Assembly: GCF_964355755.1 (NCBI RefSeq)
Contig: NC_092671.1
Location: forward strand, 22,711,070-22,775,069
Direction: 5' to 3'
Source of the DNA: Antedon mediterranea
Lineage: Eukaryota > Echinodermata > Crinoidea > Comatulida > Antedonidae
DNA: 64,000 nt
Shown: positions 1 through 64,000 of the stretch, one piece after another
Layout: every line of letters begins with the position of its first letter
Numbering within the stretch: position 1 is the first letter of the stretch
Translations under genes and position numbers: made by a program
Notes under the pieces: model-generated
The model's database searches: none
The model's input: the letters and a program-made list of their open reading frames with translations, nothing else
What the model was told of the DNA's origin: nothing

Positions 1-536
1 TGTTTAATAGCTCGTAAGTAATAAAATGTGATAATCACGATTAAAACGGTTTCTGGAAGCTATTGGATTGTAGATACGAAATCATTTGAAAATTTTGCCA
101 ATCGGATATTGTGACATCATCATATGCCCAGTTAAATAAAAATAGTCGTATTTTCATCTTTTGCGTCATAGTTCATTACTTTTAAAAGAGCGCGAATCAA
201 TAGTTCACGTATTCAAATTTCTTCTACTCGTTAATATGTTGTTGCTGAGATATTTTCCTTCCGATATTGCTACCTTCGGGTTTCATTTTTAAACCGTCAA
301 CATGTTAAAAATTGGGGGTCCGGTAATTTCACCTATTTTACACTGTATGTGATACAGATACTGTGTATACTATATGACACAAAATAACAGAATTCAGCAA
401 TAACAACTATCATATTCTTTGATTCAGGTCATAATGCCATAATCTTTTTCTGTGTGCAATATTCCAACGTATGACGTGCACGTGGCGTTTGTCGAGCGGA
501 TAACTAAATTGTCAAAGTGACGAGTTTCATGTCTAG
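1..536 (+). repeat. Non-autonomous Helitron-like repeat, 3' end
   Basis: The right end has the layout of a Helitron 3' terminus: an imperfect stem-loop around 505-526, then CTAG at 533-536, followed by T. The same sequence recurs at 3363-3581 (plus) and, inverted, at 9093, 12383 and 15441. Shared blocks include the ACGTATGACGTGC region near 470. No Rep/helicase coding sequence is visible. The left end lies outside the window or is not recognisable. Confidence 0.5.
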
Positions 537-540
537 TTCT

Positions 541-1310
541 TCTTTCTTTCCCAAAATTTTGTTGCACGCATATCTCTCATCCTTGTCAACATAAGATTGT
601 ATAACTTGGTCATCATGTAGACATTTACCTGAAGTTGTGCACCTCCATATTTTGAATGACGTCAGAGTTGCGCAACGTGACTTACGCGCGATTTTATGAA
701 TTTCAATGATTGATCATAGGATAAAAAATAAGTCATTTTGAATTGACACTTAGTGAAAATTTAAGTTATTTCAAGGGCAAACTTTCTATGGATTAAAAAT
801 TGCATGTTTTACAAGAAGTTACGTGCACACGCGCATTTAAAGTTTCAAAATGCGCAAAATTAATTTCTAATCAACTTTCTACGCTGATCATGACATTTTG
901 AGCATGTCAAAAATTCCTGCGTGAGCGAAAAAATTTACGCGCTTGGTGCGCAACGGAGTACGTAAAGCATTATTTTTTCTCTTGAATTGTAATTTTCCAG
1001 CCTTTCCTAGTCATTTTAAAAAAGATTGACATCATTTCAAATTAAAATGACGTCATACAAACACGTTGATTTATACAATTTGCATGCGTTTTAGTTGAAA
1101 AAGTTACACAATATTGTCAAAATTATGGCTATTTTGAATCTATTATAGCTCCTCAGGATCATCCATGACCCCCAATTTTTTTAATTTAATATGTAAGCAG
1201 ATATGTTCTAGATATGAATTCATGCAGAATCTTTACCCCTCGGATGTTATGATGTCATCATATGGCCACACAAATGTAAAATATAGGATTTTTTTATTTT
1301 TTTAGTAGCA
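541..1310. repeat. Dispersed repeat, inverted relative to 25650-26410
   Basis: About 770 bp matches the reverse complement of 25650-26410, including the block with TTACGCGCGATTTTATGAA and the long ACGTGCACACGCGCATTTAA stretch. It is AT-rich with scattered CG-rich words and has no open frame. It is probably the interior of the same non-autonomous family whose ends are seen at 536 and 3581. The class beyond that is inferred. Confidence 0.6.
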
Positions 1311-1375
1311 CCTTTTCATCGACAACAACCCGCCTTCCCTCAAACCCCAAACCCCATCCGCGCAGATCCGTTTTT

Positions 1376-1456
1376 AGTTTAGTTGGGGCGGGGGGGGGGG
1401 TGTATAAAAATAAAAGCCTTAAGACTTAAAAATCCCACCCCCCCCCCCCCCAAGCG
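1376..1456. repeat. Paired G-tract and C-tract hairpin
   Basis: A run of about 11 G (around 1390-1400) and a run of about 16 C (around 1436-1451) face each other. Between them are short complementary words (TTTTTAA / TTAAAAA types). The RNA or single strand could fold into a hairpin or G-quadruplex. Such tracts are also error-prone in assemblies. Confidence 0.6.
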
Positions 1457-1609
1457 CGGGGGGATTTTTAAGTAATTATAGGTTGTTTCAATCGATTTCT
1501 GAGCACATAAATTGGGTTATGCACATTTTAGGCACTGGTCCTGATGCGGCACTTATATTCACGCAAGATTTATTCTTTTTACGGTACAGAAAGAAATTAC
1601 TACTCACGC

Positions 1610-2395
1610 AGAGAAAGTTTCGGCGGCCTACATGATTCAATCCGGCCATTCAATCCTACCTTGGTTTAGCCATGGTTTAGCGAATTATAAAAACAACACC
1701 TTGGTTAGGACGCAAACAAAATATATGCAAAATAAATATATATTCCATGTTAAGATTTAACATGATAGGCCTTTGTAAATTATTATTACGATAAAAGGCC
1801 CGACCAGAATTTGGAGGGGAAAAACGTGCGAATCGTGTGAACAGTTTAGAGCTGTATTACGTTTCATGTGACGCAAAATTCAGGTACAAGTACTCTGTTT
1901 TGTAGCCACGTGGAAAAACAGAGTATCGCGTTTCATGACATGTGACCAAAAAACTAGGTCTGTATTAATTACGGTCTTCTGTCGGCAGTCTTTTTGAGCG
2001 ACCGACTGAACGTTCTGATACTATATTTAGAATGAATTGTTTACGATCTTTTTGTTTGCATGTTTTTGGATCGACGACTGGACGTTCGCTATATTATTTT
2101 TATTAGTTGGCATAGTTCATTGTGTTGGATCGTGTCTCGTATACGTTTACATTGTAGGAAATTTATATTCACCGTTGTTGAGAGTAAAAAAACACACACA
2201 AATGAAACATTTACGAATAAAAAATATTATATTATATATTTCTTAGTAATGTACAAATTGGTCCTCCTCCGCACTATAGAACATCGTGAGGTTGTTTATT
2301 GAGGTTACTAACGAAGCCAAACAATGTAACCTACAAAGCCAACAACGTAGCCTGTTTTATCTACGAAGCTACTTCGTAGGAAAAGCTGCGGTATT
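1610..2395 (+). repeat. Duplicated segment, copy 1 (second copy at 10150-11035)
   Basis: Begins near AGTTTCGGCGGCCTA and ends with a palindromic block built on TACGAAGC/GCTTCGTA. The same order of words is found at 10150-11035, where the segment lies inside an inverted-repeat element. Here no flanking terminal inverted repeats are seen. Short open frames inside do not resemble any known protein. Confidence 0.65.
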
Positions 2396-2399
2396 TTCT

Positions 2400-3240
2400 C
2401 TGATATATAATTTTCGATAATCAGAATCTGGAATAAAGTATTAAATCTACTGATAAACAATACTGCTGTTTAATCTATATAATGAATAGATATTATTATA
2501 TATATCATTAATTACATTATTTAGTAATCATGATATAACCATTATACTGCCTAAAAAATGCTGATGGCTGCGCGGCGACAATCCTTAGTATCTGCCGCGC
2601 CCGCCCTGGCTAACTTCTGTGTACGGCGGTACAATTGTTTTTTTATATTCCTTCTTTAAAACGGAGGTGATTTTCCACGAGGTTTGTGTCGTCCGCGCGT
2701 CACACTGTGCTGTGTATTTGGTGTCCTTTTGTGTGATTGGGTAAGGCAGCATACAATAAATGGACGAACTTCCAATCACAACGAGTGTAAAATGTTTAGG
2801 GGCTTTGTACGCTTGAATGAACCTGACTCCTTTGCGGCGGCGGCGGTGACTAGTGGAAACTCCTGAGCCTTCCGTAGAGTAGAGAGAGATTAAATTACAA
2901 CACAGTTAAATAGGGAAAACACACCTGACTTCAATTTGAAACAACTTGCACAAGCAGACGATCTTGTCGCGCTATGCGTGACCTATTCTGTTGCTTTAGT
3001 CGCAAACAGAAAAATTAGGTCGCAAATGCGACCAAATACCCCTTAATTTGCAGCCCTGGTGACACGAAAAAACATCGCTGATGGCAAGTACTGTAATGCT
3101 ACATCGCTGTCATTTATTATAGGCTGGCGAAGACTGCGGCGAAGTCGTTGTGGTTTACATATAATAATAATAGATTGTCTTATAAATATTATTGATTACA
3201 TCTTTTACATTACATTTCATACATTTCTAGCCCTCTTTGA
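2400..3240. other. Intergenic, no gene seen
   Basis: AT-rich sequence with a slightly GC-richer patch at about 2565-2880. Short open frames exist on both strands but lack recognisable motifs or convincing splice context. Confidence 0.4.
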
Positions 3241-3362
3241 TGATTTTTTGTTATTAGATGATTTTGCTGGTCGACTTATATTCAGGTAATACCAAAATAT
3301 TCTAGGGCAAAGTTGGGGGTCGACTTATACTTGGGGTCGACCTATACTCCGGAAAATACGGT
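3240..3362. repeat. DNA-transposon-like end with GTCGAC / CCGGAAAATACGGTA
   Basis: Two GGGGTCGACTTATAC-like units are followed by TCCGGAAAATACGGTA. This motif resembles the end of a DNA-transposon repeat common in animal genomes. Only one end is visible, so it is a remnant; the superfamily is not resolved. Confidence 0.35.
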
Positions 3363-3581
3363 ATTCTACACTGTATGCAATATGTATAAATAATATACTG
3401 TTTATACTGTATATACTATACGACTCAAAATTGACAGAATTCAGAACTAACAGCATGATATTCTTCAGTTCAGGTCATAATGTCATAATCTTTTTCCGTG
3501 TGCAAAATTCCAACGTATGACGTGCGCGTGGAGTTTGTCGTGCGGATAACTAACTCGTCAAAGTGACGAGTTCAAATCTAG
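3363..3581 (+). repeat. Non-autonomous Helitron-like repeat, 3' end
   Basis: Close relative of 320-536. It ends in a near-perfect stem-loop (AACTCGTC, loop AAAGT, GACGAGTT at 3552-3572), then six bases and CTAG at 3578-3581, followed by T. Hairpin plus CTRR just before a T target is the Helitron 3' signature. No coding capacity. Confidence 0.6.
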
Positions 3582-3784
3582 TTTTTAGTTTAGTTTTAGT
3601 TTAGGACTAATTATTGATAATAAATTGTTTAAATTAATTTAAAGTAGGCCTATGTTTACAAGACATTGAACAACAAAAGTTCATTGAAGACGCATATAGA
3701 TCATACTGAAGGTTATGCTATTTTAAAAAGTTATAAAATTGAAAATAATTTAATTTAATTTGAATAAGGCATGTCGGAGTGAGG

Positions 3785-4270
3785 GAGGTGTGCCAAGGTA
3801 GAAAGGAATGGAACGGTAAGAAGAGGCTCTGAAATGACCAGGTATTTGGTCAGTGTTTGATTTTTTGGTATGTGATACATACTATACTATACTACATACT
3901 ACAAATAAAGTATGGATGAAGGGGTCACTTTAAGAGGGTCTGACATGACCTCTCCGATCTCATATTTTACCATTTTTTTATTTTTTTCTTATTTACTCGC
4001 ATACAACTTGTATGTATATATACAACAAAATTCAGTTCATGGGTGAGATGGGGTGAAATTAACATGTTGGGAGGGAGTGACTATAGGGAGGGGGGAGGGG
4101 GCCTGACATGACTTTTCCGACCTGATATTTTGTCAGTTTTTGTTTTTTTGTTATGTCCTCACATACTTCTATGTTTGTACAAATTTTGGTCCATGGGTGA
4201 GATGGGGGTGATATAAACCGTTTTTGGGGGGTTTTCGAGGGGTCTGGAGACTAGACCCGACCCCAAGGGT
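3785..4270 (+). repeat. Diverged tandem repeat, about 190-bp unit
   Basis: Two to three diverged units share a CTGACATGAC word, a T-rich run, a CATAC...TATGT block and a CATGGGTGAGATGGG word (near 4040 and 4195). No coding potential. The sequence from 4270 to 4440 holds nothing recognisable. Confidence 0.5.
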
Positions 4271-4488
4271 CAGGCTGACAAACTTTTTTTAATGTTTTTG
4301 GTTTATGTCTACAGTAAAATTTTTATCCCAATTACTGAAATTCTATATTTTAATCTTGTTTAACCTTTTGTACTATAAATCGACTTTAAAGCACAGCAAG
4401 GATGGCATTCACTTATTTTTTTGTCGTTTCATGCCCTGACCTCTCTAATATTGATTAAAAACAAAAAGGAAAAAATAAGTTATCTCAC

Positions 4489-4880
4489 TTATATAGCTTG
4501 CAGGAGTCCACATCCCAAATACATACACTATTGTCTGCTGCACCCGTTACAAGATACTTTGAGTTTGCAGAGTAGCTACATACTCTAATTATAGCATTAC
4601 TTTCATGATTAAATATGCGAACACTTTGACCATTTTTGGTATCCCAAATAATTATTTTTCCATCAGTTGAACATGAAGCAATGTGTGTTCCCAATGGACT
4701 GAAAACACAGCAATGTACATAATAGGAATGTCCGACTAATGGTGAAAATGGTAACTCCTCAAAGTCCTTTGAAATATCATACAACCGTATGGTCTTGTCC
4801 CCAGAACATGTTGCTAGCAATGATCCTGAAAATGCTGTGCAGTTTACATCACTTGAGTGCGTTTGGAGTATTGTTGACAT
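4489..4880 (-). CDS. WDSUB1: WDSUB1 (WD repeat, SAM and U-box protein), first coding exon
   Basis: Encodes the N-terminal ~131 residues of a WD40 protein. Three blades are visible: residues ~8-35 end in TIRLYD, ~50-80 end in KIIIWD and ~92-124 end in SVCIWD. The order of motifs (LLATCSxDKTIRLY, VHCCVFSPLG, ASCSTDG, GAADxSVxIWD, then KLY) matches the start of vertebrate WDSUB1 closely. That family continues with more WD40 blades, a SAM domain and a U-box and is a predicted E3 ubiquitin ligase. The start ATG aligns with the family N-terminus. A GTGAGA donor begins at 4488 on the minus strand, leaving the exon in phase 2. An acceptor-like TTACTTCTAG lies 13 nt before the ATG, so an upstream 5'UTR exon is possible. 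No further exon is recognisable down to position 1, so the gene would continue off the left edge or be only a fragment. Confidence 0.75.
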
Positions 4881-4992
4881 TGTTTTTTTAAGTCTAGAAG
4901 TAAAAATTTAATAGAAAATGATTTAAAATGAGATGTCATTTGGTACACTGTAAGTTTAATATTAATTGTATGGCCCACTATAAATACCAGTC

Positions 4993-5187
4993 ATGCATCG
5001 TTCACTGATTGATATTTTCTTTTTTGCTACTGCGGCAATACTGATTTGTATAAACGCTTTTGTCAAAAAAAGAAAGTCAATTCATTCAGCAACAAGACAA
5101 CGTCAGACTATGCATAAGACCACAAAACTAAGCCTATGGCCTAAACGTGTCTATGAGAAAACATTCAATGCAAACTACAAACTACAG
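4993..5187 (+). CDS. Candidate first exon of a small membrane protein, divergent from WDSUB1
   Basis: An ATG-initiated frame of 65 codons ends at a CTACAG|GTAGTG donor-like site. The predicted peptide starts with a hydrophobic segment (IDIFFFATAAILICINAF, residues ~6-23) followed by a strongly basic region (KKRKS...). This fits a single-pass membrane protein with a cytosolic basic tail. The start lies 112 bp from the WDSUB1 ATG on the opposite strand, a spacing typical of bidirectional promoters. I do not recognise the family and see no second exon, so this may be a chance open frame. Confidence 0.3.
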
Positions 5188-5274
5188 GTAGTGCATTGTT
5201 TTCTCTTTTTATCATAATTAACCATAGAGACATGTTTTTAAAGTGAATACTAATATACACTGTATATCAATATC

Positions 5275-5451
5275 ATCTTTATTTATTTATTATTACCATC
5301 TTTACTGAGGGTAGCCTATCCAGTTCCTAGTGGAACTGATCATTTAGGGCCCTCGATAAAACATACATACAGTAAAACACATAAAATATTGAATATTCAA
5401 ATGACATAATATAGGACTAAAAATTTACAATGGTTATAAAATTCATATAGA
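5275..5451 (-). mobile_element. LINE 3' end, left part of an interrupted copy
   Basis: Read on the minus strand this is a LINE 3'UTR. It includes the block complementary to GGTAGCCTATCCAGTTCC at ~5310 and ends in an A/T-rich tail (TTTATTTATTTATTATT on plus) near 5280. The C-terminal coding part of what is probably the same copy is at 15183-15293, on the far side of the 9.7-kb insertion. Confidence 0.55.
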
Positions 5452-5453
5452 TA

Positions 5454-7390
5454 GTCCATGGGCCAGACATTTTTCGGTATCAAATTGGTGGCAAATGCTA
5501 CCATACATTTTTGGAAAGCTTAATATGTCTACTTTTCAGAAATCCATGATAGCAATGCCAATTGTACAGCTTAATAGTTATTTTTGAGGATTATATAACA
5601 CCGCCTACAGAAAATATGCAACACAAAATTTTAGGGTAGGGGGTAACACTTTTGCTAATACCTCGGGATTTAATGAACAGATTTGCATTTTCTTGGTATC
5701 AATATGTAGTGTATAGACTGCTTAAGTGTAATATATTTTTCTAAGTAAATCCAACAATTATTGACGCCATTAGAGGTCAGAAGGTCATTGAACTTTAATA
5801 AAAAATGATTTTTTTGTCTAATATTACGGTAACTTATAACTTTCAGTTTTTAACAACAAAAATACAATAGATGTTATGCAAACTAATGTTTTCATGAACA
5901 TATAGACCCAATAAACAAGAAAATTGAAAGATTAACAAAATATGAATATGCTGTGTATTATGAAGAAATTTGTTGTTTTTAGTAATATGTAATCGTTTAC
6001 AATTATTATGGGGTAGGGGGTAACATTTTTGCGAATAACTTACAATTTAGTTAACAGATTTGCATTTTCTTGCTATCAATATGTAGTGTATAGATTGCCT
6101 AATTGTAATATACTTTTTAAAAATGAATCCCGCATTTGTTGACATCTTTAGACGTCAAAAGGTCACTGACCTTTAATAAAAAATGCAATTTCTTCTAAAT
6201 TAGCTTATATATTTCAATTTTAAACACAAAAATACAGGAAATCTTATGCAAACTAATGTTTTCTTAAACCTATAGACACAATAAATAAGAAAATTTAATT
6301 TAACATTTTTTCAAAATTGAATATGCTGTGCATTATAAAGAAACTTGTTCGTCATTAGTAATTTGTGACAATTATGGGGTAGGGGTAACGTTTTTGCAAA
6401 TAACTTAAGATTTAGTGAACAGATTTACATTTTCATGTTATCATTATGTAGTGTATAGATAGATTATTGTAATATACTTTTTAAAAATGAATCCAGCATC
6501 TATTGACGTCTTTAGAGGTCAAAGGTCAATGACCTTAAATCAAAAATTCAATTTCTTCTAAATTAACTTATACATTTCAATTTTAAACACAAACTTACAA
6601 AAGATCTTATGTTGATGTTTTCCTAAACATATACACACAATGAATAAGAAAATTGAAATTAAACAAACAAATATTCTATGAATTTATGAAGACATTTTGT
6701 CCGTTAATAATAATTTGTTATTAACAATTATAGGGTAAGGGGTAACATTTTTTCTAATAACTTTGTATTTAGTGATCACATTTGCATTTTTTTGTATTAA
6801 TATGTACTGTGTAGGTTGCCTAATTGTTATATTCATGTTGAAAAAATAAAACGTAACATATTGACATCATTGTAGGTCAAAGGATCATTGAACATTACCA
6901 AAAATTACAATTTCTTCCAAATTTAACATTAATAAAGTTTCAATTTTAAACACAAAAATACAACAAATCTATTACAAACTGGTGTTTTTTTTTCAAACCT
7001 ATAAAGACAATGTACAAATACAAATTAAAGTTAAAGATTAAACACAAATAAACATGTATAGGCACTAACAATATGAAGAATTTTGACCGTATTAGTAATT
7101 TGTAATCCTTAAAAATTATGGGGTAAGGGGTAACATTTTTCTAATAACTTTGAATTTATTGAACATATTTTGCATTTCTTGGTAACAATAAGTAGGGTAC
7201 TGTATAAACTGTTTAATTAAAAATTGTTATATCAAAGAATTATGCAACATTTTGATCTCAAATAATATTACCAATAGTGGTTGTGTAGTTTTATTTAAAG
7301 CCTCTAGACAAAATTTTAGTATTTAGTGTTGTTGTGGGGTACAAAATAACATTATGCATGACTTGTTGGAGGGTATACATTATTGAAAAA
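5454..7390 (+). repeat. Left arm of giant inverted repeat, five ~360-bp subrepeats
   Basis: Subrepeats are marked by a GGGGTARGGGGTAACATTTTT-like word near 5633, 6010, 6376, 6732 and 7121 (spacing 356-389 bp). Each also carries a TATGTAGTGTATAGA block and an AGGTCAnTGACCTT block. The reverse complement is at 13243-15127. Confidence 0.8.
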
Positions 7391-7529
7391 AAAATTAATG
7401 ATTTTGTTTTAATATGAGGATAGGAGCTTTATAAAAACATTTATTTCATCGTGAAATTACAGGGTGGATAAACTATTTTATAATTTATCGTGATTAAAAA
7501 CTAAGTCTCACTTAAGGCTTAAGGAGTGG

Positions 7530-7634
7530 AGTTGAAAGAGTCGCGAGTTACAAGCCTGACACTAGGTCAGGATTGAACCCCGGACCTTGGGATTGGAAGG
7601 CAAGTACGTTAACCACCAAGCTACAGCTCCACTA
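7530..7634 (-). repeat. tRNA-derived SINE head
   Basis: On the minus strand a tRNA-like sequence has a box A-like TAGCTTGGTGG (complement at 7613-7623) and a box B-like GGTTCAATCC (complement at 7570-7579). The ~33-bp spacing is as in Pol III type 2 promoters. The 5' and 3' sides (GTGGAGCTG / CAACTCCAC) can pair. It is not a clean functional tRNA: the acceptor stem is displaced beyond an extra ~25 bp. Confidence 0.6.
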
Positions 7635-7984
7635 CTTTAGATAGAGTATTTGGTTATTTTTTAAATACATATCCTCCGGCTACTGTTTTTAGGCTATACT
7701 GTATAAATTGTTATTATTTTACAGATCGTACTTTAAATCAATTAATCGACTTATATAGTAATTTTAAAAATGACACTAGGGCCTACCAATTAAATTTGTA
7801 TTTAAAAGATATTCTTTTTCTATAAATGTTCATCTGACATTTTCCTGTATCTTGGTTTACAAAAATGAACTCCGTAACAATATGTAAATGTTTCAGATCT
7901 GCATATCAGCTGCAGTTTAGTAATTCACACTTTCTAGAAAAATTAATTCTATTATATTACATCGTCAAATTCCAGTAAAGCCTA

Positions 7985-8200
7985 CATCATTTAAAACAAC
8001 TGTGTACGGTATATATAGAAATCTTTAAAAGACATGATTTTGTTATCGCAAACTGAAGTATGATCTTGTGCAATGTACCTTGACATTTTGGAATGTGATA
8101 CTTTGCAAGTTTCCCGATTTTGATCAACGTTACCGTTAATATCTTTTAAAATGTTATAAAAAAAAGCTGACGAAAATACTAGAACCAAGTACACTGGTAC
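7985..8200 (-). repeat. Inverted gene-like fragment, left copy
   Basis: On the minus strand this reads as a peptide with DINGNVDQN and MSRYIAQDHTSVCD. It resembles the plus-strand frame at 8540-8740 (DITGNLDQN, MPRYMAHTSNCD). The two copies form a diverged palindrome centred near 8370. The source protein is not recognised. Confidence 0.4.
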
Positions 8201-8403
8201 AGTACGTTATAGTCTTCAGTCTGTATTATCTAGAGATGTGAAGTGCATCCAACAATGAATAGAAACACTATTTGGCTCAGTGGCGTCTGTGAGTAATGAG
8301 GAAAATGTAAAGTATGCATGACAGTCTCTTCTGAAGATGTACCAGATATGATTTTTCCTTCCTGTGTAAATTGTATTGACTGGACCTTCTCACCTAACTT
8401 TAG

Positions 8404-8733
8404 GTGATTGTGTCAGAGTTATCCTCCAATATAATTGTTAATTTCCATGTCAATGTCTCTATCGACACAATATTTTGGGTCCTTTCCAGGATCGAGTCCA
8501 GAAAATACAAAGAAACTGAAGACCGTAACATGCTGCACCAGTGTTCTTGGTTAAAACATTGGTTAATAGATATTACTGGTAACCTTGATCAAAATGGTAA
8601 AAACTTAGAACCACCTTCGACCATGCCAAGATATATGGCACATACTTCAAACTGCGATATGAAAACATTGAGATACCCAGTTCTTTCAAACGTATGTGGA
8701 AGATGTGGAATAATAGCTAATATGAAAATCTAA
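8404..8733 (+). repeat. Inverted gene-like fragment, right copy
   Basis: A 109-codon open frame whose second half resembles the inverted segment at 7985-8200 at both DNA and peptide level. It ends with a CGRCG motif. It may be a captured or ancestral coding fragment inside the inverted-repeat element. No family recognised and no splice signals seen. Confidence 0.3.
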
Positions 8734-9092
8734 AAAATTGACATATTAATGAGTTTGAATAAACTAACTGTTTTCTTTAAATCAAGATGAAGTAAAATGT
8801 AATTGTCCTGTAATATTACAATACCATAACAGTTTTGTTTAGAAAACTATCTCATTTGCATTTGCAAACCAGATGAACAATTATAACCTTAGAATATCTT
8901 ATCAGTTACAAATAAAAGATATAATTGGTAATCTAAACAATTTCTATGATTACTATAGACAATTGAATGTTTAGAATATGTAAATTACAAAAAACAATTT
9001 GTAACACAGAAGCTGGACGTTTATTATTATCAATATGTAATAACAATGAAACATCAAAGATATATTTATTATCCTCATAATGATAAATCAAA

Positions 9093-9600
9093 CTAGAATT
9101 TAATTCGTCACTTTGACGAATTATAGGTGATCATTTTTATCATTTTAATGAAATTAACATTTTTTAAACATGCACGTACGTTAACATACGATCGTAAAAA
9201 GCTGATGTACGCCATCCTATGACATGATGCATATACACTTATAATGCTGAGTTGTACCTATTATGTGTCATATACAATATGTACAGTATACTGTATATCT
9301 CTATACAGTGTAGCATAGGTGAAATTACGGACACACATCATGTTCTAAGTTTTTGGCACTGATGACATTATAAAAAAAAACTTGTGGATAACAATATCGA
9401 AAGATAATGAATTGAGCAATAAAATATCACAATTGGAAGAAAATTTGGCACGTAGAAGCGCGGTGCGCGCTCTTTAAAATTTGTATAAATTTGACAAAAG
9501 AGATGAAAAAACTACTTTTTAACTTCAAATGGCCATATGATGATGTCACAACATTCGATAGGCTTAACTTTTATATGAATCCATATCTACATTTCACCAG
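9093..9600 (-). repeat. Non-autonomous Helitron-like repeat (minus)
   Basis: Reading minus, the 3' end is a perfect stem-loop (AATTCGTC / GACGAATT, 9102-9122), then CTAG at 9093-9096 followed by T. About 480 bp is nearly identical to 12383-12865 and includes GCATAGGTGAAATTACGG. Confidence 0.6.
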
Positions 9601-9774
9601 CTCTCATAATAAGTTTTAAACATCAAGGTCAAATTTAATTCAGAAGAGCAGTAAGGTATTCAAATAGACGGTCTATGGTCTATGACAAAAGGGGAAAAAC
9701 CTCTATTTTAAAAATTCATGTGGCCAAATGATGACGTCATACCATTTTGTACGTCTAATGTGTATATACATTTA

Positions 9775-11498
9775 GGCGTCATCTACAAATTATTTCAGAC
9801 CACAGAGACGCGTCTGAAAACTTGCAACCCATCAGACGCGTCTGTCCAATGCTGAACCTCATTAACGATCTATTATGAATATTCATGAGCTACCCAATCG
9901 CGGCGAAGACGCGTCTGTGTGATTAAAACCCGTCTTCCCTGTTTAGTAGGTAAAACAATAGAAAACGCGTCTGAGTGATTAAAACCCGTCTGTATTGCTT
10001 GTATGGTGAAACAACATTGGTATCATTTCACAGAACCAACAAATCTGAGACTAGGCCTAGGTTATCCTAATTTGGACGGAAATTTGCCGATGAGACGACA
10101 TCGGGCCTGGCCTGTGGACCTCAGCTCATGCAGAGAGAAAGAAAGTCTAGTCTAGCCTAGTTTCGGCGGCCTAGGCCTACACTAGGCCTATAAATTATTT
10201 AACGCTCCTACCTTGCCTTGGGTTAGCGAATTATAAAAACAACGACACCTAGGCCTAGGCTAGGATATGAAAAATAAATATATATTCCATATTAAGATTT
10301 AACATAGGCCTTTTAAAATGATTACGACATGTGTAAAGAAAAAGGCGCGACCAGAATTTGCAGGGGTAAAACATGTGAGCAGTTTAGAGCTAGAGGAGAG
10401 AGTATTATGTTTCATGTCATGTGACACAAAATCCAGGTACACGATCTTAATTACTGTTTTATCGTCGTCAGACGCACGGCAGCCGCCAGAGTATCGCGTT
10501 TCATGCCATGTGACAAAAAAAACTAGGTCTGTATTTATTACGGTCTTCTGTCGGCAGTCTTTTTGAGCGACCGACTGAAAACGTTCTGATACTATATTTA
10601 GAATGAATTGTTTACGATCTTTTTTTCTCGGCATCGTTCTGGATGGACTGGACATTCGCTATAATATGTTTATTAGTTGGCCTGTTCGTTGAGGTTCACC
10701 TGTGTTGGATCGCGCGTCTCTACGTTTACATCGTGGGAAATTTATATTTATATTCGCCGTTGAGTAGGTAAACACGCACGAAGGAAACGATTACGATTAA
10801 AAAAATATTATATATTTACAACTTGGTCCTCCGCCAGTTAAATTTAACACATTAATTTCACACCTTCTTACTTCACTAAGAACATCGTAGGGTTGTTTAT
10901 TTAGGTTACGAACTCCCTACGAAGTTCAGAACATAGCTCATTAAAAGTTGTTTATTGAGGTTACGAAGCCAAACAATGGAACCTACGAAGCCAACAACGT
11001 AGCCTACGAAGCTACTTCGTAGGTAAAGTTGCAATATTTTCTTTCTGTACTGTAGGTCAATAGTTTGAGTGATTCCATGTTCCAAAAGTTAACTTTAACG
11101 TTTTTGCATGTGGTAAATTCACTCTTTAGCACAAGAAAAATAAAATCGCAAAAATAAAAGGTCGCGAATAAATAGAAACGAAAATTTGCGCTTTACAGTA
11201 TACTCTGTCGGCGGTTAAAGGGTATACCTGTACTGATTTGTTTGTCTTACTGCCGGTTGTAAATAATAATTTAATATCACGCTCTCAATGAATTCACTTG
11301 TATGTAGCGCGTTTAACACCAGTACAGAGTATAACAATGTGCAGTCAGCCGTATATAGGGGCGGGGCCATAGTCGAACATGCATATTGGCGTCTAGACGC
11401 AGCCAAATCAGACGGGTTTTGAGACGCGTTTTTGGGTAAACAATAGAAAACGCGTCTGGACGCTGATTTGTGGTCTGAAATAATTTGTAGATGACGCC
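9775..11498. mobile_element. Non-autonomous inverted-repeat transposon, TTA target duplication (PIF/Harbinger-like)
   Basis: Termini GGCGTCATCTACAAATTATT (left) and its exact complement (right, ending 11498) extend to ~30 bp of inverted repeat. They are flanked by TTA at 9772-9774 and 11499-11501. Removing the element with one TTA rejoins a dispersed repeat (compare 25735-25800). Several AGACGCGTCT palindromes lie just inside both ends. The core (10150-11035) is a second copy of 1610-2395. A 3-bp TTA/TAA duplication is typical of PIF/Harbinger, but no transposase is present, so the superfamily is inferred. Confidence 0.65.
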
Positions 11499-11501
11499 TT
11501 A

Positions 11502-12345
11502 TCTACAACTCATTGGCTTCCATAATAAGTTAAAACAATTGGGGGTCACCGTGCATTCTGAAGAATTATTTTCATTTGAAAAATGCCTTGTTTTTTACAA
11601 TTTTTAGCACTTTTGTACAATTAATGTGCGCATTTTGTCATTTTTAACGTGCTCGTATAGCACTATTTTAAGTCGAAATGGACTCAAATTTGGTGAATGC
11701 ACCAAGGAAGATGAGTAGAATGCAGTTTGTACAAAAAAATTGTATTTTTTACGCTTTCTATGTACGCACGCGCAAAAACGTGTTTTTGTGCAGTAATTTT
11801 TTAAAACACGCAAATGGCCTAATTCATGCTCTAAGTTGATCAAAACGTAATTTTGAACTTTTAAAATTGTTAACGCGCAATTTCACGCGCATGACCCAAC
11901 GTGCACGTGCGTTTTTATTTGCATTTTAAGAATCGCGTGCGCCAAAGCGTGTTTTTGCGCAGTAATTTTTTTAAACACGCAAATGGCCTAATTCATGCTC
12001 TAAATTGATCAAAACTTAATTTTGAGCTTTTTAAAATTTTAAGGCGCGATTTCACATGCATGACCTTGAAACGCGCGAGTTTATATTTGCCAATATTTTT
12101 TAGCTTGACCTGAAGATTACGTGTAGTGAATTTCATTAATATGTGATAATTAATTATGGAGATATGATTGATAATGTGATTTCACAAAATGGCGTATAAA
12201 TGACGTCACGGATGAGTGATCACGCTGAAAAGCTTATTAGGACTAAGTTAAAGTATTTGAAAGACATTCTGAAATTTTGGTAATCACTGACATTAAACTT
12301 TTTGAGATATTTGTTAAACAAAATCTGTACAAAAAGAAATTGCGA
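11502..12345. repeat. Dispersed repeat, inverted relative to 23190-23760
   Basis: Shares, in inverse orientation, the block with CATGCTCTAAATTGATCAAAA, the hypervariable ACGCGC words and the GATGAGTGATCAC block with 23190-23760. It also contains an internal duplication: the AAACACGCAAATGGCCTAA word occurs near 11804 and 11973. No coding sequence. Confidence 0.6.
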
Positions 12346-12382
12346 AGAAACATTTTTTTTTATATATAAAAACAATTTCACA

Positions 12383-12865
12383 CTAGAATTTAATTCGTCA
12401 CTTTGACGAATTATAGGTGATCATTTTCATCATTTTAATGAAATTAACATTTTTTAAACATGCACGTACGTTAACATACGATCGTAAAAAGCTGATGTAC
12501 GCCATCCTATGACATGATGCATATACACTTATAGTGCTGAGTTGTGCCTATTATATGCCATATACATTATGTACAGTATATACTGTATATCTATATACAG
12601 TGTAGCATAGGTGAAATTACGGGACCCACATCATATTCTAATTTTTTGGTATGATGACGTTGTCAAAATAAAATTGTGGATAACAATATCGAAAGATAAT
12701 GAATTGAGCAATAAAATATAACAATTGGAAGAAAAATTGCACGTAGAAGCGCGGTGCGCGCTCTTTAAAATTTGTATAACTTTGACAAAAAAAATGAAAA
12801 AACTACTTTTTAATTTCAACTGGCCATATGATAACGTTATAACATCCGATAGGCATAATTTTTAA
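12383..12865 (-). repeat. Non-autonomous Helitron-like repeat (minus), second copy
   Basis: CTAG at 12383-12386 and stem-loop 12392-12412 as in the 9093 copy; very similar over ~480 bp. The two copies lie in the same orientation inside the giant inverted-repeat element. Confidence 0.6.
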
Positions 12866-13139
12866 AATGATATAAATTAAACTTTTGCAAAGTTTCAAGT
12901 TGAAATGTTATTTGGTTGTCGAGCTATGTTAAATACGACAAAATCGTTAAATGGCGCGTAAGTCACGTTGCGCAATTGTAAACGTCATGAAAAGCTTCGC
13001 TTGACGACGTTACGTAAATGTCAATATGTTAAGATAGTTACCGAAATGTTATGTTTGCGAGTTTTAGAGAAAAGCGTTACACAAAAATCATACAGAAAGA
13101 AAGAAGAAGAAGAAAAAGTTGATGATGATGATGATGATT

Positions 13140-13242
13140 TTGTACAATCACAAGAGGTTATCCTGCAACTTCGTTGCGGATAACCAAAAATAAAGATTTC
13201 ATACAATAACAATAGGTGATCATTTTATTCTAAATGATCACC
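13140..13242. repeat. Two stem-loops at inner edge of right arm
   Basis: GGTTATCC...GGATAACC forms a perfect hairpin at about 13155-13183. AGGTGATCAT...ATGATCACCT forms another at about 13213-13243. A related stem-loop is at 19612-19643. These look like transposon termini, but the rest of the element is not resolved. Confidence 0.45.
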
Positions 13243-15127
13243 TAATAATGTATACCTTCCAAAAAGTCATGCATTTTGTTATTTCGTACCCCATAACAAT
13301 ATTAAACGATGAATTTTTTTCTATAGGTTTAATAAGTTAAAAACCACATAAATCTACTGGTAATAACATTTTGATAATTTTTTAATATATAGCAATTAAA
13401 CAGTTTATATACTACTTATTGGTTCCTAGAAATGCAAAATATGTTGACTAAATTCAAAGTTATTAGCAAAAATTTTACCCCTTACCCCATAATTTTTAAT
13501 AATTACAAATTACTATTACGGTCACAATTCCTAATATTATTACACATGTTTATTTGTTTTTAATCTTTAACTTCAATTTCTTGTCCATTGTCTTTATAGG
13601 TTTAAAAAAAAAGTTAGATTTGGTGTATTTTTGCGTTAAATATTGAAACTTTATTAATGTTACATTTGGACGAAATTGCATTTCTTTAAATGTTCAATGA
13701 CCATTTGACCTACAATGATGTCAATATATGTTACGTTTTATTTTTTCACAATGAATATAACAATTAGGCAACCTACGCAGTACATATTAATACAAAGAAT
13801 ATGCAAATGTGATCACTAAATAAAAAGTTATTAGGAAAAATGTAACCCCTTACCCTATAATTGTTAATAATACATTACTATTAACAGACAGAATGTCCTC
13901 ATAAATTCACAGAATATTTGTTTGTTAAATTCAATTTTCTTATTTATTGTGTCTATAGGTTTAAGAAAACATTAGTTTGCATAAGATATCTTGTATTTTT
14001 GTGTTTAAAATTGAAATGTATAAGCTAATTTAGAAGAAATTGCATTTTTGATTAAAGGTCATTGACCTTTGACCTCTAAAAGACATCAATAGATGTTCGA
14101 TTCATTTTTTAAAAGCATATTACAATAAAGAAATCCATACACTACATACTGATAACAAGAAAATGTAAATCTGTTCACTAATTCTTAAGTTATTTGCAAA
14201 AACGTTACCCCTACCCCATTATTGTCAAAGATTGACGAAAACATTTCTATACAATGCACAGCATATTCAACTTCAATTTTCTTATTTATTGTGTCTATAG
14301 GTTTAAGAAAACATTAGTTTGCATAAGATATCTTGTATTTTTGTGTTTAAAATTGAAATTTATAAGCTAATTTAGAAGAAATTGCATTTTTTATTAAAGG
14401 TCAGTGACCTTTTGACCTCTAAAGATGTCAATAAATGCGGGATTCCATTTTAAAAAGTATATTACAATTAGGCAATCTATACACTACATACTGATAGCAA
14501 GAAAATGCAAATCTGTTAACTAAATTGTAAGTTATTCGCAAAAATGTTACCCCCTACCCCATAATAATTGTAAACGATTACATATTACTAAAAACAACAA
14601 ATTTCTTCATATTACACAGCATATTCATATTTTGTTAATCTTTAACTTCAATTTTCTTGTTTATTGGGTCTATATGTTCATGAAAACATCAGTTTGCATA
14701 ACATCTATTGTATTTTTTTGGTTAAAAACTGAAAGTTATAAGTTAATATTAGACAAAAAATCATTTTTTACTAAAGTTCAATGACCTTCTGACCTCTAAT
14801 GGCGTCAATAATTGTTGGATTTACTTAGAAAAATATATTACACTTAAGCAGTCTATACACTACATATTGATACCAAGAAAATGCAAATCTGTTCATTAAA
14901 TCCCGAGTTATTAGCAAAAGTGTTACCCCCCTACCCCAAAATGTTGTGTTGCATATTTTCCGTAGGCAGTGTTATATAATCCTAAAAAATGACTATTAAG
15001 CTGTACAATTGGCATTGCTATCATGGATTTCTGAAAAGTAGACATATTAAGCTTTCCAAAAATGTATGGTAGCATTTGCCACCAATTTGATACTGCTTTC
15101 GCAAAAAACTGGACCTGGCCCATGGAC
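13243..15127 (-). repeat. Right arm of giant inverted repeat
   Basis: Reverse complement of 5454-7390, with the ACCCCNTACCCCATAA word near 13465, 13842, 14200, 14545 and 14917. Divergence between arms is visible (small indels, substitutions), so the arms are not being kept identical by recent conversion. Confidence 0.8.
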
Positions 15128-15182
15128 TAAGAAGTTGAAATCGTTGACCGATAAAATATATATATACACAATACGAACAATA

Positions 15183-15293
15183 TTAGCTGGAAATAAATTC
15201 TTTAAGTTCACGTTTAAAGGAAATAATATTTTCAGATTGTCGAATGATTTTAGGAATCATATTAAAATACATAGGCGCTTTATAATGAAACAT
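15183..15293 (-). pseudogene. LINE ORF C-terminus, right part of interrupted copy
   Basis: Minus-strand frame of 36 codons ending in TAA at 15183. The peptide (FHYKAPMYFNMIPKIIR, then FKRELKEFI) is like the C-terminal end of LINE ORF2 proteins. Its 3'UTR runs into the inverted-repeat element at 15129 and appears to resume at 5451. The upstream coding part is frame-broken. Confidence 0.55.
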
Positions 15294-15440
15294 TGTTTAA
15301 AAATCGCTAATGAAGGTCGAGGAACAATATAATTACAAATTAGAGATGGATCTGGTAGTTGGTCGACCTCTGGTGAAAATTCTATCATTCAATCCTGATT
15401 TAACAAAAATAGTAACGTTTTATAATAATTAATTAATTAA

Positions 15441-15960
15441 CTAGATTGGAACTCGTCACTATGGACGAGTTAGGTTATCCTCCGCGCAAATGCCATGTGC
15501 ATGTCATATGTTAGAATATTGCGATTAAGCAATTGTGACCTGAAGAAAATAAAATTTCATTTTAATGTTAGTGTGCTTTTTATTTTGTGTCTAAATATAT
15601 AGTTTACACTATTTACTGTATACATACTACATACAGTAAAGCATAGGTGAAAATAACGGGAATCGCCTTTTATTCCAATTTTTAACATGATGAAGTCATC
15701 AAAATGAGACACGTATTGAGTGTTGAAGAAATTTGAATATGTAGAATATAGATGTGCGCTTGTTTTATGTAATGAACTATGACGCAAAAGATGAAAATAC
15801 AACTTGACATATTATGATGAAGTCACAACATTCGAGGAGCAAAATTTGTACATGAATTTGCATCTACAATTCAACAGCTTCCAGAAAACGTTTTAATCAT
15901 GAGTATCACTTTTCATTCTGAGGGGCTACAATATATTGAAATTAACTTTAATGATGAAAA
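15441..15960 (-). repeat. Non-autonomous Helitron-like repeat (minus), diverged
   Basis: CTAG at 15441-15444 with stem-loop AACTCGTC / GACGAGTT just inside (15450-15471). The GCATAGGTGAAAATAACGGG word and the AT-rich body match the other copies and the terminus-less relative at 25085-25600. Confidence 0.55.
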
Positions 15961-16556
15961 TAAGGGGCCCAAGTAATCAAGCACAAATGTGCGATACTCG
16001 GGGTACAGCAAAAGAAACTGTAATGACGTCATAAGACGGGATATAGTGTCACATACACATCAATAACCTTGCTACAAAATGTTGCCTGTATAAAGAGTGA
16101 TACCACCCTCTATATTTTAGAGCACATGTATTGATATCTTGAATAAAGAGAGTTGTTAATATCAAGGTTAATCATTGTCGTATGAAGTCTTTAATCATAA
16201 AAAAACAATACATAAAACATGGTGACAGAAGTAGGATTATCGTGATACAAAGAATTTGGACATTTTTGTGTACGCCTAACGCTCTACGTAGATCTAGCGT
16301 TGATCGTCCAGCCCAACCAGTAATAGCTCAAGCAGTTTTGTGATTGATTTATTGACGCGGTATAGGCCTAAGACGTATTATCAGTTACGCTGTGTAGTGT
16401 GGAAGCAGTGCCTTTGTTGTAATGAGTGTAGTAATATACTAATACTGTACTATTAAGTAAGTTTATAGTATACATTGTTAAATTCAGTTTCAATCTAGAT
16501 TAAGATCAGTGTGTTATACCTATTTATAAACGTCTAAATGTATAAATGTTTGCCGG

Positions 16557-17024
16557 ATGGCAATTAACCCCATGCAGGTCATGGTATTAAGAATTTTAGG
16601 TTTCCTCTCCCTCCAAATATATCTTCCAAAAGGAAATATGAAAACCAAATGGCAAATTTATAAGCAGTTGTGGACATCATACGAGTTACTAACAGGTTTA
16701 AAAAATCAGGCAATGCAATATCGTGTTGCTACGTTTATCACATGCATTGGTCAAAATGCCCTAGAAGTTCACACAGGTTTACCTTTTTAAAACTGAAGAA
16801 GATAAAAGCAATTTAGATACCATATTAGATTTATGGGAAGAGTATTTTTGTGGGCAAACACTAATGTTATATTTGAAAGATTTTGCATTAACAAGTGTAA
16901 TCAAACTACGTTTGATCAATATTTGGTCAAGTTACGTAAATTAGCCTCTATTTGTGAATATGGCAATATGGGCAGTGACTTGATTAGAGACAGACCGTCT
17001 GTGGTATTCTGGATGATGATATAA
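16557..17024 (+). pseudogene. Gag fragments of decayed Gypsy element
   Basis: Two overlapping frames give a capsid-like sequence (WQIYKQLWTSYELLTGL, then ATFITCIGQNALEV, then FDQYLVKLRKLASICEYG). This pattern, a Trp-rich start and an IG..AL motif, is that of the Gag capsid of metazoan Gypsy elements. A frameshift lies near 16790. No zinc knuckle is found, so the gag 3' part and protease are deleted. Confidence 0.55.
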
Positions 17025-17039
17025 AAAAAGAATTATTAA

Positions 17040-17948
17040 ATGAAAGTAAAGTTGCACTTGAAAATTGTATATCAATTGTTAAAAGCTTTGAGGCAACAGC
17101 ACATCGAGCCAAATCGATGTCTTTGCTGTGTAGAAAAGAAAAATGGTAAATTGCGCCTATGCATTGATCCTCGGTCTCTTAACTGCGCACTAAAACGCAG
17201 TCACTATCCTCTCCCTGTTATAGAGGAAATACTACCTGAATTGGATGGAGTAAAGGTGTTTTCTAAGGCTGATTGAATGAAGGGTTTCTCCAATGTAAAC
17301 TAGAAAAGGAGTCCACAAAACTGACTACATTTCAATATTCTTGGGGTCATTGGAAATATTTGAGAATGCCTCAGGGCATACAGTAGGCCCCGCTCCTGAA
17401 CTTTTCCAGCAAAAACTAAATCAGTCATTGGATGGTCTCAAAGGCGAACACATTGTCGTACAATATTACGTTAAACAAAGATAAGTTTAAATACAAGTTA
17501 GAATCGCTGCATTTCATCGAACATGTCTTAACTGCAAATGGTCTCCAATCAGATCCAAAGAAAGTAAACGCCGTGATTAATATGCCAACACCTGATTCGC
17601 CAACCGCAGTGCAGAGACTGAATGGTATGATTAAATACCTTGCTAAGTTTATTCCTAGTCTATCGCATTTGAACGAACCATTACGCAGGCTAAATCACAA
17701 AAATCAACCTTGGGACTGGTCACCAGACCGCCAAAAAGCCTTTGACAATATTAAACAAGCTCTATCGCAGGCTCCAGTTCTCAAGTATTTTGATACTAAA
17801 TGTCCAACTGAAGGACAAGGTGATGCAACAGAAGCCCGTCTTGGATTTGCACTCCTTTAAGAAGGCCTCTCTGTTATGTACGCCAGTAGAGCTTTGACGA
17901 GCGCTGAACGTAACTACTCTCAAAATGAGAAAGAACTTTTAGCAGAGG
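17040..17948 (+). pseudogene. Reverse transcriptase / RNase H fragments of decayed Gypsy element
   Basis: The frame at 17070-17276 has RT motifs KKNGKLRLCIDPRSLN and YPLPVIEEILPEL...VFSKAD. The following piece (to ~17430) is shifted and lacks the catalytic YxDD segment. 17440-17860 has the RT thumb and connection (GLQSDPKKVNAVINMP, then WDWSPDRQKAFDNIKQAL). A TAA at 17858 and a shift precede the RNase H piece (MYASRALTSAERNYSQNEKE) to 17948. Inactive. Confidence 0.75.
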
Positions 17949-17950
17949 TT

Positions 17951-19410
17951 TACTTACTTACTTGTTTACTTGTTTCCGGAGCTCAGCAATGCTGGGTCCG
18001 GAGTCGAGGCTAGGCTATGCCTATAAGCCCCTCTTGATAATTATATCAACTCTTGAATATGGCGCAAATTTAAGAGGGTGGTTGGACCATGCCCGTTCAA
18101 GACCGGACTTAAATTGATTGGTTGATCTTGAAGCTACTACATCCTCCGATAACGAATTCCATAATATAATAGCTTTTCGACCAAATGAGTCCCTCATCCA
18201 ATTTGTGCGTGAGAACTTAAATTTTAATTTAAAAGAATGACCACGTGTTCTAACATCTTCATCACGCTCAAAAAAAGAATCAGCAGAAATACTATCCACT
18301 CCATGTAAAATTTTAAAAATCTGTATCAAATGAGCTCTTTGCCTTCTGTATGCGAGAGTAGGTAGGTTGAGAATTTTCAGCCTTTCTGAATAAGGTAAAT
18401 GACGAATGGAAAAAATAAGCTTGGTGGCACGTTCTTGGACTTTTTCCAATAGGTCTTCCTCCTTACAATGTAGCGAGTTAAAAACAACGTTGCAGTATTC
18501 CAAGGTCGGACGAATAATAGCTTTATATAAACGAAGAAACCCATCCATATTTAAAAACTTGAAAGCTCGATATACCATGCCCAACTTCCGATTTGCTCTC
18601 ATTGCTACATCTGCCACATGTACATTAAAAACAAGTTTAGAGTCAATAGTAACACCGAGGTCTTTTTCATGATCAACTTCATTCAATAAGAAACCACGCA
18701 TGGCATACAGATGTTTGTTGTTTTTCTTCCCAAAGTGCATTACTTTGCACTTACCCTCGTTAAAAGGTAATTGCCATTTGTCAGACCAGTCACATGCTTT
18801 CTCTAAATCTTCTTGTAGGACTTGAGCATCATTCACAGTGTTAACTACTCTATACAATTTAGTATCATCTGCAAACATGCGTACAGAGGAAGAAATAACA
18901 GAAGGTAAATCATTTATAAACATAATGAAAAGAACAGGTCCAACGACGCTTCCTTGCGGGATACCACTACGAACATCAGCCCAATCTGAAACACATCCAT
19001 TGACACTAACCCGTTGTTGTCTATCGTTAAGAAATTCTTGAAACCAGTTTAGAAGTTTACCTCTAATACCCAATGCACTCATTTTCAGAAGGAGTCTATG
19101 ATGAGGCACACTATCGAAAGCCTTCTTGTAGTCAAGGTAGATACAATCAAAACAATCCTGATTATCAAAATAAGAAAACCAGTTTTCAAGAACATCAAGT
19201 AATTGTAAAGCACAGGAACGACCTTGCCGGAAACCAAATTGCTCATAACAAATAAGTGAGTGAACTTCCTGATAATTCTCTCCATAATTTTACCAACTAC
19301 CGAAGTTAAACTCACAGGTCTATAGTTGCTTGGGTCAGACTTCACTCCTTTTTTAAAAATCGGTACCACTGTAGCCCGTTTCCAACTATTAGAAAACCTT
19401 GAAATACCGG
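17951..19410 (-). mobile_element. 5'-truncated CR1/Jockey-type LINE inserted into Gypsy RNase H region
   Basis: The 3' end has a short tandem tail (AAGTA units, complement at 17951-17975), typical of CR1-like elements rather than poly(A). The 5' end is truncated within the RT domain near 19400-19415. The insertion falls between the codons for the Gypsy RNase H LLAEV motif and unrelated downstream DNA. Confidence 0.75.
18021..19370 (-). pseudogene. LINE reverse transcriptase, C-terminal two thirds
   Basis: Starts in the RT fingers (WKRATVVPIFKKG, then NYRPVSLTSVVGK), with a one-base frameshift near 19270. The 362-codon frame 18021-19109 contains GIPQGSVVGPVLFIMFIND and the catalytic FADDTKLY. 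It is followed by the CR1-like thumb (LGVTIDSKL, RLKILNLPTLAYRRQRAHL) and the C-terminal FGRKAIILWNSLS motif. The upstream endonuclease is missing through 5' truncation. Function was target-primed reverse transcription; this copy cannot be active. Confidence 0.8.
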
Positions 19411-19414
19411 AATA

Positions 19415-19612
19415 GTGTCCGGCGGAGTTTTGTTTTTTACCAACCCCAAACTAGTTCTAGAAATACCGGGATGGTGGCGGCGGGGATAGTTTCACTATGT
19501 AGTTTAAGTTCTATTTATTTGTTGTTAGCCGAAACCATTCAAATTCATTTCAATATAATGTTTTTTATATGTTTACAAATGACAATAAATTAACTTGACT
19601 TGACTGTAATTA
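19415..19612 (+). repeat. LINE/SINE 3' tail with TTGAC repeat
   Basis: Ends ATGACAATAAATTAACTTGACTTGACT. An AATAAA-like word before a short TTGAC-type tail is common at 3' ends of L2/CR1-like elements and their SINEs. Two related AAATACCGG words (19402, 19460) suggest an internal duplication. Confidence 0.35.
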
Positions 19613-20124
19613 GGTGATCATTTGGAATAAAATGATCCCCTATTGTTATTGTATGAAATCTTTATTATTCTTCTTCTTTATTTACCACCGCCAATCGATC
19701 GGGTGTGTTTGTTACTTGAAAAAATAAAATTTTGCCAAGTATAGTATTTACTTTGTTTGTATGTATGTTTGTTTGTATGTATGTTTGTTTGTTTGTATGT
19801 ATGTATGTTTGTTTGTTACCACGATAGCGCCTACAGTTTTCAAGTTATCGTTCAAACACTCCTCTACCATTATTCTGGTTAATCTTGAGTTTAGAAAGGT
19901 CATTATTGCAATGCCGGGATTATTCAAAATTATTTAAACAAATTATTAACCCCATCAGGATTTGAACCATGTAAGGCTAATACATAAAGCAAAAAAATGT
20001 ATCTTTCAACATGCTCCCAATCAGTGGATATATTTTGCCAAGTACTCAGTTTTTGAGTGCTTTCATCTGTTTGTTTGTTAGCAGGATTACTCAAAAAGTA
20101 ATAGTAATAGATAGTGTAATATAG
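19612..20124. repeat. Stem-loop, then GTTT/GTAT microsatellite
   Basis: AGGTGATCAT and ATGATCCCCT flank a short loop at 19612-19643, like the stem-loop at 13213. A TGTTTGTATGTA-type microsatellite runs from ~19755 to 19818. TTTTGCCAAGTA occurs twice (19731 and 20033). No gene seen. Confidence 0.5.
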
Positions 20125-22650
20125 TGTTATGAGGTTTCTGACTTGTAATGAAGACTCTTACTCGCTTGACTGTAGTAACACATATATTGTTTATTCAATA
20201 ATACATTATATACTCAATACAATACAATATAGAAACAGGAACAGAGGATACAGTGATGCTGTCGGTGAGGTGTGAGGTGTGTAGATCTGCTTCTGGAGAA
20301 GTGGCTGTGAGGTGTGTGTGGGCTCTTCTGAAACTTGGAGGTATATTGGCTTTGGTTCATTAGCATACTGATTGGTCCTAAGTTTATCCAAGGGTGTTTA
20401 AGTGGGAGTGATTGATCTTATCTGGGGAGGTTACAATGATGAATTGGCCCTGTCGAATCTCTGCTTAAAACTGTCAATATCTAATTGTTTTAAGATGGGA
20501 ACGGTTAGAGAGGTCAAATAACCTGTTTACTTTTGGGATTTAATTATGAACTAAATAGACATTAAACATCTGGATAATTTCTCCACTGGTCTTTCTGGGG
20601 AAAGTTCGTGAACTTAGTTGAATTCTAATACAAAGGTTGATTTCTTAATTATAAATGTATATCATTACATTACATCCCTATGTTTCCCTTTTTTTTCTAA
20701 TCTATTTAAAATATAAAAATGGTTATAATAGTGGCATGCAAAATTAAAGTTATATAAAAGAAAAAAACATTATTATACACATAAGCAAAATTGAGTTAGC
20801 CAAAACCATTGACTCTGAAGTGTAACCTTATCACTTTCACTCTCTCTCTTCTCTCTCTTAAAAAAAATTAAAATTAAAAAGTGAATTTTGTATAAAATTC
20901 AAAAATTCTTAAACATAATTTTGGAAAAAAAGAATGTATAAAAAACGAAAGTGTTGTTCAAGATCGACGTAATTGTGGGCCCATTGCTTTGGAGGCATGC
21001 TACACTCGGATTACCGCAATAAAGACATCACAACGGTGGAGTTTCCCTAAAGAACATCGGTCAGGAAGGCAGCAACTCTTGTTAATTATGCAATCTAATC
21101 TATAATAACGGGATTCGCGTAAAACAAACAAAAATTGGTTAAAAATAAAAATACAAAACTTAAAAATAGTATGTTACATTGAACATACATCAAATCGTGC
21201 GACAACTTATCGCATTCTATTGGCCTTCGAACAAAATCAATCAAATTAAAACATAAAACTCAAGAAAACTGTGGCTGATTAGCCTAAAATCAATAATTTA
21301 CTCAAAATATCAACTTATCCACAATATATCGTTATCATCACAACTTTATCGATTTAAGCATTTTTATTCACAGGTAATTACGATTTTAATTGGTCGACAA
21401 ATTCGGCTTTTGTACTCAATGTTAAAAAAAATCTCCTGTTTTTGTATATCAATTAATTAATGCTTGAGATTAACGAATCAAAGGTTAAACAAAATATTTG
21501 TTACAAAATGATTGTCGTTCTTTTCAATATCGCAATATATAGATCATCAAAATTCAAAATTAATCATTATCAAAAAACTCAATACAAAATCAATACTTAA
21601 ACATAAATTCAATTCTCTTTTAACTGAAATCACATCATTACTAAACAAATCTCATCAAATACGTAGACTATGCTATCATTAATTTAGCAAATGTCGTAAT
21701 TATAAAAAAAATTCTTGCAAAAAAAAGAAATTAAATCAGTAACTTGTTGCATTATAGAAACGTTTTATGAATCGTTTTGCCGATCCACTAATCGGTATCT
21801 GTTTATCATTAATAATCTCTTTAATCAATTTCGTTATATCTGTCGATATTCCACCAAAATTTGCAATCATTAGATTCGTGTTTTGTTTTATCAGTGTTGC
21901 GTTTGGCTGAAGTCGGTTTAGAATACGAAACTAAAACTTGGAAATGTCCTGCTTTAAATCTACCTCGGTTTAATGTCATATTAGAATCATTAGGTGCTGT
22001 CATAATTAGATTAGTCTGTTCCTTAATTTGTTCTTCTTTCATTTGCAATGGGGCTGCTAATCCCATGTTATTCTCTACACAGTCAATGTAAGGTTGCAAG
22101 TTAAGGGGTTCTACTTTAGTTGGATGTGTAAAGGTATTAGACTGCAATTGGGCTGGTGTCCTATCATGTTCGTCGACAAATTAAACATTGTTTTCGTCAT
22201 TTACTACGTTAACAGTGTTCTGAATTTTTCATTATTATTGGTGGGTTTATTCAACAATTATTTTAACAATTTAAAAAACAATTTTAGTGTATACCATGAA
22301 CTTTCACACAGGGTTACAATTCAAAAATCAAAACGGTTCTGACTTACCCCAAGTGCTTCGGATCCAATTAAAAATGAATTAAAGGAAATGCTAATTAAAA
22401 GTGTTCAACAATGTCCAAATGTTCAAACAACGAATTAAAGAAACGCTAAAAGTGTTAATCAATGTTCAAATGGTCAAAATAAAAAAGTAAATGTTCAAAA
22501 AATGTTCTAAAAAAAACACTGGCGTGAAGTTGTAACATTAAACATCTGGATAATTTCTCCACTGGTCTTTCTGGGGCAAGTTCGTGAACTTAGTTTAATT
22601 CTAATACAAAGGTTGATTTCTTAATTATAAATGTATATCATTACATTACA
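20125..22650 (-). mobile_element. Deleted LTR retrotransposon (minus) with ATAG target duplication
   Basis: A ~550-bp LTR at 20125-20674 and a matching 116-bp piece at 22535-22650 are direct repeats. Read minus, the LTR starts TGTAATGTAATG and ends CCTCATAACA. ATAG flanks both outer edges (20121-20124 and 22651-22654). Minus-strand purine-rich sequence (AAAAAAAAGGGAAAC) sits next to the 20674 LTR as a polypurine tract would. The 5' LTR (right side) has lost its 3' part and the primer-binding region. Confidence 0.65.
21821..22147 (-). pseudogene. Unidentified open frame inside deleted LTR element
   Basis: A 108-codon minus-strand frame, polar and rich in Asn, Lys and Thr, with no recognisable Gag, protease, RT or integrase motif. 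It is in the sense orientation of the element and may be a leftover of its coding region. Low certainty. Confidence 0.25.
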
Positions 22651-22654
22651 ATAG

Positions 22655-23189
22655 ATATGTGGTCAAGGACCATTCCATTCAATTTTGGGACCACGGACCC
22701 AATTATGGACCACTTTTTAATATACTTTTCAGACCTGCTAGTGTTAAAAAATAGGACAGAAATTTCAAAAGCCGGTGAGCAGTCTTAAAGTAACAAGTAA
22801 ACTAAAATTGTATTTTATCGAGAAGTACTTGTCTAAAACATTTAAAATCATTTTTGTACAAGAGGTAAGAGTTATATTTTGTGATTTGTAATTTTAAAAC
22901 ATAATTAGATTCAATTTACAAGTTTTTTTATGCGAGTTGTTTCAAAACCCTATTTCTTTTCAAATTCACTCGTTTGATTTTTCGCGTTTCTGTTCTATTG
23001 TTAGTGGACTGAAGCTATTGTTAGTTGAAAGGCGGGTTACATTTTACACCGAACTTGAATACACATGCTAATAGTGCAATTAGCTTAATTAACACGCAGC
23101 AGTAAGACACGCACTTTCCAGTGACTAAATCTGATGTAGAAGAATTTTACAGGCGGAGGTATGCACTCTCGGAGTGGTTTTCTAGTTTC
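22655..23189. other. Intergenic, no gene seen
   Basis: AT-rich sequence with a GGACCA-type short repeat (22660-22715). No open frame, RNA gene or clear repeat boundary recognised. Confidence 0.4.
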
Positions 23190-23760
23190 TTTCTGTACAG
23201 ATTTTGTGTAACAAATATCTAAAAAAGTTTAATGTCAATGATTACCAAAATGTCTTAATGTCTTTCAAATACTTTAACTTAGTTCTAATAAGCTCTTCAG
23301 AGTGATCACTCATCCATGACATCATTTAGTCAAGGTAAAAAATATTAGCAAATAAAAACTGAGGTGTACACAAGGTAATGCGCGTGAAATCGCGTGTTAA
23401 AAATTTAAAAAGCTCAAAAATTACATTTTGATCAATTTAGAGCATGAATTAGGCCATTTGCATGTTTTAAAAGATTACTGTGCAAAAACACGTTTTTGCG
23501 CACGCGATTCTTAAAAAGCCAAAAAAAAATTTGATGTATATATCACATTCTACTCACAATCCTTAGTACATTCACTGATTTTGAGTCCATTCCGACTAAA
23601 AATAACGCTATATGAGCACCTCAAAAAAGAAACTCTTCATAACTCTTCAGAATGCAAGATGACCCCTAATTTTTTTGACTTATTCGGGAAGCCAACAAAA
23701 TGTTGTGACGTCATCAAATGAACACTTGAATTTAATAAATATTCATCGACCAAAGTAAAA
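23190..23760. repeat. Dispersed repeat, inverted copy of 11502-12345
   Basis: Matches the inverse of 11502-12345, including the TTAGAGCATGAATTAGGCCA word and the GAGTGATCACTCATC block. No coding capacity. Confidence 0.6.
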
Positions 23761-23879
23761 ATAATCTAGATCGTAACATCATTTTATCGCGACCAAAATA
23801 AACGCGACCTATTTTGAACGCGACTGATATCATCGTAAATGTTGGAGTGACTCCGGCATGGTTTCCACTTCTTCAGATG

Positions 23880-24075
23880 GTGCTTTGCAGTGCGACAACG
23901 TGGGGGCGACTGTGCGTTGGGACGACTTTACGAATGGGCGATTTTGCGATGGGGTGACTGTGTCGGGTCGACTTTGTTTTGGGGCGACTTTACAATGGGG
24001 CGACTTTGTAAGGGGCAACTTTGTAAGGGGCAACTTTGTAAGGGGCGACTTTGTATGGGGCGACTTATGCAAACA
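23880..24075. repeat. 12-bp minisatellite, GGGGCGACTTTG unit
   Basis: About 14 units related to GGGGCGACTTTG, the most regular at 23995-24065. The unit leaves both strands open in several frames, so the reading frames here are by-products. The inverse unit (CAAAGTCGCCCC) makes up 27355-27450. Confidence 0.75.
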
Positions 24076-24175
24076 CAGTAACCTTTATAGCTACGATCTC
24101 TACATATTTGGGGTCAATTTGGATTTTACGAATCTCATGTTTTACGTACGCCTTTCGATCTCGTATGAACTGTGA

Positions 24176-24660
24176 TTAAAAAATACACAATAGGCGCGTG
24201 CGTCTACTTGTTTAACTATTAAATTATTTCGACATTTTCAAAACACTGGCATGCCAATCTTTTAAAAAACTTGCACAATAAAAAAAAACATTTTTAAAAT
24301 GATTTTCTAAAAGAACACATTACCATTCATTGAAACCTATAGAGATGAACACAAATTATTAGAATAGGAGAAAAACATTTATATTACATAGCCTATGTAA
24401 ATACATGAACGTGAATAGTTGAAACTGCATCCCATGACTACTGCTGCGAGGATCCTAAATCGTATATTTCCCCGAGTACGATGATATTGACCGAGTCATT
24501 TTCGCATGATTATCGTGTCCTTGTCATTAAATATATAAAATCCAGTAAATTTTCGAGTACGATGATATTGACTGTGTAATTTTCGTTAAATGAAATGGTA
24601 CTCACACGTAAAAATCATGATAAAGACACGTCTAATTAGCCGGAAATGACACTTTAATAA
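24176..24660. other. Intergenic with one short duplicated word
   Basis: CGAGTACGATGATATTGAC occurs at ~24475 and ~24557. Otherwise nothing recognised. Confidence 0.35.
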
Positions 24661-24697
24661 TAGCGCACTCGCAATTGGCAAAACGATCATATCCTAC

Positions 24698-24968
24698 TTT
24701 TTTTTACGTCAAGGGGTTTTCCCAAACCATAAAGATTTCCACTGGCTAGTTCCTGAACAACATCACCATGAGTGTAATTTGGGATGGACCTGTCTATATT
24801 GTTCTTTCGTAAAAGTTCCCACCGCCGGTACATCAAAGTTTGCAATTTTTCAGTCAAGTTCACTCCTTTGCAAACTACAGAAAAATAGCGTTGTAGAATC
24901 AATTGGTACGTTATTAAATCAGTGTTCATAAAATAAAACACGACTTGATATGAAATGTAACTAATATG
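24698..24968 (-). CDS. Candidate coding exon, unknown protein
   Basis: On the minus strand an acceptor-like CGCTTTTTAG precedes an open stretch of ~85-90 codons beginning at 24968. GT donors are possible at 24707 or 24697. The peptide has balanced, coding-like composition (TEKLQTLMYRRWELLRKNN, then THGDVVQELASGNLYGLGKP). Local GC content is above that of its surroundings. I do not recognise the family. It could be one internal exon of a minus-strand gene or a captured fragment. Confidence 0.3.
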
Positions 24969-25084
24969 CTAAAAAGCGGTCTGCAAATCGATTTCTATAC
25001 GTGTTTCACAAGTTTGTATTTTCAGACAAAATTCAAAACGACGACGTGGGAGATGACATAAAAAAGACAATAAATACAGACTTG

Positions 25085-26410
25085 GAGCAAATCTAATCAT
25101 ATTTATTACAGTATTTACAGTATATGTTATATACAGTGTAGCATAGAGACCCATCTTTTAAATCCAATTATTAACACAATGATGTTATCAAATTGACATA
25201 AAAAAATAACAATTTAAGAAGACAATTATCTAATTAATTACATTATTACAAATTTGAAGAATTTTGGGCAAGTAAAAGGTGAGATGCGCTCTTGTTTAAA
25301 CGCAATGAACTTTTACGCAAGAGATGAAAATATGACTTTTTGAATTCAACTGGCCATATGATGACGTCACAACATCTGATTAGCAAAATATTCACATGAA
25401 TTCGTATCTACAATCCAATAGCTTCCAGAAAACGTTTTAATCATGATTATCACTTTATTCTGACGAGCTATAACAGATTGAAATTTAGTGTAAAGATGAA
25501 AATAAGTGACCCACATTATTTACATTTTTAGACATGATGACGTCATAAAAATTAAAATATTTTTAACTCATTCGAATAATAGAATCTAAAATCATTAAAA
25601 TCTAGGGGTAAATGGAATATGTATAAGCTCTGTTGAATGTGATGAGCAATAACAAAAGAGACAAAAATCCTATATCTTACATCCATGTGGCTATACGATG
25701 ACGTTATAACATCTGAGAGGTACAATAAAAATTCTGAATGAATTCATACAGTATCTACAATTTATCTTCTTACATAATAAGCCAAAAAAATTTGGGGGTC
25801 ACCATTGATCCTGAAGAGCTATAATAGATTCAAAATTGGAATTATTTTGAAAATTTATTTTATAACTTTTTCAACTAAAACGCGCACAAATGGTCTAAAT
25901 CAACGTGTTCGTATGACATCATTTAATTTGAAATGATGTCCATCTTTTTTAAAATTGATGTAAAATCATAATTCAAGAGAAAAACACATGATTTTCATGC
26001 TTCGTGCGCACCTTACGCGTAAAGTTTTTTCGAGCAGGTGGGAATTTTTGACATGTTCAAAATTTTATGATCAGCGTAGAAAGTTGAATAGAAATTATTT
26101 TGCGCATTTTGAAATGCATGTGCGCGCGTAACATCTTGTGAAACATGCCATTTTTAATCCATAGAAAGTTTGTCCTTGATATGACTTAAATTTTCACCAA
26201 GTGTCAATACAAAATGACTTTTGGTTTATAATCTATGATCAATCATTGAAATTCATAAAATCGCGCGTAACTTACGCTGCGCGAGTCTAACGTCATATAA
26301 CAAAGTTTAGTTTCTTGCACATCTACAACTACAGGTCAATCTTATGACAAAGTTATACAATCTTATTATGTTGACCGGAATTAGAGATACGCTGCCAACA
26401 AAATTCTGGG
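25085..26410 (-). repeat. Long dispersed repeat related to Helitron-like family and to 541-1310
   Basis: 25085-25600 resembles the body of the minus-oriented copies at 9093, 12383 and 15441 (AGTGTAGCATAG, GGCCATATGATGACGTCACA). 25650-26410 is the inverse of 541-1310. The CTAG hairpin terminus is absent. No coding sequence. Confidence 0.55.
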
Positions 26411-26639
26411 GAAGAAAGAAGAATAACATGGAAGAAACCAAACAAATGCATCGGTAGCGCTTCAATTTTATCAGTTTCTAAAAGAATTAACCTTTGAAAT
26501 TTGTAATACCATTAATAATCAATTTCAAACAGGTGACTGCTCTCTGGTGGTAGGATTTGTTGCTTTGGTGGTATCTGGTGGTGTTTAGTGGGACCCTATC
26601 ACGACCAATTTCAAGCCCTACTCAACTGACACCGAACTG

Positions 26640-26895
26640 ATTAGCCTTCTAATATTATTCAGACTTTTGAAAAAGCAAATCACTACTGTATCAATAGCCT
26701 CTTTGTTGGAAAGAAAATTATATGTTTGAATCATGTCCCCTCTATGTCGTCTTTCTTCTAAGGACTAAGGTTGTTAAATCAAAAACTTTTAACCTATCTG
26801 CATAGGGCATGCCATGCAAACTAGGTGGTAGCCTAGTTGCTCTCCTCTGAACTTTTTCTAATAAAAGAATGTCTTTCCTTAGTTGAGGTCTAATT
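26640..26895 (-). pseudogene. CR1-type LINE RT fragment (thumb region)
   Basis: The minus-strand translation shows LLEKVQRRATRLPPSLHGM, then YADRLKVFDLTTLVLRR and, after a stop, RGDMIQTYNFLSNKE. This is the conserved C-terminal region of CR1/RTE-like reverse transcriptases. Only ~85 codons remain and they contain a stop, so it is a dead fragment. Confidence 0.7.
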
Positions 26896-26914
26896 TAATT
26901 AGTATTTATTTACC

Positions 26915-27165
26915 GGCCTAGTTAGGCACCTAACTAGGCCTAGGCTAGGCCTAGGCTAGTCACGCTAGGCCTAGCCTAGTCTAACTACTAGGTCTGCCTA
27001 GCTATTATTATATAATAGCGCCCTTGGGTCTGCCTTAGCTATTATTATATAATAGGCCTAGGTCCTACTAGGAGTAGGCTAGCCAGCCTAGCGGCTAGGC
27101 CGGCCTACAGGCCTAGGCCTAACTATTAAGGCCTGGCCCTAGACCCTAGGCTAGGCTAGTTTCGT
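26915..27165. repeat. AGGCCTAGGC-rich palindromic low-complexity cluster
   Basis: Dense overlapping TAGGCCTA, CTAGGC and GCCTAGCC words that are self-complementary. It also contains a duplicated TTATTATATAATAG block (27004 and 27041). Similar short clusters occur at ~10180, 27570 and 43125, so the motif is recurrent in this genome. Confidence 0.6.
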
Positions 27166-27354
27166 TTAATTTTCGTGAATACCACACCTTAGAATTAAGC
27201 GTAGGCCTAGTGTACTTTTATGAAGGTCAATCACATAAAAAGTAACAAATCAATCGATGATTTTACAGACGTGTTTTACACACACGCAGAGGTGGGATGA
27301 TGATATATATGGATACAGGTCAACCCGTACCCATGCCGGATGCTAGATATGGAT

Positions 27355-27450
27355 GCTAGTCAAGTCGCCCCTACGCAAAGTCGCCCCATCGCGCAAAGTC
27401 GCCCCACAACAAGGTCTCCCCAAAACAAAGTCGCCTCATCTCAAAAAGTC
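27355..27450. repeat. 12-bp minisatellite, CAAAGTCGCCCC unit
   Basis: Inverse of the unit at 23880-24075, about seven units. It abuts the outer end of the giant palindrome. Confidence 0.65.
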
Positions 27451-27460
27451 GCACCAACGA

Positions 27461-27913
27461 CGGGTGTGTAGAAAGCGACGACCTCGAATTGGACGACCCC
27501 AACGACCCGGGCGACCTCGAATTGAACGACCTCGAATTGAACGACCCATAACACGAAACCGACGACCCCTATAGCCTAGCCTAGCCCAGGCCTAAGTGTG
27601 GTATAACATCCCGAAGCCGAACATAGCCAAAGATCTTTAAACTATACCTTATTATATAATACTCGCAAGCAAGCAATTGATTGAAAAAATACAGAAATAT
27701 CGCCATTTGATACTGATTTGTGTCGACACGAACAAACGAAAAGATATGGAACGCCAATAGTGCATCATTAAAACTGCATTCGACATATTAAAAATAAATT
27801 AAAAAGAAATAAATATTATACAATACATGGTTAAACCATGGACGTATAATTACATCTCGTCTTCTTATAACGAACACTATAGGCCTACCAAGCAGCGTAA
27901 CATGTGCATGGGG
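27461..27913 (+). repeat. Palindrome left arm, outer part
   Basis: Begins GGGTGTGTAGAAAGCGACG and includes CGACCTCGAATTGGACGACC-type short repeats. It contains the foldback word TTGATTGAAAAAATACAGAA, which recurs inverted elsewhere in the arms, and ends at TGCATGGGG. Confidence 0.75.
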
Positions 27914-30610
27914 GGATATGACCGGTTGGGCCGCCGACAAGTTGAGCCGCCGGTAATTTCTATGAAACGGCCAGTGCGTCTTTTACGACATTTCGCGTAG
28001 TGATAGAGTGGTGTCCTAGTAACGACAAGAAGTGATTACACAAGTGCGGTACGATTCTAGGCCTATCTCCGCTGTTGTTGCGGCGTGCGATTTTATAGAA
28101 GAATAGCGGCGTTTTGTGTGGATTGTCGAAATAATCAGCCTTTAGTTTATGGTGTTTTTAATATAATTTATTACTAAAGAATTACGTGTTAAAATTATAG
28201 TTTCTAATTATTAGTCTCTAAACCCATGTCTATTCTAGTAGTAGCTGTGTGGGTGTGTGTGACGTGTGTGTGTTAGGTATGACCAAAGATAGTTACACTA
28301 TCTTTGGAATGACACAATCCGAGTAATAAGTCAGCAAAATTAAACAATAAACATTACACAAAAATACATTTTTTATTCTCGTGGGTCAAATCTTCCCATC
28401 TCATGTGTTCATATACGCGCATTTTTAAAGTTCCTTTGAGTACATGCATATATTGTTGTTTGATAATAAAATAGCAGAATTAAAAAAATACAGTACACAA
28501 ATTATACACATTCTTTATTCTTGTGGGTCTAAGCTTTCTTTGGGCTATGTCCAATGAATTACTACTTAGTTTAATGTCTTGCCTAGCTGTCGATTAGCCT
28601 CGGCTTGACACATTTTGTGTGAAGAAGAGTGCGCGAAGGCAATCACGTGAATTGACTTACCGTACGGCGATTGAAATACACGTTTATTTGGTTTTTACCC
28701 TTGGGGTAAAACCCATACGACGTTCGTACGAATAAACAAAGTACCGGTAAGCTGACACGAAACCAATTAAGATCGGAATTCTTAGGTCAAAAAGCGCCCT
28801 CTGTGCGTCGACCCATATCAATTGACATGGCGTGTTGACAAATTCAACTGGATATTGCATGTCGTTTCGCGCGCGAATCGTTCGATTATTATTTTTCAAT
28901 CGACAACCAGACCTATATATTTATAATACATCGAATACAATTTACTTTTTAAATAAATAATGATCGAAAATCCTGCTAACGTATGTTGTTTGTTGACCAC
29001 GTGTATTTATCGTGCGAGCCGAACTATTGTTGTGGAAATTCCATTTAATGTACACGCACTGTACCCCTCTTGTAAAAATCACCACGTGTATTTATCGTGC
29101 GAGCCGAACTATTGTTGTGGAAATTCCATTTAATGTACACGCACTGTACCCCTCTTTTAAAAATCACCACGTGTATTTATCGTGCGAGCCGAACTATTGT
29201 TGTGAAAATTCCATTTAATGTACACGCACTGTACCCCTCTTGTAAAAATTACCACGTGTATTCATCGTGCGAGCCGAACTATTGTTGTAAAAATTCCATT
29301 TAACACGCACTGTACCCCTCTTATCGTGCGAGCCGAACGGTTGATGTGGTAATTCACAGACACCAGGCTACCACAATACAGAACTCCCTGCCGTTACATG
29401 TACATTGAGCCACCGATTCGCAAGTTCAGGTCACCGGAAAAAAACCAACGAGTTGATTATTTATATATAATTTTACAAAACAATAGATATACATTCGCAT
29501 TAACGAAAAAGAACATTTTAAACAATAATTGTTAAACAATCAGAAAGCTTATTTGAGGTCGCGATTTGACATGACCCCGTTAACGCTTGATTAATTATAC
29601 CCCGAGGCAGCGTGTAATTGGAATGGGATTGAAATAACCAGTAAAGTTGGTGGATTTTTCGTCCAGATGGTTTTCTAATTTTTTATAGCCAGAGGCGTAA
29701 GTTAATTGCCACACGCGACCTCACAGTTGGAAGTACACGGTAGTTTCAGTCCCGTCCGAACGGGCCCTTAGATCGTATCGCACTTGTGTAATCACTTCTT
29801 GTTGCTATACGGTTGGGTGCACACGGAACAACAAATTTAACTGATGAATTATTCATGTTTATTTTGTGACGTTTCATGAGGGGTCCCCAACTTATGTACG
29901 AAAAAAAAAATCGCGTCCTAGTAGGCCCTACATAAGTTCATGGTCTTTAGGTTTATTGTGTCATGAAAATAAATAATAATTACATACTACAATTTTGTTG
30001 GTTTGAAACAGCAAAGGAAAGTAGTCATATTTAATAATTTAATTGTTTTTAATCTTTCAAGGTAAAAATGCAGTGCACTCCATAATATTTTTCTCGCGTG
30101 TATGCCTACCACGTAAAATCACGTTGTCTCTCAGGACTAATAGAGTATTGATATTCTTCGAATGAGGTTAAATAATTATTATTTTTTATTTACTATCTTT
30201 TAATATCATATTTTATTGAATTTTACAATGTTAATACACAAAATATTTTACTAAAAAACGGTGATTTTATGCAATTATTTTACATCAACTGCCGCCTGAG
30301 GGGGCAACATGTTTACGTCATTTTTGGCTAAAAACGATCATTTTCGGTCATGTTTTAGGCCTTATATTTTGGAATCTACAAGTCAGATATTCATAATTAT
30401 TTCTCTTTAATTATAATATTTAATAATATATACTAAAAACCGTGATATATAAACTTTGGAATATACATCGTTATATCTAATAATTAATATAAATAGAACT
30501 TCTATTAAATAGAAACGAGCACCGGCGAAAGTAAGCATTTGGCGTTTCATAGAAAATAACGTTTTTCTGGCGGCGCCTCAACTTGTCGGCGGCTCAACTT
30601 GGACTAATCC
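27914..30610. mobile_element. 2.7-kb inverted-repeat transposon, 9-bp target duplication (Mutator-like)
   Basis: Flanked by TGCATGGGG at 27905-27913 and 30611-30619. The unoccupied site is present once in the other palindrome arm (complement at 42799-42807). Termini begin GGAT and share CCGCCGACAAGTTGAG and, further in, TTTCTATGAAACG. A second inverted pair (AAGAAGTGATTACACAAGTG near 28029, inverse near 29781) lies inside. Nine-base duplications are typical of Mutator-like elements, but no transposase is present. Confidence 0.65.
28996..29345 (+). repeat. 85-bp tandem repeat, four units plus a partial
   Basis: Units start at 28996, 29081, 29166 and 29251 with ACCACGTGTATTTATCGTGC. The fifth is truncated at ~29305-29345. 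Because 85 is not divisible by three, the frame shifts each unit and the long frames over the array are not genes. Confidence 0.9.
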
Positions 30611-31912
30611 TGCATGGGGAGGGCCATAAGAAAGCTTTACATTTCACACATGCATTGTATACGGTCAAACCATGGAGGTATTTTTATACCTCCATGGTCA
30701 AACCGTCAAACCTTACCTGCCGCTGCCGCTATTTCGTGTGCTAATCGAGTCGAATGCAGTTTTAATGATGCACTCTTGGCGTTCCATATCTGTTCGTTTG
30801 TTCGTGTCGACACATTCAGTATCAAATGGAGGTATATTCAGAGCGTCATTTCGACGATCGAGCATTCTCTACTTCTACGGAGCGCCATTTATGCCTTTAT
30901 TTACTTACGAAATAGAAATAGTACTACGGTAGCTGCATCAGTGGACCAAATTTAGCACTAGTGGAGCACAGTGATATAAAATAGAAATAAGTCACTACAT
31001 TTTAATATCTTTTCGTATTAATACACTGTGCTCAAGTGGACACAATTTGGAGCCAGGGGAGCACAGTGATATAAAATAGAAAAAAGTCACTGAATTTTAA
31101 TATCTTTTCGTATGTTAATACACTGTGCTCAAGTGGACCCAATTTGGAGCCAGTGGAGCACAGTGATATAAAATAGAAAAAAGTCACTGCATTTTAATAT
31201 TTTTTCGTATGTTAATACACTGTGCTCAAGTGGACCAAATTTGGCGCCAGGAGAGCACAGTGATATAAAATAGAAATAAGTCATTGAATGTTAATATATT
31301 TTTGTATGTTAATACACTGTGCTCAAGTGGACCCAATTTGGCGCCAGTGGAGCACAGTGATATAAAATGGAAAAAGTCACTGAATTTTAATATCTTTTCG
31401 AATTTAATATACACTATGCTCAAGTGGACCCGATTTGGAGCCAGGGGAGCACTGTGATATAAAATAGAAATAAGTCACTGAATTTTAATATCTTTTCGTA
31501 TGTTAATACACTGTGCTTACGTGAACCCAATTTGGCGCGCGCGCCAGTGAGCACAGTAATATAACATAGAAAAAAGTCACTAAATGTTAATATCTTTTTT
31601 GTATGTTAATACACAGCGCTCAAGTGGACCCAATTTGGCACCAATGGGAGCACAGGGAAATAGTCACATACAAAAACATCGAGAAAAAATACTTCTGGAA
31701 TTAAAAAATATTTCAAACTTGGTATATATGTTGAATATTGGTTACTCCATCCGTAAACCAAAAGAAAAAATAGTTTCAAGCCACATCAGTGATTTTAATA
31801 ACTTGCGTTCGATTAAGATAATACTTATGAAAAAACATATCCGACACATAATATGTTAAACTCTAATAACAAAAAAAAACGGTTAGGAATTCGATTTTTC
31901 CCTGTAAATTGA
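30611..31912 (+). repeat. Palindrome left arm, middle part
   Basis: Contains a short perfect hairpin (CATGGAGGTATTTTTATACCTCCATG, ~30671-30696) and a block inverse to 27700-27790. Next comes the block inverse to 38140-38250, then the 97-bp array, then a non-repetitive segment inverse to 33165-33440. Confidence 0.7.
30960..31660 (+). repeat. 97-bp tandem array, left
   Basis: About seven units, each with ACACTGTGCTC ... GAGCACAGTG as an internal inverted repeat around CCCAATTTGG, followed by the AAAGTCACTGAATTTTAATA segment. The array repeats in inverse orientation at 33425-34064. Confidence 0.85.
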
Positions 31913-32343
31913 TTCAAGATTCAAGATTCAAGAAATTTTTATTTGTCCATAAAAATAGAAATTCACTTTGCTTGGTAGATTAAAACAACAGTATTGCAAA
32001 AATTATAAAACGTGCAGTATTATAACAGATTAAAAATACAAGATAAAAAGTTAAAAATACTGTTAAAAATGTAAAACTATTAAAAATTGCATTAACGTCT
32101 TACATTAGAATTAAAAATATGAATGCTATTTACAACGAAGGATTTTCTAGTTCTACAAAGATTTGCTCTTGGAGGTCGTAGCCTAATGCCTGATCTATTT
32201 AAGTTATAACAGTAATGTAACGGATGAGTGGGGTCTTTCATAATATTGTTTACTTTTTTTAGAATACTCTTTTCATAGATAAATGAACAAGGCGTTAGAT
32301 CAGCTTTAATAATACGTTGTGCAATTTTACATGGTCTCTCAAT
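31913..32343 (-). mobile_element. Short 5'-truncated LINE, ATTGA target duplication
   Basis: Minus-strand LINE 3' end with a TTGAATC-type tandem tail (complement 31913-31935). It is flanked by ATTGA at 31908-31912 and 32344-32348. The opposite palindrome arm shows the site without it. The coding part 32092-32343 reads IMKDPTHPLHYC, then RSGIRLRPPRANLCRTRKSF and a stop, the typical C-terminus of LINE ORF2. Confidence 0.75.
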
Positions 32344-32681
32344 ATTGAGCAACTTAAATTTAAAATATACCAAGAAATATATATTGAAATCAAGGAGTAT
32401 TTTTTTTTTACAAAAGAAATGTTCGTATGTTAATACACTGTGCTCCAGTGGATCCAATTTGGCGCCAGTGGAGCAAAGGGAAATAGTCACATACAAAAAC
32501 TTTATTTATCGAATTCAAAAATATTTCAAACTTGGTATATAAGTTCAATATCGGTTACTCCATCCGTAATGCAAAAGAAAAATTAGTTTCAAGCCACATC
32601 AGTGATTTTAATAACTTGTGTTTGTCTAAGATAAATACTTATGAAAGAACATAAAATTCCAACACATTTTTTTAAACTTTA
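32344..32681 (+). repeat. Palindrome left arm, inner part
   Basis: Includes one isolated 97-bp-type unit (ATACACTGTGCTCCAGTGG at ~32432) and ends at the palindrome centre. The spacer 32682-32817 has no pairing partner and holds a short duplication (GTAGTAACATTATTGAACGT / GTAGTAACCTATTGAACGT). Confidence 0.65.
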
Positions 32682-32817
32682 GCGATTAAAAAAAAGACAT
32701 ATGTTAAAAATATGAATTATGTAGTAACATTATTGAACGTGTAGTAACCTATTGAACGTAGGCTATACTACCAAATTTAAAATGTGTAGGACAATTATTT
32801 GATGACGATCAAAATTT

Positions 32818-34064
32818 AAAGTTTAAAAAATGTGTTGGAATTCTATGTTCTATCATAAATATACATTTTAAACGAACGAAAATTACTAAAATCACTGATA
32901 TGGCTTGAAACTATTTTTTCTTTTGCTTTACAGATGGAGTAACCGATATTGAACATATATACCAAGTTTGAAATATTTTTGAAATCCAGAAGTATTCTTT
33001 CTCGATGTTTTTGTATGTGACTATTTCCCTGTGCTCCAATTGGTGCCAAATTGGATCAACTGGAGCACAGTGTATTAACATACGAACATTTCTTTTGTAA
33101 AAAAAAATACACCTCGAATTCAATATATATTTCTTGGTATATTTTTTATTTTAGTTGCTCAATTTACAGGGAAAAATCGAATTCCTAACCGTTTTTTGTT
33201 GTAAAAATCATTATTAGAGTTTAATATATGTGTCGGAATTGTATGTTTTTTCATAAGTATTATCTTACGCAAGTTATTAAAATCACTGATGTGGCTTGAA
33301 ACTATTTTTTCTTTTGGTTTACGGATGGAGTAACCGATATTGAACAAATATACCAAGTTTGAAATATTTTTAAATTCCAGAAGTATTTTTTCTCGATGTT
33401 TTTGTATGTGACTTTTTCCCTGTGCTCCCATTGGTGCCAAATTGGGTCCACTTGAGCACAGTGTATTAAAATACGAAAAGATATTATAATTTAGTGACTT
33501 TTTTCTATTTTATATCACTGTGCTCACTGGCGCGCGCGCCAAATTAGGTCCACTTGAGCACAGTGTATTAACATACGAAAAGATATTAACATTCAGTGAC
33601 TTATTTCTATTTTATATCACTGTGCTCCACTGGCTCCAAATTGGGTCCACTTGAGCACAGTGTATTAACATACGAAAAAATATTAAAATTCAGTGACTTT
33701 TTTCTATTTTATATCACTGTGCTCCACTGGCTCCAAATTGGGTCCACTTGAGCACAGTGTATTAACATACGAAAAAATATTAAAATTCAGTGACTTTTTT
33801 CTATTTTATATCACTGTGCTCCACTGGCTCCAATTAATTAGGTCCACTTGAGCACAGTGTATTAACATACGAAAAGATATTAAAATTCAGTGACTTATTT
33901 CTATTTTATATCACTGTGCTCCACTGGCTCCAAATTGGGTCCACTTGAGCACAGTGTATTAACATACGAAATATTAAAATTCATTGACTTATTTTCATTT
34001 TATATCACTATGCTCCCAAGGCTCCAAATTGGGTCCACTTGAGCACAGTGTATTAACATTCGAA
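32818..34064 (-). repeat. Palindrome right arm, inner part with 97-bp array
   Basis: Inverse of 31040-32681 without the LINE. Seven array units have CCACTTGAGCACAGTGTATT near 33448, 33550, 33647, 33744, 33841, 33938 and 34035. Interrupted at 34064 by the Tx1-like LINE; the remainder resumes at 38076. Confidence 0.75.
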
Positions 34065-37000
34065 CGCCCTCTATAAAACCGGTGAAATTGTGTCTTGCGA
34101 CATTAGACCATCTATCTGTTCTGATCATCAAGCAATCTCTCTTAAAATTGTAAACCACCAAGCAGAAAAAGGTCCTGGACTTTGGAAAATTAATAACAGC
34201 ATTTTAAATGATAATGATTACAATGTAAACATAATCAGAATAATTACAAATGTAAAAAATAATGAAAATAATCTTAGCCCGGACCTCCTCTGGGAATACC
34301 TAAAAGTTAAGATCAAAACATTTTCTAGCACATATTGTAAACAAAAGAAACAAAAAAGACAAGTTAATAAAGAAGAATTGTTCAAAAAAGTCAAAGAATT
34401 AACAAATAAACTTGATATTGCATATGATGATGAAACAAATATCCAATTAAGCAACATCCAGAAAGAGCTTAATGATATATATTCAATTGAAGCACACGGT
34501 GCCCAAATTAGATCCCGATTGGACTGGTTTGAAAAGGGAGAAAAAAACACTAAATTCTTTTTAGGATTAGAAAAATCCAACGCAAAAAGAAAACACATTA
34601 CTTCAGTATTAAAAAGTAATGGAAAATACACATCAGACACATCTGAAATTATAAAGGAAGAAGTAAGTTTCTTCAGACAGCTATATGCAAAAAAAAATAT
34701 CCCTGATCATAAAATTAATGAGTACTTACATAGATCAAATGTAAGCAAACTTTCAATTGATGACTATACTAAATGTGAGGGATTATTATCAGTTGATGAA
34801 TGCACAAATGCTGTTTTAAAAATGCACCTTAATAAAAGCCCAGGATCTGATGGCTTGAGTGTTGAATTTTACAGAAAGTTTTGGGACCATATAAAAGAAA
34901 TGCTGTGTACAGCTCTGAACTATAATTATCACAACATACTTTCAAATTCACAAAGGAGAGGTATAATTCAATTACTTTTCAAAAGTGGACAAAGAGAGAA
35001 GTTAGAAAACTGGCGACCTATCACACTCATTAATGTAGATTATAAGATATTAGCTCATGTTCTATCAATCAGATTACAAAAAGTAATATCAACTATTATA
35101 CATTCTGATCAAAAAGGTTACATTACTGGAAGATTTGGTGGTGAAAACATAAGACTTGTAGAAGATATACTTTATTTTACTAATATCAAAAACAAACCCG
35201 GCGCCTTAATTTTCCTCGATTTTGCAAAAGCGTTTGATTCGGTAAACAGAAATTTAATGTTAAAAACCCTAACAAAATTTAGATTTGGTCCTTCTTTTAT
35301 TAAATGGATTAAAGTAATATATACTGATACAGAAAGTATAATGGTAAATAATGGTTGGATGTCGGAAAGCATTAATATGGAACGTGGAATAAGACAAGGG
35401 TGTCCTTTATCGGCCTTGTTATTTATATTGGTAGTTGAATTGATGGCCTGTAACATACGGAACAATCCCCTATGTAAAGGAATTGAATTGCCAAAAATAA
35501 ATGATGAAGAATGTACTGTTAAGATAGCTCAGCTTGCAGACGATACTATCATCTTTACAAAAGATAAAGAATCGTTAATCTGCTTTTTACATGAGATTGA
35601 GCTATTCTGTAGAATATCAGGTTTAAGATTGAACAAAGGAAAAACAAATGGTATGTGGATTGGTGCGAGTAAACATAATATGTCAGAACCATGTAATATT
35701 GCATGGACAAAGAAACCTGTAAAGTTTCTAGGAATTTATGTTGGATACGATAACAAATTATGTGAAAAGAAAAACTGGGACGATAAGATTATTTCTTTAG
35801 AAAATATCTTAAGATTATGGAAAAGAAGAAATCTTACGTTCTTTGGAAAAATTATTATAATTAAAACCCTAGCCATATCTAAACTAATATACAATGCTAG
35901 CATTATAACCGTACCAAAATATATCTTGCCCAAGGTGGAAAAGATAATATATAGTTTTATGTGGAGTGGTAGACGAGAAAAGATTAAAAGAACCACACTC
36001 AATAGAAAAACCGATAAAGGTGGTTTAAATATGATTAATTTGAATGCAAAAGTCAAAGCATTGAAGTTAAACTGGGTTAAGCGACTCCTTAGCCCAGATC
36101 CAGGAAAATGGAAATGTATACCGGGTTATTTTATGCACCCTATTAAGTATACTGTTAATATCACTCAAATTAACAATGAAGAGCATTCTGATCTAAAACT
36201 ATTGCTTGTTTTCTATAGAGAAATGTTAATTGCTATAGTTAATATTAACAACTTTAACTGGTCTGACCCACAAAACATTGAAGACGTTAAAAACCAACAA
36301 TTGTGGGAAAATAAATGTATACAGTTAAATGGAAAGTCAATCTATTTCAAAGTTTGGCTTGATGCAGGCTTTAGAACAATGAATGACATAATTAAGGAGA
36401 ATATATTATTACCAATGAATGAAGTGTTACCATTACTATCACAGAAACAAAATGGATTAATTGAATATATAGGGCTAATGAATGCTATACCACAATCATG
36501 GAAGGAAATTATTTTGAATGGTGAACATGTAAATAATCAAACAAACACCGATTGCTTTTGGCTTCATACAAAACAACTTAATGCAAAACTATTTTATAAT
36601 TTATTTGTGGAAAATATAATATCAACTCCTATAGCACAAGAAAAATGGGAGATAGAATTTCAAAATTACACTTTTGCATGGGATACCGTATGGTATAACA
36701 ATGTGTTTTCTATGACACATATCACAAAAGTCGCGCAATTCAATTTCAAACTACTACATCGTATTCTTGCGTGTAAAAGTAAGTTAAAAATTTGGAAACT
36801 TTCAATAAATGACATATGTGAAAGATGTAATAGTGAAATTGAAAATGAAAAACATTTGTTATTTTCATGTAATAAGATTAAACCCATATGGATTGTATTT
36901 AAGTTTTTGATCTCAAACTGTTTTGTACAAAAGATTGATATAACCTGGCGTAATATTGTTAAAGGATCGGAAACGAAAACTGTAAATGAACTTATTTCAA

Positions 37001-38075
37001 TATTTACTTTTTGCATCTATAAATCGTGTTTAGTAATAAGAAAAGAAAAGAAACAAAATCAGGAATCAAAAATAATTTGGAGATTATTTTACTATGAATT
37101 AAAGCATTTATTAACAAATGAATTTATGAATAATTTACATAAGGCTCAGAAGAAATGGACGAATAACCTAAAAGATAAATTATTAAAACTATCTAAAGAC
37201 TTGATGTTAATAATTTAATTATTTTATCGATTCCTTTTTCTTTCTTACCTTATCATAATGGACACAAATCCTGCATATCAACGTAAAATCTGTTTATAAG
37301 CATCACATACAGTATACCTTTTTAAGATGACAATAGTTCAAATACATGTAGCATGTCAATATAATCTGTATGTATTGGTATTTGTTTAACATATATATCT
37401 TTCTATATTTGCATCATTTTATATCGTATACATGTCAATTTAATCTATAGGTATGTGTATTTGTTCAATATATATACTTCTATACTACTATAATATGTTA
37501 TACCGTAAATACAAATTGTAAGTAGTAGTTGTACTAAGATGACATCGGGTATGAAGCGTCTCACATACACACAGAGCCAAAATTGCATCTTGGACTTGCA
37601 CCGTGTATGGACTCTAACCTTACGGTTTCCATTAAATATACCATTTCATGCTATCATTCTAAATAACTAACTTTCAACCTACTGCATTCCTCTTTTTTTC
37701 ATACCATCCATCTTATCTTGGTGAAAAGGGAGGATACTACATTTTCCTCCCCTGAGTTTATAGCCTCTCTACTCGAACACAAACTCGAACACAAATAAGA
37801 TCACAAATAAGATAGTTTAACAAGACAATTTTAATCATGTATTTTACCGCCATTTTTCATTTCTACATTTTAATTAACATCGTATCTAAAATTTTAAATG
37901 AGAAAATATATGGTTAATATAATGAATTCTGGCATCTTATTATGTAAATATACCGGTATTTTAACTACTCTAAACACTTACTTTTAATTGTCACAAATGT
38001 ACTTATATGTATATAATATATTCATCAATGAGAATTTAAATAAACGTGAGAAGAACTCACACAAGACAAAAAAAA
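34065..38075 (+). mobile_element. 5'-truncated L1/Tx1-type LINE in the palindrome
   Basis: Flanked by AACATTCGAA (34055-34064) and AACATACGAA (38076-38085), a 10-bp target duplication with one mismatch. Ends in a poly(A) run (38067-38077). Coding 34067-37218, then ~850 bp 3'UTR. The 5' truncation is within the endonuclease domain. Confidence 0.8.
34067..37218 (+). CDS. Tx1-type LINE ORF2: endonuclease C-terminus, reverse transcriptase, zinc finger
   Basis: Open for about 1,050 codons with no stop, though the start is missing through 5' truncation. The first ~25 residues are the end of an AP-type endonuclease (SDHQAISLKI). The linker has SRLDWFEKGEKNTKFFLGLE. RT motifs follow: NWRPITLINVDYKILA, the LDFAKAFDSV aspartate block, GIRQGCPLSALLF, and the catalytic LADDTIIF at about 35540. 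A late CERCNSE...H...C motif (about 36815-36870) is the L1/Tx1 C-terminal zinc knuckle. The uninterrupted frame in a truncated copy implies a recent insertion. Confidence 0.85.
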
Positions 38076-38458
38076 AACATACGAAAAGGTATTAAAATTA
38101 GTGACTTTTTTTTCCACCGGTGCTAAATTTGGTCCACTGGAGCAGCTACCGTAGTACTATTTCTATTTCAGAAGTAAATAAAGGCATAAATGGCGCTCCG
38201 TAGAAGTAGAGAATGCTTGATCGTCGAAATGACGCTCTGAATATACCTCTCAAATGGCGATATTTCTGTATTTTTTCAATCAATTGCTTGCTTGCGAGTA
38301 TTATATACGGTATGGTTTAAAGATCTTTGGTTATGTTCGGCTTCGGGATGTTATATCATCCAATTGATTGAAAAAATACAGAAATATCGCCATTTGATAC
38401 TACTGAATGTGTCGACACGAACCATGGAGTACTCCATGACACAAACAAACGAACAGAT
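38076..38458 (-). repeat. Palindrome right arm, middle part
   Basis: Inverse of 30770-30970. It carries an extra ~140-bp foldback (38255-38400) whose ends are AAATGGCGATATTTCTGTAT and its inverse. This block is absent at the corresponding point of the left arm (~30826). Confidence 0.65.
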
Positions 38459-38796
38459 AATAATAATAATAATAATAATTTATTTGGAGATTACACTTTT
38501 ACAACAGTGGCACTCGACCAAATGGAAGGTGCATCCAAGAGAAATATACAAAAAAAAAAAAACATGATATAGAAAATAACAATTACAATAAAAAGTCGAC
38601 GTAGGTCAACATGTCAAAACAATTCAACTACAGTAACTACAATACCATTGAACTGACACCTAAAAATACAAAATTACAAGAAATAAACATATAGAATAGG
38701 TAGGAACTGTACAATATAAAATGAATTGGGCAACAACAATGTAGACCTAACACTATAATGAGATAGATATCAATCATTTAGTGAGATAGATATCAA

Positions 38797-41607
38797 TCAT
38801 TTAGTTTGATAATGATAGTAGTTATCAGTTCCACCTAATACAAGATTTAATTTGGTGTTCAGGTCACCAGAGATAAAATTTTCCCATACATCTAAATGAT
38901 TGATATCGATTAACATATATTCTAATTTGGTATATTCTTCAATCCTTATGCCATTGAGTTGGTTACATGTGAATAGAAAATGTTGAATGTCCTCTAAACC
39001 ATTCTTACACATTTTACAGATACCATCATATTCAGGAAGCCACTTACAACTCCTGTGACCTAAAGGAAGGGTGTTAGAACGTAGTTTGAATTTGAGGCTA
39101 GATCCTAGAAAGTCTGTACAATCCAATAAATATTTTTCAAGGCACGGATTAGACTTAATAAGAGAGTATGTCTGAAGTGACGATTTTCTTAGCATTTCAC
39201 TTTTCCAAAATGCAATGTTTGTGTCATGCATCAACTCTTTAAATCTCTTAACCCAATGACTATCAGGGTCATTGCCAAGGTAGGAAGTTTCGAAAATTGA
39301 GTCAATGTCCATATTAATAGACGCACACGTCTTAGCAAAACTGGGAATCAGTTTATAGCGTGGTTCTACATTTGTAGTTGAAATTAGACACGTATTAAGC
39401 ATAAAGTTAGGCCAACGGTGTTTATCCATGTTCATTACATAATTAATAAATTTGGCTCTAGATATATCTTGAATAACTTTAATTGGAACCCACCCTAAAT
39501 CCCCATACAAGGCCTCTTTAGGTGTATTTCTACTAGCTTTTAAGATGTACCGCGCCATTTGTAATTGAAGTGACTCAATTTTATCAATATCTTTCCTGCT
39601 TTGGCTAACCCACACTGAACAAGCATAATTTATTGTAGGAAGAGCAATTGTTTTCCTTAGAATGTCACCATAGAAAATTCTACTAAAATTATCAAATCGG
39701 TCTATAATTGACTTAATATAAGCAATGACTCTATTGCCTTTATTGATGATTTTGTCGATGTGAAAATGATCTGAAATATTTCTTGATATGTAAGTACCAA
39801 CCTCAGAAATATATTGATCGCCCAATTTCCACATCTTATTGTTTATGCGCTGTCCAACAATAAGGACCTTCGACTTTTCATGATTAAAATTTAATTTCCA
39901 TGACTTTGCAAATTTAGATGCTAGATTGAGCATCTCACTCAGATCATTTTCATTGTTTGCCATAAGTACAACGTCGTCTGCCCAAAAAAGGCTACCCATG
40001 CATACATTATAAATACGAACACCTAGATCATGTTTTTTGAGTAATTTGGTAAACTCGTGCATAAGAATACAAAACAAAGTCGGTGATAAAACACATCCCT
40101 GTTTAACTCCTCCATCAATATTAAAGAATTTAGTGTCTATTTTACCAAATCTTACTTTACCTTGCACATCGTGATATAAACTATCGATTAATTTCCATAG
40201 CCTACCTCTAATCCCAATATTCCATGCTGCCATTAGCATTCCTTCCCTCCAAACCGTATCAAATGCTTTTTTAAAATCTAAGAAAGCCATGAAGGTTTTT
40301 TTCCCTTCAAGCAGACGACAGGAAGCTATGCTTTTGAGGGTAAATATGTGATCCTCACATCGTCGCGAAGGTCTAAACCCTCCCTGTACTTCTGACAACA
40401 CATTTTTATCTTCCAGAAAGTCAGAAATATTGTTTGAAATGATTCGGTTAAATATTTTCGAGATACATGGAGTAAGAGAAATCCCCCTGTAGTTATTAAG
40501 ATCCCTGCGGTCCCCCTTTTTATGAACGGGTACAATAATACTTTTATTCCAGTCATTTGGAACTTTTTCTAAAGCAATTATTCTATTAAATAAAGAAAGG
40601 ATTGACATATTCAAACATTGACCACCATTTTTTAAAATTTCATTAGTGATCGTGTCAATTCCAGGTGATTTATTGTTCTTTGACCTTAAAATTGCGGTTT
40701 CAACAATATCTAAATTCAATTCAACATCTGAGAGAAATTCATCATTGTCGTTGTGGGCATTTTTTGTGGTTCTAATGTTATTAATAAAGGTATTAATTTG
40801 TTTAGTTCGTTCATCAATTTCGGCCAAATTAGTTTTACCTAATGTTTGCCAGTAATCAAGGGCTATTTGGTTCATTTCCTTTTCGTCGGAGACTATTTCA
40901 CTAGAATCTGGTCTTTTGATACAACTAACAGGCTGGTTACGATTACTGCCTTTTAACAGTTTCCAAAAATCGCTACAGTTACGTCCACCTTTGTTTGCCA
41001 ATTCAATAGACTTATTCACACGCATTTCAGTTATTTTAGTTTTAATCAGTTCTTTAGCATAAGACCGTTTCTCTTGGTAAGATTTCCATAAATCATCACC
41101 ATTCTTATTGGGGTCGAGACCCTTAGCCCATCTACGATGAAGACGCGATGCTTCCCTTCTATCTTTAATAGCCGCATCGACATTTTCATCAAACCAAGAG
41201 TTGCATTTAATGTTAACATTATTTTTCTTAATTCCTATACCCTTTGTCGCGGCCAATATAAGGTTATTTTTCCATGAATCCCAAAGACAATTAACATCAT
41301 TAAAGGAATCTGCATCCCATTCGCGAAACAATATCCGAATGTGTTGCTTAAACAAAGAAAAATCTTGATTCCTTTGGATATTCCAACATATTATGCTATT
41401 TTGATAATTAATATTTTTATGATAGATATTATTAATATATAATTTAAGGAGAAGGACATTGTGGTCACTCCCAAGACCCATCACCCTGTCGTCATCAATA
41501 ATAAATTCATTTACACAATTGAGTACACTATTAGAGCATAACATGTAATCAATTGTACTTTGCAAGTTATTCCTGAACCATTTAAAATTTCCCCGTACAA
41601 TGATCAC
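38797..41607 (-). CDS. Zinc-knuckle LINE: end of endonuclease plus reverse transcriptase
   Basis: About 936 codons. Begins with the last endonuclease motif (STIDYMLC, then GSDHNVLLL) and continues to the RT domain. RT motifs: KKGDRRDLNNYRGISLT, the FLDFKKAFDTVW block, GGVKQGCVLSPTLFCILM, and the catalytic FWADDVVLMA at about 40000. A C-terminal CKMCKNGLEDIQHFLFTC zinc motif is at about 38970-39020. Catalysis would be target-primed reverse transcription. The frame is separated from the upstream endonuclease by a one-base shift near 41590 at a T/A run. The clade is uncertain; not L1/Tx1 and not CR1 by motif style. Confidence 0.85.
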   Translation of the reverse strand: MIIVRGNFKWFRNNLQSTIDYMLCSNSVLNCVNEFIIDDDRVMGLGSDHNVLLLKLYINNIYHKNINYQNSIICWNIQRNQDFSLFKQHIRILFREWDADSFNDVNCLWDSWKNNLILAATKGIGIKKNNVNIKCNSWFDENVDAAIKDRREASRLHRRWAKGLDPNKNGDDLWKSYQEKRSYAKELIKTKITEMRVNKSIELANKGGRNCSDFWKLLKGSNRNQPVSCIKRPDSSEIVSDEKEMNQIALDYWQTLGKTNLAEIDERTKQINTFINNIRTTKNAHNDNDEFLSDVELNLDIVETAILRSKNNKSPGIDTITNEILKNGGQCLNMSILSLFNRIIALEKVPNDWNKSIIVPVHKKGDRRDLNNYRGISLTPCISKIFNRIISNNISDFLEDKNVLSEVQGGFRPSRRCEDHIFTLKSIASCRLLEGKKTFMAFLDFKKAFDTVWREGMLMAAWNIGIRGRLWKLIDSLYHDVQGKVRFGKIDTKFFNIDGGVKQGCVLSPTLFCILMHEFTKLLKKHDLGVRIYNVCMGSLFWADDVVLMANNENDLSEMLNLASKFAKSWKLNFNHEKSKVLIVGQRINNKMWKLGDQYISEVGTYISRNISDHFHIDKIINKGNRVIAYIKSIIDRFDNFSRIFYGDILRKTIALPTINYACSVWVSQSRKDIDKIESLQLQMARYILKASRNTPKEALYGDLGWVPIKVIQDISRAKFINYVMNMDKHRWPNFMLNTCLISTTNVEPRYKLIPSFAKTCASINMDIDSIFETSYLGNDPDSHWVKRFKELMHDTNIAFWKSEMLRKSSLQTYSLIKSNPCLEKYLLDCTDFLGSSLKFKLRSNTLPLGHRSCKWLPEYDGICKMCKNGLEDIQHFLFTCNQLNGIRIEEYTKLEYMLIDINHLDVWENFISGDLNTKLNLVLGGTDNYYHYQTK

Positions 41608-42394
41608 TACAATTTAAAATAGCTAAGTTTGAATTGTCACGAAAATTCAATAGCCGTACACCATTAGAGTTTAAAACAGGATCCCCACCGATTCTGGCAT
41701 TCATATCCGACATCACAATAATTTTGGGATCAGTATTATCATCTTCAATACGTAAAATTTCAGCGAGAAGCTGGTTGTATAATTCGTCAGTCAGATTACT
41801 GTCAGAACCTTCAACAGGGAAATATGCAACAGCAACGAATAACGTTTCGTTTTGGTTACCATTATAGCATAATTTTAACCAAAACCTTTCGTAAACATCA
41901 GACATTGAATTAAAAACATCATCATCAAGAACAGTTATACAATCAGAGATGAATGCACCAATACCACAACCTCCTTTAATTTTCCTACTTTTACCAATCC
42001 AACGAAATCCGTTGACATAATCAATATTTACATTTCCCTTTAGAAATGTTTCTGCCACGCCAAAAACATGTATATTACAATCGTGTAAAAACTTTGAAAT
42101 TTCATGCAATTTAGGACGCAGTCTATTAACATTATTAAACGCAATATTTATGCTTACATTTTGGTCGCATGATACTTTGCGCCTTGGCCTATTGCCATGT
42201 CCACGTCTGTGACGTTTAAATTTAGTGTTTGCAACAGAATTGTGTTGAGTTGGTAAATCAGTAGTAATAGTTTCATATTCGTAATCTAAACTTGTAGACC
42301 TAGTAGTATAATTAATATCTTTGACAAAATTAAGATCTTTTGAAAATTTAGGGCTTAAATAGTTGGTTAAGCTTACATTGTTGTTGGCTGAATC
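41582..42394 (-). CDS. Zinc-knuckle LINE: linker and AP-type endonuclease
   Basis: In the same frame as the zinc-knuckle part upstream, starting directly after a TAG at 42395-42397. A basic linker (FKRHRRGHGNRPRRK) leads into the endonuclease: INIAFNNVNRLRPKL, the catalytic Glu in FGVAETFL, GCGIGAFIS, and MSDMNARIGG with the DxN pair. The last SDH motif lies in the next frame. The domain nicks the target to prime reverse transcription. Confidence 0.75.
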   Translation of the reverse strand, partial: DSANNNVSLTNYLSPKFSKDLNFVKDINYTTRSTSLDYEYETITTDLPTQHNSVANTKFKRHRRGHGNRPRRKVSCDQNVSINIAFNNVNRLRPKLHEISKFLHDCNIHVFGVAETFLKGNVNIDYVNGFRWIGKSRKIKGGCGIGAFISDCITVLDDDVFNSMSDVYERFWLKLCYNGNQNETLFVAVAYFPVEGSDSNLTDELYNQLLAEILRIEDDNTDPKIIVMSDMNARIGGDPVLNSNGVRLLNFRDNSNLAILNCSDHCTGKF

Positions 42395-42680
42395 CTATCT
42401 TTGACGCAAGTCTTGGTAGGTGTTTCGCCTCCATCCTTGTTGGCTATGCGAATTGTCAAATGTCATCTGACTCAGATTTCGTTGGCTACTAAGCGAATTA
42501 TCTAATGTCATTTGGCACAAAAAAGGTCGCGAACCATTAAAGGCTTTATGTCCGAATTCATGACAATCATTACATCTCACTGGATTATGATGGTGGCAGT
42601 CATTAGTTTCGTGGTTTTGTAGGCCGCATTTTTGGCATCTAGAGTGCCGAGTGATAAGCGGAGGTTGATACTGCCATCTT
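42395..42680 (-). CDS. Zinc-knuckle LINE: Gag-like N-terminal fragment
   Basis: Minus-strand frame with a CCHC knuckle CQKCGLQNHETNDC followed by a second, incomplete CNDCHEFGH unit, then TFDNSHSQQGW-type repeats and a TAG. The frame stays open upstream to 42808, but that stretch is palindrome-arm sequence (shared with 30614-30750) and not part of the LINE. Real LINE coding starts near 42680, 5'-truncated. Confidence 0.65.
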
Positions 42681-43254
42681 CTGCATTCGACTCGATTAGC
42701 ACACGAAAACCAGGTCAAAATGGCCCCTTTTTCAGCGGCGGGTAAGGTTTGACCGTATACAATGCAATGTGTGAAATGTAAAGCTTTCTTATGGCCCTCC
42801 CCATGCACATCTTCGCAACACGCTGCTTGGTTGGCCTATAGTGTTCGTTATAAGAAGACGAGATGTAATTATACGTCCATGGTTTAACCATGTAATGTAT
42901 AATATTTATTTCTTTTTAATTTATTTTTAATATGTCGAATGCAGTTTTAATGATGCACTCTTGGCGTTCCATATCTGTTCGTTTGTTCGTGTCGACACAT
43001 TCAGTATCAAATGGCGATATTTCTGTATTTTTTCAATCAATTGCTTGCTTGCGAGTATTATAATTATAAGGTATGGTTTAAAGATCTTTGGCTATGTTCG
43101 GCTTCGGGATGTTATACCACACTTAGGCCTAGGCTAGGCTAGGGGTTATCGGTTTCGTGTTATGGGTTGTCCAATTCTAGGTCGTCCAATTCGAGGTCGC
43201 CCGGGTCGTTGGGGTCGTCCAATTCGAGGTCGTCGCTTTCTACACACCCGGTCT
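42681..43254 (-). repeat. Palindrome right arm, outer part
   Basis: Inverse of 27461-27913 joined directly to 30611-30752, with no transposon between. It therefore preserves the empty insertion site of the 2.7-kb element. Contains the GGTCGTCCAATTCGAGGTCG short repeats. Confidence 0.8.
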
Positions 43255-43667
43255 GTGGCACTAGTGCAAGCTATAATTACTTTGCTCTGGGCATGTGCAA
43301 TAGCGTGTCGGATTCCCTAACGGTTTATAGAGTCAAGGCTCAGACATTTATACATAAAAACGACCATTCATTTTACACCCTAAAAATTCTCTATTAAAAT
43401 ACACTGTGACACAATCTATAAAGCAGCAGCACATGTTGTAGTATATGTCATCTTGAATTGATGACAAACACTATTATTATGAACAATTTTCAATGTAGGC
43501 CTTATATTTATATATTTGTAAAAAATAGTTATATCATGCCTGGAGTAATCTTTACTCTATGGTTATATTAATACTACTTACTAAATACTAGGCCTAGCTA
43601 GGCAGTCTTTTAATTAAAGTGTATACACTACTTCAAATCGGTTCTCATTGCTTTATATGAGAAGGGT
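43255..43667. other. Upstream region of chromodomain gene
   Basis: AT-rich, non-repetitive as far as can be seen. No clear TATA box or CpG island. The promoter and any 5'UTR exon of the downstream gene should lie here. Confidence 0.35.
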
Positions 43668-43745
43668 ATGTCAAGTTATAGGAGTGACAGACAGAAGATG
43701 TTACTAGCAAAAGCAGTTGAAAAAACTGGTTTGTTGGAAGAACAG
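43668..43745 (+). CDS. Chromodomain gene exon 1
   Basis: 26 codons starting ATG at 43668 (peptide MSSYRSDRQKMLLAKAVEKT...), phase 0 end at CAG|GTAAAA. A second donor AAA|GTAAGT six bases downstream would add two codons in frame. Confidence 0.55.
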
Positions 43746-46700
43746 GTAAAAGTAAGTAGGATAATTATAATGTAATATGTCTCTTAATCATATTATTAAT
43801 GCCATTTATGTCAATAAATGCTTTTTTTTTATTGTTGATCGTTCTTCTGGAATGCTTAATAGAGAGGCTAAATAAGTAATTTTTATTTTTTTATTGCTAC
43901 TGATTGTTTTAAACTGATTGTAGTTTCAACAAACATAATCACCAACACTCATGCCAAAAGCTCAAAACTCATCCAAAAAGCCTTTGATTTAGTTTGGTGA
44001 ATCGGTGATCTGTGTGTTCCACTTTCATAAAAAAAAATATATTACAATTGTTTATAAAATATTGAGTTTGTTTTGTAATAATATATTCAAGCTGTATCTA
44101 GTTTTTTGTATAGAGTATAACGATTATTATTAGAATTTGAAATAGAACAAAAAGAAAACAATTAATACTATATATTATATTATGTTCTTATAGGATTGGA
44201 TTGGCAACTACAAAAAAAAATTGTCCGGAAAAAAACGTCCCTGCAAGGAAAAGTTAAGAATAAGAAAACAAACGGGCCACCAGCTGTTCATGTCTGAACA
44301 CATAAAGGAAGGTGAATATAGATTGTAATAGTATGATTTGATTTGGCAAAATACATACATGAAATGGACATACAATAGAAAAGAGCCAGATAAAATGATA
44401 TACCCGTAAAAGTTTAAACTTATATTATATCAAATTAATATATTTTATGTATTTCATTAGAACTCGACAAAGGCAGAACTTATACCGATTGTCGTGTGAG
44501 TGGGCTAAAAAAGTGGCAGGGACTAAAACAGTCCAATGAATCTGCCAGTTATGAAGAACGGGCAAGACTGGCTTTGCCACTGCTCACGAAAAACCAAGGA
44601 AATTGAAAAGAAGGTTAGTAAAATTAATTTTCATGCAATGTGCATTGCTTGGCTTTTTAATATAAGTACTTGCTTCCCCAAATTGTTATTAAAGGTTATC
44701 AGAAGTTAAAACATACAAGCATTTAGATGATCAAATCGATAACAAACTTAAATTTGATGCAAAAATCAAGTTTATATACAATAAATTGAAAATGTGTAAC
44801 TTCTTTCAATGCAAGTTAAACTTATTTAGAATTGACTGCACCATTTTACAACATTTTAAATATAGTTTTATATAAGGACTTTAAAATTGGAAAAAAATTA
44901 ATATTATTTTAATTGAAATTACCTCTTTCATCCTCTTCACAATAAATTTGACAAAAGTAAGCATTGTAGCAGATTTACAACGGAAAAATCAAACCATGCA
45001 TACGTTTTATAATGAAATGTTGCTAATCAAGCAATTTAAAATTTGCTATAATTTCTTATAGATAGTGTAATATTGATTTTACTTTTATATTTTTCCTAGT
45101 CAATATTTTATTTTTTATTATCTTTTGTACAGTTAATAAGGCCAGTCGAGACATGTGTATTTCTGTTCTTTTGTGTACTAATTACCAACAATAATTATAT
45201 TTATGACAATGTACATAGATACCAGAAATAGTGAACCTTGGATGCCAGTGTATTGCTGTTATTTTGCATCCAAACAACGACACAATATTCTCCTTTGGGT
45301 CAGAGGAGGGTAATTATTTCATTGAGCAGGAGCAGCTTACAACCAAATTCTTATCGTTTAGTAACGGTAAGTAAAATAATTATATATCTATGGGTATATA
45401 AAATAATGAAAATAAATAACTTCAACCAAGATATTCAACTTACCTAAATAATTGATGAAACACAGAATGTTAAATACTAAAAGATTTTTTAAATAATAAT
45501 TGTAACATGACTTATGCTTACAATCTGATTTTAATCCATACAGGTCCAAATGCAACACAAGTAAATAAGAAGAAAAAGCTCAGACGAGAAGTGCAGGAGC
45601 TGTTAAATAACAAATTCAGTAAGTTCACAATTTTTTAAAATAAAGGATGTTTTGAATCAAAAATGTTATCCAAGTCAAACGTATTTTAAATTATTTTATA
45701 TTATTAATGCGATATCCACAGTATTTTGAATATTGCAATTTTCATATTTAATTTAATGTATTTTAAATATTTTCGTACAAGAATTTTAAATGTATTTTAA
45801 CATCTTACCTTTTCAAAAATATTACATTTTTGACAAATAAAGTATCCTATGTCTATACCAATCATCTAGAGTTTTTATCAAACTATTACTGTATTAATAA
45901 TTTATATGTACACTCATTATTATAAATTTACACTTCACTCTAAATTGTTAAACTCTGGGATGTTTTTTCAGAACAAGTATCAGGGAAAGATAGGGTGCCT
46001 AATACAAGGAGGTGATGAACGGAAAGTGGCGGGTTTGTGGCCTCGATCCTATTGGCTTTAAGCCAATAGGAAGGTACACTTACCAAGAACTTGAAAGCAT
46101 TATTGAAAAGAGCAATCACCTTAAATTTGAAGGCAAGTTTTAACTAAAATAAATGTGTTTCAGAAAATTTAGACTGACACACAGTCGCATGCATCAATGA
46201 TATCCAACTTTCGAATTATCAAACTATTTCATACCACAGTTTACCCTCATTAATCAGCATGCCACCTAACTTGTACCTCCATTTGTAAAAAAAGCAAACA
46301 TTAATCGCTTAAGAACATTTACAGTAATTAATAAACATTTTGAGGCCTTTCAGATTTTGGTTTTGTGAAAATTAATTTTGCAATTCTAGTGTATGTCAAT
46401 TAATCATCTGCAGTCATGACAGAAAGTAGTTTTTTGGATGATATTTAAATCTAAGAGATCTACAATATCTTTGAATTTGAAATTCTATAGTCAGTATCTA
46501 ATTTAACATTTTGTGCATGGTTAATATATAGTATATTAAGGCACACAACTATTTTCTTAAATAATATAGGTAAACAGTACTACTGTATTTCACTATAAAC
46601 TACATCTGCATATTGAATAAAATATAATTTATTGCAATTTATTCATCCACAGCAACAGAAAATGAAACAGTTATTGCTGATGGTAAGTTAAACATCATTT

Positions 46701-49700
46701 ACTTGATATTTAATGCAACCAAACAATTTGTTGTAAAAAGGTGTTCGAGTCTATTATATGATATAGTCTTTAAATAAAATATTTATTGCAATTTATTCAT
46801 CCACAGCAACAGAAAATGAAACAGTTATTGCTGATGGTAAGTTAAACATCATTTACTTGATGTCATATTATTTATGTTCTGATTCCCTGTGTTTAGATAA
46901 GGATGCTTTAGACCAGGTCCGCCTAATATTATTAGCCAATAAAAATCGTATAATTTTTGGAGGGAAAATGTTATCCTCCTCTGAAGCCTAAAATTTGCAT
47001 GTCCAGTATAAAAGTGGAATGTAATAGATATTAAAAGAAGGAGAGGAGAGAATAAGATCAAAGTAGATGTAATAATCACTACATGGTGGCAGCGGTGAAA
47101 ATTTTTGTTTAAGATACATGATTTAAGTATCAAGAAGAAGAAGAAGAAGAAGTGACAGTGCCTACTCTACGGGCCTGTTAAATCAGTAACCAAAAAGTTA
47201 AATGGTTACGAAGATCTGGATTCCTGACAGTTTTTATACCGTGCGTTGTTTGGATATTACAACGAAGAAGAAGTACTGTTGAGCTCAAGGCTGCTGGATA
47301 TTAATCGGAGATATATATTCACCGAGATCTGAAAGAAGAAAACTGAAGTCTGAAGTAACAGAAGGAAGCTGACTTTGCTGACGTTGTTTGTGACTTTGAA
47401 GTAAATTAATGACTTAGATTGTATTGCATTAAAAAATTTATGTGGATTTCATATTTTTACATATCTGAATGGAATCAAGGTAATACAAATACTTTTATAA
47501 CATATTTTGTATACATAAGTTTACATATTTCATTAGTAAAATTGTTATTAGCATGACAACTTTAAGATCGGGTAAAAATATAGATAAGACTATGTCAGAA
47601 AAAGATACTAGGGAAGATATGGTTGACCAAGAAGAGGTTGACAAAGTCAATGAAATATATGATAAAATGGCTAGGGATATTGATTTGCCCGAAATACCCG
47701 GCGGTATGCCTAAAGATATGATGCTCGAATATTTTCGAATGAAGTTCGAGGCCGAAAACAAAAAGTTAGAATTACAATACCAACAAGACCAATTAAAAGC
47801 AGATATAGAGCAAAGAAAAATTGAATCACAAGAAAGAGTGAAAATGATGGAATTAGAAAATAGGTCTAGCTACAGTAATGCTAGGAATATAGTAGATGAA
47901 ATGAAGGTAAAGGTTCCTACTTTGAAGGAATCAGATGATATTGATATATATTTTAGAACATTTGAACACTTGGCAGAAGCCACAGGTTGGGATAAGAATA
48001 CGCGGTCCGCTAGGTTAGCACCTGAACTGTCTGGTAAAGCTAGGACAGCATATGCATCCTTAACCGTAAAAGAATGTGTAGATTATGATACCTTAAAGAA
48101 GGCAATCTTAGAAAAGTATGATGTGTCCGCAGAGACTTACAGATTTAAATTTAGAAATTCAAACAGAGTTAAAGATATGTCCATCAGGGAATGGCTGAAT
48201 GAGCTCTCCCATTATTTAAAATGTTGGATGAAATGTGCTAATGTAAAAGAAGATGATGCTGCAGGGATTATTGAAATGATTATAATGGAACAGGCACTTG
48301 ATAAAATGCCTGAAGATCTGAGGCTTTATCTTAGAGATAAACAAGTAAATAAGAGCTATGATATGGCTATGATAGCCGATGATTATATAGCTAATAGAGG
48401 TGGCCGTGGCTATTGGAATGCCGTAAATTCTGAAAATAAGCCTACGTATTATAAGGGCCAAGAAAATAGTAAACCTAAGAATAGTACGACTCAGAATAAC
48501 CCTGGAGCTAGGCAGCAAGGATACAATAGGTATCGCGGAAGGGGAGGCAAATTCCATAACTATGGTAGAAATTTCCAACAGAGAGAACCTTCAAATGAAT
48601 GGATTAATGGCCTATGCTTTAATTGTAAGGAGAAGGGACATAAAATAGGGGATTGTCCTAAGTTGGTAGCAAAAGGAAAGACTAGTGACACTAAGAAGGG
48701 CCCGAATGTGAAAGATGGCTTAAGATGTGAAGGAATAAAATCAGATAGACCCCAAGTAGTTATGGATAGTGTAGAAAATAAAATGGAGAAGTGTACAATA
48801 CCAGGAAAATTAGAAGGACAGGATATAACTATGCTAAGAGACTCGGGATGTACCCAGTCAGCTGTTAAAGGCCAGGTGCGGGCAAAAAATTTCTATTGAT
48901 CATACATTCCAATAATTATCGATCTATAGTTTCCCCTATGTTTCATAATTTTTGGGATTTTATTTGTGTTACACAAGCTTGTTGAAAATAAGCACTTTCT
49001 TATCAGTGGGGGGATAGTTCAAATTACACAGTAAAATCTCTATTCTTTTGTACACAAATTTTGTAAATAGAGAGGCATTTTAAAAAGCTATGAAAAATAA
49101 ACGGTGTGGTAAAAAAATGTTATCAGATGACTAAATATAGGTAATGTAACTTTAATATTCAATTTCTGATATTTTTATTCAACTTCAGCTTTTTATTTTC
49201 ATGCTATAGCAAAAATTATCCACTGTATATCCACCATCTTTTTTCACTGTCTAGGGAGTCACCAGACATGTTATTACATTAGGTTAACTACCTAACTACT
49301 GAAAAAAAGTGTTTCTGTTTTTTATGGAAGAATTTTGCCAAATTTTGTATTTGACCATATTAAGGGAAATTTATGTTTTTTCGTTTTGATTTCTGTTACA
49401 AATATTTGATTTATGTACAATTAACCAAATATTATATTTAAAATTCATGCCTGTACCTGAGCTTTAAGGAAAGTCTAGTGCCTAACAAATGTTACTTGCC
49501 AGGAAAATGGGTTACGTTAAGAGGTATAGGAGGCGATATTACCGTCCCCTTAGCTGAGGTAGCTATAGAAAGTAAGATAGTGACAGGAAAAGTGATTGTA
49601 GCCGTAATCGAAGGATTACAGAGGGACATGTTATTGGGTCATGATTTGGACCAGAATTGTGGGGAAACAATGGCTAAAGAAATGTTCGTCCTAACTAGGG

Positions 49701-52700
49701 AGCAAGCCAGAATAGAAAATGATGTTAGAATACAAGACGAAATGATATTGCTAGGAAAAGATAGTAACTTTAAGCCGATAGAAGAGCCGCCTAAAGAAAC
49801 TAATGTACAATTGTTGAAAACAGTAGTAAATGACAACAAAGTAAATAAAACTAAGTGTTTAGATGATATGAATGGAACAGAAATGAATAATTTGTTTGAC
49901 GAAAATGAGGATAAAGCTAAAGATAAAACAGTCAAACATAAAACTTATGAACAACAGCACAAGCTGAACCTAACTAAACAAGAACTGATCAAATTGCAAA
50001 CTAAAGATGACTCACTCAAAGGAGTGTTTGACAGGGTAGTCCCTATAGAAGAAATAGGTCAGCATAGGGTGTGTTTCTTTATGAGACAAGGTATATTGAT
50101 GAGAAATTGGAGTAGTATTAAAGATAAGAATAACCAAGTGGAACAGATTGTATTACCCACTCAGTGTAGACAGGGTGTATTACACTTAGGTCATAATGTG
50201 CCATTTGCAGGTCACATGGGTGTTGAGAAAACTAAAAGTAGGGTCCTGAACCAATTCTATTGGCCAGGTATATTTAAAGATGTGGTAGTCTATTGTAAAG
50301 TCTGTAAGGAATGCCAAAAGGTAGATAAGGGTAAAAGTAAAAGGAAACATACTTTGATACCATTTACCGATTATAAGTACACCATTTAAACGTATAGCGA
50401 TAGACATTGTTGGACCCTTATCTAGAACAAGCCGTAATAACAAATATATGCTTACTATAATTGACTATGCTACGAGATTTCCGGATGCTATCCCGTTACC
50501 CAATGTTAGAGCTGAAACAGTAGCCAGGGCTCTAATAGAAGTCTTTACTAGAGTAGGATTACCCGAAGAGATTGTACATGATCAAGGAACTAATTTCATG
50601 TCTTCAATTATGCAATCTATATGTAGTATGTTGGGGATTAATCAATTAAAGACTACAGTGTACCACCCCCAAAGCAATGGGCTTGTTGAAAGATTTCACG
50701 GTACATTGAAAAATATGATAAGGACACTTACAGTTAAGCAAAGAAAAAATTGGGATAACTACATACCCCCCTTTCTGTTTGCATACAGAGAAGTTCCTAG
50801 TAAAGCGACGGGCCATTCACCTTTTAAATTGCTTTATGGTAGAGAGGTGAGGGGACCCTTGAGTTTACTCAAAAGTAATTGGGTAGAAGATGAAGAAACA
50901 TCTACTGATGTTATCAAATACATGTTAGACATAAGAGAAAAAATGGAGGAATTAATGAAAGATGCTAATGTAAACAAACTTGAACAACAAGAAATTATGT
51001 CCCACAATTATAACAAGAATGCTATTGATAGAAAATTTGTAGAAGGGGACAAAGTGTTAATATTCCTTCCAGTAGGAAATAGTAAGTTAGACAGTAAATG
51101 GCAAGGCCCCTTCACTGTTACAAAAAAGGTCAATGATGTAAATTATGAAATATACATAGGAGGTAGAAGAAAAGAAAAACAAATTCTACATGTTAATATG
51201 TTAAAGAGATGGTATGATAAAGTAGAAATAAGTAAAGATGGCTATTATGTAGTAACAAATGTCCAGTCGATAGAAGAAGTAGACTTAAATGAAACAGTCC
51301 ATGACAATGAGTTAGATAGTGAAATAGACATAGGATTGTCTTATCATCAATCACAAACATGGAGAGATGTTAACGTTAGTAGTAATTTAAATGATACACA
51401 AACTAAACAATTAACAGAATTGTTAAAGTACCAACAGAATGTATTCTCGGATGTACCAGGTAGAACTCACTTGGTGTGGTAGTATGCAATATCGATCTAG
51501 CGCCACCTAGCGGGGATCGAGGGAGGGTTTAACATGGACGCGAGTCACGACAGTTGATATGTTGAATAAATGTTATTTGGATTGTGTTTAACGGTAGTCC
51601 TATGTACGTCTGTTTAAGTACAGTGTAGCGACAACAAACAAAGCATAATATGGTGTCAGAAGTGTGTCTGAATCGACTCATCCAACGCTCAGAAAGGTCA
51701 GTAACGATCGATTTCCGAGATACCTACCCCAGCGGTAGCCTAGCCTAGCGAGAATAGCGAGAGCGGTTGAACGCTCACACAACGACGTACGACGGTGGAC
51801 GATTGTAAACAAGTTGCATAGCAACCACAACGCAGTAAACCGCACAGCCTAGCCTAGGAATTGAAGAGATTTGAACTCCGTAAGTTATTCAGTAATTATA
51901 AGAATAATTATGGCAACGTTCATAAAGCCACCTGAAACATTAATTGTAGATGGTGGTAATCCATCACACGCATGGAACAAGTGGAAGAGGAAATTTGAGA
52001 TTTACCTCAAAGCAACAGGGAACTCAAAGAAAGAAACCGAAATCAAAGTAGGTCTGTTGCTAAACTGTATAGGCGATAACAGCATTGACATCTACACAAA
52101 TTTTAAATTCAAGCCTGCAATGCAAAATCCAGAAAATGAAGAAGAAATCCCAGCTGAGGATCCGAACGACTACACAGTTATAATGAACAAATTTGACGAA
52201 CACTTTTCTCGGCGCAACCCACAACTAATGTTACGGCAACAGTTCTGGCATCACTTACAGCGAGAACCAGGCCAGTCATTTGATTCATGGGTCACGACGG
52301 TGAAAGAAAGGGCGGCAGAGTGTAAATTCCCAAAGGAATTTCAAGAAGAAGCAGTTAGAGACAAATTAACATTTTCGTGTACTAACGACAGCTACAAGCT
52401 GAAATTATACGACGAGGGTGCAAAGTTATCCTTGACTAAAACTATTAGAATCCTTGCACTGAAAGAGGCATCTAGTCAAGAACTCCAGAAGTCTAAAACC
52501 GCAACCATTGACCAAGTCCGACCTAAACCAAAGCCGAGACCAGCAACGCAGGGGCAAACCAAGAAACAATACTCACACAACAAGGCAGCCCGCCCACAAA
52601 CGAATGAGGGGAAATGTCAGAAATGTGGATATTGTGGAAAGTCTCACCCATATGGAAAACAGAACTGTCCAGCAAAATCAGCAACTTGTAATGCATGCGG

Positions 52701-55700
52701 GAAAACTGGTCACTATAAGGTAGTGTGTAGATCAACTGCAAGCCGATCAAGCAGAGTCAACCAAGTCGATGACGAACACCCTTTCCTGATTAGTGGTGTT
52801 AGTGTCCAACAAGTTAACAGGTCACAGTTGAAAGATGCACACAAACAACCTGGATGGCACATCAAACTCAGAGCAGCCGATCAAGAACTGTCATGGTGTA
52901 TTGATACCGGTGCACAAGTTTCAGTGATGCCAAATATAGTGTATAAAAACCGATTCGGAGAAATGTTCCCAACCGACAAGACGCTAGTGGGTACAGGCGA
53001 TACACCACTGAAAACACGAGGATTTGTGGACATGAAGCTGAAACAACAACATGGAAACAACTCGGAGATAGAAGAAAGAGTATATATAGTCGAGAATGCA
53101 ACAACACTACTGCTAGGAGTTCCAGCAATTCGCAACCTTGGACTGATCCATGAGATACCAGGAACCTATAGTGTGAAAGCAGTTGACGTCAATTCTCCAA
53201 TTACAAAGGAGAAAATAAAGGAAGAATACCCAGGACTATTCAGAAGCCTTGGTAAATTAGACGGTGAATATACCATCAAACTGAAGGAAGATACCAAACC
53301 ATTTTGCCTTACAACACCAAGAAGAATTGCCCTACCACTGCTTGAAAAGACAAAGGCCGAGTTAGAGAGGATGGTGCAACTTGAAGTTATCGAACCAATC
53401 GATGAACCAACCCACTGGTGCGCACCTACAGTTGTGGTGCCGAAGCAAAATGGAGATGTACGAATTTGTGTTGACTTAACGAAGCTGAATCAGTCAGTAC
53501 GAAGAGAACTATATCATATGCCAAAGGTAGAAGAGACACTTGGTAAGGTGGCGAATGGAACAGTGTTCTCAAAACTCGATGCAAACTCAGGGTTTCACCA
53601 GGTGAAGCTGAGCCTAGAAAGCACAAAACTAACTACCTTCATTACACCTTTTGGGAGGTATGTGTTTAAACGTCTTCCTTATGGGATATCGTCAGCACCG
53701 GAGTACTTCCAAAAGCAGATGGACCGAGAGCTGAGAGGTCTAGAAGGTGTTGTATGTCATATGGACGACATTCTGATCACTGGCAGCAATCAGACAGAGC
53801 ACGACAATAGGCTCAATGCAGTACTGAAGAGATTAGACAAAAGTGGTCTAACTCTAAATAGTGCGAAATGCAAATTCTCTCAGACGAAACTGGATTACTT
53901 GGGCCAGATAATCGATGGTGAAGGATTGAGAAAAGACCCAAAGAAAATCGAAGCAATTATGAAAATGCAACCACCCACCAATGTCACGGAACTCAGACAG
54001 TTCCTAGGAATGGTAAACCAACAGATGAAATTCGTTCCTAACCTGGCAGAGACCACCAAACCATTACGGGATCTCATGAAGAAGGAAAATGAATAGGTTT
54101 GGGACCAAGCTCAACAAGAAACATTCGTCAAGATACAGAATGAACTAAGCTCAGACAGAGTACTGAAACTCTACAGCACCACAAAAGAAACCGTTATATC
54201 AGCCGATGCGAGCAGTTTTGGACTAGGTGCTGTGCTTCTACAGAAACAAGAAAATGGCGAGCTGAGACCAGTAGCCTATGCAAGTAGATCCATGACGGCA
54301 ACGGAACGCAGATATGCACAGATCGAAAAAGAAGCACTTGCCACCACATGGTCACTTGAACATTGGGCCGATCTGTTAGTGGGACTCAAGTTTAGAGTCC
54401 AAACCGACCACAAACCATTGGTTCCACTTTTCTCTACCAAGAACATTGACGAACTCCCTATACGAGTTCAGAGATTCCGAATGCGTCTGATGAGGTTTAA
54501 CTTTGATATAAACCATGTGCCCGGGAAGTTATTGTACACAGCCAATGCACTGTCAAGATCGCCGAGGCACAAAGAAAGACGTGCAAACGAAGAGATCGAC
54601 CGTGAAGAAAAGTTAAGGAATGAGGTAGAATGTTTCGTAAACAGCGTGATGGTGACTCTACCAGCATCAGACAAGAGACTGGAGGAGATAAGGTCAGAAC
54701 TGCGAAAAGACGACACTCTAAAAATGGTGACGTACCATGTTCAAGAAGGATGGAACGAGAAATCAGAGGCATCCGGCTATCTGCACAGCTACTGGAAAGA
54801 AAGAGGTAGCCTTTCTGTACATGAAGGCCTCCTCCTAAAGAGCAAACGTCTAGTAATCCCTCCAAAACTCAGAACAGATATTCTACGTTGTCTACATGAC
54901 AGTCACCAAGGAATTACAAAGATGAGAGCAAATGCAATGTCTTCAGTATGGTGGCCAGGGATATCGAGAGACATAGAGAAAGTTGTGAGGAACTGCGAGA
55001 TGTGCGCAAGATACAGGAGAAGTCAAGCAGAACCAATGCGAGGAACAGAGTTCCCAAACCGACCATGGTCTAGAGTTGGTACCGACTTTTTCCATTACAA
55101 GGGACGTAACTATCTACTTGCTGTAGATTATTACTCAAGAGACATTGAGGTCTGCATTGTCACAAAGAATGTATTTACGAAAAAAACTGTTGCCAAATTG
55201 AAGAAAATATTCAGTCGTCAAGGCATACCAGACGTCCTGTTCTCAGACAATGGACCACAATACAGCTCTGACGAATTCAAAGCATTTGCACAGAGCTGGA
55301 GATTTGAACATGTAACATCATCCCCTCATTTCCCACAGTCAAACGGCGAGGCGGAACGAGCAGTACAAACCATCAAATCCTTCATGAACAAGTGTGACGA
55401 TGAGTATTTGGCAATGCTACAGTACCGTAACACACCACTTCAAAATGGGTATTCACCAACACAGTTGAATATGAGTCGGAGACTAAAGACAAGAGTGCCA
55501 TGCCACCCAGAAGAGCTCCGACCAAAACTACCAGACCAGACTGACCTTAGACAGAAAGAGGAGAGATATAGACGTGAAATGAAGAGAAACTTTGACAACC
55601 GTCACAGAGCTGCAGATGCGGAACAACTAAGTCCGGGTGACAAAGTATATATACCGGACTTGAAACGTCACGGAACAATCACGGGATACCACAAGGCACC

Positions 55701-58700
55701 CAGGTCCGTGTACATCGATACGGATGGAAAAACAGTGAGAAGAAATCGTGCAATGACACGGAAGCTCACTAACAAGGATGTGATGATGCAAGAACAACCA
55801 AAGGAGAGAGATGGTGAGGTGAAGGAAAACCAAACTCCAACCAATCACGATCACTCCAGCGATGCGGGAACGCCAACTGAAGCGGACATCCACAACAACC
55901 CGAAGCCACCGGAAGCATCAACACCATCGAATACCAGACCACAACGGAACCGGCGAAGACCACGTTATTTGGATGAATATGTAACATCCTAATTTCATAT
56001 AATGAACACTGATCTATAATCACTCACCAAAAATAAAAACACTGAACACTGATTTGATAATGAACAATATCGGACCTTTATTGAAACACAGATGGAAATT
56101 CAATGATTGACATGATCTTACTCTAAATGTTAATTTGTGTTTAAAGTTAAAGTTTAGTTGCTGCGCGACTTAAAATTATAAAGCTGATTAATCAATCTCT
56201 AAAAAAAAAAGGGAGATGTGGTAGTATGCAATATTGATCTAGCGCCACCTAGCGGGGATCGAGGGAGGGTTTAACATGGACGCGAGTCACGACAGTTGAT
56301 ATGTTGAATAAATGTTATTTGGATTGTGTTTAACGGTAGTCCTATGTACGTCTGTTTAAGTACAGTGTAGCGACAACAAACAAAGCATAATACTTGGTGA
56401 CACATGAAATTAAGACTAATGGTGAAATGCCTATAAGGCATAGGGCATATAGAACGCCCCAAGCATTAAAGGGTAAATTGAAAGAGGAATTAGATAGTAT
56501 GTTGGCTATGGGTATAATAGAACCTACAGTTAGTGCCTATGCTGCACCTATTATTGCCCTGAAGAAAGGCCAGAATCAAATTAGAATGGTGACAGATTTT
56601 AGATCACTAAATAAGACTACACAATTTGACCCTTATGTTATGCCTCGCATAGACGAAATGTTGGATGAGGTATCATCCGCAATATACATAACTACGTTAG
56701 ATCTAACTAAAGGATTTTACCAGGTGCCTCTGGATCCTAAGACCAAAGACAAATCAGCATTTGTTACACAATTTGGACAGTATTGTTACAATGTACTTCC
56801 ATTTGGTATGCAAAATAGCTCTAGTACTTTCCAAAGATTAATGGATAAGGTATTACAAGGTACTGAGGGATATGCTAAGGCATATATAGATGACATATGT
56901 ATTTATAGTCAAACTTGGAAAGATCATATTTTTCATTTGAATGATGTATTAGAAAGATTAAGTAGTGCTGGATTGACAGCAAAGCCTTTGAAATGTAAAA
57001 TTGCCTATGCACAGGTAGAATTTCTGGGGCATAAGATTGGTAATGTAGAAATTAGACCCATGATTGATAAGGTTGAGGCTGTGGAAAAGTTCCCCAGACC
57101 TTTTGTCTAAAAAACAAGTCCGATCATTTCTCGGATTAACTGGCTATTACAGAAAATTTGTACAGAACTATGCCGATATTGCTAAGCCATTGATTGATTT
57201 AACTTTAAAGAGTAAAAGTAATACCGTTAAGTGGAATGAACAATGTGAAAATGCCTTTGTAACTTTAAAGAAACGACTTACTGATGATAATGTATTAAAA
57301 GCCCCAAATTTTGATAAGATGTTTTTATTGCAAACCGATGCCTCAAATTATGGCATAGGTGCAGTGCTGAGCCAAATAGATGGTGAGGGTAATGATTATC
57401 CCATTGTGTACTTAAGTAGAAAGTTATCTGTACATGAGCAGAGATATTCTGTGCCAGAAAAAGAGTGCCTCTCTATTGTTTGGGCTATCAATAAACTTAA
57501 GTATTATCTGTATGGTTGTGAATTTCAAGTTCATACTGACCACCAGGCATTGAGATGGATGGACTCAATGAAGGGTGCCAATGTTAGACTTATGAGATGG
57601 GCTCTGTTTTTACAAGAATATAAATTTAAAGTTATTTACAAGAAAGGATCATTAAATGGAAATGCAGATGGATTAAGCCGTGCATAATAATATTATAGAG
57701 GTGTTATTTGTAGATAGTTTATACTAAAATGGTTTTAAATGTTAAATTTTTGGAAAGATTGACACAATCTTTTTCCCAAAAAGGGGAATGTCATATTATT
57801 TATGTTCTGATTCCCTGTGTTTAGATAAGGATGCTTTAGACCAGGTCCGCCTAATATTATTAGCCAATCAAAATCGTATAATTTTTGGAGGGAAAATGTT
57901 ATCCTCCTCTAAAGCCTAAAATGTGCATGTCCAGTATAAAAGTGGAATTTAATAGATATTAAAATAAGGAGAGGAGAGAATAGATGTACGGAAAGATGAT
58001 AAAGAAATTAAGGCTTGACTGGTAGTGGTAGAAAGATGTATTAATCGAGTTACAAGGAATAAAAGTTCTAGTTGAGTTAAATATACTTTTTGTATGAGTT
58101 ATCATTCAGTGACAGCTGTGTACGTCGCGTGGAGTTATATACGCCTGAGAAAGCTCGGAACCAACTAAAATAATCACTACACTTGATATTTAATGCAACC
58201 AAACAATTTGTTGTAGAAAGGTGTTTGAGTCTATTATATGATATAGTAATTGAATAAAATATAATTTAATGCAATGTATTCATCCACAGCAACAGAAAAT
58301 GAAACAGTTATTGCTGATGGTAAGTTAAACATCATTTACTTGATATTTAATGCAACCAAACAATTTGTTGTAGAAAGGTGTTTGAGTCTATTATATGATA
58401 TAGTAATTGAATAAAATATAATTTATTGCAATTTATTCATCCACAGCAACAGAAAATGAAACAGTTCAAATTGCTGATGGTAAGTTAAACATCATTTACT
58501 TGATATTTAATGCAACCAAACAATTTGTTGTAGAAAGGTGTTCGAGTCTAATATATGATATAGTCATTGAATAAAATATAATTTATTGCAATTTATTCAT
58601 CCACAGCAACAGAAAATGAAACAGTTATTGCTGATGGTAAGTTAAACATCATTTACTTGATATTTAATGCAACCAAACAATTTGTTGTAGAAAGGTGTTT

Positions 58701-60520
58701 GAGTCTATTATATGATATAGTCATTGAATAAAATATAATTTATTGCAATTTATTCATCCACAGCAACAGAAAATGAAACAGTTATTGCTGATGGTAAGTT
58801 AAACATCATTTACTTGATATTTAATGCAACCAAACAATTTGTTGTAGAAAGGTGTTTGAGTCTATTATATGATATAGTACTGTAATTGAATAAAATATAA
58901 TTTATTGCAATTTATTCATCCACAGCAACAGAAAATGAAACAGTTATTGCTGATGGTAAGTTAAACATCATTTACTTGATATTTAATGCAACCAAACAAT
59001 TTGTTGTAGAAAGGTGTTCGAGTCTATTATATGATATAGTCATTGAATAAAATATTATTTATTGCAATTTATTCATCCACAGCAACAGAAAATGAAACAG
59101 TTATTGCTGATGGTAAGTTAAACATCATTTACTTGATATTTGATGTTATATTTGTTGATATATTAAAAATGTGTATTTAGTGTGAATCAAAATGTTTATA
59201 CAGTATTTACTTTTCTTTGTGATATTCTTCACAATGAACATAATTCTTCCACAGCTGAAATTGAAGGTACCATTAGGCCTCACGAAGTGTTAATTGATTT
59301 TGGTGGGTAACACATTTAGCAAACCTACTTAAATTTAAAACAGCAACACATACAATGAATACAATTGTGTTAAAGGCCAGGTGCGGGCAAAAAAATTCTA
59401 TTGATCATACATTCCAATAATTATTGATCTATAGTTTCCCCTATGTTTCATAATTTTTGGGATTTTATTTGTGTTACACGAGCTTGTTGAAAATAAGCAC
59501 TTTCTTATCAGTGGGGGGATAGTTCAAATTACACAGTAAAATCTCTATTCTTTTGTACACACATTTTGTAAATAGAGGGGCATTTTAAAAAGCTACGAAA
59601 AGTAAACAATGTGGTAAAAAATGTTATCAGATGAATAAGTATAGGTAATATAACTTAAATATTACATTTCTGGAATTTTTATTCAACTTCAAATTTTTAT
59701 TTTCATGCTATAGCAAAAATTATCCACCGTATATCCACCATCTTTTTTCACCTTCTAGGGAGTCACAAGACATGTTATTACATTAGGTTAACTACCTAAC
59801 TACTGAAAAAAGGTCTTCCTGGTTTTTATGGAAGAATTTTGCAAAATTTTGTATTTGGCCATATTAAGGGAAATTCATGTTTTTTCGTGTTGATTTCTGT
59901 TACAAATATTTGATTTATGTACAATTAACCAAATATTATATTTAAAATTCATGCCTGTACCTGAGCTTTAAAGACTTGACAGAATATGGAATGACCTATG
60001 AGCAATACAGTGTTATAGTTCTTTAAAAAAAATAAAATTAAAAAAATTATTTGACAGTTAATTGACCTTAACACAACAGTATACACTAGACTAAGTTTTT
60101 ACTCAATAAAGTGTCCTTGTGCATAATTAAATTCAAAGAAATTTTTTAAATAGCAATAGCACATACATTCAAATTAGAGAGTAGGGAACCTCAAGAAAAT
60201 GTTTTAACAATTAATGCTTAACTGTTTTTTTTCCCAGAAAAAAATACAGATTTAGCAAACATTTGTTCGGAGATTGGGCATACCAGTAAGAAAACTGAGT
60301 TGAAAGAAGGTAATCAAATATTGTTTTGGAAACACAGTTTGTTTAACTTATTTTCATGCTTGTAAAAATTGCTTTTTTTTTTTCAGGATTTTATGCATTT
60401 GAAAAAATATTAAAAAAGAAAAAGAAGAAAGGACAATTTATGTACCAAGTAAAGTGGGTTGGCTTCAAAAAACCTACCTGGGAGCCAGAAGCAAATGTTC
60501 CAGAACATTTGAGGATTTAA
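43668..60520 (+). CDS. Chromodomain protein with tandem microexon array (host gene, spliced)
   Basis: Predicted spliced gene of about 17 exons and ~410 codons. Exons: 43668-43745, 44194-44311, 44461-44613, 45219-45366, 45544-45618, 45972-46132, eight microexons (46653-59112), 59255-59302, 60238-60310 and 60387-60520. Splice sites are GT-AG except one GC donor at 46133. Most boundaries after exon 2 are phase 1. The N-terminal ~250 residues are a basic, globular-looking region I cannot assign. The middle is an acidic repeat and the C-terminus a chromodomain, so a histone-methyl-lysine or chromatin-binding role is inferred. Exons 3, 6 and 60238-60310 each need a one-base correction to keep frame. 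Either the assembly has run-length errors or the gene is decaying. Neighbour structure suggests a native gene rather than a transposon. Confidence 0.65.
44194..44311 (+). CDS. Chromodomain gene exon 2
   Basis: TTCTTATAG acceptor, 118 nt, phase 0 to 1, donor GGTGAAT. Lys-rich peptide (KKKLSGKKRPCKEKLRIRK), probably nucleic-acid binding or nuclear-targeting. Confidence 0.6.
44461..44613 (+). CDS. Chromodomain gene exon 3, one-base disruption
   Basis: TTTCATTAG acceptor, phase 1. Reads ELDKGRTYTDCRVSGLKKWQ ... YEERARLALPLLTK. One extra A in the five-A run at ~44590 causes a stop. Without it the exon would end in phase 0 at AAG|GTTAGT, which fits the phase-0 start of the next exon. Confidence 0.6.
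45219..45366 (+). CDS. Chromodomain gene exon 4
   Basis: ACATAG acceptor, phase 0, 148 nt, donor GGTAAGT, phase 1. Peptide IPEIVNLGCQCIAVILHPNN ... FSFGSEEGNYFIEQ looks like a compact beta/alpha domain that I cannot name. Confidence 0.65.
45544..45618 (+). CDS. Chromodomain gene exon 5
   Basis: ATACAG acceptor, 75 nt, phase 1 to 1, donor GTAAGT. Basic helix-like peptide NKKKKLRREVQELLNNKF. Confidence 0.65.
45972..46132 (+). CDS. Chromodomain gene exon 6, GC donor, one-base disruption
   Basis: TTTTTTCAG acceptor, 161 nt. Frame 1 gives KQVSGKDRVPNT. The rest (NGKWRVCGLDPIGFKPIGRY, then TYQELESIIEKSNHLKFE) is one base out of frame after ~46008. Length 161 is one short of a phase-1 symmetric exon. 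The donor is GCAAGT, the standard non-canonical GC-AG type. Confidence 0.55.
46653..46836 (+). repeat. Microexons 1-2 of the tandem array (46653-46682, 46807-46836)
   Basis: Each 30-nt exon is preceded by TTCATCCACAG and followed by GTAAGTTAAAC. With the preceding phase-1 base each encodes ATENETVIAD. Start-to-start distance is 154 bp. Confidence 0.85.
46861..47083 (+). repeat. Gmr1-like 5' LTR (internally deleted)
   Basis: 223 bp against 393 bp for the 3' LTR. The two align at both ends but this one lacks ~170 bp after GGAGAGGAGAGAATA. Unlike the 3' LTR it keeps an AATAAA at ~46937. Confidence 0.85.
47553..48868 (+). CDS. Gmr1-like Gag and start of protease
   Basis: Start ATG at 47553. Residues ~70-110 are a charged coiled-coil-like region. 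Residues ~120-280 are a capsid with a SCAN-like part (RFKFRNSNRVKDMSIREWL, then IIMEQALDKMPEDLRLYL). SCAN domains of vertebrate zinc-finger proteins are thought to derive from Gmr1-like capsids. A glycine/arginine-rich stretch precedes a CCHC knuckle, CFNCKEKGHKIGDC (residues ~355-368). The protease begins with the catalytic DSG at ~48841 and is interrupted by the MITE at 48869. Encodes particle formation and RNA packaging. Confidence 0.85.
48869..49463. mobile_element. TTAA-flanked MITE, copy 1 (in Gmr1 protease)
   Basis: 595 bp with ends AGGCCAGGTGCGGGC and (inverse) AGCTCAGGTACAGGC, flanked by TTAA at 48865-48868 and 49464-49467. The pol frame resumes after the second TTAA. TTAA target sites are typical of piggyBac and Kolobok superfamilies; no transposase, so not resolved. 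Confidence 0.85.
49464..51474 (+). CDS. Gmr1-like protease remainder, integrase and RT leader
   Basis: Protease end (LLGHDLD at ~49645), a charged linker, then integrase. The zinc-binding HHCC motif is HLGHNVPFAGH ... CKVCKEC (~50185-50320). Catalytic residues: D in AIDIVGPL (~50400), D in VHDQGTNF (~50575), E in NGLVERFHG (~50690). A C-terminal GPF module, KWQGPFTV, is at ~51100. A one-base insertion in the ATTTA run near 50362 shifts frame between the zinc and catalytic parts. The frame runs on into the RT leader (FSDVPGRTHL) and is cut at 51474 by the nested element. Confidence 0.85.
51500..51513 (-). promoter_or_regulatory. CTCF-like core motif in nested 5' LTR
   Basis: The minus strand reads CCGCTAGGTGGCGC, matching the core of the bilaterian CTCF consensus (CCRSYAGRKGGCR type). 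Found by eye; binding is inference. Confidence 0.4.
51910..54096 (+). CDS. Nested Gypsy Gag-protease-RT, ending at a premature TAG
   Basis: ATG at 51910 is the likely start; the frame is open from before 51871. The capsid (to residue ~210) has NPQLMLRQQFWHHLQREPGQ. Two zinc knuckles follow: CGYCGKSHPYGKQNC and CNACGKTGHYKVVC at about 52620-52735. The protease has WCIDTGAQVSVMP (~52895) and LLLGVPAIRNLGL. RT motifs: PTVVVPKQNGDVRICVDLTK, FSKLDANSGFHQV, and catalytic CHMDDILITG at ~53760. A TAG at 54094-54096 separates RT from RNase H in the same frame. With near-identical LTRs this is probably a recent nonsense change. Confidence 0.92.
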   Translation: MATFIKPPETLIVDGGNPSHAWNKWKRKFEIYLKATGNSKKETEIKVGLLLNCIGDNSIDIYTNFKFKPAMQNPENEEEIPAEDPNDYTVIMNKFDEHFSRRNPQLMLRQQFWHHLQREPGQSFDSWVTTVKERAAECKFPKEFQEEAVRDKLTFSCTNDSYKLKLYDEGAKLSLTKTIRILALKEASSQELQKSKTATIDQVRPKPKPRPATQGQTKKQYSHNKAARPQTNEGKCQKCGYCGKSHPYGKQNCPAKSATCNACGKTGHYKVVCRSTASRSSRVNQVDDEHPFLISGVSVQQVNRSQLKDAHKQPGWHIKLRAADQELSWCIDTGAQVSVMPNIVYKNRFGEMFPTDKTLVGTGDTPLKTRGFVDMKLKQQHGNNSEIEERVYIVENATTLLLGVPAIRNLGLIHEIPGTYSVKAVDVNSPITKEKIKEEYPGLFRSLGKLDGEYTIKLKEDTKPFCLTTPRRIALPLLEKTKAELERMVQLEVIEPIDEPTHWCAPTVVVPKQNGDVRICVDLTKLNQSVRRELYHMPKVEETLGKVANGTVFSKLDANSGFHQVKLSLESTKLTTFITPFGRYVFKRLPYGISSAPEYFQKQMDRELRGLEGVVCHMDDILITGSNQTEHDNRLNAVLKRLDKSGLTLNSAKCKFSQTKLDYLGQIIDGEGLRKDPKKIEAIMKMQPPTNVTELRQFLGMVNQQMKFVPNLAETTKPLRDLMKKENE
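54097..55992 (+). CDS. Nested Gypsy RNase H and integrase
   Basis: Same frame as the upstream Gag-RT part, directly after its TAG. RNase H motifs: SADASSFGLGAVL, EKEALATTW, QTDHKPLVPL and the final NALSR at ~54545. Integrase: zinc motif HDSHQ ... CEMCARYR (~54895-55010); catalytic D in VGTDFFHYKG, D in FSDNGPQYSS, E in NGEAERAVQT (to ~55360). The C-terminal tail is polar, ending at TAA 55992. All catalytic residues are present, so apart from the TAG the element looks intact. Confidence 0.92.
   Translation, partial: VWDQAQQETFVKIQNELSSDRVLKLYSTTKETVISADASSFGLGAVLLQKQENGELRPVAYASRSMTATERRYAQIEKEALATTWSLEHWADLLVGLKFRVQTDHKPLVPLFSTKNIDELPIRVQRFRMRLMRFNFDINHVPGKLLYTANALSRSPRHKERRANEEIDREEKLRNEVECFVNSVMVTLPASDKRLEEIRSELRKDDTLKMVTYHVQEGWNEKSEASGYLHSYWKERGSLSVHEGLLLKSKRLVIPPKLRTDILRCLHDSHQGITKMRANAMSSVWWPGISRDIEKVVRNCEMCARYRRSQAEPMRGTEFPNRPWSRVGTDFFHYKGRNYLLAVDYYSRDIEVCIVTKNVFTKKTVAKLKKIFSRQGIPDVLFSDNGPQYSSDEFKAFAQSWRFEHVTSSPHFPQSNGEAERAVQTIKSFMNKCDDEYLAMLQYRNTPLQNGYSPTQLNMSRRLKTRVPCHPEELRPKLPDQTDLRQKEERYRREMKRNFDNRHRAADAEQLSPGDKVYIPDLKRHGTITGYHKAPRSVYIDTDGKTVRRNRAMTRKLTNKDVMMQEQPKERDGEVKENQTPTNHDHSSDAGTPTEADIHNNPKPPEASTPSNTRPQRNRRRPRYLDEYVTS
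56242..56255 (-). promoter_or_regulatory. CTCF-like core motif in nested 3' LTR
   Basis: Identical to 51500-51513 and in the same orientation, 4.7 kb away. Confidence 0.4.
56393..57107 (+). CDS. Gmr1-like reverse transcriptase (resumes after nested element)
   Basis: Continues the frame broken at 51474. RT motifs: GIIEPTVSAYAAPIIALKKG, RMVTDFRSLNKTT, TLDLTKGFYQVPL, FGMQNSSSTFQRLM, and catalytic AYIDDICIY at ~56885. A one-base insertion in the T run at ~57103 shifts the frame just before the connection domain. Confidence 0.9.
57108..57687 (+). CDS. Gmr1-like RT connection and RNase H (pol C-terminus)
   Basis: Begins KKQVRSFLGLTGYYRKFVQN. RNase H residues: D in LQTDASNYGIGAVL, E in PEKECLSIVW, D in VHTDHQALRW, D in NADGLSRA. 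A stop (57685-57687) follows only ~100 bp before the 3' LTR. This shows RNase H is the last domain and the integrase does not follow it. Confidence 0.9.
57789..58181 (+). repeat. Gmr1-like 3' LTR (full length)
   Basis: 393 bp, starts TGTCATATTATTTATG and ends TAATCACTACA. Contains AATAAA at ~58060 within the 170 bp that the 5' LTR lacks. Confidence 0.88.
58290..59112 (+). repeat. Microexons 3-8 of the tandem array
   Basis: Exons at 58290-58319, 58447-58479, 58607-58636, 58764-58793, 58926-58955 and 59083-59112. Five are 30 nt (ATENETVIAD). The second is 33 nt with an inserted Gln (ATENETVQIAD). All have CCACAG acceptors and GTAAGT donors, and the ~127-bp introns are nearly identical. Unit length is 157-162 bp. 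Every exon is phase 1 on both sides, so any subset can be spliced without changing frame. Confidence 0.88.
59255..59302 (+). CDS. Chromodomain gene exon after the array
   Basis: TTCCACAG acceptor, 48 nt, phase 1 to 1 (AEIEGTIRPHEVLIDFG), donor GTGGGT. A shorter 12-nt version ending at GAAG|GTACCA is also possible. Confidence 0.5.
59374..59967. mobile_element. TTAA-flanked MITE, copy 2 (host intron)
   Basis: 594 bp, very similar to 48869-49463 in the same orientation, flanked by TTAA at 59370-59373 and 59968-59971. Confidence 0.85.
60238..60310 (+). CDS. Chromodomain gene penultimate exon
   Basis: TTTTCCCAG acceptor, 73 nt, donor GGTAATC. Peptide NTDLANICSEIGHTSKKTEL. The run of eight A at its start makes it one base too long for the phase-1 pattern; seven would fit. 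Phase-1 end joins the last exon. Confidence 0.55.
60387..60520 (+). CDS. Chromodomain, terminal exon
   Basis: TTTTTTTCAG acceptor, phase 1. Encodes a complete chromodomain core: FYAFEKILKKK, then YQVKWVGFKKPTWEPEANVP and a TAA at 60518. The usual methyl-lysine cage positions carry Tyr (FYAFEKI), Trp (VKW) and Phe (VGF). The protein ends a few residues after the C-terminal helix start (EHLRI), so the helix is short. Binding to methylated histone is the common role of this domain; here it is inferred. Confidence 0.85.
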
Positions 60521-60919
60521 ATTTACAAAATGCATTTATAAATGTACTTTTCCCTTTATGTTTTTTTTTCATCTATTTTAAGCTGCTTTTCATGTTAAAT
60601 TAAATACTATACTGGCCTATTACAATAATTTTCTTCCATCTTTAAGCAGTGAAGATCTGAAGCGTACGATGTTCGTATGTTACCGCTGTTTACCAACTAG
60701 GCCTATACAACTTTTTTAAAGTAATATACAGTATATGCATATTTTTTACAAAACGTCAACAATTGCAGGGAAAGTGTCTTTTATGTTTAACTTTACAACC
60801 AGTTACCAGTATTATACTAATGTTTATTTTACTATAATTTTAGCCTACAAATAACCTCAAAGCAAACATAGGCAAATATATGAAATATTATACACATTGT
60901 TACTATTTTTTGTAAACAA

Positions 60920-60925
60920 AATAAA
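60920..60925 (+). terminator. Candidate poly(A) signal of chromodomain gene
   Basis: AATAAA 400 bp after the stop codon, in an AT-rich 3' region without other genes. Confidence 0.45.
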
Positions 60926-63150
60926 ACACAAATATTGTTGTTGTGAAGTATCTTATAATATAATACTACATAATTGAATTGGAAGAACTTTAGGCTGGGC
61001 ACCCAGCACATATTACATCTCTGATTTTCTTACCCATACTATAATGCTCAGATCGCAAAAACTTTATACACAAAAAGCTTTTAAATCATAGAATGGATTT
61101 AAATTCTGTGTCACACAAAAAAGTATCAAAATATAAACCAATACTGAGTAATTATGACAATGATCTTCTGCGGTGAGACTATTTGCAGTTAACTGAACAC
61201 ACAAGTTCTCGACATTAGTTTGCATTTAGTAGTCAGGTTCTGGCACGTTGCCACCTGGATTTTTAGGCCAGGTAGCAATATTTTGGGTTGCTAAAGGCCA
61301 AGTGGCAAAATTCCAGGTGACAACAAGCCTAGACCCAATAGGTAATTATCAGGGGTGGTCGCAGGACTATTTTAAGAGGGTTGCCCAAGAGTCCAGGGCC
61401 ATAATAGAAACCAAGCATTTACGCCACAGGTTTGTAAATTACTACGGAATTTCGGCCTAATTTTACGGTCGTAGAGAAATGAAAAAAAAATCCACTGACC
61501 GTCGTTAAATTGTGCGCGGTTAATTTTACGCTGCAGTCAGTCGATTTACATATAGACTCTTCCAACAATGGACTTCTATAACAACGTTAATATGGTTAAT
61601 ATATGCCTATGATGAAGTGGGATCTAAATTTTAGTTTAGTGGCAGAAAAAAACATTTAGTATGAAATTAAGGGTGTTGCCCGGGCAACTGGGGCAACATC
61701 CCTGCGTCCGCCCTATGCATAAGTTATCTTTTTAAACTGGTACTGTACATTTATTTTTTTTAATGGCAACTTTAATGACTTACTTTTTATTTCTGCCATT
61801 TGAGTACATAAAATACAAGATGACAAGAAGAGCCAGTTTGGTATTTTCTTCTTTCTTTCTGTTTATTCCCTCAATTGTTACATGTAGTTTGGTACTACTA
61901 CTATCTACTATTTTAGCAACCAATAAGTTACCCACATGTGGGTGGAGGAGAAGCAAAGACCAAATAACAGCGTAATTAAGTGCCATGCTAAATATTATTT
62001 TATTGGAACATTTATAGAAAAGATAACGTTATGACGCACCATACATACTGTACATCTTGGTCTAATAAATAATCATGCAAGGTCTTCGATGCCATTCTAA
62101 AACATTTAAAAAACAATGTATGATGGTATGAGAATCAAGTGGCCTCAAACTGCAATAGGCATAGGGCCTATTCGGCACCGAAGAAATTGCATCCGCACCT
62201 AGGAAGTTGTTGCTTACGCGTCGTGGGTCTTTTGCAGGTATGTATGACTATTATGAAATGGAGTGGGTATGCTAGCTGGCCTAACATGCCTATACTATAG
62301 TACACCCCCCACTCACCCCCGCCCGGAAAATGGCAACAAAAGTACCCACCACTATGCCTACTGTAGGCCGGGTATGTCCAGAGGGACCTCCCCCTAGCTA
62401 GAGTATACTATTAGCCATGGCCTAGCCTACTATCCCCGGGCCCTACTCACTACTACTAGCCTAGATACTGTACTTCCAGGCCTAGGCGGCTTGTAGTTAG
62501 CGGGTGGGGGATAGCCTATGCTAGCCAAAGTAAGACCTAACATTTGGGTACGACGCCCGAATTCGCCGGGTTGGCAATGAAATGGGTAGTAGTTGGTTCG
62601 GGTACGAATTGACCAGCACCCTTCAAATTCAGGCCTAGTTGGGCCTAGAGAGTGTGTGACGCAGCAGGCTAAGCCCCCACCTGCCACGAACTATTTTACG
62701 TCACTTTTTTTACCTATAAAAATGTGATCCTTTACCAAAAAATATACTAGATATATAAGTTAAAAATGTAAGCGTGGAATTTTGAATTTGTTGTGTAAAT
62801 ATTTAAAAAAAAATTTAATATTACATAAACTCCGTACACAAAATCCGTCTGCTAACTGGTAGCTGTCTGACGTCAGCAGCGCTCTAAATGCGATTGTATT
62901 ATAACATGCAAGAGCAATATCATCATGCATGTACTTGTGACCAATGACAGACAGTATCCATGTACATGCTTGACAACTGCACAACGGTGAACCATATACA
63001 TGGTAACAGTTACAGAATCGGGTGAATTTATTCCCCTGTCTGATCGGATGATTCTTGCTGGTGCACAAATAACCATGGAATAACAAAGAATCTACGAAGA
63101 GCATTTATTAAACTTGAAGACGACATCGATTCTAATACTTCGATGTGTAC
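60926..63150. other. Intergenic with repeat scraps
   Basis: Contains a degraded repeat with TTGCCCGGGCAAC (61677-61690) and a GC-richer, CTAG/GGCCTA-rich patch at 62270-62700. Open frames here show no recognisable motif. Confidence 0.4.
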
Positions 63151-63156
63151 AGCCCT

Positions 63157-63180
63157 TATAATAATAATAATAATAATAAA
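63157..63180. repeat. TAA microsatellite
   Basis: About eight TAA units followed by AATATATTTATACAGGAT. A similar ATT tail ends the LINE at 38459, so this may mark another minus-strand LINE 3' end. Confidence 0.6.
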
Positions 63181-63777
63181 TAATATATTTATACAGGATA
63201 AAACAATCAGATAACAGTGTATCTGTTTTACATTGTGGTCCTGTCTTAATCAAAATATACAAAAGAGAAACTTCATTAAAGATGTATTGTCCCTTAATAC
63301 ACAAAAAAATGAAGGTCAAAATATTCTAAATTTAAATTGGCCATATCAAAGTAATATTAAAGTTTTTCACCTTAAGTCGAAAATTCGAGCCAAAACAACA
63401 ATTTTACGTAATTAACAGCTAAATTAATTTGATTACATTTCGTCTGGATAATCGTCCCGAAAGAAAGTAAACAAAGATTTCAAACCATGCATATACATGC
63501 ATGATGCTAATTAGGATTGTTTACAACTCGTCACGGATGAGAAGGTGTTTCCACACATATCTCAAGGACGTTTTATGATTATGCCTACAGAGTAGCCAAA
63601 TAAGCGCGTTGCATTATGAGAAATGTTTTGATATAAAACTTTGACTGGAAGTCAAAGTTATTTTTTTAACCAAAAAACGTCTGTATTTCAGTTATATGAT
63701 TTTTTTTCCAACTCATTTTTTGTGAAAAATAATAACTATTATGATACTTCAAAATGACCCACTTTTTTTCGAAATCT

Positions 63778-63796
63778 TTTTTTTTTTTTTTTTTTT
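63778..63796. repeat. Poly(T) run
   Basis: About 19 T; probably the A-tail of a minus-strand retroposed sequence or simple slippage. Confidence 0.6.
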
Positions 63797-63859
63797 GAAA
63801 TTTGACAAAGTGACAATACATCTTTAAATATAATACATGTCAGTTTTTATGAAAAGAAA

Positions 63860-63980
63860 TGAGATTTGTATCTAGCCTTAAAGGACGTAATTGTTGGTGC
63901 CGATTTAATATTAATTGGTAAATTGTTCCATATTTTTGCGCCTGCAACTTTAAAGGACGAATTCATTTTACTAAGGGTGT
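63860..63980 (-). pseudogene. LINE ORF2 C-terminal fragment
   Basis: The minus-strand translation reads SSFKVAGAKIWNNLPINIKS, then TITSFKARYKS. The GAKIWNNLP motif is a hallmark of the C-terminus of many CR1/L2-like LINE proteins. The rest lies beyond the right edge or is lost. Confidence 0.65.
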
Positions 63981-64000
63981 ATTTAGGTATTGTTACATTC

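Follow-up and report, generated by a model that had tools for sequence, protein, structure and literature searches.

Symmetric phase-1 exons in the acidic spacer of a GTF2I-like and chromodomain gene family of Antedon mediterranea: probable growth by exon duplication in separate branches

Main finding

Analysis of a locus in Antedon mediterranea and of its paralogues points to a small animal gene family in which one TFII-I (GTF2I)-like repeat appears to be joined to a C-terminal chromodomain, with an acidic spacer between the two domains predicted to be encoded in RNA by symmetric phase-1 exons. Eight such exons are present at the locus studied here. Taking gene models, paralogues and unit comparisons together, we consider it likely that they are the spacer array of this family, that such arrays have grown by duplication of symmetric exons in separate branches, and that the present copy is decaying.

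Results and discussion

Eight phase-1 exons in a chromodomain gene

The window, that is the whole stretch of DNA analysed, comprises 64 kb of contig NC_092671.1; coordinates are window positions, and all features listed below lie on the + strand. Scanning both strands of the window for the pattern CCACAG-N(12-60)-GTAAGT returned eight matches on the + strand and none on the - strand, and these are exactly the eight perfect microexons that a first-pass annotation had proposed. They span positions 46653-59112 and are bordered by CCACAG and GTAAGT in all eight cases. Seven are an identical 30 nt with the peptide (A)TENETVIAD, and the exon at 58447 has 33 nt and reads ATENETVQIAD. The resulting spacer has 24 acidic and no basic residues. 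Comparison with the paralogues gave a gene model of 17 exons (A-F, the eight spacer exons and G-I), with AG acceptors and GT donors throughout, the sole exception being a GC donor after exon F. All eight units fall in phase 1 of this model, which bears out their earlier description as exon-like, symmetric and in frame. The exons are given below with the evidence for each; C2b and C7a are close paralogues and G3 is a distant one.

43668..43751, +, exon A, with the first ATG, MSSYRSDRQKMLLAKAVEKTGLLEEQVK; open frame at both the window and C2b, GT donor, distant homologue in G3
44194..44311, +, exon B; AG/GT borders, conserved in C2b and G3
44461..44613, +, exon C; compared with C2b and C7a, 47 bp missing at about 44584 and the reading frame closed by a TGA
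45219..45366, +, exon D; gene model, tblastn within the window
45544..45618, +, exon E, initial part of the GTF2I-like repeat; gene model, Pfam
45972..46132, +, exon F, which completes the GTF2I-like repeat; 2-bp insertion absent from C2b and C7a, GC donor (gcaagt)
46653..46682, +, spacer exon 1 (ATENETVIAD); this and the other spacer exons from border scan, gene model and unit comparison
46807..46836, +, spacer exon 2
58290..58319, +, spacer exon 3
58447..58479, +, spacer exon 4, 33 nt (ATENETVQIAD)
58607..58636, +, spacer exon 5
58764..58793, +, spacer exon 6
58926..58955, +, spacer exon 7
59083..59112, +, spacer exon 8
59255..59302, +, exon G, phase 1, EIEGTIRPHEVLIDF; gene model
60238..60309, +, exon H; gene model
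60387..60520, +, exon I, C-terminal chromodomain and stop; Pfam Chromo E 5.2e-7, PDB Polycomb/HP1 chains, best E 2.8e-6

In the window and C2b, exons A-F and I measure 75-200 nt. The modelled protein runs from a basic N-terminus through the GTF2I-like repeat and the acidic spacer to the C-terminal chromodomain; the spacer had been placed directly before the chromodomain, but exons G and H, with about 40 residues, intervene. Apart from the modelled exons, a tblastn search for further gene copies inside the window gave weak, chance-level matches only.

The assignment of these exons to a chromodomain gene was upheld by Pfam, where the window-based protein scores 29.9 bits for Chromo (cut-off 25.1; E 5.2e-7), and the closest solved relatives of the domain are Polycomb and HP1-type chains (PDB, best E 2.8e-6). 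In the window/C2b branch, the GTF2I-like repeat scores 17.9 and 24.1 bits, under the Pfam cut-off of 27, and the PDB chains 2dn5, 2dzr and 2eje match this region weakly (E 0.053-0.26). One GTF2I stretch was found per scanned protein (window, C2b and G3). In the N-terminal region, Pfam gave no domain above cut-off in C2b or G3. An HMG box or homeodomain was considered for this region and rejected, as C2b gave just Homeobox_KN with E 0.26 and G3 gave DUF3528 with E 0.026, below cut-off.

Transposons in and around the gene

The units had been described as a tandem array. Their near-identity stands, with pairwise identities of 95.5-100%, i.e. differences of 0-4.5%, among the seven units with a complete intron in the window, in agreement with the earlier remark that the unit introns are nearly as conserved as the exons. 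The array is, however, split by a nest of LTR retrotransposons (46861-58181) that had been overlooked. Tandem Repeats Finder reports a 157-bp repeat of 6.1 copies with 96% matches at 58181-59145, and copies 1-2 are separated from copies 3-8 by 11.3 kb of transposon DNA. The split is due to insertion of an LTR retrotransposon in the intron after copy 2, which now consists of about 11.5 kb of retrotransposons. The elements recognized are the following.

46861..58181, +, outer LTR retrotransposon with its nested insertions, lying between spacer exons 2 and 3; repeat family D4, 97% over 195 bp, Pfam
48869..49463, +, MITE inside the outer element, TTAA-flanked; repeat families D2/D3, 93% and 96%
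51475..56392, +, inner LTR retrotransposon; repeat family D5, 99%, reverse transcriptase, RNase H and integrase
59374..59967, +, sister MITE in the host intron after exon G, TTAA-flanked; repeat families D2/D3

The LTRs of the outer element lie at about 46861-47083 and 57789-58181 and are flanked by the target duplication CTTGA (46856-46860 and 58182-58186); their divergence is best taken from the clean part, 195 bp at 97%, since a longer alignment (13 differences of 221) includes a misaligned tail. The inner element has LTRs at 51475-51650 and 56217-56392 that are 99% alike, and a target duplication CTTGG. Pfam matches to a SCAN-type gag, integrase, reverse transcriptase and RNase H occur in separate pieces of the nest, the gag-like piece of the outer element matching the SCAN domain at 34.9 bits (cut-off 27), and both elements have interrupted reading frames. 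The MITE at 59374-59967 is absent from the corresponding place in all four related loci described below (C2b, C3, C7a and C7b). The MITE copies are about 600 bp long with similar inverted ends, and pieces 92-93% alike also match the region of the G3 locus. Elsewhere in the window, non-LTR retrotransposon frames with a reverse transcriptase domain lie immediately upstream of the gene (34057-37218 on the + strand and 38797-42835 on the - strand), and a WD40-repeat coding exon of a different gene lies at 4485-4907 on the - strand.

Close paralogues in the genome

A genome DNA search that used 101 bases around the first unit as query, and scored best candidates only, gave at least 17 matches at five loci, each of them, among the matches listed, a copy of the gene. 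The loci are the window with eight spacer exons, C2b (C2:34.38 Mb) with four, C3:12.93 Mb and C7a (C7:7.13 Mb) with two each, and C7b (C7:10.37 Mb) with one; this range of copy numbers supports the recent expansion of the array suggested by the first-pass annotation. The nearest paralogue, C2b, is open throughout, with 13 exons, 385 aa and four spacer exons in which acidic and basic residues number 12 and 0. The C3:12.93 Mb locus is partial, with spacer exons of 30 and 36 nt and homology that starts just upstream of the array. C7a is likewise partial, only part of exon C together with exons E and F being recognized from the A-F set. C7b is degenerate, with a single 30-nt unit and a deletion in the chromodomain exon; a possible 45-nt phase-1 exon, starting CTGCAGAAAGC, follows its unit and was not seen in the other copies. 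A genome protein search, again with best candidates only scored, gave at least 23 matches, all of those listed falling at the window, C2b, C7a and C3; as neither G3 nor C7b is among them, the size of the family given here is a lower bound.

Decay of the window copy and alternative readings

Relative to both C2b and C7a, exon C of the window lacks 47 bp, with an in-frame TGA as a result, and exon F has two extra bases; both lesions lie upstream of the array. They cancel in length, so that the array and the chromodomain are back in frame and the stretch between the lesions is misread. Given the deletion with its TGA and the insertion, the window copy would be unable to make the full modelled protein. 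Between the window and C2b, coding exons diverge by 1.51% and introns by 1.81%, the latter figure being inflated by one block (14 of 177) misaligned around an indel, and the codon differences outside the array are eight nonsynonymous and six synonymous. With exon divergence this close to that of introns, the window-C2b comparison gives no signal of selection on C2b and hence no support for constraint on it. The window locus is best read, from these sequence comparisons, as a decaying duplicate that carries the longest array.

The first-pass annotation had proposed that the array can create protein isoforms; for the window copy this is not supported, in view of the TGA in exon C, the 2-bp insertion in exon F and the intron-like divergence of the exons. 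A version of it could be salvaged if the locus were a working or re-started shorter gene whose isoforms differ in spacer length. Exon F has an ATG at 46015 that opens a 204-aa frame; this takes in the eight spacer exons and ends at the stop of the chromodomain exon, and every one of the spacer exons retains both splice sites and its frame. The 204-aa frame holds just part of the GTF2I-like repeat and has no known promoter, and any transcript would have to contend with the retrotransposon-filled intron after spacer exon 2; we judge such a gene unlikely. The near-uniformity of exons and introns within the window could also suggest that the units are an intronic non-coding satellite whose exon-like look is due to chance. 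Yet none of the 17 spacer exons at the five loci contains a stop, and the 33- and 36-nt variants, with changes of +3 and +6, stay in frame. Moreover, the phase fits both neighbouring exons at the window and at C2b, the distant paralogue G3 has phase-1 exons at the same place, and the unit DNA matched, among the matches listed, only the five gene copies. A chance resemblance is therefore hard to credit.

A further question is how the copies arose. The homology between the window and C2b covers 43324-63032 of the window with introns retained, and a self-comparison of the C2b segment found no terminal direct or inverted repeats, a combination that fits segmental duplication. The location of copies on three contigs (C2, C3 and C7) with differing ends might favour spread of the gene as transposon cargo. 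The long, intron-containing homology and the missing terminal repeats, for which this candidate was rejected, make such a history very improbable.

The distant branch

In a genome search with the GTF2I family, four places were matched, three of them above cut-off; the 14 control genomes of that search gave no match. One of the four places, G3 (C3:13.52 Mb), yields an open model of nine exons and 381 aa with the exon order of C2b, and its protein is 30% identical to that of C2b (E 3e-52 in a single-pair comparison). Both domains of G3 are clearly recognized, GTF2I with 61.0 bits (cut-off 27) and Chromo with 54.4 bits (cut-off 25.1). The spacer between them is made up of three phase-1 exons (69, 72 and 60 nt), which together specify 67 residues, 21 acidic and two basic. 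The three form a tandem set of duplicates: exons 1 and 2, flanks included, are 73% identical over 130 nt, and exon 3 resembles them in shorter matches at its borders. They are unlike the ATENETVIAD unit in sequence, and homology between the spacer exons of G3 and those of the window/C2b branch is not demonstrable from sequence. As judged from structure, the presence of tandem phase-1 spacer exons in both branches points to a shared mode of growth, and duplication of symmetric exons seems to have lengthened the spacer in two old branches of the family.

Right after the third spacer exon of G3 there is a possible fourth exon of 12 nt, ATAAGCCTACAG, between AG and GTATGT, and the same motif occurs in G2, another of the three places above cut-off. 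The latter looks like a decayed relative of G3, with a TGA in the GTF2I exon and recognizable counterparts of the three G3 spacer exons. At G7, where the GTF2I match is over the cut-off, no chromodomain match was found within the surrounding 18 kb. The fourth GTF2I place, on C9, is below cut-off.

Evolution of the array

The four units of C2b follow an A-B-A-B pattern, in which units 1 and 3 share one flank variant and units 2 and 4 another, the 60-nt upstream flanks of the latter pair being identical, as if a block of two units had doubled. The simplest history would begin with a two-unit ancestor, from which the four units of C2b and the eight of the window copy may have been derived. Each spacer exon forms part of a short unit of exon and intron that behaves like a minisatellite, and the probable mechanism of unit gain and loss is unequal exchange, which would add or remove whole exons with the frame intact. 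The distant member G3 would have built its own spacer from three other tandem-duplicated phase-1 exons. The window copy would be a duplicate in decay, its frame broken before the array begins and the array itself invaded by nested retrotransposons. In working members, the array is predicted to set the length and negative charge of the spacer between the GTF2I-like domain and a chromodomain of putative methyl-histone-reader type, and this spacer may vary by gene copy and perhaps by splicing.

Across the 17 units of the five loci, variable sites number 10 of 30 in the exon and 2 of 50 in the flanking intron (Fisher p 0.0007), and across the 16 units other than that of C7b they number 7 of 30 against 2 of 50 (p 0.012); as the units are related and not independent, these p values serve as a guide only. 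The window units by themselves have 0 of 30 variable exon sites against 2 of 50 in the flanks (p 0.53). With the window exons invariant, the contrast between exon and flank comes from the paralogues, which are themselves related. A more general proposition, which we offer tentatively and regard as possible rather than probable, is that exon duplication has a recurrent hot spot in the linker that joins the GTF2I-like repeat to the chromodomain. Separate branches would there build acidic linkers from tandem phase-1 exons, with locus-specific length and charge (1, 2, 2, 3, 4 and 8 exons) that might also vary between individuals and by splicing, and with exons drifting faster than their splice flanks.

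Comparison with known systems

Tiny symmetric exons whose gain or skipping keeps the frame recall the schistosome MEGs, in which, according to PMC4350168, the coding region consists mostly of very small symmetrical exons, splicing gives rise to pools of similar proteins, and one exon duplication in MEG-3 is associated with a transposon. MEG products are secreted parasite proteins, and in the window/C2b gene the bulk of the coding region is not in very small symmetric exons; these are confined to a spacer between two nuclear-type domains, in near-identical tandem copies. The same exon logic is seen in other proteins in the frog peptide genes (caerulein, magainin), which have tandem-duplicated exons (PMC3899252). 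There, each exon corresponds to one released peptide, whereas here the predicted effect is lengthening of an internal acidic spacer. Of tandem exon copies that retain their splice sites and frame, the window has eight, C2b four and G3 three.

With regard to domains, the family resembles TFII-I/GTF2I-repeat proteins in its GTF2I-like repeat, which is strong in G3 and below cut-off in the window/C2b branch. TFII-I proteins carry several GTF2I repeats and are not known to have a chromodomain; in the present proteins one repeat was found, joined to a chromodomain. The chromodomain, which is above cut-off and has Polycomb and HP1-type domains as its best solved relatives, differs from the situation in chromobox proteins in lying at the extreme C-terminus, the profile match of the window-based protein ending at position 41 of 53. 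Searches of an open-access library listed no paper on a fusion of a GTF2I repeat with a chromodomain; one of the papers listed merely has GTF2IRD2 as a table entry.

Conclusions

A striking exon array may sit in a dead copy, and in the present case it is the paralogues, not the window, that hold the live question. If the open paralogues are expressed, they and their decayed relatives would offer a natural series for the effects of linker length and charge in a two-domain chromatin protein: one member with four exons, one with three of a different kind, and decayed arrays that are shorter or longer. They would also be a case of exon-bearing minisatellites that alter a protein without loss of frame.
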